Shown in pieces: positions 1 to 64,000 of a stretch of 64,000 nucleotides of DNA. Below the pieces are notes generated by a model. The model worked only from the letters and a program-made list of their open reading frames with translations, searched no databases and was not told where the DNA came from. The stretch is taken from positions 1,258,955 through 1,322,954 of the forward strand of contig NZ_RFLW01000001.1 of NCBI RefSeq assembly GCF_003719295.1. The letters are read 5' to 3'. How positions within the stretch are numbered: position 1 is the first letter of the stretch; each line of letters opens with the position of its first letter. Origin of the DNA: Haliea alexandrii. GTDB lineage: Bacteria > Pseudomonadota > Gammaproteobacteria > Pseudomonadales > Halieaceae. The position numbers and the translations under genes were made by a program.

Positions 1-270
1 TGCCGCCAAATCGCCGGAGTATACCTGTGCTGCAATGCGCAAACCGCGGCTGGTCGCGTCCAGTGAACCATCGTGTTCGGCGGTTTTCTGCAGCACCTGG
101 GCATACTCGCCGGCATCGAGATGCGCCAGCAATTCAGCCTGGAGAATGTCGGTGGCAAACAGGGAGTCGATAGGTGCGGGGGTTTCCGGTGTCACCGGAG
201 CGGCATGAACGGGCGCAGCGATTACGGCAACGAGAGCCAGGCAGGACAGAGTGCGCAAGGGGGAACTCAC
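1..270 (-). CDS. Secreted protein of unknown function, N-terminal part (runs off the window)
   Basis: An open frame of 90 codons continues past base 1. It starts with GTG at 270-268, which overlaps the TGA of the preceding small gene (GTGA), a typical coupled start. The first 25 or so residues form a signal peptide: a short polar start, a hydrophobic stretch (CLALVAVIAAPVHA) and an A-x-A type cleavage site. The mature part begins with a Pro/Thr-rich segment and then looks helical (ILQAELLAHLDAGEYAQVLQ), as in TPR-like periplasmic proteins. The end is missing, so no family can be named. It is probably co-transcribed with the small membrane protein upstream. Confidence 0.6.
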   Translation of the reverse strand, partial: MSSPLRTLSCLALVAVIAAPVHAAPVTPETPAPIDSLFATDILQAELLAHLDAGEYAQVLQKTAEHDGSLDATSRGLRIAAQVYSGDLAA

Positions 271-548
271 CCGTATTGTCGGGGCTGCTGCCTGCGATCG
301 GCGATGTGGCGGCGCTCACGGGTGATCAGCTCACCGTTGACGGTAATGGGAAACAAGGTTGGCGCGCTGGTCTGGCGGCGGTCGCCACGACTGCGTGGCT
401 GGTGATCCCGGCCCGTGTTGGGTACCAGGGAAATGTGTTCGGGTTCGTCGTCGGAGACGTAACGCCGGGCGGCCATGGTGAAAAGCACGACGGACACGAG
501 CAGGGCACCCAGTCCCAGTATCGCGATAATTGTCAGTACTGTATTCAT
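267..548 (-). CDS. Small single-pass membrane protein, unknown function
   Basis: About 93 residues. I start it at the ATG at 548 rather than seven codons upstream, because the membrane helix then begins right after the start (MNTVLTIIAILGLGALLVSV, residues about 4-24). The rest is a polar, Arg-rich cytoplasmic or periplasmic tail with no known motif (ITVNGELITRERRH near residues 70-83). Its stop overlaps the start of the secreted protein downstream. A sigma-54-like sequence lies about 80 bases upstream in the correct orientation. I do not recognise the family. It could be a membrane partner of the secreted protein, given the coupling. Confidence 0.55.
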   Translation of the reverse strand: MNTVLTIIAILGLGALLVSVVLFTMAARRYVSDDEPEHISLVPNTGRDHQPRSRGDRRQTSAPTLFPITVNGELITRERRHIADRRQQPRQYG

Positions 549-626
549 TCCCCGCTCACTCCCCCGCACGATGCTGGCCTGAAGCGGTCGACTAAAGCCT
601 GATAACCGCTAAGTTGTTATTCTAAA

Positions 627-642
627 TGCAATTTATGCACCA
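627..642 (-). promoter_or_regulatory. Possible sigma-54 (-24/-12) promoter
   Basis: Read on the minus strand the bases are TGGTGCATAAATTGCA. This has the TGG and TTGCA elements with GG and GC ten bases apart, as sigma-54 promoters require, but the CAC of the -24 box is TGC. It points at the small membrane protein starting at 548. A sigma-54 activator (PrsR) is encoded nearby. It is weaker than the perfect site at 60304-60319. Confidence 0.35.
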
Positions 643-777
643 ACATGGATAGACGTATTCGATATCAAGAGGTTACCTAATGCAGGGGAGCAGCTCAAGC
701 GAAACTGCAGGCACTGGAATTAAAAAACCTGACACATTTGGGTAATGCAGGCGTCACATAACCCGGCTGAAAATGGC

Positions 778-792
778 CGCGCTGCGAGCGCG
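778..792 (-). terminator. Weak hairpin after the sugar transferase gene
   Basis: CGCGCT-GCG-AGCGCG forms a perfect 6-bp stem with a 3-base loop just past the stop of the sugar transferase gene. On the minus strand it is followed by GGCCATTTT, so the T-run is short and displaced. It may act as a weak intrinsic terminator. Nothing else is seen between 643 and 798. Confidence 0.3.
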
Positions 793-798
793 TGGACC

Positions 799-2220
799 CT
801 AGCGGGCACCCTTGCCAAACAGAATGACTTCTGTGGTCTGTAATAACACCAGGCAGTCGAGGAAGAGGCTTCTGTTTTTCACGTAGTAGAGATCGTATTC
901 CAGCTTGTGCAGCGCATCGCGCCTGGAAGCGCCGTAGGGGTAGTTCAGTTGCGCCCAGCCCGTGATCCCGGGTTTCACGCAGTGCCGCTTGTCGAAGAAG
1001 GGGATGCTCTCGGACAATTCGCGCACGAACTCGGGCCTTTCCGGTCGCGGGCCTACCAGAGACATATCGCCTACCAGCACGTTCAGGATCTGTGGCAATT
1101 CATCGATGCGCAGCTTGCGGATCACATGGCCGATGCGCGTGATCCGGCTGTCATTGGTGGTTGCCCAGCGCGCCTTGCCATCACTTTCGGCATCCACGCT
1201 CATGCTGCGGAACTTCAGCACATCGAACACGCGACCGTTGAGGCCCACACGTTTCTGGCGGAAGATCACCGGGGCGTGCAGTCCGTCTTCGAGCTTGATG
1301 GCCAGCACGGTGACCAGCATCAGCGGCCAGGTGCCGATCAGCAGCACAAAGGCGGCGCACATATCGAGCGCGCGCTTGCCGCGATTGGATGAGCCGCCGG
1401 CAGCGAAGCCGTCCGAGTAGATGAACCACTCGCGGGGGGCTTCCTCAACCAACACCTTGCTCGCTTCCTGTTCGAAGAAGTCGAGAATGTTGACAACCTC
1501 GATGCCGGACGTACGGCAGTGCATAAGCTCGTCAGCGGGCAATGCCGCGGGGTTGTCCAGCGCGACCACAATCTGGCGGATGTCATGTGCCAGTGCGTAC
1601 TCGTGCAACGGCTCGTCGGGGGTGAATACGTTTCCCGTTTCCACCAGCGTCTGCTCACTGTCGGCGCGCACGTAACCGGCAATACGAAAACCGCGCCTGT
1701 CGCTTTTGCGGCGCATGCGATCGGCGATGTTGGCTGCGCGCTGGCCGCTACCGAGTACGAGAACGCGGCGCTTGAACTGCTCAAGCTCGACGGTATTGGC
1801 GAAGATCACGCGGGTGATGAGGCACGAGGTGAAGGCAATGGCTGAGGTATAGGCCAAAACACCGCGCCACAGGTGCAGAGACGGCAGCAGGTAGAACATG
1901 GCTGCCATGGCGATGGTCACCAGCACGAAGGAGCCGGCAACGCGCAACATGATGCCGTTGAGCCCCTCGCGCAGGCGTGGCTGATAAAGCCCGAGTGCTG
2001 TCATCGCCAGCACCGTGGTGAGTGCAAACACCAGGGCACGCGGCAGCAGGGTTTGAAGGTGGGAATCCAACAGGGCCGGGTCGCGCAGGAAATACAGGAA
2101 AGTCCCCAGGTAGCAGGCGCCCGTGAAAAGGGCGGCATCAAGCAGTGCCAGCCAGTAATAGGCCACATGAACGTGGTGTTTAAAAACGCGTCGGGTTCCC
2201 AACAGGCTACTCGCTAACAT
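799..2220 (-). CDS. Initiating sugar-phosphate transferase, PEP-CTERM/exosortase-A associated (EpsB-like)
   Basis: Polyprenyl-phosphate hexose-1-phosphate transferase that would load the first sugar onto undecaprenyl phosphate at the inner membrane. The N-terminal half has several membrane helices (about residues 18-135) and a CoA-binding-like Rossmann segment (RRVLVLGSGQRAANIADRM). The C-terminal third is the catalytic bacterial-sugar-transferase domain, with a membrane helix (KRALDMCAAFVLLIG), FRQKRVGLNGRVFDVLKFRSM, the DELPQ motif and SLVGPRPERPEFV. I use ATG 2220 because homologues of this subfamily begin near this point; an upstream in-frame start at 2298 would add 26 unlike residues. 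It is the last gene of the minus-strand group with the decarboxylase and ligase, after a 150-base gap. Confidence 0.9.
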   Translation of the reverse strand: MLASSLLGTRRVFKHHVHVAYYWLALLDAALFTGACYLGTFLYFLRDPALLDSHLQTLLPRALVFALTTVLAMTALGLYQPRLREGLNGIMLRVAGSFVLVTIAMAAMFYLLPSLHLWRGVLAYTSAIAFTSCLITRVIFANTVELEQFKRRVLVLGSGQRAANIADRMRRKSDRRGFRIAGYVRADSEQTLVETGNVFTPDEPLHEYALAHDIRQIVVALDNPAALPADELMHCRTSGIEVVNILDFFEQEASKVLVEEAPREWFIYSDGFAAGGSSNRGKRALDMCAAFVLLIGTWPLMLVTVLAIKLEDGLHAPVIFRQKRVGLNGRVFDVLKFRSMSVDAESDGKARWATTNDSRITRIGHVIRKLRIDELPQILNVLVGDMSLVGPRPERPEFVRELSESIPFFDKRHCVKPGITGWAQLNYPYGASRRDALHKLEYDLYYVKNRSLFLDCLVLLQTTEVILFGKGAR

Positions 2221-2332
2221 GATGGCCAGTTCCCAGTGTACTGTGCGTGCGCTGATTATTGCGCGGTTTGTTTGCGCCGGATGTTTGTCGGCGTCCAAAC
2301 TCTAGCAGCTGCAGCCAGTAGTACAGAAGGAA

Positions 2333-2350
2333 TGTGACAGTTTGTGACAG
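2333..2350. repeat. Phased direct repeat TGTGACAG-TT-TGTGACAG
   Basis: Two perfect 8-base copies, 10 bases apart start to start, lie in the 150-base gap between the decarboxylase stop and the sugar transferase start. One-turn phasing is typical of a regulator site. No clear promoter boxes are seen next to it. Confidence 0.3.
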
Positions 2351-2370
2351 GGTTCGCAGATCTGCAACCG

Positions 2371-3642
2371 CTAAACGAAGAATTCCAGAGGTTGTGGGTG
2401 ACTGAGGAACAGGTGCGGGCTGGCGGTATATCCGTACGCACCGGACTGGAACAGCACCACAAGGTCACCAATATCGGCCGTGGGTAACGGCATGCGCTCG
2501 CCGAGCAGGTCAAGCGGCGTGCACAGCGGGCCAACGATTGTCACCGTCTCCTGTTCCTCGCTGATCACTCGATTCCCAATACATACCGGGTAGTTCTTGC
2601 GGATCACCTGACCGAAGTTCCCGGAGGCTGCCAGATGGTGATGCAAGCCGCCGTTGGTGATCAGAAACGTCTGGCCGCGTGAAATTTTCTTGTCGCTGAC
2701 CGTACAGACATAAATTCCGGCCTCGGCCACGAGGTAGCGACCCAGTTCCATGACGAGTTCCACGTCCGGGAGTTGCCGCAGGGCCTCATCCACGCGCTGT
2801 TGCAGATTCTGTACCACTGGCGAGAGGTCGAGAGGCTCTTCCCCGGGAAAGTAAGGCACACCAAAACCACCCCCGATATTGAGCCAGCGGAAAGGCCGGG
2901 GTGCCTGACCGGCAAGTCGCAACGCGAGCTCAAAGGTTTTATCGTGCGCCTCGATAAGTGCCTCGGGCCGAAGGTTCTGTGAGCCACTGAAGATATGTAC
3001 CCCGACAAGATCCAGCCCCAGCGCGTCTGCGCGCGCCATTGCATCAGGTACTTCTTCCGCATCAATGCCGAATGGCTTGGGCCCTCCGCCCATTTTCATG
3101 CCCGAGGCCTTGAGCTCGAAATCCGGGTTGACGCGGATTGCCACAGGCGGTCTGGTGCCAAGCTCGGTGGCGATATCCGCAACCCGTTGCATTTCGGTCA
3201 TCGATTCCAGAATGATGATGACCCCGGCATGTACTGCTGCGCGAAGGTCTTCCAGTGACTTTCCGGGGCCGGCGAAACTGATTTCTGCCGGGTTGATGCC
3301 AGTAGCCAGTGCAGTGGCCAGTTCGGCGGCAGAGGCCACATCGAGGCCATCGGTCAGGCCGGCCATGTACTGTACGAGGGCGGGCATCGGGTTGGCTTTG
3401 ATCGCGTAGTGCAAGTGAATGGCATCCGGGAGTTGTTGGCGCAGTTGCGCCACACGCGCGTCCATCACGCGATGATCGTAGGCGTAGAAGGGCCTGCCAT
3501 TTGCCTGACGGGCGAGTTCAGTTACCGCCTGGTTGCCGACCTGCAGGCAGTTGTCACGCACCGCGAAGTGATTCTGTGGCGCATGCTGCGGGCGACCGCG
3601 TTCACGGGGTTTGGTCGCTGATGTGTCATGTTGCTCAGTCAT
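2371..3642 (-). CDS. PLP-dependent decarboxylase, exosortase-A system associated
   Basis: Fold-type III PLP enzyme of the diaminopimelate/ornithine decarboxylase family, in the subfamily found only with exosortase-A loci; its natural substrate is not established. The PLP lysine is K82 in HYAIKANP. The Gly-rich phosphate-binding loop is NIGGGFGVPYF. The C-terminal active-site cysteine from the other subunit is probably the one in VGPLCTPLDLLGE. The length (423 aa) is normal for the family. Its ATG overlaps the stop of the AMP-forming ligase by 4 bases, so the two are translationally coupled and probably act on the same carrier-bound acid. An acyl carrier protein that could serve as carrier is encoded at 52.8-53.1 kb. 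Confidence 0.9.
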   Translation of the reverse strand: MTEQHDTSATKPRERGRPQHAPQNHFAVRDNCLQVGNQAVTELARQANGRPFYAYDHRVMDARVAQLRQQLPDAIHLHYAIKANPMPALVQYMAGLTDGLDVASAAELATALATGINPAEISFAGPGKSLEDLRAAVHAGVIIILESMTEMQRVADIATELGTRPPVAIRVNPDFELKASGMKMGGGPKPFGIDAEEVPDAMARADALGLDLVGVHIFSGSQNLRPEALIEAHDKTFELALRLAGQAPRPFRWLNIGGGFGVPYFPGEEPLDLSPVVQNLQQRVDEALRQLPDVELVMELGRYLVAEAGIYVCTVSDKKISRGQTFLITNGGLHHHLAASGNFGQVIRKNYPVCIGNRVISEEQETVTIVGPLCTPLDLLGERMPLPTADIGDLVVLFQSGAYGYTASPHLFLSHPQPLEFFV

Positions 3643-5249
3643 TCCGTTGGCTCCTGAAACAGGCTCGCGTATTCGGCATTCAATGCGCGCCGGTCAATTT
3701 TTCCGTTCTGGTTGTGGGGCAGGGCTGCACGTACGATAAGCCGTGTGGGGACCATGAAGTTGGGCAGTTCGCGTTGGCACAAGGCCAATAGCTCGCGCTC
3801 CAGCGTTTCGCCGTTCGCCTGAGCCGACGGTGTTACCACCAGAGCGATCGCCTGCCCCAGTTGCGCATGGGGCAGGCCCAGTGCCGCGGCGCCGGCAATC
3901 AGCCCTGACAGGTAGGCGACTTCCTCCACCTCGGTGGGGCTGACCCGGTAACCGGAGGTTTTGATCATGTCGTCCTTGCGGCTGACGAAGTAGAGGTAAC
4001 CCTCCTCATCGCGCACCACCTGGTCGCCCGACCAGACGGCAAGCTCCGGCAGAGGGAGTGCCGGGTCCTGCCCAGGGGCCGGCCGGAACCGTTTGGCGGT
4101 CTTCTCCGGATCATCCCAGTAGCCCAGAGCGACCAACGCGCCGCGGTGCACCAGCTCGCCGGGCTCGTTGTCAGCACACAGCTCACCGGCCTCATTCACT
4201 ACCAGAATTTCGGCATTGGGGATCGCCTTGCCGATGGATTGCGGCCGCTGATGAACTTGCTCCGGCGGCAGGTAGGTTGAGCGGAAGGCCTCGGTGAGTC
4301 CGTACATGAGGAACACGCGGGTATGGGGGAGTTTGTCCTGCAGGGCACGCGTGCTGGCGACCGGCATGGCGCCGCCGGTGTTCGTGACATAGCGCAGGGT
4401 GCCGGCGACTTCGTCGGGCCACGCCAGTTGCAGCAGTTGGTTCCACAGGGGAGGCACGGCCGCAAGCCCGGTGACCGCGTAGCGCGCCACCGCTTTCAGT
4501 ACGTCCCGCGGCAGCAGATAGTCCATCAACACGACCGAGGCGCCGACAGAGAATGCGGTGGTGATTTGGCTCAGTCCGGCATCAAAGCTGAGCGGCAATA
4601 CCGCGAGCAATCGGTCGTCCGGCGTGTTCTCCAGGTACTCAGCCACACTGCGCGCGCCCGCTACCATGTTGCGATGCGAAAGCACGACACCCTTCGGGTT
4701 ACCCGTACTTCCGGAGGTGTACAGCAGGGCAGTCATGTCGGTGTCGATGCGCCGGTGGGGTGCTCGGGCTGGGGCTGCGAGCAGCGCTTGCCATTCAATC
4801 ACGTTGAGCCCATGGAGATCGCTGGCGAGGGCCTCACGTCGCTCCTCGGTGAGAGTGTCCACCAGCACGAGGGTGTGCAGGTCGCTACAGGCCGGCAGTT
4901 CGGCAACCAATTGTTGCAGCCGTTGTGCGGAGGTGATCAGCACGCGCGCCTGACTGTGGCGCAGGATATAGCTCACCTGCCGGGGCTTGAGCACCGGGTT
5001 GACCGGAACGAAGCAGCCGCCCGCGGCCGCCGTGGCAAAAATACCGATCACGGTCTCCGGCTGCTTGGGTAGATAGATGGCGACACGCTCCGCGGCACCC
5101 AGCGCCTGTGCCAGCAAACCGTGGGCCGCGTTTTCCACCTGCTCTGCAAGCTGTGCGTAGCTCAGCACTTGTTCGCGAAACAACAGCGCAGGTCGTGAGC
5201 CCTGAACCGGTGCGGCCCTGGTGAGGAACTGATGAATAAGGTCTGCCAC
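3639..5249 (-). CDS. Acyl-CoA ligase (AMP-forming), exosortase-A system associated
   Basis: ANL-superfamily adenylating enzyme that would activate a carboxylic or amino acid as an acyl-adenylate and pass it to CoA or a carrier protein. The P-loop-like A3 motif is LLYTSGSTGNPKGV; later motifs include YGLTEAF, GELVHRG and the hinge/catalytic YFVSRKDDMIKTSGYRVSP; the C-terminal lysine lies in PHNQNGKIDRRAL. I prefer GTG 5249 because AGGAG stands 8 bases before it; the upstream ATG at 5303 has no good ribosome site. It overlaps the decarboxylase gene downstream. Family membership is clear, the substrate is unknown. Confidence 0.9.
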   Translation of the reverse strand: MADLIHQFLTRAAPVQGSRPALLFREQVLSYAQLAEQVENAAHGLLAQALGAAERVAIYLPKQPETVIGIFATAAAGGCFVPVNPVLKPRQVSYILRHSQARVLITSAQRLQQLVAELPACSDLHTLVLVDTLTEERREALASDLHGLNVIEWQALLAAPARAPHRRIDTDMTALLYTSGSTGNPKGVVLSHRNMVAGARSVAEYLENTPDDRLLAVLPLSFDAGLSQITTAFSVGASVVLMDYLLPRDVLKAVARYAVTGLAAVPPLWNQLLQLAWPDEVAGTLRYVTNTGGAMPVASTRALQDKLPHTRVFLMYGLTEAFRSTYLPPEQVHQRPQSIGKAIPNAEILVVNEAGELCADNEPGELVHRGALVALGYWDDPEKTAKRFRPAPGQDPALPLPELAVWSGDQVVRDEEGYLYFVSRKDDMIKTSGYRVSPTEVEEVAYLSGLIAGAAALGLPHAQLGQAIALVVTPSAQANGETLERELLALCQRELPNFMVPTRLIVRAALPHNQNGKIDRRALNAEYASLFQEPTE

Positions 5250-5315
5250 CCGCGGTTCTCCTTGCCTGGGGTTGCCTGAGTCGCCGCCGTTGCACGGGCT
5301 CATGGTTCTGGACTA

Positions 5316-5331
5316 TGGTCTCAGGTTTGCA
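5316..5331 (+). promoter_or_regulatory. Possible sigma-54 promoter before the protease gene
   Basis: TGGTCTCAGGTTTGCA has TGG and TTGCA with GG and GC ten bases apart, 75 bases before the protease start. The CAC of the -24 box is TCT, so this is a weak match. It partly overlaps the 5' side of the divergent ligase gene. Confidence 0.25.
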
Positions 5332-5405
5332 GTGTCGCCTGTGCGCGCCGCCTCGGCAAGCATGAAGCGGTGCACAGTGCAGCTGGCTGCCACAGGAGTG
5401 AGTGC

Positions 5406-6200
5406 ATGACACGTTTTCGTTCCCCCGGGTTGCCGGCGCTGGTCTGGCTGCTGTGCGGCGCTCTGTTTGCCCAGCCGCTGGCGGCCGCATCGCTGGCCGA
5501 TGTGATAGAGGACGTGCGTCCCGCCATTGTGGGTGTAGGTACCAGCTATCCGCCGCGCCAGCCCATCGGCGAACGCCGCCCTGACAGCTTGCGTGGCACG
5601 GGCTTTGTGGTCGGCAATGGGCAGTTGATCGTGACCAACTTCCACGTGTTGCCGGAACTGCTGGACCACGACAACCAGCAGATGCTTGCGGTATTTTCCG
5701 GGCGCGGACGGCAGGCGGTGGTGCATCCGGCGGAAATCGCGGCGCAAGACCCGGTGCACGATCTGGCCATTCTGCGGATTACCGGCGCGCCCCTGCCCAC
5801 CTTGCGGCTGGGTGACTCTGCCAGAGTGCGTGAGGGTGATGCGGTGGCCTTCACCGGTTTCCCCATTGGCGGTGTGCTGGGCTTGTATCCGGTCACCCAC
5901 CGCGGGATGGTGTCGGCCATTACCCCGGTCGCGCGTACCGCGGATGCGGCGCGCGATCTCAATGCCGTGCAACTGCAGCGCATGCGCAACCCCTTTGATG
6001 TGTTTCAACTGGATGCCACGGCCTATCCCGGCAATAGCGGCAGCCCCGTTTACGACCCGGCAACAGGCGCCGTCATTGGTGTGGTGAACAGTGTGTTCGT
6101 CAAGGAGTCCCGTGAGTCCGTGCTGGAACGCCCCTCCGGTATCAGCTACGTGATTCCGGTGACCTGGGTGCGTCAGCTGCTGGACCGTGTGGCCGATTGA
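5406..6200 (+). CDS. Secreted trypsin-like serine protease
   Basis: Chymotrypsin-fold protease with a signal peptide (hydrophobic residues about 10-28, cleavage near PLAAAS). The catalytic triad is visible: H80 in VTNFHVLPE, D119 in DPVHDLAI and S211 in YPGNSGSPVYD. The domain resembles the DegP/HtrA protease core, but no PDZ domain follows; the protein is only 264 residues. The start at 5406 is supported by AGGAG seven bases upstream. It is divergent from the ligase gene and 22 bases ahead of the tyrosine phosphatase, probably one transcript. A role in trimming exported proteins is possible but not shown. Confidence 0.85.
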   Translation: MTRFRSPGLPALVWLLCGALFAQPLAAASLADVIEDVRPAIVGVGTSYPPRQPIGERRPDSLRGTGFVVGNGQLIVTNFHVLPELLDHDNQQMLAVFSGRGRQAVVHPAEIAAQDPVHDLAILRITGAPLPTLRLGDSARVREGDAVAFTGFPIGGVLGLYPVTHRGMVSAITPVARTADAARDLNAVQLQRMRNPFDVFQLDATAYPGNSGSPVYDPATGAVIGVVNSVFVKESRESVLERPSGISYVIPVTWVRQLLDRVAD

Positions 6201-6222
6201 GTTGCCTGGGGAGGAGTGATTG

Positions 6223-6732
6223 ATGTTCTGGCGGCGTCCGCAGCTGCGTGTATTGTTCATCTGCACCGCCAATGTGTGCCGCTCACCGTTGGCGGAAGCG
6301 TTGTTGCGTCATCGTTTGCGCAGCATGGGCTTGGCGCGCCGCATTGCGGTGGCCTCGGCGGGCACACGCCCGGGGCAGCTCGGTCGGCCACCCGATCCGC
6401 GGGTGGCTCGGTTGGCGCGGGAATACGGTTTCCCGCTGGGTAGAATCCGCGCGCAGGAGGTGACTCCTGCCCTGCTGGAACGCAGTACCCATGTGCTGGT
6501 CATGGAGCAGGTGCATAGCGATGAGCTGGCGGTGCTCGCAGCCGGTAGCGATGCCTTGTTACGCGTGCGGTTGCTGGGTGAGTATCAGGAGGGTGCGCCC
6601 CCGGGCGGTGTGCCGGTGGCGGATCCGTATTATGGTGACTGGCCTGGATTTCAGGCGGTGTATGCGCAGATCGATCGGGCGCTGGATGGTGTGCTGGAGC
6701 GGCTGCTGGCGGATCTGGCGCAGGCGCGGTGA
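6223..6732 (+). CDS. Low-molecular-weight protein tyrosine phosphatase (Wzb/Etp type)
   Basis: Cytoplasmic phosphatase of about 169 residues. The CX5R signature is C14-TANVC-R20, and the general-acid DP lies in VADPYYGDWPGF. In capsule systems this family removes phosphate from the tyrosine cluster of the Wzc-type kinase; the obvious partner here is the kinase at 20137-21102 with its Tyr-rich tail. GAGGAG six bases before ATG 6223 fixes the start; a TTG one codon earlier is less likely. It is convergent with the VanZ/heparinase gene, whose stop is 12 bases away. Confidence 0.9.
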   Translation: MFWRRPQLRVLFICTANVCRSPLAEALLRHRLRSMGLARRIAVASAGTRPGQLGRPPDPRVARLAREYGFPLGRIRAQEVTPALLERSTHVLVMEQVHSDELAVLAAGSDALLRVRLLGEYQEGAPPGGVPVADPYYGDWPGFQAVYAQIDRALDGVLERLLADLAQAR

Positions 6733-6744
6733 TGCCCGGCGAGG

Positions 6745-9700
6745 TCAGTGGCCGCGCTGCAGTTGGATATCGCCCATGTTCCGGGGTAAATACAGGGTCA
6801 GGGGCGGGTCGCCGTCCAGTGTCAGCGTCAGGGTGGCGCCGGTTGTTTCCAGCTTGGCCGCAGGTGCTGGTGTAATCGACTTGGTGGCGCTCCATTCCCC
6901 CGTGCGCATCGCCACGAGGAATTCCTGGGTTTCTGCCTGGCGCCCGGGTTGCAGCTCCAGGCGCCAGGCGCCGGGTTCGGCGCCACGCTCTTCGCGCTTG
7001 CGTTGCGCGACCGCCTGCACTGTGCCGTCCTCGTCGTAGTTCTTCTCATCGACGAAGTACTCAAGCCCGGGGCCGCCGATCGCGGTCAGGCTGGCGTCCT
7101 CCGGCAGCAGCACCCGGCCGTTTAGCGCGCCTCGCGGGCCCGACGAGGTGTGTGGCGCTGCGATACGAAAGTACGGGCCCCGCAGCTCGGGCTCCAGTTC
7201 GCTATGCAGTAACCACTTCTGTCGGAACGTGGCATCTTCCGTAGTGACCCGATCGTGGACGACGATCACGTGCGCGCGGCGGTCAAACACGAAGCTGCGC
7301 TGGTAGTGCCGAACCCGCTTGCTGCGCGCCGAGAAATCACCCGTGCCGGATGCGGCATTGGTGTAAGCCGGGGTGAGGTCCGCCACCACCCAGGACACGC
7401 CATCGGTATCGCCGTGGCGCACTTCACCGACAGTGCGGTAGTGCTCTCCTTGCTGTTGCCAGTGCACGTAATCCAGAGGCGCTGCGCGCCCCCAGCCCGA
7501 ACCCACGCGCCGCTGGCCGCCATCGTTGGCGATGACACGGCTCGGCTCACCTTCGGTTTTTGACGGCATGGGTGCGTCGTCCGCCGGGTCCGTTACCGTG
7601 ACCACATTGTGCGCAATGCTTTGATAGCTGTAGTTCAGGTGGTGCTCGGAGCCATAGCGGTTGTAGAGTCCACTGTCGAGCGCCAGGGGGCCGCTGCGGT
7701 AAATGGTGAAGGCGCCCTGATCGAGGTGGGAGTGCGACCAGAAGTTGTTCCCTGCGCGGAACGTGACGAAGGTGGCATCCGCTTCCCAGCTGGAGCGCGC
7801 CAGCAGCAAGCCGATGCCGTCGAACCAGCGGCTGGTGGGTTGCCGCTGCAGGGCTGTGTTATCGGCAAAGCTCGCCTGCGCCAGCGGGCCCCAGGGCCAG
7901 CCCAGTGGCACCGGTTGCTCCGGGGGGGAAGCCAGCGAATAGGCGGGGCGGTGTCCGGTCTCCAGTGCCAGGGGAGCCAGGTCGGGTATCCCGCGGCGGA
8001 AATACGCGGCATCACCGCTGCGTATATAGGTGCCATCCGGGCGCGTGCGGTGCAGCGCGAAGTCGGCAAAGCCGCGGATACCGGGTTCGCTGGCAAACAG
8101 GTCTTCCCCGGTCGCCGCGCGCCACAGGGCCGGCAGTTGGTAGATGGCCTGGCCGATGCCTATGCCGACATACTCCCCGCCTTCATGCCAGCCGCCGGTG
8201 GTCCCCATGACCTGCCGCCATACCGGGAGTACCCGGTGTCGCCAGTAGTCTGCCGTGAAGCGCATGCAGCTACCGTTGGCGCTGTCACCGTGGCTGGCGA
8301 TCGCGGCCATCATCAATGCCTGCAGGGGGCTGTTGTAAAGGTACACGTTGTAGGGTGACAGGGCGTACTTGTCGGTGATGACGTGCACCTGATACGCGCA
8401 GGCGGCTTCCACTTTGGTCAACAGGCTCTGCCGTTGTGCGGGTGTCCACAACGCGTGTAGCCAGTCGTAGGCGAGGGCCAGTGGCCGGGTTTGTTCGTGC
8501 CCGCGCCAGTCCGGATCCAGTGCCATCAGGTCGCCGTGCAGGGCCTGCAGATTCTGTGAGCCGGGTTCAACCCGCGCCAGCAGAATACGTGAATACAGCG
8601 CTCCGGTTGCGGCTCGCTTGCGGTGTTGCTCCCAGAAACCCGGGTTGTGTGCGCGCAGCAAGGCGATGTCTTCAGCGTCTGGCGCCGGCAGCCGGGGGTG
8701 CTGCTGTCGCCAGTCCGGAAAGGTGGGTGCTGGCAGGGTATCAATGCTGGGCAGTGCATAGGGCGGGAGTTCATCCCGGGCCAGGAGCATGTAGAGGCAG
8801 GCCAGAACAAGCACACTGCCCAAAGCGGCGGCACTGAGCAGCAAGCGTGTTCGCCGGCCCGGGAGCTGCCGCTGCGTGCGGGCACCGCGTCCAGGCCGCA
8901 CGCCGGGCTGGGCGGCGTGCGTGACGTGTTTGTCGGCATTCCCCCAGTGGTGGCCCCAGGGCCATGCCGAGGCCAGCCACCAGCCGCCTGCCGCCACCAG
9001 CGCATCGGTGAGGTCGGGGTAGCGGCCGGGTACGAACTGCTGCCACCATTCCAGGCCCAGGGTGCACGCTGCCACGGTAAACGCGAGCGCGGCTCGGGCT
9101 CCCCGGCTGCGGCTCCAGGGGTAGGTGACCCAGGCGAGGGCGATGAATACCCACACGGTTTCCAGCAGATTGACCACGCCGTACACGCTGTTGATGTGCC
9201 CGCGGAAGGGTATCCAGTTCACCGTGCGCAGGGCGGTATCACTGGCGCCCGGAAGCAGGGCATCGTGAATCTGGTAGGTAAGTAGCGACAGCAACAGCGT
9301 CCAGCGCAGGTAGCTTGGAGAGACAGTGCGCAACAACCAGAAAACGGGCACCAGGCAGGCAAGAGCCACCAGCGCCTCGGCCGACAACACCCGCCCTAAC
9401 ACCAGCACTTTTCCCAGCAGCACCGCAAGCAGCAGGCCGCACACCGAGATGAGCCGGCGCGGACCGGGCGAGAGAATGCTCAGTAGCAGTGTGCCCACCG
9501 CAAACAGCATCAGGGCGTAGCCGGTGACCTGGGCGCGGACCAGGGGCGTCTCTCCCAGCACCGTTGCTTTGAATGGGGCGAGACCGGCGCGCAGGTTGCC
9601 GATGTCCAGACTGGGTACCAGTGGTGCCCATTGCGCCAGCAACCAGCAACCCAGGGCCAGCAGGCCGAGCCTGCCCGCGGCTGGGTCTCGCAGCATGGTC

Positions 9701-10128
9701 AGTACACGCTGCCACAGGCTCCGTGAGAGTGGCAAGCGTACCGCCAGGCCCGCACCTAGCGCGCCGAGAAAACCACCGGCACTGTTCAGCAGTAGGTCTG
9801 CCAGCGAGCTGACGCGCCCCGGCAGATAGGTCTGCCCGAACTCCAGACTGGCGGAGAGCACAGCCGCGGAAACTGTTGCCAGCAGCAGGCGGCGTAGAAA
9901 CGCTCCGCGCAGGCACAGCATTGCCAGTAGCCCATAGGGCAGGTACACGATAAGGTTGAGGATGAAATCCGAGCGGGCCACGCGCCGAGGCCAATCCATG
10001 GCCATGAACGCTTGCCAGCCGCCCAGGGCCCAGTCCCAGCGGTCCAGCGGAAACCAGGTGCCATAAACCAGCAGCAGGCTGTAGCCGAGCCACAGCCAGG
10101 GGAAGTGCGAGCGGATCGGCGCTATCAC
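6745..10128 (-). CDS. VanZ-like membrane protein fused to a heparinase II/III-type polysaccharide lyase
   Basis: A 1127-residue protein. About residues 1-395 are a polytopic membrane region with two VanZ-like modules: the first ends around the FGQTYLPGRVSSLADLLLN motif, the second around LEWWQQFVPGRYPDLTDAL, the same motif repeated. A further membrane helix follows near 430-455. About residues 470-1127 resemble an alginate-lyase-like helical domain (HEGGEYVGIGIGQAIYQLP) and a heparinase II/III beta domain (FWSHSHLDQGAFTIYRSG). The lyase part probably faces the periplasm and cleaves the locus polysaccharide, perhaps for turnover or chain release. GTG 10128 has GGAG nine bases upstream. It lies 15 bases after the PrsR gene. 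Each half is recognisable; the fusion is unusual. Confidence 0.8.
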   Translation of the reverse strand: MIAPIRSHFPWLWLGYSLLLVYGTWFPLDRWDWALGGWQAFMAMDWPRRVARSDFILNLIVYLPYGLLAMLCLRGAFLRRLLLATVSAAVLSASLEFGQTYLPGRVSSLADLLLNSAGGFLGALGAGLAVRLPLSRSLWQRVLTMLRDPAAGRLGLLALGCWLLAQWAPLVPSLDIGNLRAGLAPFKATVLGETPLVRAQVTGYALMLFAVGTLLLSILSPGPRRLISVCGLLLAVLLGKVLVLGRVLSAEALVALACLVPVFWLLRTVSPSYLRWTLLLSLLTYQIHDALLPGASDTALRTVNWIPFRGHINSVYGVVNLLETVWVFIALAWVTYPWSRSRGARAALAFTVAACTLGLEWWQQFVPGRYPDLTDALVAAGGWWLASAWPWGHHWGNADKHVTHAAQPGVRPGRGARTQRQLPGRRTRLLLSAAALGSVLVLACLYMLLARDELPPYALPSIDTLPAPTFPDWRQQHPRLPAPDAEDIALLRAHNPGFWEQHRKRAATGALYSRILLARVEPGSQNLQALHGDLMALDPDWRGHEQTRPLALAYDWLHALWTPAQRQSLLTKVEAACAYQVHVITDKYALSPYNVYLYNSPLQALMMAAIASHGDSANGSCMRFTADYWRHRVLPVWRQVMGTTGGWHEGGEYVGIGIGQAIYQLPALWRAATGEDLFASEPGIRGFADFALHRTRPDGTYIRSGDAAYFRRGIPDLAPLALETGHRPAYSLASPPEQPVPLGWPWGPLAQASFADNTALQRQPTSRWFDGIGLLLARSSWEADATFVTFRAGNNFWSHSHLDQGAFTIYRSGPLALDSGLYNRYGSEHHLNYSYQSIAHNVVTVTDPADDAPMPSKTEGEPSRVIANDGGQRRVGSGWGRAAPLDYVHWQQQGEHYRTVGEVRHGDTDGVSWVVADLTPAYTNAASGTGDFSARSKRVRHYQRSFVFDRRAHVIVVHDRVTTEDATFRQKWLLHSELEPELRGPYFRIAAPHTSSGPRGALNGRVLLPEDASLTAIGGPGLEYFVDEKNYDEDGTVQAVAQRKREERGAEPGAWRLELQPGRQAETQEFLVAMRTGEWSATKSITPAPAAKLETTGATLTLTLDGDPPLTLYLPRNMGDIQLQRGH

Positions 10129-10143
10129 CGTGGCGTGCTCCGG

Positions 10144-11502
10144 TTACTTGAGGCCGTATTTTTCCAGCATGGTATAGAGGGTGGGCCGGGTGACACCGAG
10201 CAGCGCGGCCGCCTCGGAGACATTGTCGCCGGCGTGGCCCAGGGCACGGATAATGGCGCCGCGCTCGGCAGTATCGCGTACTTGCCGCAGGTTGAGGGGT
10301 AGCGCGTCTTCACTGGCGTCTACATCCAGCTCCAGATCCTCCGCTGTCACCTGGGAGCCGTCCGCCATGATGGCTGCGCGCTTCACCCGGCTTTCCAGCT
10401 CGCGCACGTTACCCGGCCAGCTGTAGCGTTCGATGGCCTCCAGCGCGGCGGCGTCAAAGCTGCGACCCCCGTTGCCCAGTTCACTGGAAAAACGCGCCAG
10501 AAACGCCTTGGCCAGTACGGCGGTGTCGCCGGTGCGATCTTTCAGGGCGGGAATCTTTATTGTCATTTCGCTGACGCGGTAATAGAGGTCCTCTCGAAAG
10601 CGCCCCTCCTTCATCTGCTCTTCCAGATTCTGGTGCGTTGCGCAGACGATGCGCACGTCGACGGGGATTTCCTTGCGCCCGCCAATGCGTTCCACCACGC
10701 GCTCCTGCAGGAAGCGCAGCAGCTTGGCCTGCAGCTCCAGCGGCAGGTCGCCGATTTCGTCGAGAAACAGCGTGCCCTCGTTGGCGTACTCGATCTTGCC
10801 GATGGTTTGCTGGTTGGCACCTGTGAAGGCACCTTTTTCATAGCCGAACAGTTCGCTTTCCAGCAGGTTCTCGGGAATGGCGGCACAGTTAATGGCCACC
10901 ATGCGCTTGCCGGCTCTCGGGCTGAGCTCGTGCAGGGCGCGGGCAAAGCGCTCCTTGCCGGTGCCGCTCGCCCCCAAGAGCAACGTGGTAATGTCGGTCG
11001 GCGCGATTTTCTCCACCGTGCGACACACCTTCAGCATCTCCGGGCTCACCGCGATGATATCCCGCAGCGGCATGTTTTCACTGGCCTTCTGCAGGCGCAG
11101 GTTTTCCCGCTCCAGCGCGTAGACGTGGTAGGCACGGTCTACCAGCATGGCCAATAGTTCCGGGTCAGCGGGTTTCTGGTGGAAGTCCCAGGCGCCGCCG
11201 GCAATCGCTTTCACCGCGTTGGCGCGGTCGTTGTCACCGGTCACCACAATGACCTTGGTTTCCGGTGCCAGGCTCAGTACCTCGCGCAGTGTCGCCAGGC
11301 CCTCGGTGACGCCACCGGGGTCGGGCGGCAGGCCCAGGTCGAGCAGCACGACACCGGGTTCAAAGCGGCGCAGGGCGGCGATGGCTTCACTGCGGTCGCC
11401 GGCAATAGCCACCTCGTAGCCGTCGAAGGCCCAGCGCAGTTGACTCTGCAGGCCTTTGTCGTCTTCCACCACCAGCAGGTGTTTGCTTTGTGTCTTTGCC
11501 AT
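10144..11502 (-). CDS. prsR: PrsR, PEP-CTERM system sigma-54 response regulator
   Basis: NtrC-type regulator. Receiver domain (about 1-120) with phospho-acceptor D55 in GVVLLDLGL. AAA+ domain with Walker A GASGTGKE, the sigma-54 contact loop GAFTGA and an FLDEIGDL Walker B. A C-terminal Fis-type helix-turn-helix (SEAAALLGVTRPTLYTML) ends the protein at 452 residues. It should activate RpoN promoters, and a perfect one precedes the PEP-CTERM gene at 60.2 kb. It follows PrsK by 11 bases in the same transcript. In Zoogloea this pair with RpoN is known to control PEP-CTERM genes and flocculation. Confidence 0.95.
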   Translation of the reverse strand: MAKTQSKHLLVVEDDKGLQSQLRWAFDGYEVAIAGDRSEAIAALRRFEPGVVLLDLGLPPDPGGVTEGLATLREVLSLAPETKVIVVTGDNDRANAVKAIAGGAWDFHQKPADPELLAMLVDRAYHVYALERENLRLQKASENMPLRDIIAVSPEMLKVCRTVEKIAPTDITTLLLGASGTGKERFARALHELSPRAGKRMVAINCAAIPENLLESELFGYEKGAFTGANQQTIGKIEYANEGTLFLDEIGDLPLELQAKLLRFLQERVVERIGGRKEIPVDVRIVCATHQNLEEQMKEGRFREDLYYRVSEMTIKIPALKDRTGDTAVLAKAFLARFSSELGNGGRSFDAAALEAIERYSWPGNVRELESRVKRAAIMADGSQVTAEDLELDVDASEDALPLNLRQVRDTAERGAIIRALGHAGDNVSEAAALLGVTRPTLYTMLEKYGLK

Positions 11503-11513
11503 GTCGAGTCCGG

Positions 11514-13619
11514 TTATTCAGTGTTGGTCGCGGGTTGCGCGCCGTCGATTGGGTGCACTTGTGAATCGGCTGCACCGGATTGCGGCAGGGTCACGCGGAA
11601 GCAGCTGCCAACCCCCGGTTCACTCTCCACGCTGATATCTCCCCCCAGTTGCCGGATGTACTCCCGGCTCTCAAAAGCGCCAATCCCCATGCCAGTGAGC
11701 CCCTTGGTGGACTCGAACGGTCGAAACAGGCGCAGCCGCAGAAAATCGGCATCCATGCCGCGCCCGCTGTCGCGTATCGCAACAACGACCTGCCCCGCGC
11801 TCGTGATGACGTCCACGTTGACCGCGCCATCGGCCGGCGTGGCCTCCTGCGCATTCTGGATCAGGTGGTTGAACACCGTGGCCAGGCGCTCACTGTCCGC
11901 TTCCACGTGCACCGCATGGGTCGGGGGTTGCAGGCTGGGTGCAGGGCGCACGCTGCTTCTGCCACTGACGACCTGTTGCAGCAGCGGCCCCAGTTCGACA
12001 TTCCCTGCGCTGGCGCTGCGCAACCCGCTGCGCATCTGCTCCATCAGGCGCTGCATCCGTGCTACCGAGTTGTCGACGGTGGAGATCATATCGTCGATAA
12101 AAGCGGGATTGTGGCGGTGCTTGGCCGCATTGGACACGATAAGCGACTGCTGCGCCAGAATGTTCTTCAGGTCGTGTACAACATAGGCAGATAAACGGTT
12201 GAAGGCGTCGAACTGTCGTGCCTCCACCAGCGCCTGGCTGGCAAGGTGCTGGGCGAGGTGGCTTGCCGCCTGCCGGCCCGCCGTTTTCAGCAGGTCGCGG
12301 TCCTCCCAGTTGATGGTGTCCTTGAGTGCGGATTTGCGCAGCATCAACACGCCCTCCAGACGGTCGCGAAACACGAGGGGGATAATGAGCCAAAGGGTTT
12401 CATCCTGTTGCAGCCAGGCGGGCAGCTGCAGATCCACGTACAGGTCGGGAGAGCTGCGCCATTCCTGCAGGTTGACCACCCAATCCGTGCGCTGTAGCCA
12501 GGCGGGCAAATTTCCCAGGCCTTCATTCGCATCCTCTGGAATACTCATTTCCCAGTGTGCCAGCAAGCGCAGGGGCTGACCCTCGCTGCCGCCCCAGAGC
12601 AAACCCGCACGGCTTTCCACCAGCGGTGCCATGGTGCGAATAATGCCTTCGGCCACGTCTTCGTTCAGGCTCGCGAGCGCCCCGGTAAACTTGAGCCATT
12701 CCTCCCGGTAGTCGTAGCGGTAGCTGAAGAAGTGCTTGCTGAGTTGCACACGCAGCAGCGCCCGCAGGCGTCCGGAGAACAGCAGACTGAACAGTAGCGT
12801 TGCCGCCGCGACCAGAAACGTCAGCTGCAGCACCGTGCCCCAGCTGCCGCCCATGAATTTGAGGAAGTAGCCGATGGCCGCCATGCCCAGCAGGTAAATG
12901 CCTGCCCCCACCAACGTGACTGTGTGGAACACCACTTGACGCGACACCTGCAACTTTCCGCGCCATGAGCTGTAGCGTGCAAAGGCAATGCCCAGCGCCG
13001 GTGTAACCACGGCGTTAACCAGCCCGCGCGCCTGCCAAAGGTCGGGGTCCAGGCGGCGGAACAGCAGCGCTTCCGAATACATGAAGAAGTCCCAGGCCGC
13101 GATGGCACCGAGGCTGAAACAGAGGAATTTCAGCGACCAGCGCTCGGCTGTTGAGGCGTTGCGGTAGAGCTGCTCGACGATAAGTAGTGTGCCGAGGGCG
13201 AACGCCAGCCACAGGGCGAGAGTGGCCTCATAGCCGATTACCGAACCCAGAAGTGGCGCCAGCATGGGCGCCATCACCACAACCAACGCCAGCGCCGCGC
13301 CGCAGCAGAACAGTGGCCGCCAGTCGCGACCGCGCAGGGTCAGCAGTGCGCCGTCGGTTTGCAGGCCCAGCAGCTGCAACAGGAAATACACCCACGCGAT
13401 GTTTCGCACCAGCTCAGCCACCTGTATCAGCTGCACCGGGGGATAGTCGGCCAGTGTGCCAAGGCCGACGATAGCCGACCACAGCGCGGAGGCCGTGCAG
13501 GCCAGAAACAGGCTGGTGCCCAGTGGTCGCACGCGCCATTGGAACACCAGCAGCAGTGCCAGCAGTGCGAAACTGACGGCGGCAACCAGGTAGGTAATCA
13601 GGCCGATGTTGCCTGTCAT
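11514..13619 (-). CDS. prsK: PrsK, PEP-CTERM system sensor histidine kinase
   Basis: Membrane histidine kinase of about 701 residues. The N-terminal third is a bundle of about eight to ten membrane helices. A GAF-like segment follows (about 320-470), then the phospho-acceptor H482 in VVHDLKNILAQ and a HATPase domain with N box (HLIQNAQEA), D-x-G (RDSGRGMD) and the late G box (GLTGMGIGAF). I use ATG 13619; an upstream in-frame extension to 13757 is polar and not membrane-like. It is coupled to PrsR and divergent from the epimerase gene at 13816. The signal it senses is unknown. Confidence 0.93.
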   Translation of the reverse strand: MTGNIGLITYLVAAVSFALLALLLVFQWRVRPLGTSLFLACTASALWSAIVGLGTLADYPPVQLIQVAELVRNIAWVYFLLQLLGLQTDGALLTLRGRDWRPLFCCGAALALVVVMAPMLAPLLGSVIGYEATLALWLAFALGTLLIVEQLYRNASTAERWSLKFLCFSLGAIAAWDFFMYSEALLFRRLDPDLWQARGLVNAVVTPALGIAFARYSSWRGKLQVSRQVVFHTVTLVGAGIYLLGMAAIGYFLKFMGGSWGTVLQLTFLVAAATLLFSLLFSGRLRALLRVQLSKHFFSYRYDYREEWLKFTGALASLNEDVAEGIIRTMAPLVESRAGLLWGGSEGQPLRLLAHWEMSIPEDANEGLGNLPAWLQRTDWVVNLQEWRSSPDLYVDLQLPAWLQQDETLWLIIPLVFRDRLEGVLMLRKSALKDTINWEDRDLLKTAGRQAASHLAQHLASQALVEARQFDAFNRLSAYVVHDLKNILAQQSLIVSNAAKHRHNPAFIDDMISTVDNSVARMQRLMEQMRSGLRSASAGNVELGPLLQQVVSGRSSVRPAPSLQPPTHAVHVEADSERLATVFNHLIQNAQEATPADGAVNVDVITSAGQVVVAIRDSGRGMDADFLRLRLFRPFESTKGLTGMGIGAFESREYIRQLGGDISVESEPGVGSCFRVTLPQSGAADSQVHPIDGAQPATNTE

Positions 13620-13815
13620 GTGCTTGTCGTACTCCCCGCGCAAACTGCCCCCGAGTCGCCGTTGGCGACCAAGGGCATGGCCGTAATGTCGTCCAGACCT
13701 TATACTCAGTGTAACGGTGTGTAAATGTCGACGCTGTATAGATGCCAAACGCCGCACACTTCAAGACTAACAACCGTGTGTGGATTCGCGTGTTCGGGAT
13801 GGGGAAACGTGGGGA

Positions 13816-14841
13816 ATGACAACACTGGAAGCAACGGAGGGCAGCCTGCGTGCAAGCCCGGCCACCTGGCTGGTGACGGGGGCGGCGGGCTTTATTGGTT
13901 CTCACCTTTGCCAGCGGCTGCTGCAGTTGGGGCAGCGGGTGCGCGCGCTGGATAACTTCGCCACGGGCCACCAACACAATATTGATGCCTTTTTAGAGGA
14001 AGCGGCCGGCGCGGGAACGTTTGAATTCATCGAGGGAGATATCCGTTCACTGGCAGACTGCAGGCGCGCGGTAGAAGGTGCGCATTACGTGCTGCACGAG
14101 GCTGCGCTGGGTAGCGTGCCGAGGTCACTGGAGGACCCCCTCCTGACCAATGCCGCCAATATCGACGGCTTCATTAATATGCTGGTAGCGGCGCGTGACG
14201 CCGGCGTGAGGCGGTTTGTGTATGCGGCATCGTCTTCCACCTACGGTGATCATCCGGGCCTGCCCAAGGTCGAGGACGAGATTGGCAAACCGTTGTCACC
14301 CTACGCCGTTACCAAGTACGTCAACGAACTCTACGCTGATGTGTTCGGACGTGCCTACGGCATGCAGACCATTGGCCTGCGCTATTTCAATGTGTTCGGC
14401 CCGCGGCAGGATCCCGAGGGTGCCTATGCCGCAGTCATTCCACGCTGGTTTGGCGAGTTGACAGCCGGGCAGCGCTGCCAGATCAATGGCGATGGCGAAA
14501 CCTCACGCGATTTCTGCTTCATCGACAATGTCGTGCAGGCCAACGTGCTGGCCGCCACAGCGGATTCCCCGGAGGCGGTGAACCAGGTGTACAACGTGGC
14601 CTTTGGCGGACGCACCACGCTCAACGAGTTGTACTACGGCATACGCGACCTGCTCAGCGCGCGTCAGCCGGAACTGGCGACGCTGGAGCCGGTGTATGGG
14701 GCGTTCCGGGACGGCGATGTGCGCCATTCGCAGGCCGACATCAGTAAAGCTGGGCAGCTTCTCGGGTATACGCCTGCCTTTGACGTTGGCGAGGGACTGG
14801 CACGTACGGCAGCGTGGTTTATGGGGCAGTCTTCCAAATGA
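13816..14841 (+). CDS. UDP-N-acetylglucosamine/glucuronate 4-epimerase (TviC/WbpP type)
   Basis: Short-chain-dehydrogenase-type epimerase of 341 residues. NAD is bound by [11 protein letters not shown] near the N-terminus; the catalytic set is AASSSTYGD and [14 protein letters not shown] (YxxxK). The length and the SPYAVTK region fit the TviC/WbpP group, which interconverts UDP-GlcNAc(A) and UDP-GalNAc(A). The start is ATG 13816, after GGGGAAACGTGGGGA. Its end overlaps the dehydrogenase gene (ATGA). The two together would make UDP-GalNAcA, as in Vi antigen synthesis. Confidence 0.88.
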
Positions 14842-16166
14842 GCGATTCATCCATGCAAGAAACCGTAGCAATTGTCGGCCTGGGCTATGTGGGCCTGCCG
14901 CTGGCCGTGGCGTTTGGTCGCACCCGTCGGACGATCGGCTTCGACCTGAATACGCGCAAACTCGCGCACTACCGGGCGGGGCATGACCCCAGCGGCGAGG
15001 TGTCCCCCCAGGCACTCGCCTCCGCTTCGCAGCTTGAGTTCACCAGCGAAGCTTCGGCACTGGCCGAGGCAACTATTATCATTGTGGTGGTGCCTACCCC
15101 CATCGATCACGCCCATCGTCCCGACCTCAGTCCACTGGAGGGGGCTTCGCGCGCTGTGGCAGAGCACCTGCGCCCGGGCACGGTGGTTATCTACGAGTCC
15201 ACCGTTTACCCGGGGTGTACCGAGGAAGTCTGCGTCCCGCTACTGGAGGCGGGCTCTGGCCTGAGCTGGGCGGGTCGCAGTGGCGAGGATGTGGCCGGCG
15301 ACAGCGGGTTCTTCATCGGTTACTCCCCCGAACGCATCAATCCGGGTGACAAGGTGCACCGCCTGGAAACCATCACTAAAGTGGTATCCGGCGACACACC
15401 CGCAACGCTGGAGCGTGTGGCCCAACTCTACGAGACGGTGGTGGAAGTGGGTGTGCATCGCGCCGCCAGTGTGAAGGTGGCAGAGGCGGCCAAGGTCATC
15501 GAGAATACCCAGCGCGACCTCAATATTGCCTTGATGAACGAGCTGGCGATGATTTTCAACAAGCTGGGTATCGATACGCTGGATGTGCTGGAGGCGGCGG
15601 GCACCAAGTGGAATTTCCTGCCGTTTCGGCCTGGCCTGGTGGGAGGTCACTGCATCGGTGTCGACCCCTACTACCTGACCTACAAGGCGGAAAGTGCAGG
15701 CTACCATCCGCAGGTGGTGCTCGGCGGGCGCAAGACCAATGACGGTATGGGCAAGTTCATTGCCGAGCAGACCGTCAAGCAGCTGGTGAGCCGCGGCCAT
15801 CCGGTGGCAGGCGCCCGGGTGACGGTGCTCGGCCTCACCTTCAAGGAGAACTGTCCGGATCTGCGCAACTCCCGTGTGGAGGATATTATCCGCGAACTGC
15901 AGGATTACTGCTGTGACGTGAGCGTACACGACCCCTTGGCCGATGCGGCAGAAGCCGAAGAAGAGTACGGCATTGAGCTGGTGACCTGGGAGGCGCTGAC
16001 GCCTGCGCATGCAGTGGTGTTCGCCGTACCGCACACTGAGTATGTCGACAAGGGAATGGCGCTGGTCACGCCCATTCTGGCGCCGGGCGGTGTTGTGGTT
16101 GATGTAAAGGGAGTGCTTGACCGGAATGCGGCCGCCGAGGCCGGGCTGGCGCTCTGGCGGCTGTAA
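14838..16166 (+). CDS. UDP-N-acetyl-D-hexosamine 6-dehydrogenase (TviB/WbpO type)
   Basis: Nucleotide-sugar dehydrogenase of the UDP-Glc/GDP-Man DH family that oxidises C6 of UDP-HexNAc to the uronic acid with two NAD. N-terminal Rossmann motif [13 protein letters not shown]; central dimer domain with [20 protein letters not shown]; catalytic cysteine in [12 protein letters not shown]-terminal UDP-binding domain with [19 protein letters not shown] 14838 overlaps the epimerase stop; ATG 14853 is a possible alternative. About 442 residues, normal for the family. Confidence 0.92.
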
Positions 16167-16198
16167 GTCAGCGGTCACGCGCCTTGAACTGGTTCACA

Positions 16199-16234
16199 GT
16201 ACCGCAAGTCAAGGCATATGTTACCTTGCGGTAC
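16199..16234. promoter_or_regulatory. Perfect inverted repeat GTACCGCAAG-N16-CTTGCGGTAC with a promoter-like -10
   Basis: Both 10-base arms match exactly (16199-16208 and 16225-16234). The right arm overlaps a good -10 hexamer, TACAAT at 16232-16237; no clear -35 box is seen 17 bases upstream, which fits an activated promoter. The site lies in the only sizeable gap of the export operon, 58-93 bases before the ATPase gene. I read it as an operator for the 16-40 kb operon. It could also fold as a hairpin, but there is no T-run. Confidence 0.45.
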
Positions 16235-16291
16235 AATCCCTTTGCCTGCACCATTGGGGGCATAACGAGTAACCCGTAGAGACGCGTCGCC

Positions 16292-17719
16292 ATGTACGAC
16301 CAGTTCTACCGTTTCAATTCAGAGCCGTTCCGGCTCAGCCCGGATCACGCCTTCGCCTATGCCCACAAGGGGTACATCAAGGCGCGGGCGTACATGGCCT
16401 ACGCCTTCATGCGCGAGGAAGGCTTTGTCATGGTCACCGGCCGCCCGGGTACCGGCAAGACGACCTTGGTCGGCGCCCTCATCGAGCACTTGAGCGGTGA
16501 AAACGTGCGCGTGGCCAACCTGGTGTGCAGCCAGTTGAAGGCGGACGACCTGCTGAAGCTTGTAGCCTATGAATTTGGCGTGGCGGTGGATGTGGTGGAG
16601 AAAGGCGAGCTGCTGCAGCGCCTGACCCAGCAGCTGCGTGCCTGGCATCGCGACGGGCGCCGCGCCCTGTTGATTGTCGATGAAGCCCAGGATCTCGCCG
16701 TCTCTGCGATGGAAGAGCTGCGCCTGCTGACCAATATTCAAGTCGGCGGCAAGCCATTGCTGCAGATTTTCCTGCTCGGCCAGCCGGAGCTCAGGGAGCT
16801 GGTATTGCGCCCGGAGCTGGAGCAGGTGCACCAGCGCATTGTGGCCGCCAGCCACTTGAAGTCACTCGAGCTGGAGGAGACGCGCGAGTACATCCTGCAC
16901 CGCCTTGATGTGGTGGGATGGCGCGGCGATCCGGCGTTCAGCCAGGCGGTTTTCCCGCTGGTGTACAAGTTCAGCGAAGGTATCCCCCGGCGTATCAACC
17001 TGATTTGCAGTCGCCTGTTGTTGCACTGTGCGCTGGAGCAGCGGCATCGGGTCGAAGTAGCGGATGTGCGTGAGGTGATCGGCGAACTGCAGGACGAGCA
17101 CCTGGCGGCGGGCGCGACCTGGTCTGAGGCCGATTTCCACGGGCTTGAGGATGTGCCGGACCCGGAACCTGCGGCGTCTGCTGATGAAGAAGACACTGCG
17201 CTGGCAGAGACCGCAGAGGCCCCGCAAGAGGCTGTTGTCAGCAACACCGAGGCTTCGCCAACGATGATGCGGGGGCGGCAGCATTTGACAGTGGTGGCAG
17301 GTGCAGCGGGTGTCACCGCCAAGCGTACCGGTACCGATGAAATGCCTGCAGAAGCAGTGCAGGTGCCGGTGGATGTCGATTTGCCATTGCCTGCGGCGGG
17401 AGCCGTTGTCGCCGCGCCTCCGGCGCACAAGCCGGAGCCGGTTGAGGAAAGCGCCGGCGCGAATCCTGAACCTGTGGCTCCCGGCGAACCCTCGGCAGAG
17501 CCCGTTGCAGCGAGGTCCGCTGCGAAGCCTGCGCAAAAAGTGGCGTCCAGGCGCAGAGATCCAGCGGCGAAACGTGCAGCGGGGCACGCTGCGCGTGCCG
17601 CTTCCGAACCGCCACGGGAACACGGCGGTGGTTGGGTCATCGGGTTTATTCTGGTGTCGTCAGTGGCTCTGGTTGCCTGGGCCGCCACCGGGTTCAGCCT
17701 CGGTTTTTTTCTGGAATAG
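16292..17719 (+). CDS. ExeA-like AAA ATPase, PEP-CTERM locus associated
   Basis: 475 residues. The N-terminal 270 are an AAA domain of the ExeA/GspA type, with Walker A GRPGTGKTT (residues 50-58), Walker B ALLIVDEAQDL and a sensor region ending in EGIPRRINLICSRLL. A long low-complexity Pro/Ala/Glu linker (about 285-445) follows. One membrane helix near the C-terminus (VIGFILVSSVALVAWAATG) anchors it, leaving the ATPase in the cytoplasm. It opens the export operon after the inverted repeat. Proteins of this family always accompany exosortase-A polysaccharide loci; their job is not established, though secretion-complex assembly is likely. Confidence 0.9.
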   Translation: MYDQFYRFNSEPFRLSPDHAFAYAHKGYIKARAYMAYAFMREEGFVMVTGRPGTGKTTLVGALIEHLSGENVRVANLVCSQLKADDLLKLVAYEFGVAVDVVEKGELLQRLTQQLRAWHRDGRRALLIVDEAQDLAVSAMEELRLLTNIQVGGKPLLQIFLLGQPELRELVLRPELEQVHQRIVAASHLKSLELEETREYILHRLDVVGWRGDPAFSQAVFPLVYKFSEGIPRRINLICSRLLLHCALEQRHRVEVADVREVIGELQDEHLAAGATWSEADFHGLEDVPDPEPAASADEEDTALAETAEAPQEAVVSNTEASPTMMRGRQHLTVVAGAAGVTAKRTGTDEMPAEAVQVPVDVDLPLPAAGAVVAAPPAHKPEPVEESAGANPEPVAPGEPSAEPVAARSAAKPAQKVASRRRDPAAKRAAGHAARAASEPPREHGGGWVIGFILVSSVALVAWAATGFSLGFFLE

Positions 17720-17862
17720 TGGGGAAAACGGTGGGATATTGCCCATCGTGTGTGGTTACCTGTTGTTACCTTGGCGGCGCAGTCATGTGCTGTCAGGTGT
17801 GCACCGGGCATCAGTGTTACAACGAAAAGGGCCGCGAGTGGCTCGCTGAGGAGTAGAAGAAG

Positions 17863-18501
17863 ATGAGCATATTCACCGAACTTCCAGGGGGGCGTTCGCC
17901 TGTTGCGCAGGTGCTGGCGGCGCTGATGGTCTTGATGTTGTCGGCCTGCGCGTCGCATCCCCCGGCTCCGGCCGGCGAGCGCGCCACGGCGCCGGATTAC
18001 AACTACGTGATTGGCCCCGGCGACACCATGGAAATTTTTGTCTGGGGCAACCCGGAACTCACCACAACAGGTATCGTGCGCCCGGACGGCAAGTTCACTA
18101 CGCGTCTGGTGGAAGACCTGCAGGCGAGTGGTCGGACGTCCACCGAGCTGGCGCGTGACATTGAAAAAGCCTACGGCGACTACGTGCGCCAGCCGGTAGT
18201 CAGCGTGATCGTCAATGGCTTTGTGGGCGTGCCGGAACAGCAGGTCAGGGTTGTAGGTGAGGCGGCAACGCCCTCCAGCGTGCCTTACCGCCAGCACATG
18301 ACACTGCTGGACCTGATGATCTCAGTGGGCGGCATGACCGAGTTCGCAGCCGGCAACAAGTCGGTACTGGTGCGCACCTTTGGCGGCAAACAGGACTCCT
18401 ACGGCCTGCGCCTGGATGACCTTCTGAAGAAGGGGGATATCTCGGCCAACATGTCGCTGCAGCCGGGCGATATCGTCATCATTTCCGAGAGCTGGTTCTG
18501 A
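17863..18501 (+). CDS. Polysaccharide export lipoprotein (Wza/EpsE-like), PEP-CTERM associated
   Basis: Outer-membrane export protein of 212 residues, short for Wza. Lipoprotein signal with lipobox LSAC around residue 27. Then the Poly_export domain (YNYVIGPGDTMEIFVWGNPEL and IVRPDGKFTTRLVEDL) and a single SLBB domain (VVGEAATPSSVPYRQHMTLLDLM). It would form the periplasmic/outer-membrane channel together with the beta-barrel protein at 21.1 kb. The 143-base gap before it contains no gene I can see. Confidence 0.92.
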   Translation: MSIFTELPGGRSPVAQVLAALMVLMLSACASHPPAPAGERATAPDYNYVIGPGDTMEIFVWGNPELTTTGIVRPDGKFTTRLVEDLQASGRTSTELARDIEKAYGDYVRQPVVSVIVNGFVGVPEQQVRVVGEAATPSSVPYRQHMTLLDLMISVGGMTEFAAGNKSVLVRTFGGKQDSYGLRLDDLLKKGDISANMSLQPGDIVIISESWF

Positions 18502-18539
18502 TGCTACGGCGGTATCGGTTGGTGGCGGAGTAGCGGTTC

Positions 18540-20078
18540 ATGCAGGATGTGTTTGCGCAACTGGTGAGCTATGTGCTCGGGGTGTGGCGTCACCGCTGGT
18601 TGGCGCTGGCCATGGCGTGGGTGCTGGCGCTCACAGGCTGGGCCTATGTGTGGCAGATGCCGGAGTCCTACGTGGCGACGGCGCGCATGCACGTGGATAC
18701 CAACTCCGTGCTGCGCCCGTTGATGCGCGGTCTCACCGTCACGCCGGATATCAATCAGCGCATCCAGATGATGAGCCAGACGCTGCTCAGCCGGCCGAAC
18801 CTTGAACGGCTCGCGCGCATGACCGACCTTGACCTCGGTGCGACCAACGAGGCCGAGAAGGAAGCACTGATTAAGCGCATGCAGGAGTCCATCGGCCTGT
18901 CTGGCAGCCGTGGTAACACGTCGCTCTACTCCATCGAGGTAACGCACCCGGACAGGGAGACCGCCCGACGTGTGGCGCAGGCGCTGATTACCGTGTTCAT
19001 CGAGAACTCCATGAGCGACAAGCGCGCGGACAGTTCCGATGCGCAGAGCTTCCTGCAGCAGCAGATCGCCGACTCGGAACGCCGCCTGGTGGAGGCGGAG
19101 CGCCGTCTTGCCCTGTTCAAGCAGGAGAATGTTGATGTGCTGCCAGGTGGTGGCGGTGATTATTACAGCCGCTTGCAGGAAACACGGGGTGCGTTGCAAC
19201 AGGCACAGCTGCAGCTGCGCGAAGTGGAAAATCGTCGGCGTGAATTGCAGCGTCAGATAGAGGGCGAAGATCCGGTGTTCATCGCTGGAGGCTCCAGCGG
19301 CATGGTACAGTCACCACTCGACGCTCGGGTGCAATCTCTGCAAATGCAGATGGATGGGCTGCTGGCCCGCTACACCGCCAAGCACCCTGAAGTGGTACGT
19401 TTGCGTGGCCTGATTGAAGAGTTGGAAGCGGAGCGGCAGGCTGATTACGCGCGCATGCGTGAGCAACCCGGGGCGTCTTTTGGCGGGCTGGCGAGCAGCC
19501 CCGTGTACCAGGGCATGCGCAGCATGCTGGCACAAACCGAGGCGGAGGCCGCCGAGCTGCGGGTGCGGGTGGGTGAGTACGAGCGGCGTGCGGATGAGCT
19601 GGCGGCCAAGGTCAACCAGATTCCGGAAGTAGAAGCCGAACTCAAACAGCTGAATCGTGACTACGATGTCATCGCCCGGCAGCACCAGCAGATGTTGGAA
19701 CGGCGCGAGTCGGCTCGCTTGTCGGGTGATGTGGAGAGCACGGGTGGGGAGGTTAATTTCCGTGTTATTGATCCACCCTTTGTACCGCGCAGTCCAAGCA
19801 AACCGAACAAGCTGCTGCTCAACGCCGGTGTCCTGGTGGTCGCACTGGGCGCGGGTGTTGGATTGGCACTGTTGCTGACTTTGCTGCACCCCATCGTCAC
19901 GGATGCCCGTATGTTGGCCCACTCCACGGGGCTGCCACTGCTGGGCACCGTCACCTGGAACAAGTCGCCCGAAGAAAAGCGCAGTAGCCTCTGGCGTTTG
20001 GCAGGCTTTGTAGTGTGTGGTGGCGCCTTGTTGGTGGCGTTTGCGGGAGTGCTGGTTGTGCCGGGGGTGTTGGCATGA
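18540..20078 (+). CDS. Wzz-type chain length determinant, PEP-CTERM associated
   Basis: 512-residue inner-membrane polysaccharide co-polymerase. First membrane helix near residues 19-38 (WLALAMAWVLALTGWAYVW). A large periplasmic domain with long coiled coils (about 160-260 and 330-410) follows. The second helix LLNAGVLVVALGAGVGLALL comes after the proline-rich segment FVPRSPSKPNKL, and an extra third helix ends the protein. The cognate kinase is a separate gene 58 bases downstream, as in Gram-positive-like split Wzc systems. Confidence 0.92.
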   Translation: MQDVFAQLVSYVLGVWRHRWLALAMAWVLALTGWAYVWQMPESYVATARMHVDTNSVLRPLMRGLTVTPDINQRIQMMSQTLLSRPNLERLARMTDLDLGATNEAEKEALIKRMQESIGLSGSRGNTSLYSIEVTHPDRETARRVAQALITVFIENSMSDKRADSSDAQSFLQQQIADSERRLVEAERRLALFKQENVDVLPGGGGDYYSRLQETRGALQQAQLQLREVENRRRELQRQIEGEDPVFIAGGSSGMVQSPLDARVQSLQMQMDGLLARYTAKHPEVVRLRGLIEELEAERQADYARMREQPGASFGGLASSPVYQGMRSMLAQTEAEAAELRVRVGEYERRADELAAKVNQIPEVEAELKQLNRDYDVIARQHQQMLERRESARLSGDVESTGGEVNFRVIDPPFVPRSPSKPNKLLLNAGVLVVALGAGVGLALLLTLLHPIVTDARMLAHSTGLPLLGTVTWNKSPEEKRSSLWRLAGFVVCGGALLVAFAGVLVVPGVLA

Positions 20079-20136
20079 GGAATGGCAGGCCAGTGATGAT
20101 CACAGGCAGCGCTTTGAAAGGGCGGAGAGAGCAACA

Positions 20137-21102
20137 ATGAGCACGATCGAAAAGGCCCTGAGCCAGATGGAGGCCGCAAAACAGGCGCACCCTGATTCGC
20201 CGCAGAACACGGTGGAGCGCGCTGGTGAGGCGCAATCGGCGCCCGCTCAGGCCCAAAGTCAGAGTGACGATGTCGGCGACTGGCAGCAGGGGGCGCAAGT
20301 TGACATCCCCTTTGATGCGCTGCACGCGCAGGGGTTCCTCACACCGGCCATTCCACGCAGCGCCATTGCGGAGGAGTTTCGCACCATCAAGCGGCCGTTG
20401 CTGAAGAATGCCTCTGGTAACTCAGTCAGCCCGATTCCGAATGCTAACCTGATCATGGTAACGAGTGCCCTGCAGGGTGATGGCAAGACCTTCTCCTCCA
20501 TCAACCTCGCCCTCAGCATCGCCATGGAGCGAGACAAAACCGTCTTGTTTGTCGATGCCGACGTACTCAAGGCGACGGCGGGCCATCGGCTGGGCATACC
20601 GGCTGGTACACCGGGACTGATTGATGTGCTGCGCCGCGAGGCAAAGCCGGAAGATGTCATCTTGCGCACGAACATGGAGAAGCTGCGCATACTGCCCGCC
20701 GGTACTGCCGACGAGCACGCCACAGAGCTGCTCGCCAGTGAGAACATGCACACGTTCATGCTGGAATTGTCCGCGCGCTATCCTGACCGCATCATTGTGT
20801 TTGATTCCCCGCCGCTGCTGCTGACCACCGAGGCCGGCGTCTTGGCGAGTTTCATGGGGCAGATCGTATTCGTTGCTTCGGCCGATATCACGCCACAGCA
20901 CGCTGTGAAAGAGGCCCTGGAGCATATCGGCGAGGACAAGATGGTCGCGGTAATGTTGAACCGCGCATCGCGCCGGCGCATGGGCTTATTCGGTATGGGC
21001 GTGGGCTACGGCTACGGTTACGGCTATGGCTACGGCTACGGTGGCCGTGCTGAAGCGGCCGAGGCCGCGGATCAGGATGCAGCGAGGGCGATGAACCCGT
21101 GA
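20137..21102 (+). CDS. Tyrosine autokinase (CpsD/BY-kinase), PEP-CTERM associated
   Basis: Cytoplasmic BY-kinase of 321 residues. Walker A ALQGDGKTF, Walker A' VLFVDADVL and Walker B IIVFDSPPLLL. The C-terminal tail has six tyrosines in an alternating Gly-Tyr run, the expected autophosphorylation cluster. It would be activated by the Wzz-type protein upstream and reset by the phosphatase at 6.2 kb. The start is ATG 20137, with GGAGAG about 8 bases upstream and the family-typical opening MSTIEKALSQMEAAK. The DNA of the tail is a 6-base tandem repeat. Confidence 0.92.
   Translation: MSTIEKALSQMEAAKQAHPDSPQNTVERAGEAQSAPAQAQSQSDDVGDWQQGAQVDIPFDALHAQGFLTPAIPRSAIAEEFRTIKRPLLKNASGNSVSPIPNANLIMVTSALQGDGKTFSSINLALSIAMERDKTVLFVDADVLKATAGHRLGIPAGTPGLIDVLRREAKPEDVILRTNMEKLRILPAGTADEHATELLASENMHTFMLELSARYPDRIIVFDSPPLLLTTEAGVLASFMGQIVFVASADITPQHAVKEALEHIGEDKMVAVMLNRASRRRMGLFGMGVGYGYGYGYGYGYGGRAEAAEAADQDAARAMNP
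21004..21042 (+). repeat. Six-base tandem repeat (GGCTAC-like) coding for Gly-Tyr
   Basis: Six and a half copies of GGNTAY with third-base changes encode alternating Gly and Tyr in the kinase tail. The copy number could change by slippage without breaking the frame, altering the number of phosphorylatable tyrosines. Confidence 0.8.
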
Positions 21103-22673
21103 AACTACGCCAAGACCCCGTCCCCAACGTGTGCAGCGCATCCCTCTGTGCTTCCTCCAGCTATTCTGTAGCGTTTCGCCCCCGCGTCGGACTATTCGCG
21201 CTGACGGCGGTGGCTGCTTTGCTTGCGCTGCCGGCGCAGGCCGCGGAGTGGGATACCAATGTTGGCATGTCAGTGGGTGGCTACTACTCCGACAATATCT
21301 GTCTGGCGCCGAATGACAAGGAGGGCAAGACCGTGGCAACGGCGCGACCGGATGTCAGCGTTACGGGGCGCGGTGCGCGCGGTAACGTGAACCTGCAGGC
21401 GGCTGTTGAATACAACTCGCTGGGGGACAGCGACCTGGAGTGTGAAACCGGTCAGGCTTCGCAGTTGAGCAATCGCAAGTCGTTTATCCCCAGCATCCGC
21501 TTCAATAGCGACTATGAACTGGTGGAGGACTGGCTTCAGGTGGATGCAGCGGCCTCTGCTCGAGAGAATTCGCTGAATCCCTTCGGGCCACCGGGCACGG
21601 GCAATGGGCGCGACAACACCAATATCGTCTACGACTACACTGCAGGGGCGTTATTGCAGCGTCGTCTGGCACAAACGGCCAACCTGCGCTTGCGGTACGC
21701 CTACAATGAGCAGTTCAATGATGCCGACATTTACGGCAACAGTGATGAAGACCGGGTCGAGTTCGATCTGGATACGCTGCCGGGGCAGGGGCGATTCAGT
21801 GCGGGCGTCGGGGGGCAATACAGCAAAATCAATTACGAAGCCACGGACTTCCAGCCCGCCTTTGACAATGAGCTGTCGAACGCCGAATTTCGTCTTGCCT
21901 TCCAGGTGCTGGACAGCTGGCAGATCAACGGCCTGGCTGGCGAGGAATGGAACGAATTCACCAGCCAGCGCGAGGATATTGACGGTAGCTACTGGGACGT
22001 AGGAATCCGCTGGACGCCCAATCCCCGGGTTGAGGTCAATGTCGGTACCGGTGAGCGTTTTTTCGGCAGCACACCTCGGGCAGATATTCGTTACCGCCAC
22101 AAGCGCAGTGAACTGAGTGCCAGCTACGTGCGCACGCTGACTCTACCGCGCACGCTGCGCGGATCCGACGCAGGTCTCGTTGACCCCAGCGATCCGTTCG
22201 GTCCCGGCTTTGGTGAACTACCCGGGGATCTCCTCGGGAATGAGGGGCAGCCCACGTTCATCGGAAATTCGCCGGTGCTGGACGAACGTTTCGAGTTGCG
22301 CTATCGCTTTGAGGCTCGGAGAAGCTCCGTAACGCTTTCGGCTTCCGATTCACGGCAACAGCGGGCCGATGACGGCTCCGAGGCAACGTTCAGCGAGGCG
22401 GGTGTTACATTTACCCGCAATCTGTCCAGTACCCTGTCGGCCAATGCCCGTCTGCGCTGGTACGAGCGCGAAGGACAGGAAGCGGGTGGTGGCAACTTCG
22501 GTGGTTTTGGGCAGGATAGCGAAACCTGGCAGGCGGGCTTGGGACTCACGCGCCGACTGGGCAGTGATACAACACTCACGCTTGCCTACCAGTTCCTGAC
22601 GCAGGATTCGGATTTTGCGCTGAACAATTACGACGAGAACCGCGTCACGTTCAACGTCAGACACGCTTTCTAG
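21099..22673 (+). CDS. Outer-membrane beta-barrel protein, PEP-CTERM system associated
   Basis: 524 residues. GTG 21099 overlaps the kinase stop (GTGA). A long N-region is followed by a signal peptide (LFALTAVAALLALPAQAAEW). The rest is repeated amphipathic beta strands with alternating polar and aromatic residues, and the protein ends in an outer-membrane-type terminal strand (RVTFNVRHAF, final Phe). This is the uncharacterised family typically placed after the kinase in exosortase-A loci. By position it is the likely outer-membrane export porin for the polysaccharide, the counterpart of PelB/AlgE/BcsC barrels. That role is an inference. Confidence 0.85.
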   Translation: MKLRQDPVPNVCSASLCASSSYSVAFRPRVGLFALTAVAALLALPAQAAEWDTNVGMSVGGYYSDNICLAPNDKEGKTVATARPDVSVTGRGARGNVNLQAAVEYNSLGDSDLECETGQASQLSNRKSFIPSIRFNSDYELVEDWLQVDAAASARENSLNPFGPPGTGNGRDNTNIVYDYTAGALLQRRLAQTANLRLRYAYNEQFNDADIYGNSDEDRVEFDLDTLPGQGRFSAGVGGQYSKINYEATDFQPAFDNELSNAEFRLAFQVLDSWQINGLAGEEWNEFTSQREDIDGSYWDVGIRWTPNPRVEVNVGTGERFFGSTPRADIRYRHKRSELSASYVRTLTLPRTLRGSDAGLVDPSDPFGPGFGELPGDLLGNEGQPTFIGNSPVLDERFELRYRFEARRSSVTLSASDSRQQRADDGSEATFSEAGVTFTRNLSSTLSANARLRWYEREGQEAGGGNFGGFGQDSETWQAGLGLTRRLGSDTTLTLAYQFLTQDSDFALNNYDENRVTFNVRHAF

Positions 22674-22682
22674 GACGCAGCC

Positions 22683-23819
22683 ATGGCGATTGAACAGACG
22701 GCCGCGCGCATTCTTTGTGTGGTGGGCGCGCGGCCCAATTTCATGAAGATTGCCCCTATCATGCGGGCCTTCAACGCGCCCGGCAGTGGGTTGCAGGCGA
22801 GCCTGGTGCACACAGGGCAGCACTACGATGCGGCGATGAAGCATGCCTTCTTCGAACAGCTGCATATCCCGGAGCCGGATGTCGACCTGGGTGTTGGCTC
22901 GGGTACCCACGCCGAGCAAACCGCACATATCATGCTCAAGTTTGAGCCGGTGCTGGATGCCCAGCGTCCCGCGGCTGTGCTGGTGGTGGGTGATGTCAAT
23001 TCCACTATCGCCTGCGCGCTGGTTGCGGTGAAGAAAGGCATCCCGGTGATACATGTAGAAGCAGGGCTGCGCAGTGGCGACCGCGGCATGCCGGAAGAGA
23101 TCAACCGCATTCTGACGGATCAACTGTCGGACCTGCTGTTCACGACCGAGGCCTCGGCGGCGGACAACCTCGAGCGCGAAGGTATCAGCCGTGACAAGGT
23201 GCACTTTGTCGGCAACGTGATGATCGATACCCTGCACTACAATCTGGCGTCTGCAACACCCTCTGCCCACACGCTGGCAGAAGCCGGCGCCGCATTCACG
23301 CAAGGCTACGGCTTGCTGACCCTGCATCGTCCATCCAATGTGGACGATGCCGACGTGTTGCGGCGCCTGCTCACCGAACTCGCCGGGATCAGCCACGAAA
23401 CACCGCTGGTATTCCCGGTGCACCCGCGCACGCGGGCCCGCATCAGTGAAGCGGGGCTGGACGCCTTACTCAGTGATGCGAATATTCTCCTTCTGCCGCC
23501 CCAGGGTTACCTGGAGATGCTCGGTCTGATGCGCGATGCGCGCATGGTGCTCACGGATTCCGGTGGCATTCAGGAGGAAACCACAGCACTCGGTGTGCCC
23601 TGCATAACGCTGCGCGAGAGTACGGAGCGGCCCATTACCGTTGCGCAGGGCACCAATACCATCGTAGGCACGGACGCAGCCGCTATACGCAAGGCCTACC
23701 GCGAGGTGATGGATTTAGGCGGCAAGGCCGGGCGTCAGCCGGAGCACTGGGACGGGCAGGCGGCGGAACGCATAGCCGTCATCCTGGCGCGCTGGTGTGC
23801 GGACGGGCGCGCGGCATGA
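22683..23819 (+). CDS. wecB: UDP-N-acetylglucosamine 2-epimerase (non-hydrolysing)
   Basis: Converts UDP-GlcNAc to UDP-ManNAc in the cytoplasm. 378 residues. Family motifs: GARPNFMKIAPI at the N-terminus, HTGQHYD, HVEAGLRSGDRGMPEEINR, LHRPSNVD and TDSGGIQEETTALGVPCITLR with the catalytic acids and UDP-binding residues. The ManNAc could be used directly or oxidised by the dehydrogenase at 14.8 kb. The next gene starts inside its stop codon. Confidence 0.93.
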   Translation: MAIEQTAARILCVVGARPNFMKIAPIMRAFNAPGSGLQASLVHTGQHYDAAMKHAFFEQLHIPEPDVDLGVGSGTHAEQTAHIMLKFEPVLDAQRPAAVLVVGDVNSTIACALVAVKKGIPVIHVEAGLRSGDRGMPEEINRILTDQLSDLLFTTEASAADNLEREGISRDKVHFVGNVMIDTLHYNLASATPSAHTLAEAGAAFTQGYGLLTLHRPSNVDDADVLRRLLTELAGISHETPLVFPVHPRTRARISEAGLDALLSDANILLLPPQGYLEMLGLMRDARMVLTDSGGIQEETTALGVPCITLRESTERPITVAQGTNTIVGTDAAAIRKAYREVMDLGGKAGRQPEHWDGQAAERIAVILARWCADGRAA

Positions 23820-24742
23820 GCAAGCAAGCCACCACGCGGCTGAATGCCATGACCGTCGACGTCGAGGATTACTTTCAGGTTTCGGCCTTCGAGCCCCACA
23901 TCAAGCGGTCGGACTGGGACACGACACCGTTGCGCGTGCAGGCGAATGTCGAACGTATTCTGGATCTGTTTGCAGAGCATGGCGTAAAAGCGACGTTCTT
24001 TACCCTCGGTTGGGTGGCGCAGCGTCACCCCGGCATGGTGCAGCGCATCGTAGCTGAAGGCCATGAGCTGGCCAGCCACGGTTGGGAGCACATTCGCGCG
24101 AATACGCAGCGCCCGGCGGAATTCGCCGATGACGTCCGCCGTACCAAGGCTTTTCTCGAAGACATCGGCGGTGTTGCTGTGCAGGGTTATCGGGCAGCCA
24201 GTTATTCCATCGGCCGCGACAACCTCTGGGCGTTGGACGCGCTGGCGGATGCAGGCTATGCCTACAGCTCCAGCATTGCGCCACTGCGGCACGATTTGTA
24301 TGGCATGCCCGAGGCACCGCGCTTTGCCTTTGCCGCGGCGTCCGGACGCCTGGCGGAAATTCCAGTCACCACCCTGCCGCTGGCAGGGCGCAACATCAAC
24401 TGTGGCGGTGGAGGCTGGTTTCGCCTGTTCCCCTACGCGTTTTCACGCTGGGCGTTGCGGTGCATCAATGAACGCGAACAGCAAAGCGGGCATTTCTACT
24501 TCCACCCCTGGGAAATCGACCCGGCGCAACCGCGCCCTGAAGGCCTTACGGCCCGCACGCGCTTTCGTCACTACCTGAACCTGAACCGCATGCAGCCGCG
24601 CCTGCAGCAGCTGCTTGCGGATTTTCGCTGGGACCGCATGGACCGTGTGTTCGCAGACGCCATCGCGGCGCCCGCCGGCCTGCAGCAGCCGGCATTCGCG
24701 ACGGGTCAGGCCAACAGTCTACGCGGGAGTGCCGGGGCGTGA
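23816..24742 (+). CDS. Polysaccharide deacetylase, PEP-CTERM locus subfamily
   Basis: NodB-type deacetylase of about 308 residues, likely to remove N-acetyl groups from the glycan. It opens with MTVDVEDYFQV, where the metal-binding aspartates of this subfamily lie; the metal-binding His pair is in EGHELASHGWEH and a further motif is RAASYSIGRDNLWAL. The C-terminal extension (FYFHPWEIDPAQPR) is the DUF3473-type region of the subfamily. No signal peptide is seen, so it may act on cytoplasmic lipid-linked intermediates. ATG 23816 overlaps the 2-epimerase stop; an alternative start is the Met of the MTVDVED motif. Confidence 0.92.
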   Translation: MSKQATTRLNAMTVDVEDYFQVSAFEPHIKRSDWDTTPLRVQANVERILDLFAEHGVKATFFTLGWVAQRHPGMVQRIVAEGHELASHGWEHIRANTQRPAEFADDVRRTKAFLEDIGGVAVQGYRAASYSIGRDNLWALDALADAGYAYSSSIAPLRHDLYGMPEAPRFAFAAASGRLAEIPVTTLPLAGRNINCGGGGWFRLFPYAFSRWALRCINEREQQSGHFYFHPWEIDPAQPRPEGLTARTRFRHYLNLNRMQPRLQQLLADFRWDRMDRVFADAIAAPAGLQQPAFATGQANSLRGSAGA

Positions 24743-25770
24743 CGCTGCGAGTGCGCGCTGCCGAAGCCACTGACGAGGCGGCCTGGGAACGGTTTGTGGC
24801 CCAGTGCGAGCAGGCGACCTTTTTCCACCGTTTCGGTTGGCGCCGCGTACTCGAAGGTGCCTTGGGGCACCGCTGTCACTTTCTGCTTGCGGAAGAGGGC
24901 GGTGAGATCGTGGGTGTGCTGCCCTTGGCAGAAGTGCGCAGCCGGCTGTTCGGTAACAAGCTGGCGGGGCTGCCGTTCTGTGTGTATGGCGGTATCGCCG
25001 CGCAACATCCGGAGGCCGCGCGCCTGTTGCGGGATGAAGCCGCGGCGATGGCGACCGCATTGGGGGTCGATGCTCTGGAGCTGCGCAACCTTGAGGCGAG
25101 CGACAGTGGCTGGCCAATCAAGGACCTGTATTACACGTTCCGCAAGCCGATCACCGCAGACAACGGCGCAAACCTGAAAGCCATACCCAACCGCCAGCGG
25201 GCCATGATCCGCAAAGGCATCAAGGAGGGCCTTGCAGGTGAAGAGGTCGAGGGTACGCAGCGTTTGTATCGCGTGTATGCCGAGAGCGTGCGCAACCTGG
25301 GTACGCCAGTGTTCAGCAGGCGCTATTTGGACGCGCTCCGCTACGAGTTTGCCGAGGATTGTCGTGTATTGATGATTCGTCAGGGCGACGAAGACGTTGC
25401 AGGTGTGATGAGTTTCTACTTCCGCAATGAAGTGTTGCCCTATTATGGTGGCAGCATTGCGCGGGCCCGCACAATACGTGGCTGCAACCATTTTATGTAC
25501 TGGGAGCTCATGCGCCGCAGTGCTGAAGAAGGTATCACAGTATATGATTTCGGGCGCAGCAAGCGCGAAACCGGGCCCTTCGAATTCAAGAAGAACTGGG
25601 GATTTGAGCCGCAGGCGCTGCCCTATGAGTACTTTCTGGTCAAAAGTGCACAGGTGCCGGACGTGAACCCCAGTAACCCGAAGTACCGGCTGCTGGTTAA
25701 TGTCTGGCAGCGCCTGCCATTGCCGGTGGCAAACGTGCTGGGGCCGCCATTGGCCCGTAACCTGGGTTAG
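24739..25770 (+). CDS. FemAB-related protein, PEP-CTERM system associated
   Basis: 343 residues with two tandem GNAT folds, as in FemABX aminoacyl-tRNA-dependent transferases (FFHRFGWRRVLEGALG near the start; MRRSAEEGITVYDFGRSK and PFEFKKNWGFEPQALPYEY near the end). FemX-type enzymes add an amino acid from aminoacyl-tRNA to cell-wall precursors, so this one may aminoacylate the exopolysaccharide or an intermediate. The true donor and acceptor are unknown. GTG 24739 overlaps the deacetylase stop. Confidence 0.9.
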   Translation: MTLRVRAAEATDEAAWERFVAQCEQATFFHRFGWRRVLEGALGHRCHFLLAEEGGEIVGVLPLAEVRSRLFGNKLAGLPFCVYGGIAAQHPEAARLLRDEAAAMATALGVDALELRNLEASDSGWPIKDLYYTFRKPITADNGANLKAIPNRQRAMIRKGIKEGLAGEEVEGTQRLYRVYAESVRNLGTPVFSRRYLDALRYEFAEDCRVLMIRQGDEDVAGVMSFYFRNEVLPYYGGSIARARTIRGCNHFMYWELMRRSAEEGITVYDFGRSKRETGPFEFKKNWGFEPQALPYEYFLVKSAQVPDVNPSNPKYRLLVNVWQRLPLPVANVLGPPLARNLG

Positions 25771-25777
25771 GCGCGTA

Positions 25778-27094
25778 ATGGGCATGGTGACGGCTGGTCC
25801 GAGCGGGGCAGATGAAGCCCCGAAGGAGGTGGTCCATTCCCAAAAACTGCCTCTGTTGTTTTTATGCCATCGTATCCCATACCCGCCCAACAAGGGTGAC
25901 AAAATACGGTCGTTCCATCTTCTGCACCACCTGAGTCAGCATTTCGATATCCACCTTGGGAGTTTCGTTGATGACCCTGAGGATTGGCCGTGGGTAGCGG
26001 AACTCGAGAAATATTGTGCGAGCGTCTTTCTTCGCCCACTTTACTCGCGGCTCGCCACGCTTCGCAGCCTCTGGGGTTTCCTTGGCGGTCAGGCTCTTTC
26101 GGTTCCCTACTACCGCGACCGAAAAATGCTGGAGTGGGCAGAGAGCGTTACGGTACAGAATGATCTTCGGCACGCCATCGTTTACTCTTCCTCAATGGCG
26201 CAGTTTTTGCCTGCACAAGGCGCGAACTTCGAGCGCAAGGTCATTGATTTCGTGGATGTGGATTCGGATAAGTGGCGACAGTATGCCAGCCAGAAACCAT
26301 GGCCCTTGAACTGGGTGTACCACCGTGAAGCGCGCTGTCTGCTTGCGCTGGAACAGGCACTCGCCAAACAGTTCGACGCCGGACTGTTTGTGTCTTCTGC
26401 TGAAGCTGATTTGTTTCATCAGCTTTCCCCAGATACGGCTCACAAAATCGGTTTCTACAACAATGGCGTAAATTGCGATTATTTTGATCCGGCTTTTGAT
26501 GCCGACGCGCCCGAGTTAAATCCTTATCCAGAGGGCAGCGTTCCACTGGTGTTTACCGGGGCTATGGACTACTGGCCGAATGTGGACGCGGTGGTCTGGT
26601 TTGTACATGAGGTGCTCCCCCTGCTGCGTGGGGAATACCCGCAGGTCACGTTCACTATTGTCGGTGGCAGCCCGGCTCGTGCGGTGCGACAGTTAGCACG
26701 GCAGCCAGGCGTGGCCGTCACCGGCCGCGTGCCGGATGTGCGCCCCTATCTCAAGTACGCGATCGCCGCAGTAGCCCCCATGCGCATTGCACGCGGTGTA
26801 CAGAACAAGGTGCTGGAAGCCATGGCCATGGCGCGTCCTGTTCTCGTCAGCGAAAAGGGATTGGAGGGCATAGCTGCATCTGATGGCGATCAAGTGCTGT
26901 TGGCGGAGTCTTCAGACGATTACGGTAGGCTGATTGGCGCGCTACTGAAGGGCGATTATCCTCATCTTGGCGAGCGTGCGCGGCAATGTGTATTGAGCGG
27001 ATTCAGCTGGCAGGAGAACCTTCCGGAAGTTGTTCTTTTGCTGGGTGGTGAATCTAGACTGCCACGGTATGCGAGGGGTTATGTCGATATCTGA
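25778..27094 (+). CDS. Glycosyltransferase family 1/4, PEP-CTERM/EpsH1 associated (type 1)
   Basis: GT-B glycosyltransferase. N-terminal half has the acceptor-side Rossmann fold (LPLLFLCHRIPYPPNKGDKI, the loop that marks this subfamily). C-terminal half has the nucleotide-sugar site (LVFTGAMDYWPNVDAVVWF, VTGRVPDVRPYLKYA and QNKVLEAMAMARPVLVSEKG). I use ATG 25778, seven bases after the FemAB stop; a GGAGG at about 25825 has no start codon at a good distance. The last 14 bases overlap the exosortase gene. Codon use becomes slightly more AT-rich from here. Confidence 0.88.
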   Translation: MGMVTAGPSGADEAPKEVVHSQKLPLLFLCHRIPYPPNKGDKIRSFHLLHHLSQHFDIHLGSFVDDPEDWPWVAELEKYCASVFLRPLYSRLATLRSLWGFLGGQALSVPYYRDRKMLEWAESVTVQNDLRHAIVYSSSMAQFLPAQGANFERKVIDFVDVDSDKWRQYASQKPWPLNWVYHREARCLLALEQALAKQFDAGLFVSSAEADLFHQLSPDTAHKIGFYNNGVNCDYFDPAFDADAPELNPYPEGSVPLVFTGAMDYWPNVDAVVWFVHEVLPLLRGEYPQVTFTIVGGSPARAVRQLARQPGVAVTGRVPDVRPYLKYAIAAVAPMRIARGVQNKVLEAMAMARPVLVSEKGLEGIAASDGDQVLLAESSDDYGRLIGALLKGDYPHLGERARQCVLSGFSWQENLPEVVLLLGGESRLPRYARGYVDI

Positions 27095-28622
27095 AGCAAA
27101 AACGTCGCAGGACAATTGGCTTCGCGCTTTTTCCGGCATGACGATACCAGCGATATATTTTCTTGCTGTGCTGGCTGTTTTTCATGAAACGGTCATGTCG
27201 ATGATTCAGGTATGGGTCGAAGGAGAGACCTTTGCTCACGGCTTTCTGATTTTACCCATTTGTTTGTGGCTGGTTTGGCGAGAACGAGCTGCCTTGGTTG
27301 AACACATGGCTAAACCGGCATTATGGGTGGTTTTGCTGACTTTTCTGGGTGTTCTTGCTTGGCTTGCGGGTTGGCTGGTCGACGTTAACTTGGTGCAGCA
27401 GTTGGCACTTGTCTGGATAGCAGTTACGGGGATCTGGGCACTGATTGGCACCGGCGCGGCGAGACGCATCGCCTTTCCGCTGTGTTTCCTGTTTCTGGCT
27501 GTGCCGATGGGAGAAGGCCTAATACCACCCTTGATGGAGCTGACTGCTGACAGTACGGAATACTTGGTACGGTTAAGCGGAATTCCTGTGTATAGAGAAG
27601 GGATGTATCTGACCTTGCCGACCGGGCTTTGGTCAGTTGTGGAGGCCTGCAGCGGGGTGCGCTACCTCATCGCCTCATTCACGCTGGGATTACTTTACGC
27701 CTATTTAAGTTTCCGTAGCACAAGCCGAAGAGTCATCTTTGTGATGTTTGCCATCCTGGTACCCGTGATCGCAAACAGCTTGCGAGCCTATGGCATCGTA
27801 ATGATCGGGCACCTCTCTGGAATGGAGTTGGCAACGGGAGTTGATCATCTCATCTACGGCTGGGTGTTTTTTGGTGTCGTGATGCTGCTTCTGTTTTGGG
27901 TTGGCAGTTTTTGGCAGGAAGCAGAGTCCCACACCTTAGCTGAAGATAGCGAGGTTAGAGGAGCGGTTGTCTATAGATCTGCCAAGTCATCGCAGCGTAG
28001 AGCGTTTGTGTTCTTGCTGTTTGTTATCACCGCGGCACCCGGTCTGGCAGCCTTGCTCACCTCAGGTGAAGCTCAGCGTGTGGGGGGGATTCGTCCTCTG
28101 GACCCGGCTCCCGGCTGGAGGGTCTCTGAGGATCCCCAGTGGGGATGGCTGCCAAATCAGCAAGGTGCGGATCGAATCGCCCATCAGTACTACCTTGGCG
28201 ACAGCGTGGTTATGGTCTCGCTTTATCAGTATTTAAACCAGGTCCCCGGTGCAGAACTGGCGAGCAGTGGCGAGGCATGGAGAGCCGACCGCGCTGCGTG
28301 GCGTTTGGTCAAGGAGGATACGGTCGATCTCGCAATGGTAGGGAAAGGCATTTCGGTTGATGAAGCAGAGTTGGTGAATACATCAGGACAGCCGAGCTTG
28401 CTTGTATGGACTTGGTATCGGGTAGGCAACGAATACACTGCCAATCCATATCGCGTAAAGTTATTGGAAGCGAAGCAAGTGCTGTTTGAAGGAGGAAGAG
28501 CTGGAAGCCGGTTCTTCTTGGCAACCCCAATCGGTGAGGATAAGGACACGTCACGTCTCACTATGGAGGCGTTTGTCCAGAGCCATCTTGAGAGACTGGA
28601 AGTTGTGCTGGACACTCGATGA
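27081..28622 (+). CDS. xrtA: Exosortase A fused to EpsI domain
   Basis: Inner-membrane cysteine transpeptidase/protease proposed to cut PEP-CTERM proteins and hand them to a surface acceptor. The N-terminal 300 residues have about eight membrane helices and the exosortase triad: C190 in EACSGVRYL, R235 in NSLRAYGIVMIGH and H256 in DHLIYGWVFF. After another helix, residues about 310-513 form an EpsI (DUF3485-type) periplasmic domain (RVSEDPQWGWLP, VMVSLYQYLNQVPGAELAS, SLLVWTWYRVG). ATG 27081 has GAGGGG just upstream; an in-frame extension to 27030 runs further into the preceding gene and is less likely. Confidence 0.93.
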   Translation: MSISEAKTSQDNWLRAFSGMTIPAIYFLAVLAVFHETVMSMIQVWVEGETFAHGFLILPICLWLVWRERAALVEHMAKPALWVVLLTFLGVLAWLAGWLVDVNLVQQLALVWIAVTGIWALIGTGAARRIAFPLCFLFLAVPMGEGLIPPLMELTADSTEYLVRLSGIPVYREGMYLTLPTGLWSVVEACSGVRYLIASFTLGLLYAYLSFRSTSRRVIFVMFAILVPVIANSLRAYGIVMIGHLSGMELATGVDHLIYGWVFFGVVMLLLFWVGSFWQEAESHTLAEDSEVRGAVVYRSAKSSQRRAFVFLLFVITAAPGLAALLTSGEAQRVGGIRPLDPAPGWRVSEDPQWGWLPNQQGADRIAHQYYLGDSVVMVSLYQYLNQVPGAELASSGEAWRADRAAWRLVKEDTVDLAMVGKGISVDEAELVNTSGQPSLLVWTWYRVGNEYTANPYRVKLLEAKQVLFEGGRAGSRFFLATPIGEDKDTSRLTMEAFVQSHLERLEVVLDTR

Positions 28623-29842
28623 CTGTGAGCGCGAACGCCCCTCCCCTTGTTGTTCACATTATCTTTGCATTAGGCACGGGTGGGCTGGAGAACGGGCTCA
28701 TAAATATCATCAACCGGTGTCCCCCGGAGCGCTATCGCCATGCAATTATTTGCCTCACGCGAAGCGAGGAATTTTCCGCTCGCATTACAGCACCCGGCGT
28801 AGAGGTGATTGAACTGCACAAAAAGCCGGGTCATGACCCGGGTATGTACTGGCGCCTATGGCGTACGCTGCGCCGTTTGCGCCCTGCTATTGTGCACACA
28901 CGTAACCTGGCCGCGTTGGAGACCCATGCCCTCGGGATACTGCTTACCGGCTGCAAACGGGTACACGGTGAGCATGGCAGAGACATCAGCGACCTTGACG
29001 GTAGCAATCGGAAGTACCAGTTGTTACGCAGGATGCTGAATCCCCTGATCCATCGGTTTATCGCGGTGAGCCGCGACCTTTCGGACTGGCTGGTTACGTC
29101 GGTAGGGATTTCTCCTGACAAGGTGGTACAGATCTACAATGGTGTCGCGCAGGACAGTTTCACGCCGCAGATTTCAGAAGCGGCAGATCGCGGACAGGTA
29201 GCTGAGGCGGTACGTGTTGCAGTGCCCGGTATGCCAGAGGGGTTTTGTGATGCGCCGCAGTGCCGGGTGGTGGGCACAGTGGGTCGCCTGGCTGCAGTGA
29301 AGGACCAAAAAACGCTTCTTGTGGCTCTTGCAAAGATATTCCGGGACAGCCCTCAGCGGAGGGATACCCTGCGCTGTATACTGGTTGGCGATGGCCCGGA
29401 GCGCTCGGCACTGCAGAAATTGTTGGTAGAACTCGGTTTACAGAGCTGCGTTTGGATGGCTGGTGACAGGGACGACATACCTGAACTTCTGGCCTGCATG
29501 GATGTATTTGTGCTGCCATCTCTTGGGGAGGGCATATCCAATACGGTTTTGGAAGCTATGGCTACAGGTTTGCCGGTCGTGGCTACCCGCGTAGGCGGTA
29601 ACCCAGAATTGGTTGAGCATGGCGTGAATGGCTTGTTGGTGCCTGTGGGGGATGCGGCAGCACTCGCTGAAGCGCTACAAGGGCTGGCTGATGACCCAGT
29701 GAAGTGCAAGCAAATGGGCAACGCAGCGGTACAGCGAATACAAAGGGATTTCGACTGGGAACGAACGGTGTATTCGTATCTGCAGGTTTACGACAAGCTC
29801 TTAGAGCGGACCTGTTTCCCGGAATCAATGGAGAGGACCTGA
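28619..29842 (+). CDS. Glycosyltransferase, PEP-CTERM/exosortase-A associated (type 2)
   Basis: GT-B family 4-like enzyme of 407 residues, coupled to the exosortase stop by ATGA. It begins after a short leader with VVHIIFALGTGGLENGLIN, the acceptor-side loop. The donor site shows TVGRLAAVKDQKTLL, LVGDGPERSALQ and the E-x7-E region PSLGEGISNTVLEAMATGLPVVA. It adds one sugar of the repeat; donor and linkage are not readable from sequence. Confidence 0.9.
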   Translation: MTVSANAPPLVVHIIFALGTGGLENGLINIINRCPPERYRHAIICLTRSEEFSARITAPGVEVIELHKKPGHDPGMYWRLWRTLRRLRPAIVHTRNLAALETHALGILLTGCKRVHGEHGRDISDLDGSNRKYQLLRRMLNPLIHRFIAVSRDLSDWLVTSVGISPDKVVQIYNGVAQDSFTPQISEAADRGQVAEAVRVAVPGMPEGFCDAPQCRVVGTVGRLAAVKDQKTLLVALAKIFRDSPQRRDTLRCILVGDGPERSALQKLLVELGLQSCVWMAGDRDDIPELLACMDVFVLPSLGEGISNTVLEAMATGLPVVATRVGGNPELVEHGVNGLLVPVGDAAALAEALQGLADDPVKCKQMGNAAVQRIQRDFDWERTVYSYLQVYDKLLERTCFPESMERT

Positions 29843-29844
29843 CT

Positions 29845-31752
29845 GTGTGTGGCATTGCCGGTATCTTTGATCTGACCCAACAGCGCGAGCCGGATCGTGA
29901 GCTGCTGGCCGCTATGAATCAGACCCAGTTCCACCGTGGCCCGGATGAAGGGGGGCTGTACATCGTCCCCGGCGTTGGCCTGGCACATCGTCGCCTTTCC
30001 ATCATTGATCTGGCCAGCGGGCAACAGCCCATGCTCAGTGCGGATGGCAAGCTCTGTGTCGTCTACAACGGCGAGATTTATAACTTCCGGGAGCTGGCAG
30101 GCGAATTGGAGGCCCTTGGTTATCGCTTTCGCACGAACTGCGACACCGAAGTTATTCTCTATGCCTGGCAAGAGTGGGGTGAGCGCTGTGTGGATCGTTT
30201 GCGAGGCATGTTCGCTTTCGCACTTTATGATTTAAATGCGCGCAGCCTTTTTCTTGCCCGTGACCGCTTCGGCATCAAGCCCCTCTTTTATAGCGTGCTG
30301 GCAAAGGGGCAGCTGATCTTCGGTTCTGAGCTCAAGGTGATCAAGGCGCATCCGGACTTGCCTAGGGCGCTGGAGCCGAGGGCAGTTGAGGATTACTTTG
30401 CCTTAGGCTATGTGCCGGAACCGAAGACTATCTACCGCGATGTGTTTAAGCTGCGCCCGGGACACACCATGTTGTTCCGCCGTGGCGAGCCAGTGCCAGC
30501 GCAGAAGCAGTTCTGGGATATCCCTTTCAAGCCCGTGGCAGTGGCCAGTGAGGCAGCCTTGCAGGCGGAGTTGCTTGCTCGTTTGCGCGAGGCTGTGCAG
30601 GTGCGCATGGTAGCCGAGGTGCCGCTGGGCGCATTTCTATCTGGTGGTGTAGACTCCAGCGCTGTAGTGGCGATGATGGCGGAGCTACAGAGCGAACCGG
30701 TGAACACCTGTGCTATCGGGTTTGATGTCAAACAATTTAATGAAACCGAATACGCGGCTCGAGTCGCAGAGCGATATCACACCAACCACTTCCAGGAAGT
30801 CGTTAGTAGCGAGGACTTCGACTTACTGGACGAACTTGCCGGTTTGTATGACGAGCCCTATGCGGACAGCTCCGCCATCCCCACCTACCGGGTCTGCCAG
30901 CTGGCTAAGCAACGGGTGACGGTTGCGCTGTCGGGAGATGGTGGCGATGAGCACTTCGCCGGTTACCGCCGTTATCGCTGGCACATGCACGAGGAGCGGC
31001 TGCGTCAGGCCCTGCCGCTTGGGCTGCGCAAGCCGCTGTTTGGTGCGCTCGGCCGGCTGTACCCCAAAGCAGACTGGGCACCGCGCATGTTCCGCGCCAA
31101 GACCACTTTTCAGGCGCTGGCGCGCAATTCGGTGCAGGCGTACCTCCATTCCGTCTCCATATGCAGCGATGAGCAGCGTGCGGCAATGTTCAGCAGTGCG
31201 TTCAAGCGCGAGTTGCAAGGGTATTCTGTGCACTCTGTGTTCGATGATCACGCAGCCAATAGTCCCACCGATGATCCGCTGTCGATGATCCAGTATCTCG
31301 ATATGAAAACCTATTTGGTAGGCGATATCCTCACCAAGGTGGACAGAGCGAGCATGGCGCATGCGCTTGAGGTGCGTGTGCCCTTGCTTGATCATCCGCT
31401 TACTGAGTGGGTGTCCGGGCTGGCGCCCGAATGGAAGTTGCGCGGCCAGGAAGGCAAGTACCTGCTGAAGAAATCCTTGGAGTCTCGCCTGCCGCACGAT
31501 GTGCTGTATCGCGACAAAATGGGTTTCGGCGTGCCCTTGGCCAAATGGTTCCGCGGGCCGTTGAAGGAACGTTTGCGTAAAGATCTGCTGGATTCCGGTG
31601 GATTGGCGGCCACCGGGCTTTTTAATCATGATTATCTGGCACGCCTGGTTGACGAGCATCAGTCCGGACGGCGCGATCACAGTGCGCCCCTGTGGACCCT
31701 GTTGATGTTTCAGGCCACGGTTCGTGACGATCAGTTTGTGGTGGGAGCGTGA
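29845..31752 (+). CDS. Asparagine-synthase-like amidotransferase, exosortase-A associated
   Basis: Class II glutamine amidotransferase plus ATP-dependent synthetase. I start at GTG 29845, because the next residue is then the catalytic Cys (V-CGIAGIFDL) that becomes N-terminal after Met removal; AGAGGA lies about 8 bases upstream. The glutaminase domain (1-210) has RLSIIDLASGQQP and YNGEIYN; the synthetase domain (about 240-600) has the PP-loop LSGGVDSSAV and ALSGDGGDEHFAGY. 635 residues. Amidation of a uronic acid or a carrier-bound acid is plausible; the substrate is not known. It overlaps the next glycosyltransferase by GTGA. Confidence 0.92.
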   Translation: MCGIAGIFDLTQQREPDRELLAAMNQTQFHRGPDEGGLYIVPGVGLAHRRLSIIDLASGQQPMLSADGKLCVVYNGEIYNFRELAGELEALGYRFRTNCDTEVILYAWQEWGERCVDRLRGMFAFALYDLNARSLFLARDRFGIKPLFYSVLAKGQLIFGSELKVIKAHPDLPRALEPRAVEDYFALGYVPEPKTIYRDVFKLRPGHTMLFRRGEPVPAQKQFWDIPFKPVAVASEAALQAELLARLREAVQVRMVAEVPLGAFLSGGVDSSAVVAMMAELQSEPVNTCAIGFDVKQFNETEYAARVAERYHTNHFQEVVSSEDFDLLDELAGLYDEPYADSSAIPTYRVCQLAKQRVTVALSGDGGDEHFAGYRRYRWHMHEERLRQALPLGLRKPLFGALGRLYPKADWAPRMFRAKTTFQALARNSVQAYLHSVSICSDEQRAAMFSSAFKRELQGYSVHSVFDDHAANSPTDDPLSMIQYLDMKTYLVGDILTKVDRASMAHALEVRVPLLDHPLTEWVSGLAPEWKLRGQEGKYLLKKSLESRLPHDVLYRDKMGFGVPLAKWFRGPLKERLRKDLLDSGGLAATGLFNHDYLARLVDEHQSGRRDHSAPLWTLLMFQATVRDDQFVVGA

Positions 31753-32963
31753 GTGAAGCGGTGATGCGTATTCTGCATGTCCTCGATCATTCCATACCCC
31801 TGCACAGCGGTTACACCTTTCGCACGCGCAACATTCTGCGCGGCCAGCGTGCGCTGGGCTGGCACACGGCGCATGTTACCGGGCTCAAGCAGGGTGCGAG
31901 TGATGCAGCAGAGGAAACGATCGATGGCTTGCATTTTTACCGCACCGATCCTAGCGCCAATCCGCTATACCGCTTGCCTGTGCTTGACCAGTGGGAGGTG
32001 GTGGCCACATTGGCCCGTCGTATTGTGGAGGTGGCTGCTATTGAAAAGCCGGATATTCTTCACGCTCATTCGCCAGCTTTGAACGGCTTGGCGGCGCTGC
32101 GCGCCGGGCGTGAACTCGGCTTGCCGGTTGTCTATGAGTGTCGTGCCTTCTGGGAGGATGCGGCGGTGGACCATGGCACCAGCCGAGAATGGGGGCCGCG
32201 CTACCGTCTGACCAGGGCCTTGGAAACACACGTGTTTCAGCGGGCCGATGCGGTAACCACGATTTGTGAAGGTTTGCGTGATGAGATCGCAGGCCGAGGT
32301 ATAGCAGAGGGCAAAGTCACGGTTATCCCGAACGCTGTAGATACGGAAAGTTTCACATTCGATGCCGCGGTGAACCCGGATTTGCAGCGGGAACTTAGGC
32401 TAGATGGCAAGACGGTACTGGGTTTTATTGGCTCTTTCTATGCTTACGAAGGTATTCCCCTCCTGTTGGACGCATTGCCAACTCTGCTGGAGCAGCATGC
32501 CGACCTGCGCTTGTTGCTGGTGGGAGGAGGGCCGCAGGAGGCGCAAATTCGCGACAAGATCGCGCGCCTGAATTTGCAGGACATCGTGATCCTCACCGGG
32601 CGCGTGCCCCATGCGCAAGTGCAAGATTATTACAATCTGGTAGACATTTTTGCCTACCCCCGCCTGCCGATGCGCTTGACTGAACTGGTCACCCCGCTTA
32701 AGCCGTTGGAGGCCATGGCACAGGGCCGGCTGGTGGTAGCATCGGATGTGGGCGGGCACAGGGAGCTGGTGCGCCATGAAGATACCGGTATGCTGTTTGC
32801 TGCCGGGGACGCGAAAGCGTTGGGAGCGGCGGTGCATGGCTTGTTGGCGCGCAGGGGTGATTGGGGCGGAATGCGCGACCGAGGCCGGGCGTTTGTGGAG
32901 CAGGAGCGCACCTGGGCGGCTAGCGTTGGACGTTATGCGGCGATTTACGGTGGCCTAAGATGA
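31749..32963 (+). CDS. Glycosyltransferase, exosortase-A associated (Daro_2409-like family)
   Basis: GT-B family 4 enzyme, about 404 residues. Near its start it carries RILHVLDHSIPLHSGYTFRT, typical of the third exosortase-A glycosyltransferase subfamily. The donor half shows VLGFIGSFYAYEGIPLLLDA, LLVGGGPQEAQIRD and MRLTELVTPLKPLEAMAQGR. GTG 31749 overlaps the amidotransferase stop; ATG 31764 is an alternative that matches the usual family start. Confidence 0.88.
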   Translation: MSEAVMRILHVLDHSIPLHSGYTFRTRNILRGQRALGWHTAHVTGLKQGASDAAEETIDGLHFYRTDPSANPLYRLPVLDQWEVVATLARRIVEVAAIEKPDILHAHSPALNGLAALRAGRELGLPVVYECRAFWEDAAVDHGTSREWGPRYRLTRALETHVFQRADAVTTICEGLRDEIAGRGIAEGKVTVIPNAVDTESFTFDAAVNPDLQRELRLDGKTVLGFIGSFYAYEGIPLLLDALPTLLEQHADLRLLLVGGGPQEAQIRDKIARLNLQDIVILTGRVPHAQVQDYYNLVDIFAYPRLPMRLTELVTPLKPLEAMAQGRLVVASDVGGHRELVRHEDTGMLFAAGDAKALGAAVHGLLARRGDWGGMRDRGRAFVEQERTWAASVGRYAAIYGGLR

Positions 32964-34057
32964 CCGAGTTGCATCTGGGTCTGATCGGCCCGGTGCCGCC
33001 ACCTAACGGGGGTATGGCCATGCAGACAGAGCAGCTGGCCCGGTTGTTGCGTGCTGAAGGGGTCCAAGTGACTCAGGTGGTGAGCAATGCACCCTATCGC
33101 CCGGCATGGGTGGAGCGCCTGCCCGGTCTGCGCGCACTGCATAGACTATTTTTTTATCTGTTTGCGGTGTGGCGCTTGGCAGGCAGGGTCGACGCAATCC
33201 ACTTAATGGCAAATTCGGGCTGGTCCTGGCAGCTGTTTGCGGCGCCAGTACTCTGGTTGGCCCCTTTGCGTGATTGCCCGGTGATTGTCAATTATCGGGG
33301 AGGTGAGGCCGGCAACTACTTTCTGCGGGCCTGGCGCCGGGTTCGGCCCTCATTGAACAGGGCGGTACTGGTGGTGGTGCCTTCAGGTTTTTTGCGAGCC
33401 GTGTTTGCCGAGTACGGGCAAGCCACGCGGATAATTCCCAATATCGTCGATTTGAGTGTCTTCAGGCCGGTACAAGGTACAGCGGGCCCAGGCCGGCCCT
33501 TTACACTGGTAATCACCCGCAATCTTGAGCTTATCTACGGTATTGAAACAGCGCTTGAGGCGCTGGCGAAGGTTCTGCAAAGCGCGCCGGAGACACGCTT
33601 GCGAATTGCAGGTAGTGGCCCTCAGGAAAGTGAACTCCGAACTCTTGCTTCTACTTTGGATATCAGCCACGCAGTAGAATTCACCGGGCGGCTGGACCGG
33701 CGCGGCATTGCACAGCTATACGCTGAGGCGGATGCAATGCTGAACCCTACTACGGTTGACAATATGCCAAACTCTGTCATCGAAGCTTTGGCGTGCGGTC
33801 TACCGGTGATCTCTACCGCCGTTGGGGGAGTGCCCTACATTGTGCGTCATGAAGACACAGCTCTGCTGGTGCCGGTGAATGATGCTGCCGCTATGGCGGC
33901 AGCTATTCTTCGCCTTCAAGACGATGAAGCAATCAGGGGGCATCTCCGTGAGCGGGGGCTGGCAGAGGTGGCCCAGTACGCATGGCCGGCCGTGCGAGAG
34001 CAGTGGTTGGCTGCTTACGACGAAGTCGCGGGCCGCAAGTCAGGGACTTTGGTGTGA
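32960..34057 (+). CDS. Glycosyltransferase family 4
   Basis: GT-B enzyme of 365 residues. The acceptor loop is LIGPVPPPNGGMAMQTEQL; the donor site shows LRIAGSGPQESELRTLA, FTGRLDRRGIAQLYAEAD and NPTTVDNMPNSVIEALACGL (E-x7-E). It starts in the stop of the previous gene (ATGA) and its own stop overlaps the next start (GTGA). Confidence 0.88.
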   Translation: MTELHLGLIGPVPPPNGGMAMQTEQLARLLRAEGVQVTQVVSNAPYRPAWVERLPGLRALHRLFFYLFAVWRLAGRVDAIHLMANSGWSWQLFAAPVLWLAPLRDCPVIVNYRGGEAGNYFLRAWRRVRPSLNRAVLVVVPSGFLRAVFAEYGQATRIIPNIVDLSVFRPVQGTAGPGRPFTLVITRNLELIYGIETALEALAKVLQSAPETRLRIAGSGPQESELRTLASTLDISHAVEFTGRLDRRGIAQLYAEADAMLNPTTVDNMPNSVIEALACGLPVISTAVGGVPYIVRHEDTALLVPVNDAAAMAAAILRLQDDEAIRGHLRERGLAEVAQYAWPAVREQWLAAYDEVAGRKSGTLV

Positions 34058-35406
34058 GCTTTTACCAGAAGGCCGTTGCAGGGCTGCTGTTCCCTTTGCA
34101 GGAGAGGCTCAAGGGCCACGATACTATAACTGTTCACAAGGCAATGGAGGCTTCGCAATGGCTTACGCCCGAGGCTTTGGCTGGCCTGCAACTGGAGAAT
34201 CTGCGCCGCTTTCTGCTAAGGGTTGAACAAAACGTGCCCTACTACCACGACTTATTCAAGGCACTGGATTTCAAGCCTGAACAGGTCAGCTCACTTGCAG
34301 ACCTGCAATGCCTGCCACTGCTCGATAAAGCGACTATTCGTGCCCACACCGAGGCAATGAAGGCCCGAGGAGCGCAGGGTCTCAAGCGCTTTAACACAGG
34401 GGGCTCAAGCGGTGAGCCGCTGATTTTCTTTCTTGGTAAAGAACGAGTTAGCCACGATGTGGCAGCGAAACGACGTGCTACCCGTTGGTGGGGTGTGGAT
34501 ATTGGTGATCGAGAAATTGTCGTGTGGGGTTCACCGATCGAGTTGGGCGCCCAGGATCGCGTTCGTCTCGCGCGTGATGCCCTGTTTCGCACCGAACTGC
34601 TGTCTGCCTTTGAGATGTCCCGAGAAAATCTACAAATTTTTGTGGAACGCATTGTGGCGAGGCGTCCCTTCATGCTGTTTGGTTACCCCTCATCGCTCGC
34701 GCTTATTGCGCAGTATGGCTTGGAACACGAAGTCGGCCTTGATCAGTTGGGTGTCAAAGTAGCGTTCGTGACATCCGAACGGCTGTATGAACACCAGCGC
34801 AAGTTGATTGAACGGGTTTTTGGCTGCCCCGTTGCAAATGGTTATGGTGGCCGTGACGCTGGCTTTATTGCGCATGCCTGCCCGGAAGGCAGCCTGCACA
34901 TTACCGCTGAGGACATGGTGGTTGAAATTGTTGACAGGGAAGGCCGTGTTTTGCCTGCAGGTAAAAGCGGTGAAATCGTGGTGACGCACCTTTTTACCAG
35001 TGAATTTCCATTCCTGCGCTACAAAACGGGCGACGTTGGTGTTTTGGCCCCTGAGCCTTGTATATGTGGCCGGGGGCTCCCGGTGTTGGCCAGCGTTGAA
35101 GGGCGCACCACGGACTTCATGGTGGCCGCGGATGGCACTATCCTGCATGGCCTGGCGCTGATCTATGTGCTGCGTGATATGCCCGATGTAGCAAATTTCC
35201 GGATTGTGCAGGAGTCACTGTCGCTGACCCGGGTGGAGGTGGTGCCGTGCGACACGTTGACACGAACTATGGTGGGCGAGATTGAATCGGGGCTCAGGGC
35301 TCGCCTGGGTGAGGCAGTGCAGATTGACGTGGTAGAAGTCGACGAGATTCCGCGCGAAGCGTCTGGCAAGTTTCGCTATGTTGTGAGCAGGGTAGCTGCC
35401 CTATGA
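34054..35406 (+). CDS. Adenylate-forming enzyme, phenylacetate-CoA-ligase/CapK-like
   Basis: ANL-type enzyme of about 450 residues that would adenylate a carboxylate. Motifs: RFNTGGSSGEPLIFF (P-loop-like), LFGYPSSLALIAQYG, ANGYGGRDAGFIAHACPEG and FLRYKTGDVG. Members of this group occur in capsule and exopolysaccharide loci, but their substrates are mostly unknown. I start it at GTG 34054, which overlaps the stop of the glycosyltransferase. An in-frame extension to 33982 would lie wholly inside that gene. A second, distantly related enzyme is at 62.0 kb. Confidence 0.82.
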   Translation: MSFYQKAVAGLLFPLQERLKGHDTITVHKAMEASQWLTPEALAGLQLENLRRFLLRVEQNVPYYHDLFKALDFKPEQVSSLADLQCLPLLDKATIRAHTEAMKARGAQGLKRFNTGGSSGEPLIFFLGKERVSHDVAAKRRATRWWGVDIGDREIVVWGSPIELGAQDRVRLARDALFRTELLSAFEMSRENLQIFVERIVARRPFMLFGYPSSLALIAQYGLEHEVGLDQLGVKVAFVTSERLYEHQRKLIERVFGCPVANGYGGRDAGFIAHACPEGSLHITAEDMVVEIVDREGRVLPAGKSGEIVVTHLFTSEFPFLRYKTGDVGVLAPEPCICGRGLPVLASVEGRTTDFMVAADGTILHGLALIYVLRDMPDVANFRIVQESLSLTRVEVVPCDTLTRTMVGEIESGLRARLGEAVQIDVVEVDEIPREASGKFRYVVSRVAAL

Positions 35407-35486
35407 TCGATAGCCTGTATCTGCTCATGGTGATTTCCTGCGTATGCTACTTGTTTTGGTGGGCCGACCAGCAGGATGACGACTGA
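35403..35486 (+). CDS. 27-residue membrane microprotein, coupled on both sides
   Basis: The ATG at 35403 overlaps the TGA of the adenylate-forming enzyme (ATGA), and its own TGA at 35484-35486 shares its last base with the ATG of the Wzy-like gene. The peptide is MIDSLYLLMVISCVCYLFWW followed by ADQQDDD: one hydrophobic helix with two Cys and two Trp, then an acidic tail. Exact coupling at both ends and a clean membrane-helix/charged-tail design argue for a real gene, perhaps a small subunit of the Wzy-like protein. Without it the two flanking genes would be 79 bases apart. Confidence 0.6.
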   Translation: MIDSLYLLMVISCVCYLFWWADQQDDD

Positions 35487-36889
35487 TGCGTGATCTATTG
35501 CTGGTGCTCTTCCTCTTCGTTGCGATTTTTTATTCGTTCAAACGGCCCTACCTCGGGGTTGCTGCCTGGGTCTGGATTGCGTTGATGGCACCATCCGACT
35601 GGGCCTTCGGGTTTTCGCAGAATTTCCGCTTGAACCTCACCATTGTCGTGGTGACGGCTCTTTCATACCTGTTAATTACCCGGCAGAAGAATGTCAAAGT
35701 GAATGCTCTGGGTGGGTGGGTATTTCTTTTTGGTCTCTGGACCCTGGTGACGACAATTACCAATTTGAACTCCTACCCGGCTATGGTCTGGGACTACTGG
35801 AATCAGTTCATCAAGGTATTGATGCTTTTTTTCTTCATCACATTGGCTGTGCGGAAGCGATTGCATATCGATGTCCTGGTTTGGGCGGTCGTGCTCTCGG
35901 TGTCTTCCTATGCGGCAATGGAGGCAGTGAAGTTCATACTATCCGGTGGGGGGCACATGATTACGGGTCGCGCAGGCATTATCGCTGACCGCAATGACTT
36001 TGCGGTCGCGATCAATATGTGTATCCCGTTGGTTGTCTACCTGGTTCAGGTTACTCAGCATAGGTCAGTGCGAATGGGGCTCTGGATGATTCTCGCCCTT
36101 AACGTGGTGAGCGTGGTGGGAACAGGCTCACGGGGAGGCTTCATTGGGTTAGCCATTCTGGCGATAGCCTTTTGGCTGCGGTCGCGCTACAAGATGCCGC
36201 TTGCGGTTCTTGCGCTATTGGCCCTGCCTGTTCTGTATCAAAGTACCCCAGAGGAATGGCGTGAGCGCCAGGCAACAATTTCAACTGCTGCGGAAGAAGA
36301 CAGTTCTTTCATAGGCCGGCTTTGGGCCTGGAAGATATCCACGCTGCTTGCACTAGACCACCCTTTGACCGGCGGCGGGTTCAAGGCCGTGCTTGATGGG
36401 CGCATTTGGCACTACTACGCACCGTTCACGCCAAACTTCACTCCTCTCGAAACCCGGCCGATTCCTGAGGAAAACGGCAGTCTTGCGGCGCATAACATCT
36501 ACTTCCAGGTATTGGGTGATCATGGTTTCATCGGGTTATTCATCTTCCTTGTGATGCTTGCTCTGGCTTTGCTGAATAATCTTCGGAATACCCATCTGGG
36601 ACATGCTCGCCAGGTTAACTGGTACCATAAGTTGGCTGGCATGCTTACGCTCTCGTTGGTCGGCTATGGCATCACGGGTGCCAATGTCAGCCTAGCTTAT
36701 TTTGATTTGCTTTACGCCGTTTTGGGCGTTATTGCGGTAATGACGCTTCGGCGATCTGAGTTGACCGAAAGTGAAAACGTAACCTCAGAACAAGCCCTTG
36801 CACCGCGCGGCAGTTTACGTAGACAAGGCTACCCAGGGGGAGGGCGCGATAAACAGTCGTTGTCAACGCAGGAGCCTGATCGGACATGA
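35486..36889 (+). CDS. O-antigen-ligase/Wzy-like membrane protein, exosortase-A associated
   Basis: Polytopic inner-membrane protein of 467 residues with about ten to eleven helices and the large periplasmic Wzy_C loop (ADRNDFAVAINMCIPLVVYL; VGTGSRGGFIGLAILAIAFW; AAHNIYFQVLGDHGFIGLFI). The family is annotated as a putative O-glycosylation ligase of exosortase-A loci. In this locus it is also the only candidate polymerase (Wzy) to go with the flippase at 49.6-51.1 kb and the Wzz-type protein. The C-terminal tail of about 50 residues is polar and unlike the family core. Confidence 0.88.
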   Translation: MRDLLLVLFLFVAIFYSFKRPYLGVAAWVWIALMAPSDWAFGFSQNFRLNLTIVVVTALSYLLITRQKNVKVNALGGWVFLFGLWTLVTTITNLNSYPAMVWDYWNQFIKVLMLFFFITLAVRKRLHIDVLVWAVVLSVSSYAAMEAVKFILSGGGHMITGRAGIIADRNDFAVAINMCIPLVVYLVQVTQHRSVRMGLWMILALNVVSVVGTGSRGGFIGLAILAIAFWLRSRYKMPLAVLALLALPVLYQSTPEEWRERQATISTAAEEDSSFIGRLWAWKISTLLALDHPLTGGGFKAVLDGRIWHYYAPFTPNFTPLETRPIPEENGSLAAHNIYFQVLGDHGFIGLFIFLVMLALALLNNLRNTHLGHARQVNWYHKLAGMLTLSLVGYGITGANVSLAYFDLLYAVLGVIAVMTLRRSELTESENVTSEQALAPRGSLRRQGYPGGGRDKQSLSTQEPDRT

Positions 36890-37845
36890 TGTCATATAGG
36901 GACTTTGCGTTTCGTTGCCTGTGGAAAGTCTTGGGTGCGCGGGGGCTATCTACCCTGCTCTACCATCGTGTTCTCCCCGAACTCGACACGATGCGGCCGG
37001 GTGAGATCACAGCACGAGAGTTCGAGTGGCAGATGGGTGTTCTTCAGGAACACTTCAACGTGCTGCCTTTACGGGATGCGTTGGAATATTTGCAGCATGG
37101 GGGCCTGCCTCCACGCAGCGTGTGCATCACATTCGATGATGGCTATGCCGATAACCTCACTGTGGCGTTGCCGATTCTTGAGCGCTACGGGTTAACCGCC
37201 ACAGTGTTTGTCAGCTCAGGGTTTCTCTCGGGAGGACAAATGTGGAACGACAGTATTCTTGAGGCATTGAGGGTGATCAGGCCGGGCTCCTTGGACCTAA
37301 GTGCACTTGGCCTCGGCAGGTTCAATGTGGCTAAGGATTCTGATCGCCTCAACACCGCCATAGGAATTATTCGCGACAGCAAGTATTTCCCTCTGGCACG
37401 GCGCGAGGAGGTTGTGAAGTACCTTATGGAGACCTCTGGTATTCAAAGTGAAGGTCTTATGTTGACGCACGAGGACCTGCGGGAATTGAAGCGGAGAGGT
37501 GTGGAAATTGGTGGCCATACCGTTTCGCATGCGATTTTAGCGTCGCTCGGTGAGGGTGAGGCGCGCGCCGAGATTGAAAAAGGCAAAGCGGATCTGGAGG
37601 GAATACTTGGCGAGCCGATCGACTTCTTCGCGTATCCGAACGGCCGCAAGGATCAAGATTATCGGCCTGTAGATGTTGAACTGGTCCGCAATGCAGGGTT
37701 TACCGCCGCGGTCACCACGAATTGGGGGGTTTCAGCTCCAGCGACATCCCGGTTTGAGCTGCCGCGCTTTACCCCTTGGGATCGGAATCGCGCGAAATAT
37801 CTGGTCCGGATGGCGCTGAATGCTAGAAATCCCATTGCGCATTGA
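36886..37845 (+). CDS. Polysaccharide deacetylase
   Basis: NodB-homology protein of 319 residues, coupled to the Wzy-like gene by a 4-base overlap. Motifs: LLYHRVLPE near the N-terminus, CITFDDGYADN with the metal Asp pair, and a later His motif EIGGHTVSHAIL. No signal peptide, so cytoplasmic or membrane-associated. It would deacetylate a HexNAc in the growing repeat. It differs from the deacetylase at 23.8 kb and is of the general capsule type. Confidence 0.88.
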   Translation: MMSYRDFAFRCLWKVLGARGLSTLLYHRVLPELDTMRPGEITAREFEWQMGVLQEHFNVLPLRDALEYLQHGGLPPRSVCITFDDGYADNLTVALPILERYGLTATVFVSSGFLSGGQMWNDSILEALRVIRPGSLDLSALGLGRFNVAKDSDRLNTAIGIIRDSKYFPLARREEVVKYLMETSGIQSEGLMLTHEDLRELKRRGVEIGGHTVSHAILASLGEGEARAEIEKGKADLEGILGEPIDFFAYPNGRKDQDYRPVDVELVRNAGFTAAVTTNWGVSAPATSRFELPRFTPWDRNRAKYLVRMALNARNPIAH

Positions 37846-37914
37846 CCGAGATAGAGATGGGTGGTTGTGCTAGACTAATTGAGTGAGTTACGAGGGCGTC
37901 GTCCGGAGTCTCAA

Positions 37915-40443
37915 GTGCCAGATACCCTAGCATTCCCAACATTACTGCGCCCAGTTCTCTGGGCGTTTTCGTTGTTGGCGGCTGGAGCCTTCGGCCAGGA
38001 AATTTACATCGAACGATATTCGGGAGCAGCCGCTCAGGCGTGGGCCGAATACGTCAGAATACGCCTTGGTGAGCAAAATGGCCCCGCAGAGCCTTCGGCG
38101 CCTGCCCCTGGACCCGCGCCCACCACGCCTGCTACGCCCAAAGCGTCACCGGTGAGCCCTGCGCCAATTCCGCCGACGCCTTCGCCTCCGCAACCGGTGG
38201 TATCTGGGCCGCAGGGCAGTGTGGCTCCCGGCGATCCCTTGGCTACGCTTACCACACCTTTGGTCTATACCCGCGTGCCGCGCACGCGTGGCACTGCTAT
38301 GGCGACATTGCGCGATGGCTCAGAGGTGAGCCTTGATAGCCCTGATGTGTGGGACGCGCTACCTGACACCAGACGCGTGTTCAGCGGATTCAATGCACCA
38401 GGTCAACTGGTTCTTCGCCACCCTGACGGCTCGGAGCAGATACTCTTTGACTGCTTCCAACAGGCGCAGCCCTGTGTGCCGCTGGATGCGGCAGTGTCTT
38501 TGGATGGCGGCCGTGTGCTCTTCTCCGTCTACTACGGAGAAAAGCTCGGTAACGGCTGGTGGGATGGCGCCACGCTGCCTAATCGGGTGCTTTCCGGGGC
38601 ATCGCATGCGCGTCTGCATGTGGTGGATCTTGAAACCGGCCTGGTGACACCCCTCACGCACCAAGCGGGCGTGTTTGATGTCTCCCCAGCTTGGTTACCC
38701 GACGGTCGGATAATGTTTGCATCGAGCCGACAGCCTTTTCGCGAGCCCCGGTTGCATTGGATAACACCCAACAACCGCCCCCATACGCAGCTCTATATTG
38801 CTGATGCGGACGGGAGCAATGCGGTCAACGTGACACCGCACGAAGTGTCTTCGGCTCTGCATCCTTATTTACTCGACAGCGGAAGGGTGGCCTACGGATC
38901 GCACTGGCTGAGTCATAATCTGGCATACAGCAGCACCAATGGCAGTATCAATTGGCCCGGCACCCTGGATAACTTCTGGGTGGTCATGGACATGGATGCA
39001 CGGGGGGGGGACATGACAGCCCTGCTCGGCGGCCACCGGGCATCCTTGCAGGCAAGCACTGGACGAACCAAGACAATGAAGGCGCTGCACTTTCTTGGCC
39101 AGCGTCAGAACGGCGATATCTGCGTGGCCAACTATTATCGGGCGAATAATCTTGGTCTGGGAGACGTTTTTTGCTGGCCACCGGAGCCCGTAGGCGTGGA
39201 AGGTGCTCTTCCCAACTTTTTGCCACGAGGTATTTATAACGTCGCGGATTGGTCGAAATCAAATGACGAGCCTTCGTTCAAAGAAGATGGTGAATTTCTG
39301 GGCAAGATTGGCTATCCCGAGGGTATGGAGGGCGATCAGCTGCTGCTGACAGTGGGGCGGGGCTATTGCACTCAGGTTTCTGGATCGGTGCAGAGTTTTC
39401 AACGCGCAGTTGCAGATCAGCCGAACAAGCGTGCCTGTGACGTCGGTCTTTATCATACCTCGGTGTTACCCTCCAAAAATATGCAGGATCTGGTCGAGGT
39501 TGTCGATCACCCTGATTGGCACGAGTTTGGTGCCCGGGTGGTACGGACACGTGGTGTTGAAGCGCCTGTTCCAAGAATGACTCATGACAGCACCTGTCAG
39601 ATTGCAAGCAGCGATGCGCTTACGGGGGAAACTAGCCCCCGTCGCCCGTATCAGTTCAATAACAATTACGTCACATCCGCTAATAATGGTGGTGAAATCG
39701 ACGGTCTGCCCGCTGGGGAACTGGCCGCGATCCGATTTTGGAGGGTGTTCTCCAATCCTTTAGGTGAGGATGACTTCAAAAACTCGATAGGGAATCGTCT
39801 GGGTTTGTTGGGCGATGTGCCCCTTCTCGCGGACGGATCATTCAAGGCTAAGGTTCCCTGCGATGTACCCTTCGTAATGGCAGGGGTAGACGCTGACGGG
39901 CGGGTGATAAAGCGTGACCAGGTGCCACAGTCATTGCGACCGGGCGAAAAGCGCGTTTGTACCGGTTGTCATCAGCACTCAATCCCTGGGCGGGCCTACG
40001 AGGCATCAATGGCTTTCGCCGCAAAGCCGGTTGAGATCTTGAGCACGCGGCGGGTGCCCACGTTCGAAGATGATATAAGGCCAATCTTCGAACGTCGCTG
40101 CCTATCCTGCCATGTGGATGACGTGCCGTTGATGGAATATGACAAACTGGTTTGGGACTTCTTCCAGGAGTCAGTGTTGCCTGAAAGGCGTGTTCAGGTA
40201 AAGGAAACAACAGACAAGAGGCGGCAGTATGGTTTGCAGAGGCCGTATACGAGTAAATATGTGAACACGATGTTCGCAAGGGAAAGCCTCTTGTACTGGA
40301 AGGCGGCCAACCGGCGTCTGGATGGCCGTACTGACGCGACATATGCCAACGACATCGACTTTGGCCCCAACCATCCCGTTAATATTAGTCCACTGGAATT
40401 GCGGACTCTGGCCGAATGGTTGGATTCAGGCGCGCCGCGCTAG
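37915..40443 (+). CDS. Secreted di-heme protein related to hydrazine synthase alpha subunit (HzsA-like)
   Basis: About 842 residues. I prefer GTG 37915 (GGAG six bases upstream, signal peptide LLRPVLWAFSLLAAGAFG follows directly); a TTG at 37879 would add 12 residues. A Pro/Ala-rich linker (about 55-105) follows. The middle part has beta-propeller (PD40-like) repeats: SLDGGRVLFSVYYGEK, LPDGRIMFASSRQP and LDSGRVAYGSHW. The C-terminal part has two heme c sites, CTGCH (C682-H686) and CLSCH (C729-H733). This architecture matches HzsA-related proteins outside anammox bacteria, whose role is unknown. It closes the plus-strand operon and is convergent with the next gene by one base. Confidence 0.75.
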   Translation: MPDTLAFPTLLRPVLWAFSLLAAGAFGQEIYIERYSGAAAQAWAEYVRIRLGEQNGPAEPSAPAPGPAPTTPATPKASPVSPAPIPPTPSPPQPVVSGPQGSVAPGDPLATLTTPLVYTRVPRTRGTAMATLRDGSEVSLDSPDVWDALPDTRRVFSGFNAPGQLVLRHPDGSEQILFDCFQQAQPCVPLDAAVSLDGGRVLFSVYYGEKLGNGWWDGATLPNRVLSGASHARLHVVDLETGLVTPLTHQAGVFDVSPAWLPDGRIMFASSRQPFREPRLHWITPNNRPHTQLYIADADGSNAVNVTPHEVSSALHPYLLDSGRVAYGSHWLSHNLAYSSTNGSINWPGTLDNFWVVMDMDARGGDMTALLGGHRASLQASTGRTKTMKALHFLGQRQNGDICVANYYRANNLGLGDVFCWPPEPVGVEGALPNFLPRGIYNVADWSKSNDEPSFKEDGEFLGKIGYPEGMEGDQLLLTVGRGYCTQVSGSVQSFQRAVADQPNKRACDVGLYHTSVLPSKNMQDLVEVVDHPDWHEFGARVVRTRGVEAPVPRMTHDSTCQIASSDALTGETSPRRPYQFNNNYVTSANNGGEIDGLPAGELAAIRFWRVFSNPLGEDDFKNSIGNRLGLLGDVPLLADGSFKAKVPCDVPFVMAGVDADGRVIKRDQVPQSLRPGEKRVCTGCHQHSIPGRAYEASMAFAAKPVEILSTRRVPTFEDDIRPIFERRCLSCHVDDVPLMEYDKLVWDFFQESVLPERRVQVKETTDKRRQYGLQRPYTSKYVNTMFARESLLYWKAANRRLDGRTDATYANDIDFGPNHPVNISPLELRTLAEWLDSGAPR

Positions 40444-40444
40444 G

Positions 40445-41296
40445 TCATTCTCTCCCAGACGATGACTGGAATTGCTGCCATTGCCGCTGCAAAATCTGCG
40501 CCCTCGGCCAAATTCTTGTGAAGAGTCTCGGCTGGTAATCACCGGAAGCATACAGGCGCCGCCGGGTGGGAGAGGTCGCCAAGGCCCCCGATTTACCTTC
40601 CCTGTCCTCGCCTGCGAACAATATGTACGCGCCACATCGCACGGGAACCTCGCGCAGATAAACGAGGCGAGGACTGATCCGCGACAGATTGGGATCGAGA
40701 AACCAGCTGGTGCTCTGAACTCCGCGAAAGCTCGGGTTCAGCTGCAGGAAGTCAGCCAGGTATTCGTAACACTCCAGCAAACCCGCAGGATGGAAAGCCT
40801 CTTTGACTGCAGGGTGCATGTGAAGCTCTAAAAACGGCCGGGTTCCGCGGCTGGCTGCTGTTGCTCGCAGGAAGCGGATAGCTTGCTTCGGGCCGCCCTT
40901 GATCGCCAGGGAGCGCGGGATCCCTGAGTGGGGATTGGCGAACTCCGCCCCAAACGGGATTAGCCGATGCAGCAGGATAGCCAGATCCTTGCGGAATGGA
41001 TCATTTTGAAAACTGAAGTAACTATCAGGCATATTCGCGGCCGTGAATTGAAGTCTTTCCAATTGCGCGTCGTAGAGTAGAGCAACACATTTCGGTAACT
41101 TCCAGGGCGATTCCGAAAGTGAGAACTCCTTTAACAGAAAAATCAGGAGTCGCTTGTTAAACGGAACAGCACCTCGCCTTTCTTTTGTGGACAACTCCTG
41201 CTCGAGTGCTAATAAATTTTCTGGCAGGGCGGCGTACCCGGTACCCGCGACTGGGGCTAGTGCAAGGGCACAATACTCCTCTATATCTGTTGTCAT
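40445..41296 (-). CDS. Conserved-looking protein of unknown function in the variable block
   Basis: 283 residues, soluble, no signal peptide or membrane helix. I do not recognise the family. The C-terminal third looks the most ordered (STSWFLDPNLSRISPRLVYL, then LATSPTRRRLYASGDYQPRL), with several Arg and a Trp-Pro-Arg motif near the end. HMHPAVKEAF and LECYEYLADFLQLNP may form a substrate pocket. It is first in sequence of a run of minus-strand genes with the ATP-grasp enzyme and a deacetylase, so a role in polysaccharide modification (for example a GNAT-like transferase) is possible but unsupported by motifs. Confidence 0.6.
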   Translation of the reverse strand: MTTDIEEYCALALAPVAGTGYAALPENLLALEQELSTKERRGAVPFNKRLLIFLLKEFSLSESPWKLPKCVALLYDAQLERLQFTAANMPDSYFSFQNDPFRKDLAILLHRLIPFGAEFANPHSGIPRSLAIKGGPKQAIRFLRATAASRGTRPFLELHMHPAVKEAFHPAGLLECYEYLADFLQLNPSFRGVQSTSWFLDPNLSRISPRLVYLREVPVRCGAYILFAGEDREGKSGALATSPTRRRLYASGDYQPRLFTRIWPRAQILQRQWQQFQSSSGRE

Positions 41297-41414
41297 GTGC
41301 AGCCCCGGTGGGAATTGTCACTATTGAGCTCACTCTACGCGGGCGTAACTTGAGCGACCTTGTTTTCCTCTGCTTATTTACCTAGGTTGCGGTCATGGTT
41401 TTCATTAGGAAATT

Positions 41415-42512
41415 CTACCGCATGCTCGGCTGGCGAAAAATTTCCCGATGAGGTTTGTCGAACACAATCGCCGCGGTTGGGTCTGGCTCTACGTTGAGCT
41501 CAATAACGACCGGACCATCGACGGTAATCGCGACATCTACGCCGGCAAACTGTATATGTGGGAAGGCCGCTACTGCACGTATCGCGAGGCTCACCGATTC
41601 GATCCAGAATGGTACTGTTGCTCCGGTAATTTTCTCTCCCGAATCCTTGTGGGTTTGGAACGTTTCATTCCAGTTGTCGTTTTTCAGGCTCAGGCCCGTA
41701 CCGATTTCGCCTGTATCCGTGTCGATCGGGAAGATTAGTCCGCCCTGGCTCGTATTGTCTACCAAGCGGCCTCGGCGACCAACGCGCAGAAAGGCCCCCA
41801 AAATATCTTGAGTATCACCTCTGTTGATTGCCCAGATCCTCAGGGTGTTGACGCTGGATGCGTTAAGGCGTGCTACTTCAGGGTGCTGATTTACATACTC
41901 CTCAATAATGTAATCGGCCCCTGCACCGGGCTGCAGGATATTGTCGACAAACTCGGAAACGCTCGCTACCTTTTTTGAGTCTAGTAACCTGAGCTTCAAG
42001 GTGTCTCCTCTTTCAAGGCTAACCGCCTGAAAACCCTTTCCACCGTAGCCTTCTACCAGCTTGAAGCATACCCTTTCCACCTGCTGCTGCGTCAGCAACA
42101 GCTGCGTCAAATCGTCAGCGTTGACGAGTCTGCTGCCGGTTGCAGTGACCCCAACCCGATTATGTAAGCGGCCCAGGAATCTCGGTGTCGGAATTCCGAC
42201 TAATTGAAGGATGGCCTTCTCGCTAATTTTGTTCTGTGACAGCTTTTGGTAGGCGGGAGGATTCAGCGTGTTTACATGGTGTCGGAATTTCTTGTATGTC
42301 CAGAAGCCACTTTTGAACCGCCAAGGCAGATCCCTGCGCCAGTAACGCGCGACATGGTAATGGCCGGGGCCCAAGCCATAGAGTACGCGCAATATCAGCA
42401 TTTCGACGAACTGCCTGCTGGCCGCGAGATGTCCTTCGCTTGCTCGCCTTAGGGTTTGCCGTACGACGCCCCCTAAAGTGGTTTTTTGCGGCCGCTTCAA
42501 GTGAACATTCAC
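41415..42512 (-). CDS. Sugar-transfer-associated ATP-grasp enzyme
   Basis: 365 residues. ATP-grasp fold of the group linked to sugar-transfer loci: CFKLVEGYGGKGFQAVSLE forms the first ATP-binding Lys/Gly loop, ADYIIEEYVNQHPEVARLN the second, and FAGVDVAITVDGPVVIELNV carries the Mg-binding acids (E-x-N). The usual chemistry is ATP-driven joining of a carboxylate to an amine via acyl phosphate, here perhaps an amino acid to an amino sugar or uronic acid. A 117-base gap follows it with nothing recognisable, then the unknown gene. Together with the Mur-ligase/Pth fusion it suggests amide-bond chemistry. Confidence 0.82.
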   Translation of the reverse strand: MNVHLKRPQKTTLGGVVRQTLRRASEGHLAASRQFVEMLILRVLYGLGPGHYHVARYWRRDLPWRFKSGFWTYKKFRHHVNTLNPPAYQKLSQNKISEKAILQLVGIPTPRFLGRLHNRVGVTATGSRLVNADDLTQLLLTQQQVERVCFKLVEGYGGKGFQAVSLERGDTLKLRLLDSKKVASVSEFVDNILQPGAGADYIIEEYVNQHPEVARLNASSVNTLRIWAINRGDTQDILGAFLRVGRRGRLVDNTSQGGLIFPIDTDTGEIGTGLSLKNDNWNETFQTHKDSGEKITGATVPFWIESVSLAIRAVAAFPHIQFAGVDVAITVDGPVVIELNVEPDPTAAIVFDKPHREIFRQPSMR

Positions 42513-42561
42513 TTTGGTTTTCTCCCGCCAATTTGTAGGAATACGAGCGGTGACGCGGCTT

Positions 42562-43608
42562 CTAGCGCCTTTTTCGCCGGGAAAATCCTAAAGACGTGCT
42601 GGCTTGGCGTATCAATTCCATGAAGCCGCTCATTTCCGCCTCAAATTCTAGTTCTGAGATGTTTTGCCCATCGAGCAGGCGAGGCAGAGCATATATTGCA
42701 GACTGACCATCCACCATTCCGAGCTCGGTGGTCGTAGCAGAGGTAACGCCAGCGTCATTTAGATGCGGCCAAATTTCCTGCGAAAACCTCCCGCTAGGAT
42801 AACAAAAGTGAACCGGACCCCGCCCTGTTATATCCTCAATGCACCCGCTATTGAGCACGAGTTCCTGCTCCAGACAGTCTTCATCGTCATACCTGATTCT
42901 GTGGCGGTGGGTGTGCATTTCCACAGAAACGCCCTTCTCTGCGGCATCCTGAACTTCCTCCGCGTTCATGAGATGAAACCAGCGTTCTGTTAATAGCTTC
43001 TCGTAGTCCACGTCAGCTTTCTTGCATACTGATTGTAAGAACAATTGCCTCCTTGCATCATCCTGCAGTTTGGATATGGCGTCCACTGCGGCTGCAAGGG
43101 CGAGGGCTTTCTCCTGATCCGTCCCAGTTGGTAGTGGCCCGAATGCGAAGTCGGAAATATGAATTTCTGGGCATCGGGCTGAGTCAATTTGCTGAAAACA
43201 GTAGTCTAACGCGACATCGATAACCGGTGCCTGATTGACACAATAGTATGTCGTTAAATAGATGGTGGCGGGGTAGCTGTGTGCCAGCAAAGCAGGAAGC
43301 ATATGCACATAAGTGCTATACCACCCATCATCAATGGTAATCACGGTAGCTGATTTGGGGAGCCTACCCCCGTCAAGGCCTTCGATGGCCTGCGTTAGTG
43401 GAATTACCGGGTACCCCCACTTGTTGAGTAATGCCAGTCTTCGTTGAAATTTGCGGGCGTCCATGTACAGAAAGTTGCCAAAATGACCTTCACCAAGCCA
43501 AATGCCGTGATAAGCCAGGATGCGAACTCGACCGGACGTCAGGTGCCTGCTCAGGGCAAAGAGTCCTATAGCGCGTCCGAGCGAGAGGATGAAGAGTTTA
43601 AAGTTCAA
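42562..43608 (-). CDS. Polysaccharide deacetylase family protein
   Basis: 348 residues starting with TTG (AGGGG five bases upstream). NodB-type core: RILAYHGIWLGEGHFGNF (first His), ATVITIDDGWYSTYVHMLP (Asp pair) and SVEMHTHRHRI (metal His motif). A middle insertion (about 145-215) separates the motifs. It is the third deacetylase of the locus and the least like the other two. It is upstream of the ATP-grasp gene in the same direction; a free amine made here could be the acceptor for that ligase. Confidence 0.82.
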   Translation of the reverse strand: MNFKLFILSLGRAIGLFALSRHLTSGRVRILAYHGIWLGEGHFGNFLYMDARKFQRRLALLNKWGYPVIPLTQAIEGLDGGRLPKSATVITIDDGWYSTYVHMLPALLAHSYPATIYLTTYYCVNQAPVIDVALDYCFQQIDSARCPEIHISDFAFGPLPTGTDQEKALALAAAVDAISKLQDDARRQLFLQSVCKKADVDYEKLLTERWFHLMNAEEVQDAAEKGVSVEMHTHRHRIRYDDEDCLEQELVLNSGCIEDITGRGPVHFCYPSGRFSQEIWPHLNDAGVTSATTTELGMVDGQSAIYALPRLLDGQNISELEFEAEMSGFMELIRQASTSLGFSRRKRR

Positions 43609-43850
43609 AGAAGCCCCTGGTGGGAGTTTTCCTTGCGCTATGTTTGATCATGCTGACTCTCATTGCGAACTTGGATTGAGGCCGCTCGACGATTGCATTG
43701 TCATCGAGGTGGCTGATCTGATGTGTCTTTAAGCTGTAAATATTGTTACTCAAGCGGTGTGGTGAAGCATATTGTAATTACCAAAAATCATTAGAAGGAT
43801 ACCACCGAAGGCCACGGCTTAACCTCCAATAATTTGGACAATGCCGGACT

Positions 43851-45773
43851 TTGAGTGCATTCTTGCCGATTGTGCATATACCGGAGCGCTTGGTTTTGGC
43901 CATCACCGCATTGACAAGTCGTGCCAGGGATCTTGTCGCAATCCTTCGCTGGCGAACGGAGTTCGCCTCGGCGATGGCTCGAGCGCTGATAAAAAGGTCA
44001 GTGCTCGGAAAGGTCGAGTTTGTGGGCATTACGGGTAGTGCGGGCAAGACCACAACCAAGGATCTCTGTGCCGGTATACTCTCAGGTAAAGGGTCGGTAA
44101 CCAAGACTCAGCAGTCCTCTAATGAGCCAGCGATGGTGGCCAACACGGTGGTCGCTACGCGGCCTGGTGACCGGTATTCAGTTGTGGAAGTGTCCGGCGG
44201 CGAGCCTCGGGCCATGAACTGGCCTCTCAGGTTGTTCACGCCGAGCATCGCCGTTGTAACGCTCATTCAACGTGAACATGCCCGGTCCGATTTCGGGCTT
44301 GAGGACATCGCCACGGAGAAGTTCCGACTTGTCCAGGCATTGCCGAAAGATGGCATTGCAATCCTGAATATTGATGACCCTCTGTTGCTGGAGAGGGGGC
44401 AGCACTGCCGTAGGAAGGTGATCTGGGTGGGGCGGAGCGAGGGTGCCACTCTGCGTCTACTGGAATGTCAATCAAAGTGGCCACAACCGCTGACCCTGAA
44501 GGTCAAGTACAAAGGCGAAGATCATACAGTGGTGACGGCGCTGCACGGCGAGCAACTCGCGCTGTCTGTTCTCTGTGCTTTGGCCGTGGGGGTGGCGGCT
44601 GGTATGGAACTACCAGACGCCATCAAAAGCCTGCGTAAATTGGAGCCCAGCGAGGGGCGAATGCAGGTTGTGGCCGGTAGAGATGATGTCACGTTCCTGC
44701 GGGATGACTGGAAAGCCCCTCTTTGGTCGTTGGACTCGCCCATGAAATTTATGCGAGATGCCAAGGCACCACGTAAAGTCATGGTAATCGGCACGCTTTC
44801 GGATTACTCACGGTCAGCATCCAAACTCTATCCACAGGTGGCGGAAAGAGCGTTGGAAATTGCCGACCAGGTAATTTTTGTCGGCCCCAATGCCTATCGG
44901 GCTACAAAAAAAGCAAATGGAGACCAGCTGAAGCGTTTGCACGGTTTCGCTGAATTGCGGCAGGCTTCGCTGTATTTGCGTGAGGTGCTGCGTCCGGGGG
45001 ATCTGGTACTGCTGAAGGGCTCGTCCCGTGCGGATCACCTCGTGAGGTTGATTCTCGACCGGGAAAGCCCCATCGCATGCTGGGAAAGCCGGTGTGGTAA
45101 ATCTCAGTTCTGCACGCAATGTAAGAGAGCCTACGATTTCTCCAACCCCGCCACTATACATTCCGACGCGCTCTCTGCTGCCAGTGACGCGCTTCCGCTT
45201 ATTCCTAATGTTCAGGGACGTATTGCCTTATTGGGGCTGGGCAACCCGGGGGGAAAATACCAGCTAACGCGGCACAATGCCGGGCATTTTGCACTCGATA
45301 CGCTGGCCCAAGAGCAGGGCATGGTTTGGGAGCAGATATCTCTGGGACAGGTCAGCGAGGGGGTCATACAGGGTGTCCAGGTCATGCTGGTTAAACCGGA
45401 CGCCGCCATCAATCATTCAGGTGAGGTGATTCGCAGAATGCTCGGGGCCGAAGAGCTCGCCAGCGCAGCGGTCGTGATTCACGACGATATGGATCTTGAG
45501 CATGGCACAGTCAAAGTGTGCCGAGGGGGTGGCGACGGCGGCCATCTTGGGGTGCGTTCTATCATCGGCGCGTACGGGACACAGGATTTTCAGCGGATTC
45601 GGCTGGGGGTACGCCCGCAAGGCGATGACAGCAAGAGCCGACGACTGGTTCACCAGAGACTATCGAATCAGGAGCTACAGCAGCTTACCGCAGCGTTTTC
45701 GTCCGGATTGCAGCAACTGCTAAATCAGCTACAGCGGCACGAGGCGAGCCTTGTCGTGGACGCTGGAGCGTAG
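43851..45773 (+). CDS. Mur-ligase-like / peptidyl-tRNA-hydrolase-like fusion protein
   Basis: 640 residues in one unbroken frame. Residues about 50-400 are a Mur ligase (MurF-like): P-loop GITGSAGKTT (59-68), VVEVSGGEPRAMNWPL, AILNIDDPLLLERG and a C-terminal domain. Residues 410-424 hold C-x4-C-x5-C-x2-C, a possible zinc site. Residues about 456-640 are a Pth domain: N465 (GLGNPGGKY), H475 (TRHNAGH), N521 (NHSG) and D545 (IHDDMD) match E. coli N10, H20, N68 and D93, but the N114 position is L566. The start (TTG 43851) is uncertain. It is the only plus-strand gene of the block. Possibly an amide ligase that uses, or strips, aminoacyl-tRNA-derived groups for the polysaccharide; this is inference. 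Confidence 0.8.
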   Translation: MSAFLPIVHIPERLVLAITALTSRARDLVAILRWRTEFASAMARALIKRSVLGKVEFVGITGSAGKTTTKDLCAGILSGKGSVTKTQQSSNEPAMVANTVVATRPGDRYSVVEVSGGEPRAMNWPLRLFTPSIAVVTLIQREHARSDFGLEDIATEKFRLVQALPKDGIAILNIDDPLLLERGQHCRRKVIWVGRSEGATLRLLECQSKWPQPLTLKVKYKGEDHTVVTALHGEQLALSVLCALAVGVAAGMELPDAIKSLRKLEPSEGRMQVVAGRDDVTFLRDDWKAPLWSLDSPMKFMRDAKAPRKVMVIGTLSDYSRSASKLYPQVAERALEIADQVIFVGPNAYRATKKANGDQLKRLHGFAELRQASLYLREVLRPGDLVLLKGSSRADHLVRLILDRESPIACWESRCGKSQFCTQCKRAYDFSNPATIHSDALSAASDALPLIPNVQGRIALLGLGNPGGKYQLTRHNAGHFALDTLAQEQGMVWEQISLGQVSEGVIQGVQVMLVKPDAAINHSGEVIRRMLGAEELASAAVVIHDDMDLEHGTVKVCRGGGDGGHLGVRSIIGAYGTQDFQRIRLGVRPQGDDSKSRRLVHQRLSNQELQQLTAAFSSGLQQLLNQLQRHEASLVVDAGA

Positions 45774-45775
45774 AG

Positions 45776-46720
45776 TCACGCGCCATTTCCTCTCGCGTTT
45801 TTTAGCTCTGCTGGCTCATTCATTGCTAACTCGCAGTCAACTGCCGCTCCATGGGCTCGGAGGAACGCTAGGAGAGAGCCGGCTACTCTTGTGCGCCAGG
45901 GTTCGTAGTTGAAGAAACCGTGATTTTCGCCGGATGCCACCAGTAGCTCCAAAGGTGCCCTGGGGTTTTCAGCCTGTGAGAGCAGCACTTCGTATGCCGT
46001 TGGCAACAGGGGGTCGAGGCTACCGTAGATAATCTGCGTTGGTATGTCTGTTCGCTCCAGCTTGGATCCAAGTGATAAGCTCGTGGTCTTAGTTGGCCCA
46101 AGAGCTTCAATCAGTTTCAGTTCTTCCTTGGTGTAACCTTGAGACTTTTTGGCTACCGTCAGTTCGAGGACCGGGTTCAGCAGCCCCAAAGCGAAGGGAG
46201 GCGTGGTATTGGAACCTTCATAGTTGCTTGAAGCACCATACGGATAACTCAGTGCACTTGCTGCAGCGATATGACCGCCAGCGGAGCCACCGACCAGTGC
46301 AATATGAGCTGCCTTCACGCCAAACTGGGCGTGATGCCGATACATCCATTGATAGGCGTTGTAGGCGTCGTCAACTGCGCTATCGGGTAGAGTGCCATGT
46401 CTCGAATGGACGCGATATTCCACAAGTGCTGAGACGATACCGCAGGCGGCAAATTTTTCTGCAAACCATTTGAACTGGTCGGGGCTGCCTGTGATCCAGC
46501 CGCCGCCATGAAAGAACAGAACGGCCGGGTGATTGTCGCCATCGGCTTCGGTGGGATATATCTGCATCTTCAGCGCTGGCTGGTGTGTTTGCTCCTCGTT
46601 GTAAGTTACGGTGACGGGTTTTCGATCATTGAAATATGCATTGAGAATCACGAGTGCTGTTACTCCTGCGCAAACTAAAGCGGTCACCTTCGAGCGTGAG
46701 AGCCAATCTGATCGCTGCAT
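45776..46720 (-). CDS. Alpha/beta hydrolase (HSL/BD-FAE-like esterase), membrane-anchored
   Basis: About 314 residues. One N-terminal helix (VTALVCAGVTALVILNAYF) anchors it or acts as signal. Oxyanion motif LFFHGGGWITGSPDQF and nucleophile elbow LVGGSAGGHIAA, with the late Asp in IIYGSLDPLLP and His in GENHGFFNY. It probably removes or transfers ester-linked acyl groups on the polysaccharide in the periplasm. I use ATG 46720 (GGGGG upstream), because the longer frame to 46858 overlaps the preceding gene by over 100 bases. Convergent with the Mur/Pth fusion. Confidence 0.8.
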   Translation of the reverse strand: MQRSDWLSRSKVTALVCAGVTALVILNAYFNDRKPVTVTYNEEQTHQPALKMQIYPTEADGDNHPAVLFFHGGGWITGSPDQFKWFAEKFAACGIVSALVEYRVHSRHGTLPDSAVDDAYNAYQWMYRHHAQFGVKAAHIALVGGSAGGHIAAASALSYPYGASSNYEGSNTTPPFALGLLNPVLELTVAKKSQGYTKEELKLIEALGPTKTTSLSLGSKLERTDIPTQIIYGSLDPLLPTAYEVLLSQAENPRAPLELLVASGENHGFFNYEPWRTRVAGSLLAFLRAHGAAVDCELAMNEPAELKNARGNGA

Positions 46721-46740
46721 ACAGCCCCCGAATAGGGTGT

Positions 46741-47700
46741 CTAGAAAAACACCCCAGCCTTGGCAAGTAGGGCTTTCGCACGCCTCTTTGCGGTGCGCTG
46801 CGCGGGCGGGAGTTCCAAAAAGAGGTCGGCGACATGACCTGAAGCCTTCTCCCAACATGCTTGGTCGAACGCAGCTCCACGTGTGGCGTCGCGTTCAGCG
46901 CAGGTCGCGCCGACATAAGAAGGTGGAACAACGCCCAGCCGCAAATGCTCCTCAAGGATATCGGCCTTGGCCTTGATATTCTTCCACTGTACCGCTGAGT
47001 AGTTTGAGCTGTGACGTCTATAACCCCAGGTTGGTTGTGTATCGCCGACAAACACGCAATCATCCAAGCTAGCGAATCGCCGCGTAAACTCGCTGTCTTC
47101 GCCAATCCAGCGACTGTACTTTTCCAAGAATCCGCCCATGCGCTGGTAACTCTCACGTCGGAACATAACGCCCGAGGGATAGGCCGGGTTAAAGTCCAGC
47201 AATGCGAGATAGGGTTGCCTTATTATGTAAAAACCGTCCTGACCAAACTCACACTGGTGTTCTGCCCATCCAGGCGGAGCTTCATCAAGCAGATTATGGG
47301 AGCCGTCTGAACTTGCGCCAAATGAGTAGCAGTTAGAGAATGTAAAGTCAGCTTCCGGAAACTGCTCAAGAAGCTGCGATTTTCTCTGAAGATGATTTGG
47401 AGTCCAGATGTCATCGCTGTCGCAAAGGAAAATATAATCTGAAGAAACTTTGCTGATTCCGAGTTGCCTAGCTGCACCTTGCCCCCTGTTTGGTGTAGAA
47501 ATATACTGGATGCCGTGGAATTCATGCGTTTCGAGGATGGCTTGCTCAGTGCTGTCTGTAGAACCATCGTTGACCACTACGATACAATTTGGCTCGATAC
47601 CTTGGTTAAGTATTGAAAGAAGTGTTTCACCGATGTGCGATGCAGCGTTGTATGTAGGGATAATTACGCTCATTGATAACTGACTTTGGGGATTTGTCAA
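46741..47700 (-). CDS. Glycosyltransferase family 2
   Basis: GT-A enzyme of 319 residues. SVIIPTYNAASHIGETLLSI near the N-terminus, VVVNDGSTDST, ARQLGISKVSSDYIFLCDSD with the metal-binding D-x-D, and an acceptor motif around WIGEDSEFTRRFA. Starts with TTG 47700 (AGGAG nine bases upstream); ATG 47673 is possible. Noticeably AT-rich. It adds one sugar of the strain-specific repeat. Confidence 0.85.
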   Translation of the reverse strand: MTNPQSQLSMSVIIPTYNAASHIGETLLSILNQGIEPNCIVVVNDGSTDSTEQAILETHEFHGIQYISTPNRGQGAARQLGISKVSSDYIFLCDSDDIWTPNHLQRKSQLLEQFPEADFTFSNCYSFGASSDGSHNLLDEAPPGWAEHQCEFGQDGFYIIRQPYLALLDFNPAYPSGVMFRRESYQRMGGFLEKYSRWIGEDSEFTRRFASLDDCVFVGDTQPTWGYRRHSSNYSAVQWKNIKAKADILEEHLRLGVVPPSYVGATCAERDATRGAAFDQACWEKASGHVADLFLELPPAQRTAKRRAKALLAKAGVFF

Positions 47701-47777
47701 AGCGACTTTCTCCTGTTAGTGCTGCCCGTAGAAGATTGTGGTAGAGCTCCGTTCTCGTCTCGTGGAATTAAGATTTT

Positions 47778-48833
47778 TTAACCGTCTTTTAATGTCGCGC
47801 ACAATAACTTGGCTTGGTAAGAGGGTTGAGCCTCCGGTCGGTTAGCGTGATCGGTGGCTGCTTTCGAGTATTTTTGATAGGTTTCTGGAAAGTCCCAGAG
47901 CGACCTTAGCGCGACCTTCCAATTTGAAATATCCGAGGGGACATCGACCAGAATGCCACCTGCTCCCACTGATTCGGGAAGGCCCCCTATCCTAGAAGCG
48001 ACTGCAGGAATACCGCTTACCTGCCCCTCGCTTACTACTCGTCCCCAAGCCTCTTCCCATTTCGACGGTGCCAATATTATCTTCGCTCGGGAAAATGCTT
48101 TGCGAATATCAATTTTTGGAGGTTCCCATTGTACATTGCTGAGTTTTTTCGCTGCATTTTTCATTTCAACTAAGTGCCTATTGCTTGCCCAGCTTTCTTG
48201 TATGAGGAATGGTATATCCGGGCATTGTGCTGCGAGTTCCAAGGCAATATCCCCGCCCTTCGATGGGTCGGGATTAATCATGAGAACCCTATTGCCTGTG
48301 CGAGGCACCCAGCACCTCTCCTGTGCTATGGGCGGTAGAACGATGGCGGAATTCTTACCGAATGATTCCTCGATTTGTTTGCGTGTGAACTCCGAATTGG
48401 CAATGAATTTCAGCTGAGGTATAGACCCTAAATCGCCTCCGTGTCGGCTGAAATCGACATCCCTTACTTGGTAAAATGTGCTGTAGCCAAGCTCAACGGC
48501 AGCCAATGCGAGCTCATAAGCTCTGGGTGGCGCTCCAACCACGATTACCCGATCGGGGCGTACCTTTGATGCCACGGATTCAAATTTTCGGATTGGATCC
48601 CACCCGCGGTAAACTGGGTACCCCTGACCGTCATCGCGTGGAAAGTCATCTTTTAATATTCTTCGAGCTATCCGGTTTTTTGTGCCAAAAAAGCCCCTGG
48701 GGTGGATGCTGCATATAATAGATACTTGGTGCCCTTGGCGTACCAATTCTTCAGCTAGTATATGTGTAGACCATTCTGCGCCACCGATAGCCTGAGGTAG
48801 ATAGTGGCGATTCGTGGCAAAGAGTATGTGCAT
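47778..48833 (-). CDS. Glycosyltransferase family 4
   Basis: GT-B enzyme of about 351 residues. Acceptor loop MHILFATNRHYLPQAIGGAE at the very start, NSEFTRKQIEESF in the middle, and the donor site APSKWEEAWGRVVSEGQVSG with the E-x7-E pair. ATG 48833 is the natural start; a longer frame would overlap the methyltransferase gene. AT-rich like its neighbours. Confidence 0.85.
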   Translation of the reverse strand: MHILFATNRHYLPQAIGGAEWSTHILAEELVRQGHQVSIICSIHPRGFFGTKNRIARRILKDDFPRDDGQGYPVYRGWDPIRKFESVASKVRPDRVIVVGAPPRAYELALAAVELGYSTFYQVRDVDFSRHGGDLGSIPQLKFIANSEFTRKQIEESFGKNSAIVLPPIAQERCWVPRTGNRVLMINPDPSKGGDIALELAAQCPDIPFLIQESWASNRHLVEMKNAAKKLSNVQWEPPKIDIRKAFSRAKIILAPSKWEEAWGRVVSEGQVSGIPAVASRIGGLPESVGAGGILVDVPSDISNWKVALRSLWDFPETYQKYSKAATDHANRPEAQPSYQAKLLCATLKDG

Positions 48834-48841
48834 TTTAAATC

Positions 48842-49606
48842 CTAGGCTGAATTTTTTCTGAACCTGATCTCTGCGCCTCCCTTCTCTAAATCGATGGTTC
48901 GATTTAGTATCAATCTTTCGTCCTCCAACCAACTTGAGATTATCTTTTGCTCACCTGATCTATTGGCATCATCGAGAAAAATAGCGGCATCTTCAGTAAG
49001 GCGCTCTATCATTTCAGGGATAGCGGGATACCTTGCGAGTTCGTTTGGTTTACTTGGTGGGCCATCAATAACCAAAAGGTCGATATCTTTCAAGGCCGCA
49101 TACCCTGCGCTAGAGTACCAGTCTAACGCTACGTCAACTCCGGCGGGTTCAAGAGGAGCCACAACAACCGTAGCCCAGTCGGATAGGCCGCAGTCCTTAA
49201 GGTTTTTTCTGGTTATTTCTGCGAAGCGGGCATCATGCTCCAGACTAAAAACGTGCCCAGTGTTTGATAGCTGAGCACAGCGGGCGAGCACGATGGTAGA
49301 AGCGCCACTACTGCATTCAACAATGCAGTTGGGCTTTTCTTTGAGTGCGTGTTTCGCGATTTCGACAAGGAAATCCGGGGAGGCAGCCCAGCCTCTTAAG
49401 CGAGGCAACGGCTGGGTGAGTGCGAGCAGGGCCTTTAGATCAATGTACGCCTGAATCTGCCCGTAAAGGTGCTTTGACTCAATTTCTACGTCGCCTATTT
49501 TATCCATCAGTTCATAGGTCGATATATGGATCATTCTGATCTTTCTGTAGGCAAGAATCAGGAGACAGAGGATAAAGCTCAGAATAGTGATTTCAACGTA
49601 TGCCAT
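48842..49606 (-). CDS. Membrane-anchored class I SAM-dependent methyltransferase
   Basis: 254 residues with an N-terminal membrane helix (ITILSFILCLLILAYR) followed by a short coiled stretch. The Rossmann fold starts at CIVECSSGASTIVLARCAQL, with the acidic SAM-ribose residue in VFSLEHDARFAE and the catalytic-strand acid in DIDLLVIDGPPSKP. The FkbM/class I type fold suggests O-methylation of a sugar at the membrane face. Its 5' end overlaps the flippase gene by 14 bases. Confidence 0.75.
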   Translation of the reverse strand: MAYVEITILSFILCLLILAYRKIRMIHISTYELMDKIGDVEIESKHLYGQIQAYIDLKALLALTQPLPRLRGWAASPDFLVEIAKHALKEKPNCIVECSSGASTIVLARCAQLSNTGHVFSLEHDARFAEITRKNLKDCGLSDWATVVVAPLEPAGVDVALDWYSSAGYAALKDIDLLVIDGPPSKPNELARYPAIPEMIERLTEDAAIFLDDANRSGEQKIISSWLEDERLILNRTIDLEKGGAEIRFRKNSA

Positions 49607-51074
49607 CAGCGGGCTTCCAAGGGAATAGTAGAATTCGCTTCACGCGTGCTGGAACAAGCTCGTCGTGAATAGTAGGGTGGTCGATCAGGCGGATCGCGAC
49701 TAACCAGCTCAACGCAAGGCATATGGCCAGGATTGGGATTCCGAAGACTTCATCAACACTTTTTCCGTTGTCGAGGAAAAGTCGGTAGATGATATAACCG
49801 GGGCCCAAGCTCAAGACAGTCAGTATTGCGGAGTACATTAACCCCCCAGCCAGCTTTTTCCAGCTTGTCGGGCATGCATAGTGCTTGAAGGCATAGACAT
49901 TGATCAACTGCAAACAATAAATACCGAGTAGGGCGATTGCGAAAGGCATGATCTCATCAAACGTGAGCGCGACGACGACAAGAATGACAATTCTCAAGGG
50001 TTGTATGACAAGTTCGGAAAGGGTGGCGAGTTTGACTTTTCCCATGGCAGTAATCATATTCATGCTCAGGCTCCACACTACCGCAACGGCACCCGCTGCG
50101 CAAAAAATGGGCACCAGAGGGGCTGCGGCGTCCCATTGTGGGCCAAAGAGGAAGCGCAAACTCTCCAGAGGGTAGAGCGCAAAAAAACCGTAGAATGGCC
50201 AGGCGATTGCGGTGACCGCGGTGATGCTTCGGTTGTGAATATCCTCCATGTCGGCGTTCCTGCGTGATGCACCGGCAAATGCCGGATAGGCGACACTCCT
50301 GATCGCTCCCATCATGTCACGGTGGAACAGATTCATCACCCCTTGCGCGCGGCTAAGCAGGCCTACAGCGGTGAATCCCAGGGCCTTGCCTACGACGAGA
50401 TCATTCATGTTACCCGCGATATGCCCCAGCACATTGGTCAATGCAACCTGGGAACCAAACCCTGTTACGCGTCGCCACTCGGCCAGAGTTGGCCGCAGCA
50501 TAAACTCGGAGCCGCGGTATACCGCTCCAGCTAACACGAGAGTGACCGTAGAGATGATGCTCGAATAAACCAGTGCGTTGTAGCCCGCGCCTGCAAGGGC
50601 AAAGCCGATTGCCGATGCTGTGCCAGCTACCGAAGCCAATATTCCAAAAAGAGCCAGTAAGCCAAACCTCATCTCCCGTTTCAAAAGTGACATCGTGGTT
50701 GAGTTGAAGGGTATCAGTAGGAAGTTAATCGATAGAAGCTGGAGGATTCCGGTCAAACGTTCATCATTGTAAAACCATGCTGCGGGTTTGGCGGCGCCCA
50801 ATACGACCAAAAATAGCGTCGTTGACACGATCATTGTTACCGTGAACGCGGTGCGTATTCTTGCGGTAGTGAGTTCTCGCTCCTGAATCAGGTAGCTACC
50901 GATGCCGAAGTCTCTTAATATTTGCGCGATACCAATAACGGCAATAGCCACTGAATAAAGCCCGATTTCCTCGGGCGTAAGCAACCTGGCTATAATCACG
51001 AATGACAGCAGTTGCAGTCCTATCGTGATGTATGTCTGCGCAATTGAAATCGTAAGCGAGCGTGCGATTGACAA
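49593..51074 (-). CDS. Wzx-type oligosaccharide flippase (MOP superfamily)
   Basis: 493 residues with about 12 to 14 membrane helices. The typical opening LQLLSFVIIARLLTPEEIGL and the internal repeat (SQVALTNVLGHIAGNMNDLV, then GLLSRAQGVMNLFHRDMMG) belong to the polysaccharide_synt_3 group. It would flip the lipid-linked repeat to the periplasm. The start is TTG 51074. It is the only flippase in the window, and it lies in the variable block, far from the Wzy-like gene. Confidence 0.9.
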   Translation of the reverse strand: MSIARSLTISIAQTYITIGLQLLSFVIIARLLTPEEIGLYSVAIAVIGIAQILRDFGIGSYLIQERELTTARIRTAFTVTMIVSTTLFLVVLGAAKPAAWFYNDERLTGILQLLSINFLLIPFNSTTMSLLKREMRFGLLALFGILASVAGTASAIGFALAGAGYNALVYSSIISTVTLVLAGAVYRGSEFMLRPTLAEWRRVTGFGSQVALTNVLGHIAGNMNDLVVGKALGFTAVGLLSRAQGVMNLFHRDMMGAIRSVAYPAFAGASRRNADMEDIHNRSITAVTAIAWPFYGFFALYPLESLRFLFGPQWDAAAPLVPIFCAAGAVAVVWSLSMNMITAMGKVKLATLSELVIQPLRIVILVVVALTFDEIMPFAIALLGIYCLQLINVYAFKHYACPTSWKKLAGGLMYSAILTVLSLGPGYIIYRLFLDNGKSVDEVFGIPILAICLALSWLVAIRLIDHPTIHDELVPARVKRILLFPWKPADGIR

Positions 51075-51134
51075 GGCGTTATCCGCCTTTGGAGGTCGGG
51101 GTTGTGGGAGTTATCAGGCGCACATGTCTCGGTA

Positions 51135-52016
51135 TCATGAGCTTTTCAGTCTGCCCGCCCACATGCTGGCGGCATCAAGCATCCGATTCCTGGATTGCAA
51201 ACTGGAAAAAGTTTGATCGGCCCCGGCAATCTCCAGCCGTTCTCGCCCGGGGCCACTGCATGCCCTGTTCCATTCACGGTCTGCAGCAACCAGCTCGTCG
51301 AATTCCCTGCTTATCAGGCTGCTGCCACTCATAAGAAATAAAACGCTGCCACCAAACTGTTGCAATCCGAGCAACATACGATCGATGTAATGTGGTTGAG
51401 CAGATGAGGCTGAATGGCGATGGTCTGCCCCGGCACGGCTGGTGAGACGATTCCACAGCCGGGTGGACGCGCTTCGCAGGTAAGCGGGTATGTCGTACTC
51501 CAGTTTGAGCAGTTTCCGCCAGAATGATCTCTGACGCAGGCGGGAAAGATAATGCTTCTGCTGGACTCGAGCCGCAGTGCGTTCGCTGCTGACCCAAGGG
51601 TTCGCAGCCACCACAGAGACAACCGCTGGAAACCGATGGGCGTTGATCAGTGCCGCGGATGCTGCATCACAGCCCCCCCAGAGGATGATGCGCTCAAGCC
51701 CTGGCACTTGTCGCCGGAACTCCGCGATCGCGGCCTCGATATCATTCTGCAGAGCCTCAAATCCTTGGAATTCACCTTCGCTATCCCCCAAGCCCCGGTG
51801 ATCAAAGCGCATGACGTGTACGCCCTCCCGCGACAGTCGCCGTCCCAGTGCAACCAGCTGCCTACCACAGCCGCCCCGGTACTGCGGGCCGCCCGCGACA
51901 AGGGTTAACACACCCAGGTCGCTAGCAGTTGTCGACTGATGGATAACGCCGAGCAGATCGCACTCGTTAAGTTTGAATGGGAAGGCCACTTCGTTTAGCG
52001 AGGGCGTAGTGGTCAC
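51135..52016 (-). CDS. Exosortase-A system hydrolase 1 (alpha/beta hydrolase)
   Basis: 293 residues. Alpha/beta hydrolase with LTLVAGGPQYRGGCGRQLVA at the oxyanion side and FDHRGLGDSEGEF. The nucleophile elbow region reads IILWGGCDAASAAL, so a Cys (GGCDA) stands where a Ser is usual. That is odd but resembles the family. It is coupled to hydrolase 2 by ATGA and forms with it and the ACP a three-gene unit. Possible job: thioesterase or acyltransferase acting on ACP-bound intermediates. Confidence 0.88.
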   Translation of the reverse strand: MTTTPSLNEVAFPFKLNECDLLGVIHQSTTASDLGVLTLVAGGPQYRGGCGRQLVALGRRLSREGVHVMRFDHRGLGDSEGEFQGFEALQNDIEAAIAEFRRQVPGLERIILWGGCDAASAALINAHRFPAVVSVVAANPWVSSERTAARVQQKHYLSRLRQRSFWRKLLKLEYDIPAYLRSASTRLWNRLTSRAGADHRHSASSAQPHYIDRMLLGLQQFGGSVLFLMSGSSLISREFDELVAADREWNRACSGPGRERLEIAGADQTFSSLQSRNRMLDAASMWAGRLKSS

Positions 52017-52837
52017 AGCGGCAGGGCCTCTGTTTTCTCGAGCAGCGAATCGCAGGTCGCACGCTCATGCAGCTGCCAAATGGGCGCTCCACTGAAAGGT
52101 ACATGCTGGGTTTCTGCTCCCAGGCCGCTAAGGTGGCTTATAGCTTTAGCGGAACGGGGGTTCGGGGGCTGGTCGCCATCGGAGCTGTGCTCCAGCCAGT
52201 AGATGCGCTTTGCCGGAGCGCGGGGGATGTCTGCCATGTCCAGGCTGTCAATGGACAACATCAAGTCACCCCCGAGTGAGTAGCCACCGATTTCAACATT
52301 GTCGCCGTTGGCAAGACGTTCTCTGATGGTTGTAGTCGTTTCCGCAGCACCTCCGCGCTCTATCAGTGCTGCGAGGCGTTGCCTGTAGACCTGAGTGGCA
52401 TAGGCCTTCCCCGAAACAACGGGCTGCCACATCAGCAGGGCATCACAGGTGATTGTGCGTTCGGCCAGGTAATTCGCCGCAATGAGCGCTCCCAGCCGGC
52501 AGCCCCATAGGTGGACAGGCACCTGAGCTTCATTGACAAGGCTGTCGTATATCTCGGAGATATTGTTGTACCAGATGGGGAGCGTGGCGTCTGTAGTTTC
52601 CCCGGGGCTCTCGCCTGTGCCATGGAAATCCAAAAGCGTGCAGCTTATCCCCTGCCTTGCGAACCAACGCGCTTGTCCTGCCGCGATGGCGCGGCAACGA
52701 TTCATCTCTTCAGTGAAAGGCGGTAGGTAAATCACATGCGCACGCGGTACGACATCCACAGGTGAGAAGCGCACAAAGAAGGCCGGCTTCTCACCTTCGG
52801 AGAATCCGGCCTGAATGTCGATACGTTGCGCGCTCAT
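52013..52837 (-). CDS. Exosortase-A system hydrolase 2 (alpha/beta hydrolase)
   Basis: 274 residues. HVIYLPPFTEEMNRCRAI near the N-terminus and LLDFHGTGESPG mark the fold. The elbow region is VHLWGCRLGALIAANYL, again with Cys in place of Ser (WGCRLG). It is linked to the ACP gene and to hydrolase 1 by 4-base overlaps, so the three proteins are made together. Both hydrolases belong to subfamilies restricted to exosortase-A loci. Confidence 0.88.
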   Translation of the reverse strand: MSAQRIDIQAGFSEGEKPAFFVRFSPVDVVPRAHVIYLPPFTEEMNRCRAIAAGQARWFARQGISCTLLDFHGTGESPGETTDATLPIWYNNISEIYDSLVNEAQVPVHLWGCRLGALIAANYLAERTITCDALLMWQPVVSGKAYATQVYRQRLAALIERGGAAETTTTIRERLANGDNVEIGGYSLGGDLMLSIDSLDMADIPRAPAKRIYWLEHSSDGDQPPNPRSAKAISHLSGLGAETQHVPFSGAPIWQLHERATCDSLLEKTEALPL

Positions 52838-53085
52838 GCTTCCTTCATTTTGTGTTCTACGAACTCTGCGAGCGAACCGACGGTTTCAAAGATTTCTCCA
52901 CTAATCTCATCATCTGCCACTTCGCACCCCAGATTGTCTTCAATCTCGACAATAAGCGTTGTGATAGTGAGTGAGTTGAACTCTGGAAAGCCACCCATCA
53001 AATAGGTATCTTCACTCAGTGATACAGATTCATCCAGCTGAAGGCAGGAGCGGATCATCTTGCGAGTGATTTCTAGCGCTGTCAC
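52834..53085 (-). CDS. Acyl carrier protein, exosortase-A associated
   Basis: 83 residues, acidic and helical, as expected for an ACP. The phosphopantetheine serine is S38 in PEFNSLTITTL; the usual Asp before it (DSL) is Asn. GTG 53085 has AGAGGA six bases upstream. It is coupled to hydrolase 2. It would carry the acid activated by the ligase at 3.6-5.2 kb and perhaps be the true substrate of the decarboxylase. No phosphopantetheinyl transferase is seen in the window. Confidence 0.88.
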   Translation of the reverse strand: MTALEITRKMIRSCLQLDESVSLSEDTYLMGGFPEFNSLTITTLIVEIEDNLGCEVADDEISGEIFETVGSLAEFVEHKMKEA

Positions 53086-53113
53086 TTGTTTTCCTCTTGA
53101 AAGTAGTCTTTTG

Positions 53114-53788
53114 TCAGTCCCATTGTCCGGCTTGCTGTAGTTTGCGTTTCAACCCCGGGAAGGTCACACCAGAGGCGTAAGCTTGTTGCGCATAGCGGCT
53201 TGCCTCACTGTATTGTCCGAGATCAAAGTAGACTAGGCCCATGTTGTAAAGTAGGTTGACATCATTGGGCGTCAAAGCCTCAGCTTGTAGGTAGTGCTTA
53301 AGGGAGTCTCGGGGATGCCCCAGACGATGCAGATACAGCCCGAAAAGCATGTGGGGCACGGCATCGTCGGGCGCATAGCGGATCGCGCGCTGCAAAAAAC
53401 ATTCGGCGGGATTCTCTCGCTTCAGGCGAGCGGAGGGATCGCTGATTGAAAAACGGACAGCAGAGTACAGTGCGCGGTGGTGATTGGGTATTTTGGTTAG
53501 TGTGTAGCGAATATCACCTATAGGGTGTGTGACGCTGACTCCGCGTATCAGCTGTTCGACGTCCTGTGTGAAGTGGTAGTTCTCGACAATAGGCAGTTTG
53601 TTTTTGTCTATTCGGAAATCAAACGGCCCGTAGTTCTCGGTGCCAGGCCCGCTGCACTGTCGGCCATCGAGTGTCTCACCCACCCAAGGTGCCACGCCTC
53701 TGCCTTCCGCATAGGCAAACGTGCTGCTGAGCAACGCATAGAGTGTGAAAATCGCAGCTACAAGGCTCTGTAGGGGGTGTGTATTCAT
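53114..53788 (-). CDS. Secreted tetratricopeptide-repeat protein
   Basis: 224 residues. Signal peptide (SLVAAIFTLYALLSSTFAYA). A Cys-containing region CSGPGTENYGPFDFR follows, which looks conserved, and then about three TPR units in the last 110 residues (AVPHMLFGLYLHRLGHPRDS, VNLLYNMGLVYFDLGQYSEA). Periplasmic scaffold protein of unknown partner. It is coupled to the asparagine-synthetase-like gene by ATGA and 28 bases before the ACP gene. Confidence 0.75.
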   Translation of the reverse strand: MNTHPLQSLVAAIFTLYALLSSTFAYAEGRGVAPWVGETLDGRQCSGPGTENYGPFDFRIDKNKLPIVENYHFTQDVEQLIRGVSVTHPIGDIRYTLTKIPNHHRALYSAVRFSISDPSARLKRENPAECFLQRAIRYAPDDAVPHMLFGLYLHRLGHPRDSLKHYLQAEALTPNDVNLLYNMGLVYFDLGQYSEASRYAQQAYASGVTFPGLKRKLQQAGQWD

Positions 53789-55569
53789 CGCGCCACCTCG
53801 TGGGCTCCCAGCCAGATTTCCAGCACCGCCAAGAGCCAGACGAGCTCGCCGTAGTAGGACGCATGGCCATCACGGTGCTGTGCAACGGCTTCCTCGAGAA
53901 ATCTTGGGTTGAAAATCGAGCGGTTGTGCGGGCCCAATGCATGTTCATAGGCCATGTCGCGCAGCGGCGAATGGGTTTTCATCCAAACTCCAAAGGGTAA
54001 CCCGAAGCCTTGCTTGGACTTTTTGATCGTAGCATCCGGTAACCATCCCTTAAGCGCCTGTTTGTAGAAGTCCCGCAGCGCTTTGCGCGGTAACTTCCAG
54101 TGCGATGGTATTTTCAGCGAAAGTGACACCAACTCGTCATCCAGCATGGGGTAACGCACCTCAACCCCCGCCATCTCGCAGGCCTTGCTGACCTTGCGCA
54201 GGTCATTGTCCGCCAGCGTTATCTGCCAGTCTAGAAAAAGCATGCGATTCAGCGAGCTAGCACCTTCAGGTGCATGATAGATTGAATTGAGTAGTCCTGT
54301 CGGGCGCACCGTATCGATGGCGCGAAGAAACTCCGGAAGAAAGACCTGCGTGGCGTCGTTCTGTTCAAGAAAGCTGTAGTAATGTAGCCGCGCTGGCAGG
54401 GGGGTGTAGGCCTGTTTGAGGAAACTCGAAGCTTTGCGGCCAAGTCTGCTTTGCGCCGGCAATATCTTGGCTAAACCCTCGATTATTGTGTGACGAGCGA
54501 AATAAGGCAGATTAGCATAATGCTCAAATAATTTTTGATGGGCGTAGCGTTCATTACCTGCGAAAAGCTCGTCACCGCCGTCTCCGGCGAGGAGTACGGA
54601 AACGCCATCTGCGGCCGCCCTTTGGGCGCAAAAGTAGGCCGGAAGCGCGGAGGAGTTACCAAAGGGTTCTTCAAAGGCCTTCGAGATTTCTGGCATTGCC
54701 GTCACAACATCGTCGGGGGTCACATAGTATTCATGTAATCGAATGCCAAAGTGTTTTGCGGTAATGCGTGCATAAGGCATCTCATCGTAGCCTTCCGCAT
54801 CAAAGCCAATGGCATAGGCATCGCAGCCGGCTTCCTGTACTTCGTGTAACATTCCGGCCACGGTAGAGCTGTCTAGTCCGCCGCTAAGAAAAGCGCCGGT
54901 CTTGTGCGTTGCGTGGTCATGCGCTGCGCGTCCTACTGCATTTCGGAGTGTTTCCGCGACTGCAGTTTTCAGGCGAGTTCGAGAGCCCGGACTATTTTCG
55001 GTGAATTTGGGAGTCCAATAGCGTGTGACACGAACGCCATTTCGGTCTGCCTCGCCCCGATGTGCCATACTCAGCTTCTGAACATTTTTGTAAGCACTGC
55101 CTGGCGCGGGAATCATGTGGAAGTAAACAAAGTGATAGATGCTCTGCTCATCCAGGTCGGGTGCTTGCATCGGCGCTAAGGAAGGACGCAACTGTGTACA
55201 GACGCTTAGCGTACCTTCATTCTCAGAGTAGTACAGCGGTTGGCGGCCAAGCCTGTCGTTGGCGAAAAGGATGCGCTCTTGCTGTGGGTCGAGCAACAGC
55301 AAGGCCCATCGACCTGCGATCGTGGTCAGGAAACTGTCACCGAGCGCTTGATACTGAGTGAGCAGCTCAGTGGCATTGGTTTGCTGGCAACCGCTGTTTG
55401 TTTCCAGGAAGGGGTGACCTGTGAGCGCGATTATTATGCCGCTTGCGTCGGTAGCCGACTGTTCGCTGTGAATGTAGTGCGGCTGCGCTGCATCGCCTTC
55501 AGCAAAAGTGCCAAGCAGGTTCGCATCAGACCAGTTCCTCAAAGGCAATGTCGCTTCCAGCAACGGCAT
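53785..55569 (-). CDS. Asparagine-synthetase-like protein lacking the glutaminase cysteine
   Basis: About 594 residues. The N-terminal domain keeps the class II amidotransferase fold (FANDRLGRQPLYYSENEG) but no start codon is followed by Cys, so glutamine cannot be the ammonia donor. The synthetase domain is intact: PP-loop AFLSGGLDSSTVAG and LLAGDGGDELFAGNERY. This pattern is known in beta-lactam synthetase and lasso-peptide cyclase, which adenylate a carboxylate and join it to an internal amine. I use ATG 55569 (AGGA five bases before AAGGA-ATG spacing); ATG 55590 and GTG 55611 overlap the sulfotransferase gene. The product may be an amide on the polysaccharide. Confidence 0.82.
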   Translation of the reverse strand: MPLLEATLPLRNWSDANLLGTFAEGDAAQPHYIHSEQSATDASGIIIALTGHPFLETNSGCQQTNATELLTQYQALGDSFLTTIAGRWALLLLDPQQERILFANDRLGRQPLYYSENEGTLSVCTQLRPSLAPMQAPDLDEQSIYHFVYFHMIPAPGSAYKNVQKLSMAHRGEADRNGVRVTRYWTPKFTENSPGSRTRLKTAVAETLRNAVGRAAHDHATHKTGAFLSGGLDSSTVAGMLHEVQEAGCDAYAIGFDAEGYDEMPYARITAKHFGIRLHEYYVTPDDVVTAMPEISKAFEEPFGNSSALPAYFCAQRAAADGVSVLLAGDGGDELFAGNERYAHQKLFEHYANLPYFARHTIIEGLAKILPAQSRLGRKASSFLKQAYTPLPARLHYYSFLEQNDATQVFLPEFLRAIDTVRPTGLLNSIYHAPEGASSLNRMLFLDWQITLADNDLRKVSKACEMAGVEVRYPMLDDELVSLSLKIPSHWKLPRKALRDFYKQALKGWLPDATIKKSKQGFGLPFGVWMKTHSPLRDMAYEHALGPHNRSIFNPRFLEEAVAQHRDGHASYYGELVWLLAVLEIWLGAHEVAR

Positions 55570-55582
55570 TCCTTTCCTGACC

Positions 55583-56362
55583 TTATTCATCCTGGAGTAC
55601 CTTTGCGACACACCGTTTGCTTTCTATGATCGTGCTGCGGGCCAGCTGGAACTGATGAGCCGCCTCTGCCATGTTTGCTTCCGCGACGGGAATGTGGTCA
55701 TAGGTTCGAGTGACGCGTTCTATCTTGCCAGATATGATCGATTCCGACGAGTCACCCGCTTTCTCTGCACCCGTCAGCGGCTGTTTTTTATAGTTTTCTT
55801 CTAGCGGTGCTTTCAGGCCAAGAAAGCCACTGATCGATTGAAGGGTCCGTGGTGCCTCTTCTCGCAGAGCATCAGCATCGAGGTACAGGAAATCGGTCGG
55901 ACTGGCGCTGGCAATTCTGGCTAGCGACCGAATTCGGGATATGTAGTACTGAGTGGCGTTGTAACTGTCTGTATACGGGTGATCGGGTTCGACTGAGCGG
56001 TAGAGGCTGACGATACTGCGAATGGTTGTCTGTGGTGGGCGCAGCGCAAAGATCACTTTGCCTTGCTGGAAGAGTGAGAGGTCGACAAAGTGGTCATCGT
56101 GAAGCACTTTGTCGAACATAAATCGAGCCGATGACTTTGGCGCATGTTTGGAGAAGTGCAGTAGCTTCTGCCTGATCAGGCTCTTCCAACTGTAATACCC
56201 AATGTGTAGCTCATAGTAGCCTTCAATTTCGGGGTTGCTGCCGAGTACGTGCCCCAGCAAGCTGGTATTGGCCCGCATGTGGCTCATGAGCAATATCGGC
56301 TGGTAGTGCTTCAGGACTGTCGGATGTTTTCCCAACGCCCGCAAGTAAGTCAATGTTTCCAT
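55583..56362 (-). CDS. Sulfotransferase family protein
   Basis: 259 residues. The PAPS 5'-phosphosulfate loop is the MSHMRANTSLLGHVL segment near residue 27, and the 3'-phosphate loop is probably RPPQTTIRSIVSLYRS. A downstream acidic/aromatic segment (DFLYLDADALREEAPRTL) fits the family. It would sulfate a sugar hydroxyl, giving an anionic polysaccharide as is common in marine bacteria. Starts one base inside the stop of the GT2 gene. Confidence 0.8.
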   Translation of the reverse strand: METLTYLRALGKHPTVLKHYQPILLMSHMRANTSLLGHVLGSNPEIEGYYELHIGYYSWKSLIRQKLLHFSKHAPKSSARFMFDKVLHDDHFVDLSLFQQGKVIFALRPPQTTIRSIVSLYRSVEPDHPYTDSYNATQYYISRIRSLARIASASPTDFLYLDADALREEAPRTLQSISGFLGLKAPLEENYKKQPLTGAEKAGDSSESIISGKIERVTRTYDHIPVAEANMAEAAHQFQLARSTIIESKRCVAKVLQDE

Positions 56363-57387
56363 TATCGTCTATCCAGCATCGCGAATACGGCAAGGTATAT
56401 ACAGTACGCCTGCCACTTCAGTGAATAGCGATGTGCGAGCGCTACGCGGGCAAGCACGGCTGCTGCTTTGCGCTCACCGCTTTGCCGTTTAAGTGTTGTC
56501 AAATGTTTATATAGTGGCGACAGGCGGGTTCTACAGGCATCCACCACATCCGGGTGCTCACTTGTGCACAGGTTCTTCTGGTAGACACGTATTTGTGACA
56601 AGCGCTTCTGAGTTTCGTCAACGGAGGTCGACTCGTTATTTCTTTTGCTGATCGCGGGTACGTTGTGGCGACCAATGCATCTTGCCGTATAGATGATGTG
56701 GGATGCGACGCTTAGTGTGCGCAAGTACAAGTCGACTTCACATTCGTAGCGAATGCCCTCATCCATGCCACCCAGATCGAGGAACAGCTGGCGGTGTAGG
56801 ATGGTGCAGTTGAGGTGTGGAAAGCCGCCATGTTGCAGCAATGTGCGCGGCTCTACGCGGAACGTACCGCAAGGGGCGTTCGTGATCGGCAGTTGGTTTG
56901 CAAGCCCATCAAGCCAAAGTGCATGTTCTACCCGTTGATTATTTTCGTCGTATGCCACTTGATTACTGTAGTAAGCGTCCACATCGCCATCGCTGCGCAG
57001 TATGACATCTCGGGCAGTCTGTAAATGCTCCATATCTTCCCAGCTGTCATCGTCGTCCAGGATGCATAGATAACGCCCTCTAGCCGCGCGAGCCCCCGTG
57101 TTGATGGAATAGCTTGGGCCATGGCCGTTCGGGCGCTGGGCTTGGCAAATCCATGATACGCAATCAGCCGCATCAGCTTCCATCGCTTGATAGGCGGCCA
57201 AATATTCGCCGGCAGAGCCATCATTCACTACGATGACTTCTAAATCCTGCGTGCTTTGTGCAAGCACAGATTGGAGGGCGCGCTGGAATAGTCCGGGGCG
57301 ATTGCGAGTGGGTATGATTACTGAGAAGAATGGTGCGTCATGTTCGACCGCGCCAGGCATTTGCTCCAACTTGGACTCGCTAGACAT
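56362..57387 (-). CDS. Glycosyltransferase family 2
   Basis: GT-A enzyme of 341 residues. FFSVIIPTRNRPGLFQRALQ, VIVVNDGSAGEYL and the metal motif RYLCILDDDDSWED are clear. The acceptor part has LDLGGMDEGIRYECEVDLYL, and the C-terminus is Arg/Lys-rich and helical. Overlaps the ATP-grasp/phosphatase gene by 8 bases and ends in the start of the sulfotransferase. Confidence 0.87.
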   Translation of the reverse strand: MSSESKLEQMPGAVEHDAPFFSVIIPTRNRPGLFQRALQSVLAQSTQDLEVIVVNDGSAGEYLAAYQAMEADAADCVSWICQAQRPNGHGPSYSINTGARAARGRYLCILDDDDSWEDMEHLQTARDVILRSDGDVDAYYSNQVAYDENNQRVEHALWLDGLANQLPITNAPCGTFRVEPRTLLQHGGFPHLNCTILHRQLFLDLGGMDEGIRYECEVDLYLRTLSVASHIIYTARCIGRHNVPAISKRNNESTSVDETQKRLSQIRVYQKNLCTSEHPDVVDACRTRLSPLYKHLTTLKRQSGERKAAAVLARVALAHRYSLKWQAYCIYLAVFAMLDRR

Positions 57388-59131
57388 GATTGTGTGTCCC
57401 CTGCAGGGCGCCGGATAAAGCGCTCACGGCTTCCCGGATTTGCAGGAAGCAGGATTCATAAATTGCGGGCGCCTGATTATAGGGATCGAGAATTTCAATG
57501 CTATTAGCACGCTTGTCTGAAGCTGTGCCCAGCAGGAAGGTTCGGGTGGCCGTGTCTGGGTACATCTTGGTGAGTTGATCGAAATGGCGTTTTTCCATGA
57601 CGAATATAAGGTCACTCTCTTCTATAAGCTCTGCACTTACATACGTAGAGCTGCTATTCGCGAGCGCAATGTTATGCCGGGCGGCAACCGCGACCATACG
57701 TGGATCTGCCGGTCGCCCGGTTTCTTCATGGAAGCCCGCGGAGCGGATTTTCCTTGTGTTTGCTAAAGGCTGAATCGCAGACATGGCAGCCTCGGCGACA
57801 ACACTCCGATTGATGTTGCCATAACAAACAAACAGAATACTGCGTGAGCTGCGGAGTTTCTCGCGTATCGTTCCGTTTCGCCAAAGCAAGCGCTGCTGCA
57901 GGGAAAACCAGTGCTCCTTCCAGAGGCCGGCGACTCGTAGCGCATACTGTCGCGCGAGGCGGCCGATATCGACCAAGCCGGGTAATGGATCACTGAAATT
58001 TTGAATATCGAAGTAATGGTGGAATGAAAAAACCTCCACCAGGTCCCTGGCGATGGAGCGCCCCGAAGGGGTTTTCGTTGTATGGTCACTTTTGCTGCGC
58101 AGAACCATTTCATGCCACATCAGGTCGCGAGACAGATTTCGACACACAACGCCGCGCCGGTAGGGTGGGTAGTGTGGCACGTCACCCGTCAGCGCGAGGT
58201 CCACAAGCATTGACGGGAAATCGGCGCCGGCTGCGGTTGCCAACGGCAGAGATCCCCACAAGCGGCCATTGATTTCCATCAGGCAATAGCTGCGGTCATC
58301 CGGGTTCCACTTGAACTCAACCATCGCGACACCGGTCCAGCGTGCTGCACTCATCAGCTTTTTCGCTGCCTCAAGTAATTCAGGCGCGATCTCGGTGCTC
58401 GCCCGAAGGCTGCTGCCCCCACCCGTAAGCGGTACCTCGTGCAGGCGCACGTGTTGAAACGCGTACAGAATCTCGCCGGCCCGTGCAATTAGCTCAATGC
58501 CTGCGCCCTGGCCCTGGAAATAGGTTTGCAGGATGACGGGGGAGTGCTCTAGGCAGGCCTCGCATTGTGCGCGCAAACACTCGAGGTTGTTTGCATAGCT
58601 TACGTCTCTTCTTGCGTAGCCCGAGGCGCTGCCCGACAGGGTTTGGCTGGGTTTGATAACCATCGGCCATGTTAAATCCGATGGCAGATTCTTGAGGTCG
58701 GCTAGGTTATGGAGATAAAAGCTTCGCGGTGTGGAGATTCCCAGCTCTTCAGCAAGTTTGAAAGTGGCGTTTTTGTTCAGAGCTAAAGTAAGACTCTCTG
58801 CGCTGGGCAGCGCTATCTTTACGTGTGGTAGTTGGTCGCGACTTTCCGACAGTGGCAGCAACGAACGTTCCGTAACCGGTATGACCAAGTCATAGCGGTG
58901 TTGCCGTGTATGCTGCTCAAACCAGGCCAGGAACGCAGACCTGTCCTCGGTGGGATCTGGATAGCGGAATGTTTCAATTACGGATTTGGAGTAGCTGGTT
59001 ATGGGGCGCCGCGCTGCGCTAGCAACACTGACGCGGTATTTCGCGGCATTCAGGGAGCGCGCAACAGCAAGTGCTGGTGTCATATCGGCGTCAAGTATCA
59101 GAATTCTTTTGGATATACGCGTTGTTGACAC
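57380..59131 (-). CDS. ATP-grasp ligase fused to a low-molecular-weight tyrosine phosphatase domain
   Basis: 583 residues. About 1-400 are a carbamoyl-phosphate-synthase-like ATP-grasp protein: ILILDADMTPALAVARSL (preATP-grasp), TWPMVIKPSQTLSGSASGYA (ATP loop) and VAMVEFKWNPDDRSYCLMEI followed by NGR (Mg-binding E-x-N). About 430-583 are an LMW-PTP: C436-YGNIN-R442 keeps CX5R, and ILDPYNQAP gives the general-acid Asp. The GTG start at 59131 has no strong ribosome site visible. It heads the variable block's minus-strand operon. The fusion could tie amide ligation to the phosphorylation state of the kinase. Confidence 0.85.
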   Translation of the reverse strand: MSTTRISKRILILDADMTPALAVARSLNAAKYRVSVASAARRPITSYSKSVIETFRYPDPTEDRSAFLAWFEQHTRQHRYDLVIPVTERSLLPLSESRDQLPHVKIALPSAESLTLALNKNATFKLAEELGISTPRSFYLHNLADLKNLPSDLTWPMVIKPSQTLSGSASGYARRDVSYANNLECLRAQCEACLEHSPVILQTYFQGQGAGIELIARAGEILYAFQHVRLHEVPLTGGGSSLRASTEIAPELLEAAKKLMSAARWTGVAMVEFKWNPDDRSYCLMEINGRLWGSLPLATAAGADFPSMLVDLALTGDVPHYPPYRRGVVCRNLSRDLMWHEMVLRSKSDHTTKTPSGRSIARDLVEVFSFHHYFDIQNFSDPLPGLVDIGRLARQYALRVAGLWKEHWFSLQQRLLWRNGTIREKLRSSRSILFVCYGNINRSVVAEAAMSAIQPLANTRKIRSAGFHEETGRPADPRMVAVAARHNIALANSSSTYVSAELIEESDLIFVMEKRHFDQLTKMYPDTATRTFLLGTASDKRANSIEILDPYNQAPAIYESCFLQIREAVSALSGALQGTHNHV

Positions 59132-59196
59132 AATACCAGTCTTACTCTGAAAGGGTGTGGCGTTGATGATACAACAGAAGCTAGGAGTCTCGGGCT

Positions 59197-59226
59197 AAAA
59201 AAAACCCCGGCAGAGCCGGGGTTTTT
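59197..59226 (-). terminator. Strong intrinsic terminator after the PEP-CTERM gene
   Basis: CCCCGGC-AGA-GCCGGGG forms a perfect 7-bp GC stem flanked by eight A and five T, so on the minus strand it ends in T8. It lies 43 bases after the PEP-CTERM stop. It would also work in the other direction, and isolates this gene from the operon at 59131. Confidence 0.92.
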
Positions 59227-59269
59227 CCTCGATACCTTGCGATGATACCGTAAGGCGTTACGTCGTGGT

Positions 59270-60205
59270 TCAGGCAGAGACGTTCTTGCGACGACGGCCA
59301 GCAAAGCCCAGTGCCAATACGCCGGCGCCAAACAAGCCCAGTACAGAGGGCTCAGGAATCAGCGTAGCTGTGTAGCTCATCGCAATATGAATAGAGCTTG
59401 TCCCTGGGTCGTTCTCGGGCGTGAAGACCGAGATGGTGGTGCCATTGTCAACAACCACGGAGGGGCCAACTGGCGTGCCATCATTCGTCGAAATTCCAGG
59501 CAGCAGCTGGAAGCTCAGGTCGTACTTGTAACCCATGTAATTGAAGGAGACGGGTGCGAAGGCGCCTGTCGATGCAGTAAACACGTCGTCACAGTTCGTG
59601 CCGAGAGGGTTCAGGCCCGCGCAAGTCGTCTGATTCAGTGTTTCGTTAAAGCTGATCTGATTGGTGGTAGTCGGATCCTGGTAGGCAAGCGTTGTACGTC
59701 CTGCGTCTGCAAAGATGCGCAAGTCAGCCAGAGTGTCGACAGTCCAGAGTGGATCGTTGATTGCCCCGCCGAGGGAATCGAGGGCTTCGTTGGTTTGCGT
59801 GATAGTGTCAATCACCCACCAGTCACCCTCATTCCACTGGCCGTCAACGTCTGTACCGGCAAAGCCGGCGGTGTAACGCAGAGGCGTTGCGCCGTCTACA
59901 TCAACGGTTGGAGCGGAATCGTTGTCAAATGACTGGATGCCGATGGATGACTGCGCGGGGGCATTGCCACCCTCCCACGCAAAACCGAGGCTGGTGCCAG
60001 CCGGCGCCAGGCCGCCCGCGTCAGGGTTGGCTACAGTGCTGCCAGCTTTGAACTGAAGAGAGCCGCCAAAGAATGTAGGTGTACTAAAACCCGCATGCTG
60101 GCTGAACCCCAGCTGTGCAAGCGGTGCTGCCACCGCCGAAGTACCAGCTACGGCCATCGCGAGGAGACTCGCTGCGCCTGCTGTCTTGATCATCGTTTTC
60201 ATCAT
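59270..60205 (-). CDS. PEP-CTERM sorting-domain protein
   Basis: 311-residue secreted protein. Signal peptide (ASLLAMAVAGTSAVAAPLA). The mature part is Gly/Asn/Thr-rich and beta-like, with a TCAGLNPLGTNC pair of Cys and no catalytic motif. The C-terminal sorting signal is complete: P-E-P in LIPEPSVLG, a membrane helix (LGLFGAGVLALGFAG) and RRRKNVSA. It is the substrate type for the exosortase at 27.1 kb and probably a surface/matrix protein. AGGAG lies 4 bases before ATG 60205 and 7 before the next ATG (60202), so either may be used. Expression is probably RpoN-dependent. Confidence 0.92.
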   Translation of the reverse strand: MMKTMIKTAGAASLLAMAVAGTSAVAAPLAQLGFSQHAGFSTPTFFGGSLQFKAGSTVANPDAGGLAPAGTSLGFAWEGGNAPAQSSIGIQSFDNDSAPTVDVDGATPLRYTAGFAGTDVDGQWNEGDWWVIDTITQTNEALDSLGGAINDPLWTVDTLADLRIFADAGRTTLAYQDPTTTNQISFNETLNQTTCAGLNPLGTNCDDVFTASTGAFAPVSFNYMGYKYDLSFQLLPGISTNDGTPVGPSVVVDNGTTISVFTPENDPGTSSIHIAMSYTATLIPEPSVLGLFGAGVLALGFAGRRRKNVSA

Positions 60206-60303
60206 GAATCTCCTGATTTTGTGTTCCGACAGGGCCCGTGGGGTATCGGAAGGTGAGCGCCTGGCCAGTGGTTGTGGCCTGGCCGCCGTCGCACAAGACT
60301 TAA

Positions 60304-60319
60304 AGCAATGGTCGTGCCA
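60304..60319 (-). promoter_or_regulatory. Perfect sigma-54 promoter of the PEP-CTERM gene
   Basis: The minus strand reads TGGCACGACCATTGCT, an exact match to TGGCACG-N4-TTGCW. Transcription would start near 60293, giving a leader of about 90 bases before the PEP-CTERM ATG. PrsR, a sigma-54 activator of this system, is encoded at 10.1-11.5 kb. The remaining bases 60320-60521 before the divergent acyltransferase gene are AT-rich and may contain the activator sites; I see no further gene there. Confidence 0.85.
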
Positions 60320-60521
60320 GTAAAAAATATTCTTTTAAAAACAGTGCGTTAAAGAATTATCGGAGCGAGATCTTGAATGCCGCAGGCTACGGGTGTAAAA
60401 ATTCCTGACAATTGCTTTCTGTTACCGTTTGTATCTTTTAACATGGCGCAGACCTCAGCAGGACGCACAGGGTCACCACCCTGAAACCCGGCAATACGGG
60501 GCCGTTCCGCGAGGCTATTGA

Positions 60522-61160
60522 ATGACCCACCCCAAGGCGTTCCGTCCGGAACACTGGCTAAACACACGCATCGTCAATCAACCCGAGGAACTGCGCCGAA
60601 TATATCGGCTGCGCTATAGCGTGTACTGCGAAGAGCGGTCGTTTTTGCGCGCGGACCGGTATCCGGATGGGCTGGAGGTCGACGCGTACGACTCGCGCTC
60701 GCGCTGTTTTGCGGCGTTTGACCGGGATGATGAAGTGGCAGGGTCTGTGCGTCTGGTCCTTGACGAGGCGGGGAACGTCTTCCCCTACCAGGAGCATTGC
60801 ACGCCCTACGAAAATGTAGCGTTGCCACCCTCGCGGGTCGCCGGCGAAGTGTCTCGTCTGGTGCTTAACCAGAATTGTCGCACCCCACCGGGAGGCGGTA
60901 ATACAGGCACGGTTATCCTCACCGTCTATCGGCAGATGTACCAGTACAGCCTGCAGCATGGCATCCAGTTCTGGTATGCCGCCATGGAGCGCTCTTTGGT
61001 ACGCATGATGGGCCGCATTGGCGTAGAGTTTCAACGCATCGGCCCATCGGTCGACTACCACGGCCCGGTTGCCCCCTATTTGCTCGAGCTCTCCGCACTC
61101 CAGCAGCGTTTGGCAAAGGTGAATCCTGCGCTGCTACACTGGCTTGACTCGGAGCTTTGA
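60522..61160 (+). CDS. PEP-CTERM/exosortase-system acyltransferase (LuxI-like GNAT)
   Basis: 212 residues of the family related to autoinducer synthases and found with exosortases. Shared core: LRYSVYCEERSFLRADRYPD, LEVDAYDSRSRCFAAFD, VAGSVRLVLDEAG and GEVSRLVLNQNCR, then FWYAAMERSLVRMMGRIGVE. GAGG stands 7 bases before the ATG. The acyl donor could be acyl-ACP, acyl-CoA or the adenylate-forming enzyme two genes on. The start of a plus-strand group 60.5-64 kb. Confidence 0.9.
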   Translation: MTHPKAFRPEHWLNTRIVNQPEELRRIYRLRYSVYCEERSFLRADRYPDGLEVDAYDSRSRCFAAFDRDDEVAGSVRLVLDEAGNVFPYQEHCTPYENVALPPSRVAGEVSRLVLNQNCRTPPGGGNTGTVILTVYRQMYQYSLQHGIQFWYAAMERSLVRMMGRIGVEFQRIGPSVDYHGPVAPYLLELSALQQRLAKVNPALLHWLDSEL

Positions 61161-61247
61161 TAACGGGGCTCAGAATGCCTGATTGCGGATACCTCGGTAT
61201 TTGGTGCTATGCTGCAGGCAGAAACATAAATGAGGGTGGAGGGAGCA

Positions 61248-61979
61248 ATGGACCGCGACGCAGCAGCATCGCTAGGTGCCTTGGCGAAATATTTTTCGCT
61301 GCACTCCTATGATCGCGGTAGTGAAGTGGCAGAGCTCAACGATCTCTACGCACTGCGCTACCAGATTTATTGCCTCGAATGCCACTTCCTGAATGCCGCC
61401 CGCTATCCCGATGGACTGGAAACGGATGCCTACGACGCGCGCTCAGCGCATTTTTCGGCCACCAATGCCGAAGGCGTTGTGGCTGGCACCGCGCGCCTCG
61501 TGATGCCGGTGCAAGGCGAGCCGCTGCCCTTTTTTGACCACTGCCCGCCATTCGCCGATTTTGAGCCACCGCCCGCCGCTGAATCCGGCGAGGTGTCCCG
61601 CCTTGCGGTAAAGCGTGAGTACCGGCGCCGTGCGGGTGACAGCCTGTGGGGCATCAACGAGACGCACCTCAAGGGCCCCGATGCGGCAGATGAGTCGCCG
61701 CGCGGTGAAAAGCGCGTCAATGCGCCATTGCTGGTGCTGGGCCTGTATCGTCAAATCTATCGCTTCAGCTGTGAGAACGGCATTCGCTATTGGTACGCAG
61801 CGATGGAGAAGGGGCTGGCGCGGGTGCTGCGCATTTACGGTTTCGATTTCACCCCCATTGGCCCCGAAAGCGACTACTACGGCCCGGTGACCCCCTACCT
61901 CGGTGACCTGCGCAAGCTTGAAGCGGCATTGGAAGCTTCTAACCCGGCGCTGTTGTGGTGGTTCCGCAGCGGCCCCTGA
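61248..61979 (+). CDS. Second PEP-CTERM/exosortase-system acyltransferase
   Basis: 243 residues, paralogue of the upstream gene: LRYQIYCLECHFLNAARYPD, LETDAYDARSAHFSATN, VAGTARLVMPVQG and GEVSRLAVKREYRR line up with it. It has an insertion of about 25 residues after that motif (GDSLWGINETHLKGPDAAD) that the first copy lacks. I start at ATG 61248, with GGAGG eight bases upstream; the ATG at 61230 lies before this ribosome site. The two copies probably have different donors or acceptors. Confidence 0.9.
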   Translation: MDRDAAASLGALAKYFSLHSYDRGSEVAELNDLYALRYQIYCLECHFLNAARYPDGLETDAYDARSAHFSATNAEGVVAGTARLVMPVQGEPLPFFDHCPPFADFEPPPAAESGEVSRLAVKREYRRRAGDSLWGINETHLKGPDAADESPRGEKRVNAPLLVLGLYRQIYRFSCENGIRYWYAAMEKGLARVLRIYGFDFTPIGPESDYYGPVTPYLGDLRKLEAALEASNPALLWWFRSGP

Positions 61980-61998
61980 TGCACCTGCCAGAGCACGG

Positions 61999-63420
61999 AT
62001 GGTTTCCATGCAATCCCTGAACCGGCTCAAACGTCGCATGCTGTTGGCCATGCTGGAGCGGCAAACGCCGGAAAAGCTCCAGACCTTGGGGCGTAAGCGC
62101 TTGCCCGGGGTGTTTGCGCGGGCTGCGCGACACTCTGCCGCGTATCGCACGTTGCTGCAGGAAGCCGGTGTGGGTGCAGGGGCTGTACGCACGGGGGAGG
62201 AAGTGCTGGCGCAGGCTCCTATTCTCACAAAAGCTGACCTGTTCGAGCGCTTTCCGGTGCAACAGCTGCTGATCGACAATCTCTCCACGGCAGCCCTTGC
62301 AGGCGTACTCACCAGCTCCGGTCACGGCGGCAGCAACTTCGCCTTTGGCCTCAGCACCCGCCGGCAGCACCACCTGACCCCGGATGACATTGACCTTGGA
62401 CTGCAGCAGGCGTTTGGCATTGACCAGCGTTCCACGCTGCTGGTGAATTGCCTGCCCATGGGCGTGGTGTTTACCTCCAATGCGGTTTGTGTAGCGAATG
62501 TGAGCGTGCGCGAGGACATGGCGCTGGCTATTCTCGCCCAGGCGGGCCCCTTGTTTGACCAGGCCATACTCTGCACCGACCCGCTGTTCTGCAAGCGCCT
62601 GCTGGATTACGCGGCGGAACAGGGGTTTGACTGGTCGCAACTGCGCATGAACGTCATTCTCGGTGAAGAGATGTTCTCCGAGGACTACCGCAGTTATCTG
62701 GCGGCCGCCCTGTGTGTACCGCTGGATGAGCCCGAGGGCACTCTGATAGGCAGTTCCATGGGAGTGGGTGAACTGGGCCTGAACCTGTTCTTCGAGAATT
62801 CCGCCACCATTGCCCTGCGCCGTGCCTGGTACCGGCGCAACCCGGACGCCGTGTTGCCCTCTTATTTTTGCTTCAACCCGTTGCGCAGCTATGTGGAGAT
62901 TGTTGAGCCCGGGCCGGATGGGGTCGGCGATCTGGTGATCACCATGCTGGATCGCGAGGCGCCTGTGCCGATGATTCGTTATCGTACGGGGGATCGGGCC
63001 CGGTGGCTGACGGATGCAGACCGCGAACCCTTGAATGAAGGTGAGCGGGAGGCCCTTGCCGCGGTGCCATTCCCCATGCTGGCAATGCTGGGCCGGGCAC
63101 GCGACCAGGTGAATAACCATTGGCATGTCGACCATTTCAAGGCCTTGCTCTATCGGCAGCCCGTGCTCGCCGCTCAGCTGTCAGGGGCTTTTCGTGTATT
63201 GCCACTGGTCGACGGCCTGCGTCTTGATGTGCAGCTCGCGCAATCTGCCAGCCGCTCGCCAACGGCGGTGGGCGCGGACCTGGCGGCCTTGATTGCGGAG
63301 TCTGCTGCGCGCCGTGGTGTGCCGGCGCCGGAACTGTGCTGCTTCGCCTATGCCGAATTCCCCCACGGCATGGGGTTGGATTACGAACGCAAGTTTCGCT
63401 ATTTCCCGGGGCCGGGCTGA
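61999..63420 (+). CDS. Adenylate-forming enzyme (phenylacetate-CoA ligase / F390 synthetase-like)
   Basis: About 473 residues, ANL-type fold. Motifs: LTSSGHGGSNFAFGLS (P-loop-like), LLVNCLPMGVVFTSNAVC, VILGEEMFSEDYRSYL, LIGSSMGVGELGLNLFFE and MIRYRTGDRARWL. It probably activates an acid for the two acyltransferases upstream; the substrate is unknown. ATG 61999 and ATG 62008 are both possible; a longer frame to 61903 would overlap the acyltransferase. The permease gene follows directly. Confidence 0.82.
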   Translation: MVSMQSLNRLKRRMLLAMLERQTPEKLQTLGRKRLPGVFARAARHSAAYRTLLQEAGVGAGAVRTGEEVLAQAPILTKADLFERFPVQQLLIDNLSTAALAGVLTSSGHGGSNFAFGLSTRRQHHLTPDDIDLGLQQAFGIDQRSTLLVNCLPMGVVFTSNAVCVANVSVREDMALAILAQAGPLFDQAILCTDPLFCKRLLDYAAEQGFDWSQLRMNVILGEEMFSEDYRSYLAAALCVPLDEPEGTLIGSSMGVGELGLNLFFENSATIALRRAWYRRNPDAVLPSYFCFNPLRSYVEIVEPGPDGVGDLVITMLDREAPVPMIRYRTGDRARWLTDADREPLNEGEREALAAVPFPMLAMLGRARDQVNNHWHVDHFKALLYRQPVLAAQLSGAFRVLPLVDGLRLDVQLAQSASRSPTAVGADLAALIAESAARRGVPAPELCCFAYAEFPHGMGLDYERKFRYFPGPG

Positions 63421-64000
63421 GTGTCGGCGCTGCTGATGTCGCTGCTGCTGGCCTTGCGCAATTTGCGCCGCCAGTTCCGCCGCAGCCTCACTGCCTTGCT
63501 CTCCATCGGTTTTGGTGTGGCGGCCCTGCTGGTGGCCACGGGGTTCAACGCCGCCATGTTCGAAGAGTTTCGCGAGGCCACCATCCGCTCGCAGTTCGGC
63601 CACCTGCAGGTCACACGGCCGGGCTTTCAGGAGCGGGGCCGCAGTGACCCCTGGGCCTATATGCTGCCCGGCGAGATAGCGGTAGATTCTGCGCTCCTGC
63701 CGCCGGCGTCGACGGTATCGCCGCGCCTGTTATTGAACGGCCTCGTCAGTTTTGGTGAGCTCACGTTGCCGTTCATGAGTGAGGGGATAGACCCGGCGCG
63801 CGACATGCTGGATGACCGCTCCCTGCGTATTGAACAGGGACGCCGCCTGGCGGCTGGCGATCATCGCCATGTGGTGCTGGGGGAGGGACTGGCGCGGCAG
63901 CTGGAGGTGGCGCCGGGTGAGTCGGTGGTGCTCCTGGTCAACACACCCACGGGGCAGTTGGGTGCGGCTGAAGCTGAGGTAGCGGGCGTGTTCAGCTCCT
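63421..64000 (+). CDS. ABC transporter permease (FtsX/LolC-like), N-terminal part
   Basis: Open frame from GTG 63421, directly after the preceding stop, to the window end (193 codons). The first 45 residues are an amphipathic start and a membrane helix (LTALLSIGFGVAALLVATGF), then a MacB-like periplasmic domain (QFGHLQVTRPGFQERG, VVLGEGLARQLEVAPGESVV). This is the usual layout of lipoprotein- or lipid-related FtsX-family permeases. The ATPase partner should lie beyond the window. Co-transcribed with the acyltransferases, so it may export or extract their acylated product. Confidence 0.75.
   Translation, partial: MSALLMSLLLALRNLRRQFRRSLTALLSIGFGVAALLVATGFNAAMFEEFREATIRSQFGHLQVTRPGFQERGRSDPWAYMLPGEIAVDSALLPPASTVSPRLLLNGLVSFGELTLPFMSEGIDPARDMLDDRSLRIEQGRRLAAGDHRHVVLGEGLARQLEVAPGESVVLLVNTPTGQLGAAEAEVAGVFSS

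Follow-up and report, generated by a model that had tools for sequence, protein, structure and literature searches.

Mur ligases use ATP to activate a carboxylate and then form an amide with an amine, and the conserved lysine of these enzymes is carbamylated. The N-terminal domain of MurF binds UDP-MurNAc, while MurT and CapB lack a domain of this type and act on lipid-linked or polymeric substrates; MurT additionally carries a four-cysteine (Cys4) site inside its middle domain. Bacterial peptidyl-tRNA hydrolase (Pth1) cuts the esters of N-acyl amino acids. Here we describe a protein that joins a Mur ligase to a Pth domain within an exosortase locus. Its components are known and their combination appears new: searches of the open literature, with subscription papers mostly outside their scope, found no description of a Mur ligase-Pth fusion and no paper on a Mur ligase linked with an exosortase or on a sugar-transfer associated ATP-grasp, and the available text of PMC2922099, PMC12419801, PMC11915815 and PMC11980579 describes no such fusion.

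An analogy between exosortases and sortases was proposed in PMC1569441 (partial text), and the compound to which exosortases attach PEP-CTERM proteins was called unidentified in PMC7468200 (2020). The available part of the latter deduces that type IX cargo is attached to an amino-acid-bearing uronic acid or uronamide, reports that the families of enzymes making this linking sugar are also present in XrtA loci, and speculates that exosortases use the same type of sugar. In the underlying Wbp/Vim pathway VimA matches TIGR03019, WbpS is a member of eps_aminotran_1 and VimE is a putative deacetylase. The same part of PMC7468200 describes neither a Mur ligase nor an ATP-grasp or Pth for this pathway, which sets it apart from the locus considered here.

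The window analysed is a stretch of 64,000 nucleotides from Haliea alexandrii (contig NZ_RFLW01000001.1, positions 1,258,955 to 1,322,954). It contains a 640-codon open frame without internal stop (43851-45773, plus strand) encoding a Mur ligase, a Cys4 motif and a Pth domain in a single chain. A preliminary description had read this frame as a MurF-like ligase followed by a four-cysteine site and a Pth domain; Pfam matches and residue positions confirm that reading, and its numbering of the P-loop (59-68), the cysteines (C410, C415, C421 and C424) and the Pth residues N465, H475, N521 and D545 holds. The coordinates given are those of the longest frame. Translation probably begins at the TTG at 43896, giving a protein of 625 amino acids, because GGAG at 43883-43886 (plus strand), a likely ribosome-binding site by its spacing, precedes this codon and three homologues from the same genus begin there.

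The ligase part consists of MurF-like middle and C-terminal domains (residues 60-391; 44028-45023, plus strand), with Mur_ligase_M (residues 60-246, 81.5 bits) and Mur_ligase_C (residues 269-391, 48.2 bits) both over their Pfam cut-offs. The features of the Mur superfamily are all present, namely the GxxGKT P-loop (G62-T68), the conserved lysine (K157, next to E156) and the C-terminal domain. MurF provides both the best family match (TIGR01143, 178.4 bits) and the best fold (4qdi), and the P-loop, K157 and the D285 region are kept; however, the score lies below the NCBIfam cut-off of 288.6, and the match starts at position 64 of the 418 in the model, indicating that the MurF N-terminal domain is absent. 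Four other single-Mur proteins scored 171.8-190.7 bits against TIGR01143, and the 352.4 bits obtained with a double-Mur chain (genome G942) are the sum of two stretches. An AlphaFold2 model built from a 20-row alignment (mean pLDDT 86.6, pTM 0.67) places a long N-terminal helix (residues 12-49 of the longest frame, net charge +5; 43884-43997, plus strand) where MurF has its N-terminal domain. Foldseek searches with this model ranked MurF (4qdi) first and Pth (8axp) 49th.

Comparison with the other described systems gave partial likenesses. Like MurT, the fusion ligase is without a MurF-type N domain and has a Cys4 site, and like the MurT/GatD system for lipid II amidation, its locus combines a Mur ligase with an amidotransferase gene; unlike in MurT, the Cys4 is C-terminal rather than within the middle domain, and the MurT model gives 21.9 bits against a cut-off of 800. 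Cyanophycin synthetase, whose structure 7lgj is also matched by the model, combines an ATP-grasp and a Mur ligase for one product. Here the two are neighbouring genes rather than one chain, the ATP-grasp is unfused and of the ATPgrasp_ST family, a Pth domain is present, and the cyanophycin synthetase model reaches 32.1 bits (cut-off 850). Assignments to MurF, MurT and cyanophycin synthetase were rejected since the family cut-offs are missed.

The Cys4 motif (C-x4-C-x5-C-x2-C; 45078-45122, plus strand) is a probable zinc site. It occurs in all 26 tabulated Mur-Cys4 modules (15 in fusions, 11 solo), a universality that holds partly by construction because solo proteins were collected in part by this motif. 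Three MurF-like relatives are without it, and they differ from the fusion ligase also at E156, R284, K288 and H396. Some fusion modules look degenerate: K157 is replaced by I or M in two of the 15 (L072a and L072d), and a P-loop glycine is missing in another (GSAAKT in G942 module 2).

The Pth domain (residues 460-622; 45228-45716, plus strand) resembles bacterial Pth1, matching PF01195 (Pept_tRNA_hydro) with 137.8 bits (cut-off 27) and TIGR00447 (pth) with 133.1 bits (cut-off 100). N10, H20, N21, N68, D93 and H113 (E. coli numbering) are retained in 14/14 fusion Pths. For comparison we assembled 17 housekeeping Pths, 13 found by motif in 20 stretches plus four earlier ones, in which N10, H20 and N21 are biased because the search motif requires them, N68, D93 and N114 being unbiased. 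While all 17 have asparagine at position 114, only one of the 14 fusion Pths does, the other 13 having arginine (six), leucine (four) or lysine (three). The fusion Pths further differ from Pth1 in the alteration of T65 and F66 and the change of E94 to aspartate (14/14 in each case, the latter against 1/17 housekeeping Pths), in a missing C-terminal LHxF end, in a loss of charge and in being fused to a ligase. A basic residue is found at K105 in 11 and at R133 in 13 of the 14. Of six same-genus pairs, five allowed dS of the Pth domain to be estimated; in these its dN/dS was 0.11-0.27, with dS near saturation (0.9-2.0), compared with 0.09-0.17 in the Mur part and 0.27-0.87 in the linker. Purifying selection acts on the Pth domain.

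CRS2 is a Pth relative with a non-catalytic scaffold or RNA-binding role, and the fused module could likewise serve as a scaffold or bind RNA, leaving the ligase as the only activity that matters. The leucine that occupies the oxyanion position in fusions from the window's genus would agree with such a role, as would the universal change of E94: in the Thermus enzyme (TtPth), mutation of Glu83, which we equate with E94 by aligning D82 with D93, to alanine leaves 1.8% of kcat/Km (PMC11994314, partial text). Nevertheless, aspartate at position 94 also occurs in one of the 17 housekeeping Pths, and six active-site residues are invariant in 14/14 fusions while the linker diverges freely; we consider a purely non-catalytic module improbable. 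The preliminary description had correctly placed Leu566 at the N114 position, as alignment shows, and had taken it as the hallmark of a reshaped Pth. That interpretation did not survive, since leucine is found there only in the window's genus (4/4 fusions), and active TtPth naturally has arginine at this place, according to the available text of PMC11994314, which also reports a markedly reduced kcat/Km for R103A. With Leu566 the window's protein has neither asparagine nor arginine as an oxyanion partner, while N, R or K stands there in 10/14 fusions. Since arginine is natural in an active enzyme, the fusion Pths with arginine or lysine are plausibly active, the window's leucine form less surely.

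The same two-domain order, which the preliminary description had proposed to look for elsewhere, recurs in several bacterial families, with at least 14 fusion proteins in at least 11 genomes from several genera. Within the window's genus four of eight genomes carry it. Across the family, a Mur-Cys4 match (E <= 1e-55) was obtained in 8 of 140 genomes, five of them with a fusion to Pth: the window's genome (G000), G003, G005, G006 and G356, the last a single-contig genome from another genus. Five of 369 genomes in a class sample match the fusion alignment (E <= 1e-75), G000 and G861 being fused, and in the family of G861 the four matching genomes out of 47 all have the fusion. A profile search of a contig collection found Cys4 after a Mur match in at least five loci, at least two of them with Pth, among the 80 loci listed; the fusions are from a Burkholderiaceae MAG (L070) and a Propionivibrio MAG (L072, four in tandem). 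The window protein as a lone query gave no match in this collection. Four records were returned by a plasmid search, one a Gemmobacter Mur-Cys4 without Pth and three Streptomyces murF. The double-Mur chain of G942 (L165, 5948-9280) has the order Mur-Cys4-Mur-Cys4-Pth in 1110 residues.

Individual loci showed further variation. Among the four tandem Mur-Cys4-Pth genes of L072 (9592-17238), copies b and c are identical over a long part of the Mur domain, which might reflect gene conversion or a fault of assembly. In L070 the gene immediately downstream of the fusion (11913-13427, plus strand) encodes another Mur ligase, one that has no Cys4 tail. The Mur-Cys4 protein of L159 (9153-11066) has about 220 extra N-terminal residues and a P-loop without its last glycine.

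Trees were built with FastTree and contain long branches and few outgroups. In the Mur-module tree all 15 fusion modules fall into one clade (support 0.992) together with the solo protein of G017, in which a GNAT gene sits at the place expected for Pth; ten further solo Mur-Cys4 proteins lie outside. A single clade with one solo member inside suggests one fusion event followed by one loss in G017. With midpoint rooting, all 14 fusion Pths separate from the 17 housekeeping Pths. Because 11 Mur-Cys4 proteins are without Pth, one of them within the fusion clade, the Pth domain is dispensable to the ligase.

The rarity of the fusion is what might suggest a chance event, an assembly artefact or a stand-in for the housekeeping pth, and nothing further favours these readings. 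The preliminary description had itself named uniqueness to this assembly and identity with the sole housekeeping pth as outcomes that would undo it. The first is contradicted by the recurrence of the fusion, including on the single contig of G356, which rules out an assembly artefact. As for the second, the genome has a separate, full pth (G000, C1:1450467-1451021), which scores 205.8 bits where the fusion scores 141.3, as well as a separate MurF-like match (C1:1509002-1510138); more than one Pth match was found in 4 of 398 genomes of the phylum, the window's own included. Purifying selection on the Pth domain also speaks against chance. All three readings are already refuted.

The fusion gene is in an XrtA exosortase/exopolysaccharide locus, in agreement with the earlier placement inside an exopolysaccharide locus. 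The window contains exosortase A (27030-28622, plus strand; TIGR03109, 342.2 bits), an XrtA/PEP-CTERM amidotransferase (29704-31752, plus strand; TIGR03108, 1060.6 bits, cut-off 816.9), a FemAB-like protein of the XrtA system (24739-25770, plus strand; TIGR03019, 470.3 bits), an XrtA-system polysaccharide deacetylase (23795-24742, plus strand; TIGR03006, 437 bits, cut-off 276.2), a TIGR03100 hydrolase and a PEP-CTERM protein (59270-60205, minus strand; NF038125, 104.6 bits, cut-off 85) that is likely an exosortase client. Proteins of the TIGR03019, eps_aminotran_1 and deacetylase kinds, which recall the Wbp/Vim pathway, are all present. A polysaccharide deacetylase-like gene (42562-43608, minus strand) separates the fusion from a ligase-like gene of the ATPgrasp_ST family (PF14397, 142.7 bits; 41415-42512, minus strand), a family reportedly linked to Iyer 2009.

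The ATPgrasp_ST gene is a recurrent neighbour. Homologues (64-67%) lie near the fusion in L023-L025, and the family is represented in the examined flanks of nine of 11 fusion loci (the window, L023, L024, L025, L068, L070, L072, L165 and L166), with none seen at L157 or L167 in the five neighbour frames scanned at each. At the genome level it is found in 11/11 fusion genomes. Since nine of these have a second, strong member, and PF14397 matches occur in seven of 14 control genomes (two over the cut-off), only the adjacency is telling. At L070 and L166 an AsnB-like amidotransferase gene precedes the fusion in the same orientation. The preliminary description had held that homologues at random loci would count against it: most lie in exopolysaccharide loci, but two of the 11, those of G861 and G908, stand among unrelated genes (HI0933-like, EamA, RuBisCO or hydrogenase; ten neighbour frames scanned).

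All 11 fusion genomes contain an exosortase, compared with 92 of 274 in the class sample (90 over the cut-off). In eight of the 11 it is on the same contig as the fusion, within about 40 kb by coordinates, and in G942 (a short contig), G861 and G908 on another. Seven of nine fusion genomes tested have a PEP-CTERM match; G861 and G908 gave none with this short model of low sensitivity. Because exosortases are common in the class and PF14397 occurs in controls, part of this association is expected. Moreover, the same-genus genomes G001, G004 and G007 have an exosortase and no Mur-Cys4 match at E <= 1e-55 (the contig of G007 ends 2.2 kb further on), and the XrtA locus of G001 contains other ATP-grasp genes without the fusion. 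Thus the gene co-occurs with the XrtA/PEP-CTERM system, is not found in every XrtA genome and belongs to a variable cassette; a role as a core exosortase component was rejected.

The electrostatics of the two parts bear on what the Pth domain would act upon. Mur-Cys4 modules are basic (mean net charge +6.3 for 15 fused and +7.5 for 11 solo, against -4.3 for three MurF-like relatives), while the fusion Pths average +0.3 (n=14) compared with +3.8 for housekeeping Pths (n=17; Mann-Whitney p = 7e-5, relatives being counted as independent), which counts against a full tRNA as their ligand. PEARLs are tRNA-dependent peptide ligases, and by comparison the Mur module might make an N-acyl-aminoacyl-tRNA that the fused Pth would at once cleave to an N-acyl amino acid and free tRNA. 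The ligation product would then be exactly a Pth substrate, and the basic Mur modules, the invariance of N10, H20, N68 and D93, the mostly basic positions 105 and 133 and the FemAB-type protein in the same locus are all compatible with this. The lost positive charge of the Pth domain and the altered T65 and F66 argue the other way, as do the solo Mur-Cys4 proteins, although a housekeeping Pth could serve these. A linked tRNA gene was rejected, none being present in the window or the 15 related loci scanned. On balance we regard tRNA-dependent ligation as unlikely.

Alternatively, the ligase might take free amino acids and the Pth domain act in editing, removing wrong aminoacyl or acyl esters from sugar hydroxyls. 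Retention of the catalytic residues with loss of charge fits this idea, and the absence of Pth from 11 Mur-Cys4 relatives is what an optional proofreading part would show. We know of no precedent, however, for sugar esters as substrates of an enzyme with the Pth fold, and N10, by which the peptide bond of an N-acylated substrate is recognised according to the available text of PMC11994314, is invariant. We likewise regard an editing function as unlikely.

Because the chain unites a ligase with Pth and its loci also encode further amino-acid ligases and amidotransferases, aminoacyl decoration is the best reading of its function. We propose, with a probability of roughly 0.4, an accessory biosynthetic role in XrtA/PEP-CTERM exopolysaccharide loci: the cassette-borne enzyme would join an amino acid to a carboxylate through an amide bond, and its Pth domain would hydrolyse an N-acyl-aminoacyl ester. 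The Mur module is probably an amide ligase, which would use ATP to turn the carboxylate into an acyl-phosphate and then couple an amino acid to it through the amine. Its predicted target, an exopolysaccharide or its linker, is held with somewhat less assurance; the carboxylate might belong to a uronic acid in a saccharide, either lipid-linked or polymeric, or might be the terminus of an aminoacyl chain under construction. That the Pth module is an active esterase is predicted at even odds across the family, and at lower odds in the window's genus because of Leu566. The decoration product would pass through, or stray into, an N-acyl-aminoacyl ester, with tRNA, a sugar hydroxyl or another group as the possible ester partner, and hydrolysis of this ester would take the product off an amino-acid-presenting carrier or clear mis-formed esters, and the ATPgrasp_ST, AsnB-like and FemAB proteins would add more amino acids or amide groups.

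The domain architecture, its recurrence, the single Mur clade, the conserved active-site residues, purifying selection and the neighbourhood form the observed basis for this reading. Against it count the unrelated neighbours in G861 and G908, the Pth-less relatives, the degenerate modules and the same-genus exosortase genomes without the fusion. The preliminary description had suggested an amino acid on a uronic acid or amino sugar. Decoration of this kind suits the neighbours (ATPgrasp_ST, TIGR03108, TIGR03019 and the deacetylases) and would resemble the amino acid on a uronic acid or uronamide in the Wbp/Vim pathway (PMC7468200, partial text); a UDP-sugar as the direct substrate is unlikely because the MurF-type N-terminal domain is absent, and by analogy with other ligases of this build the acceptor is probably lipid-linked or polymeric.

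A stable, inherited union of a ligase with a domain that cuts N-acyl-aminoacyl esters predicts a chemistry for which we found no description in surface polysaccharides, and it suggests an unstudied route for attaching amino acids to surface sugars. Its recurrence in exosortase genomes along with amino-acid ligases, amidotransferases and deacetylases provides named genes for testing the attachment partner of PEP-CTERM proteins. A bolder reading, which we consider improbable, is that the protein is an amide ligase dependent on tRNA or another ester carrier with a built-in release hydrolase, and that tandem copies together with ATP-grasp ligases would equip a uronic-acid glycan with an aminoacyl group or short peptide that differs between strains; the amine of this group would be the exosortase acceptor for PEP-CTERM proteins. 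If true, it would play in Gram-negative bacteria the part that the lipid II peptide plays for sortase and the seryl/glycyl linking sugar for the type IX system.

Several other proteins in these loci deserve mention. In the window, a 583-residue chain (57380-59131, minus strand), with homologues in L024 and L025, combines a PRK12767-type ATP-grasp with a Wzb-like low-molecular-weight tyrosine phosphatase. For a 283-residue protein (40445-41296, minus strand) without a Pfam or NCBIfam match (E <= 0.01), homologues occur in L023 and L070 in the vicinity of ATPgrasp_ST and the fusion. Within the exopolysaccharide locus, an 854-residue protein (37879-40443, plus strand) contains CxxCH motifs and a middle domain resembling hydrazine synthase alpha, and has homologues in L023-L025. 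Finally, related proteins with weak DUF6395 or QueC matches lie near three Mur-Cys4 genes (L027 7857-9152, L025 13459-14637 and L156 12254-13390) and are perhaps a further partner of Mur-Cys4.
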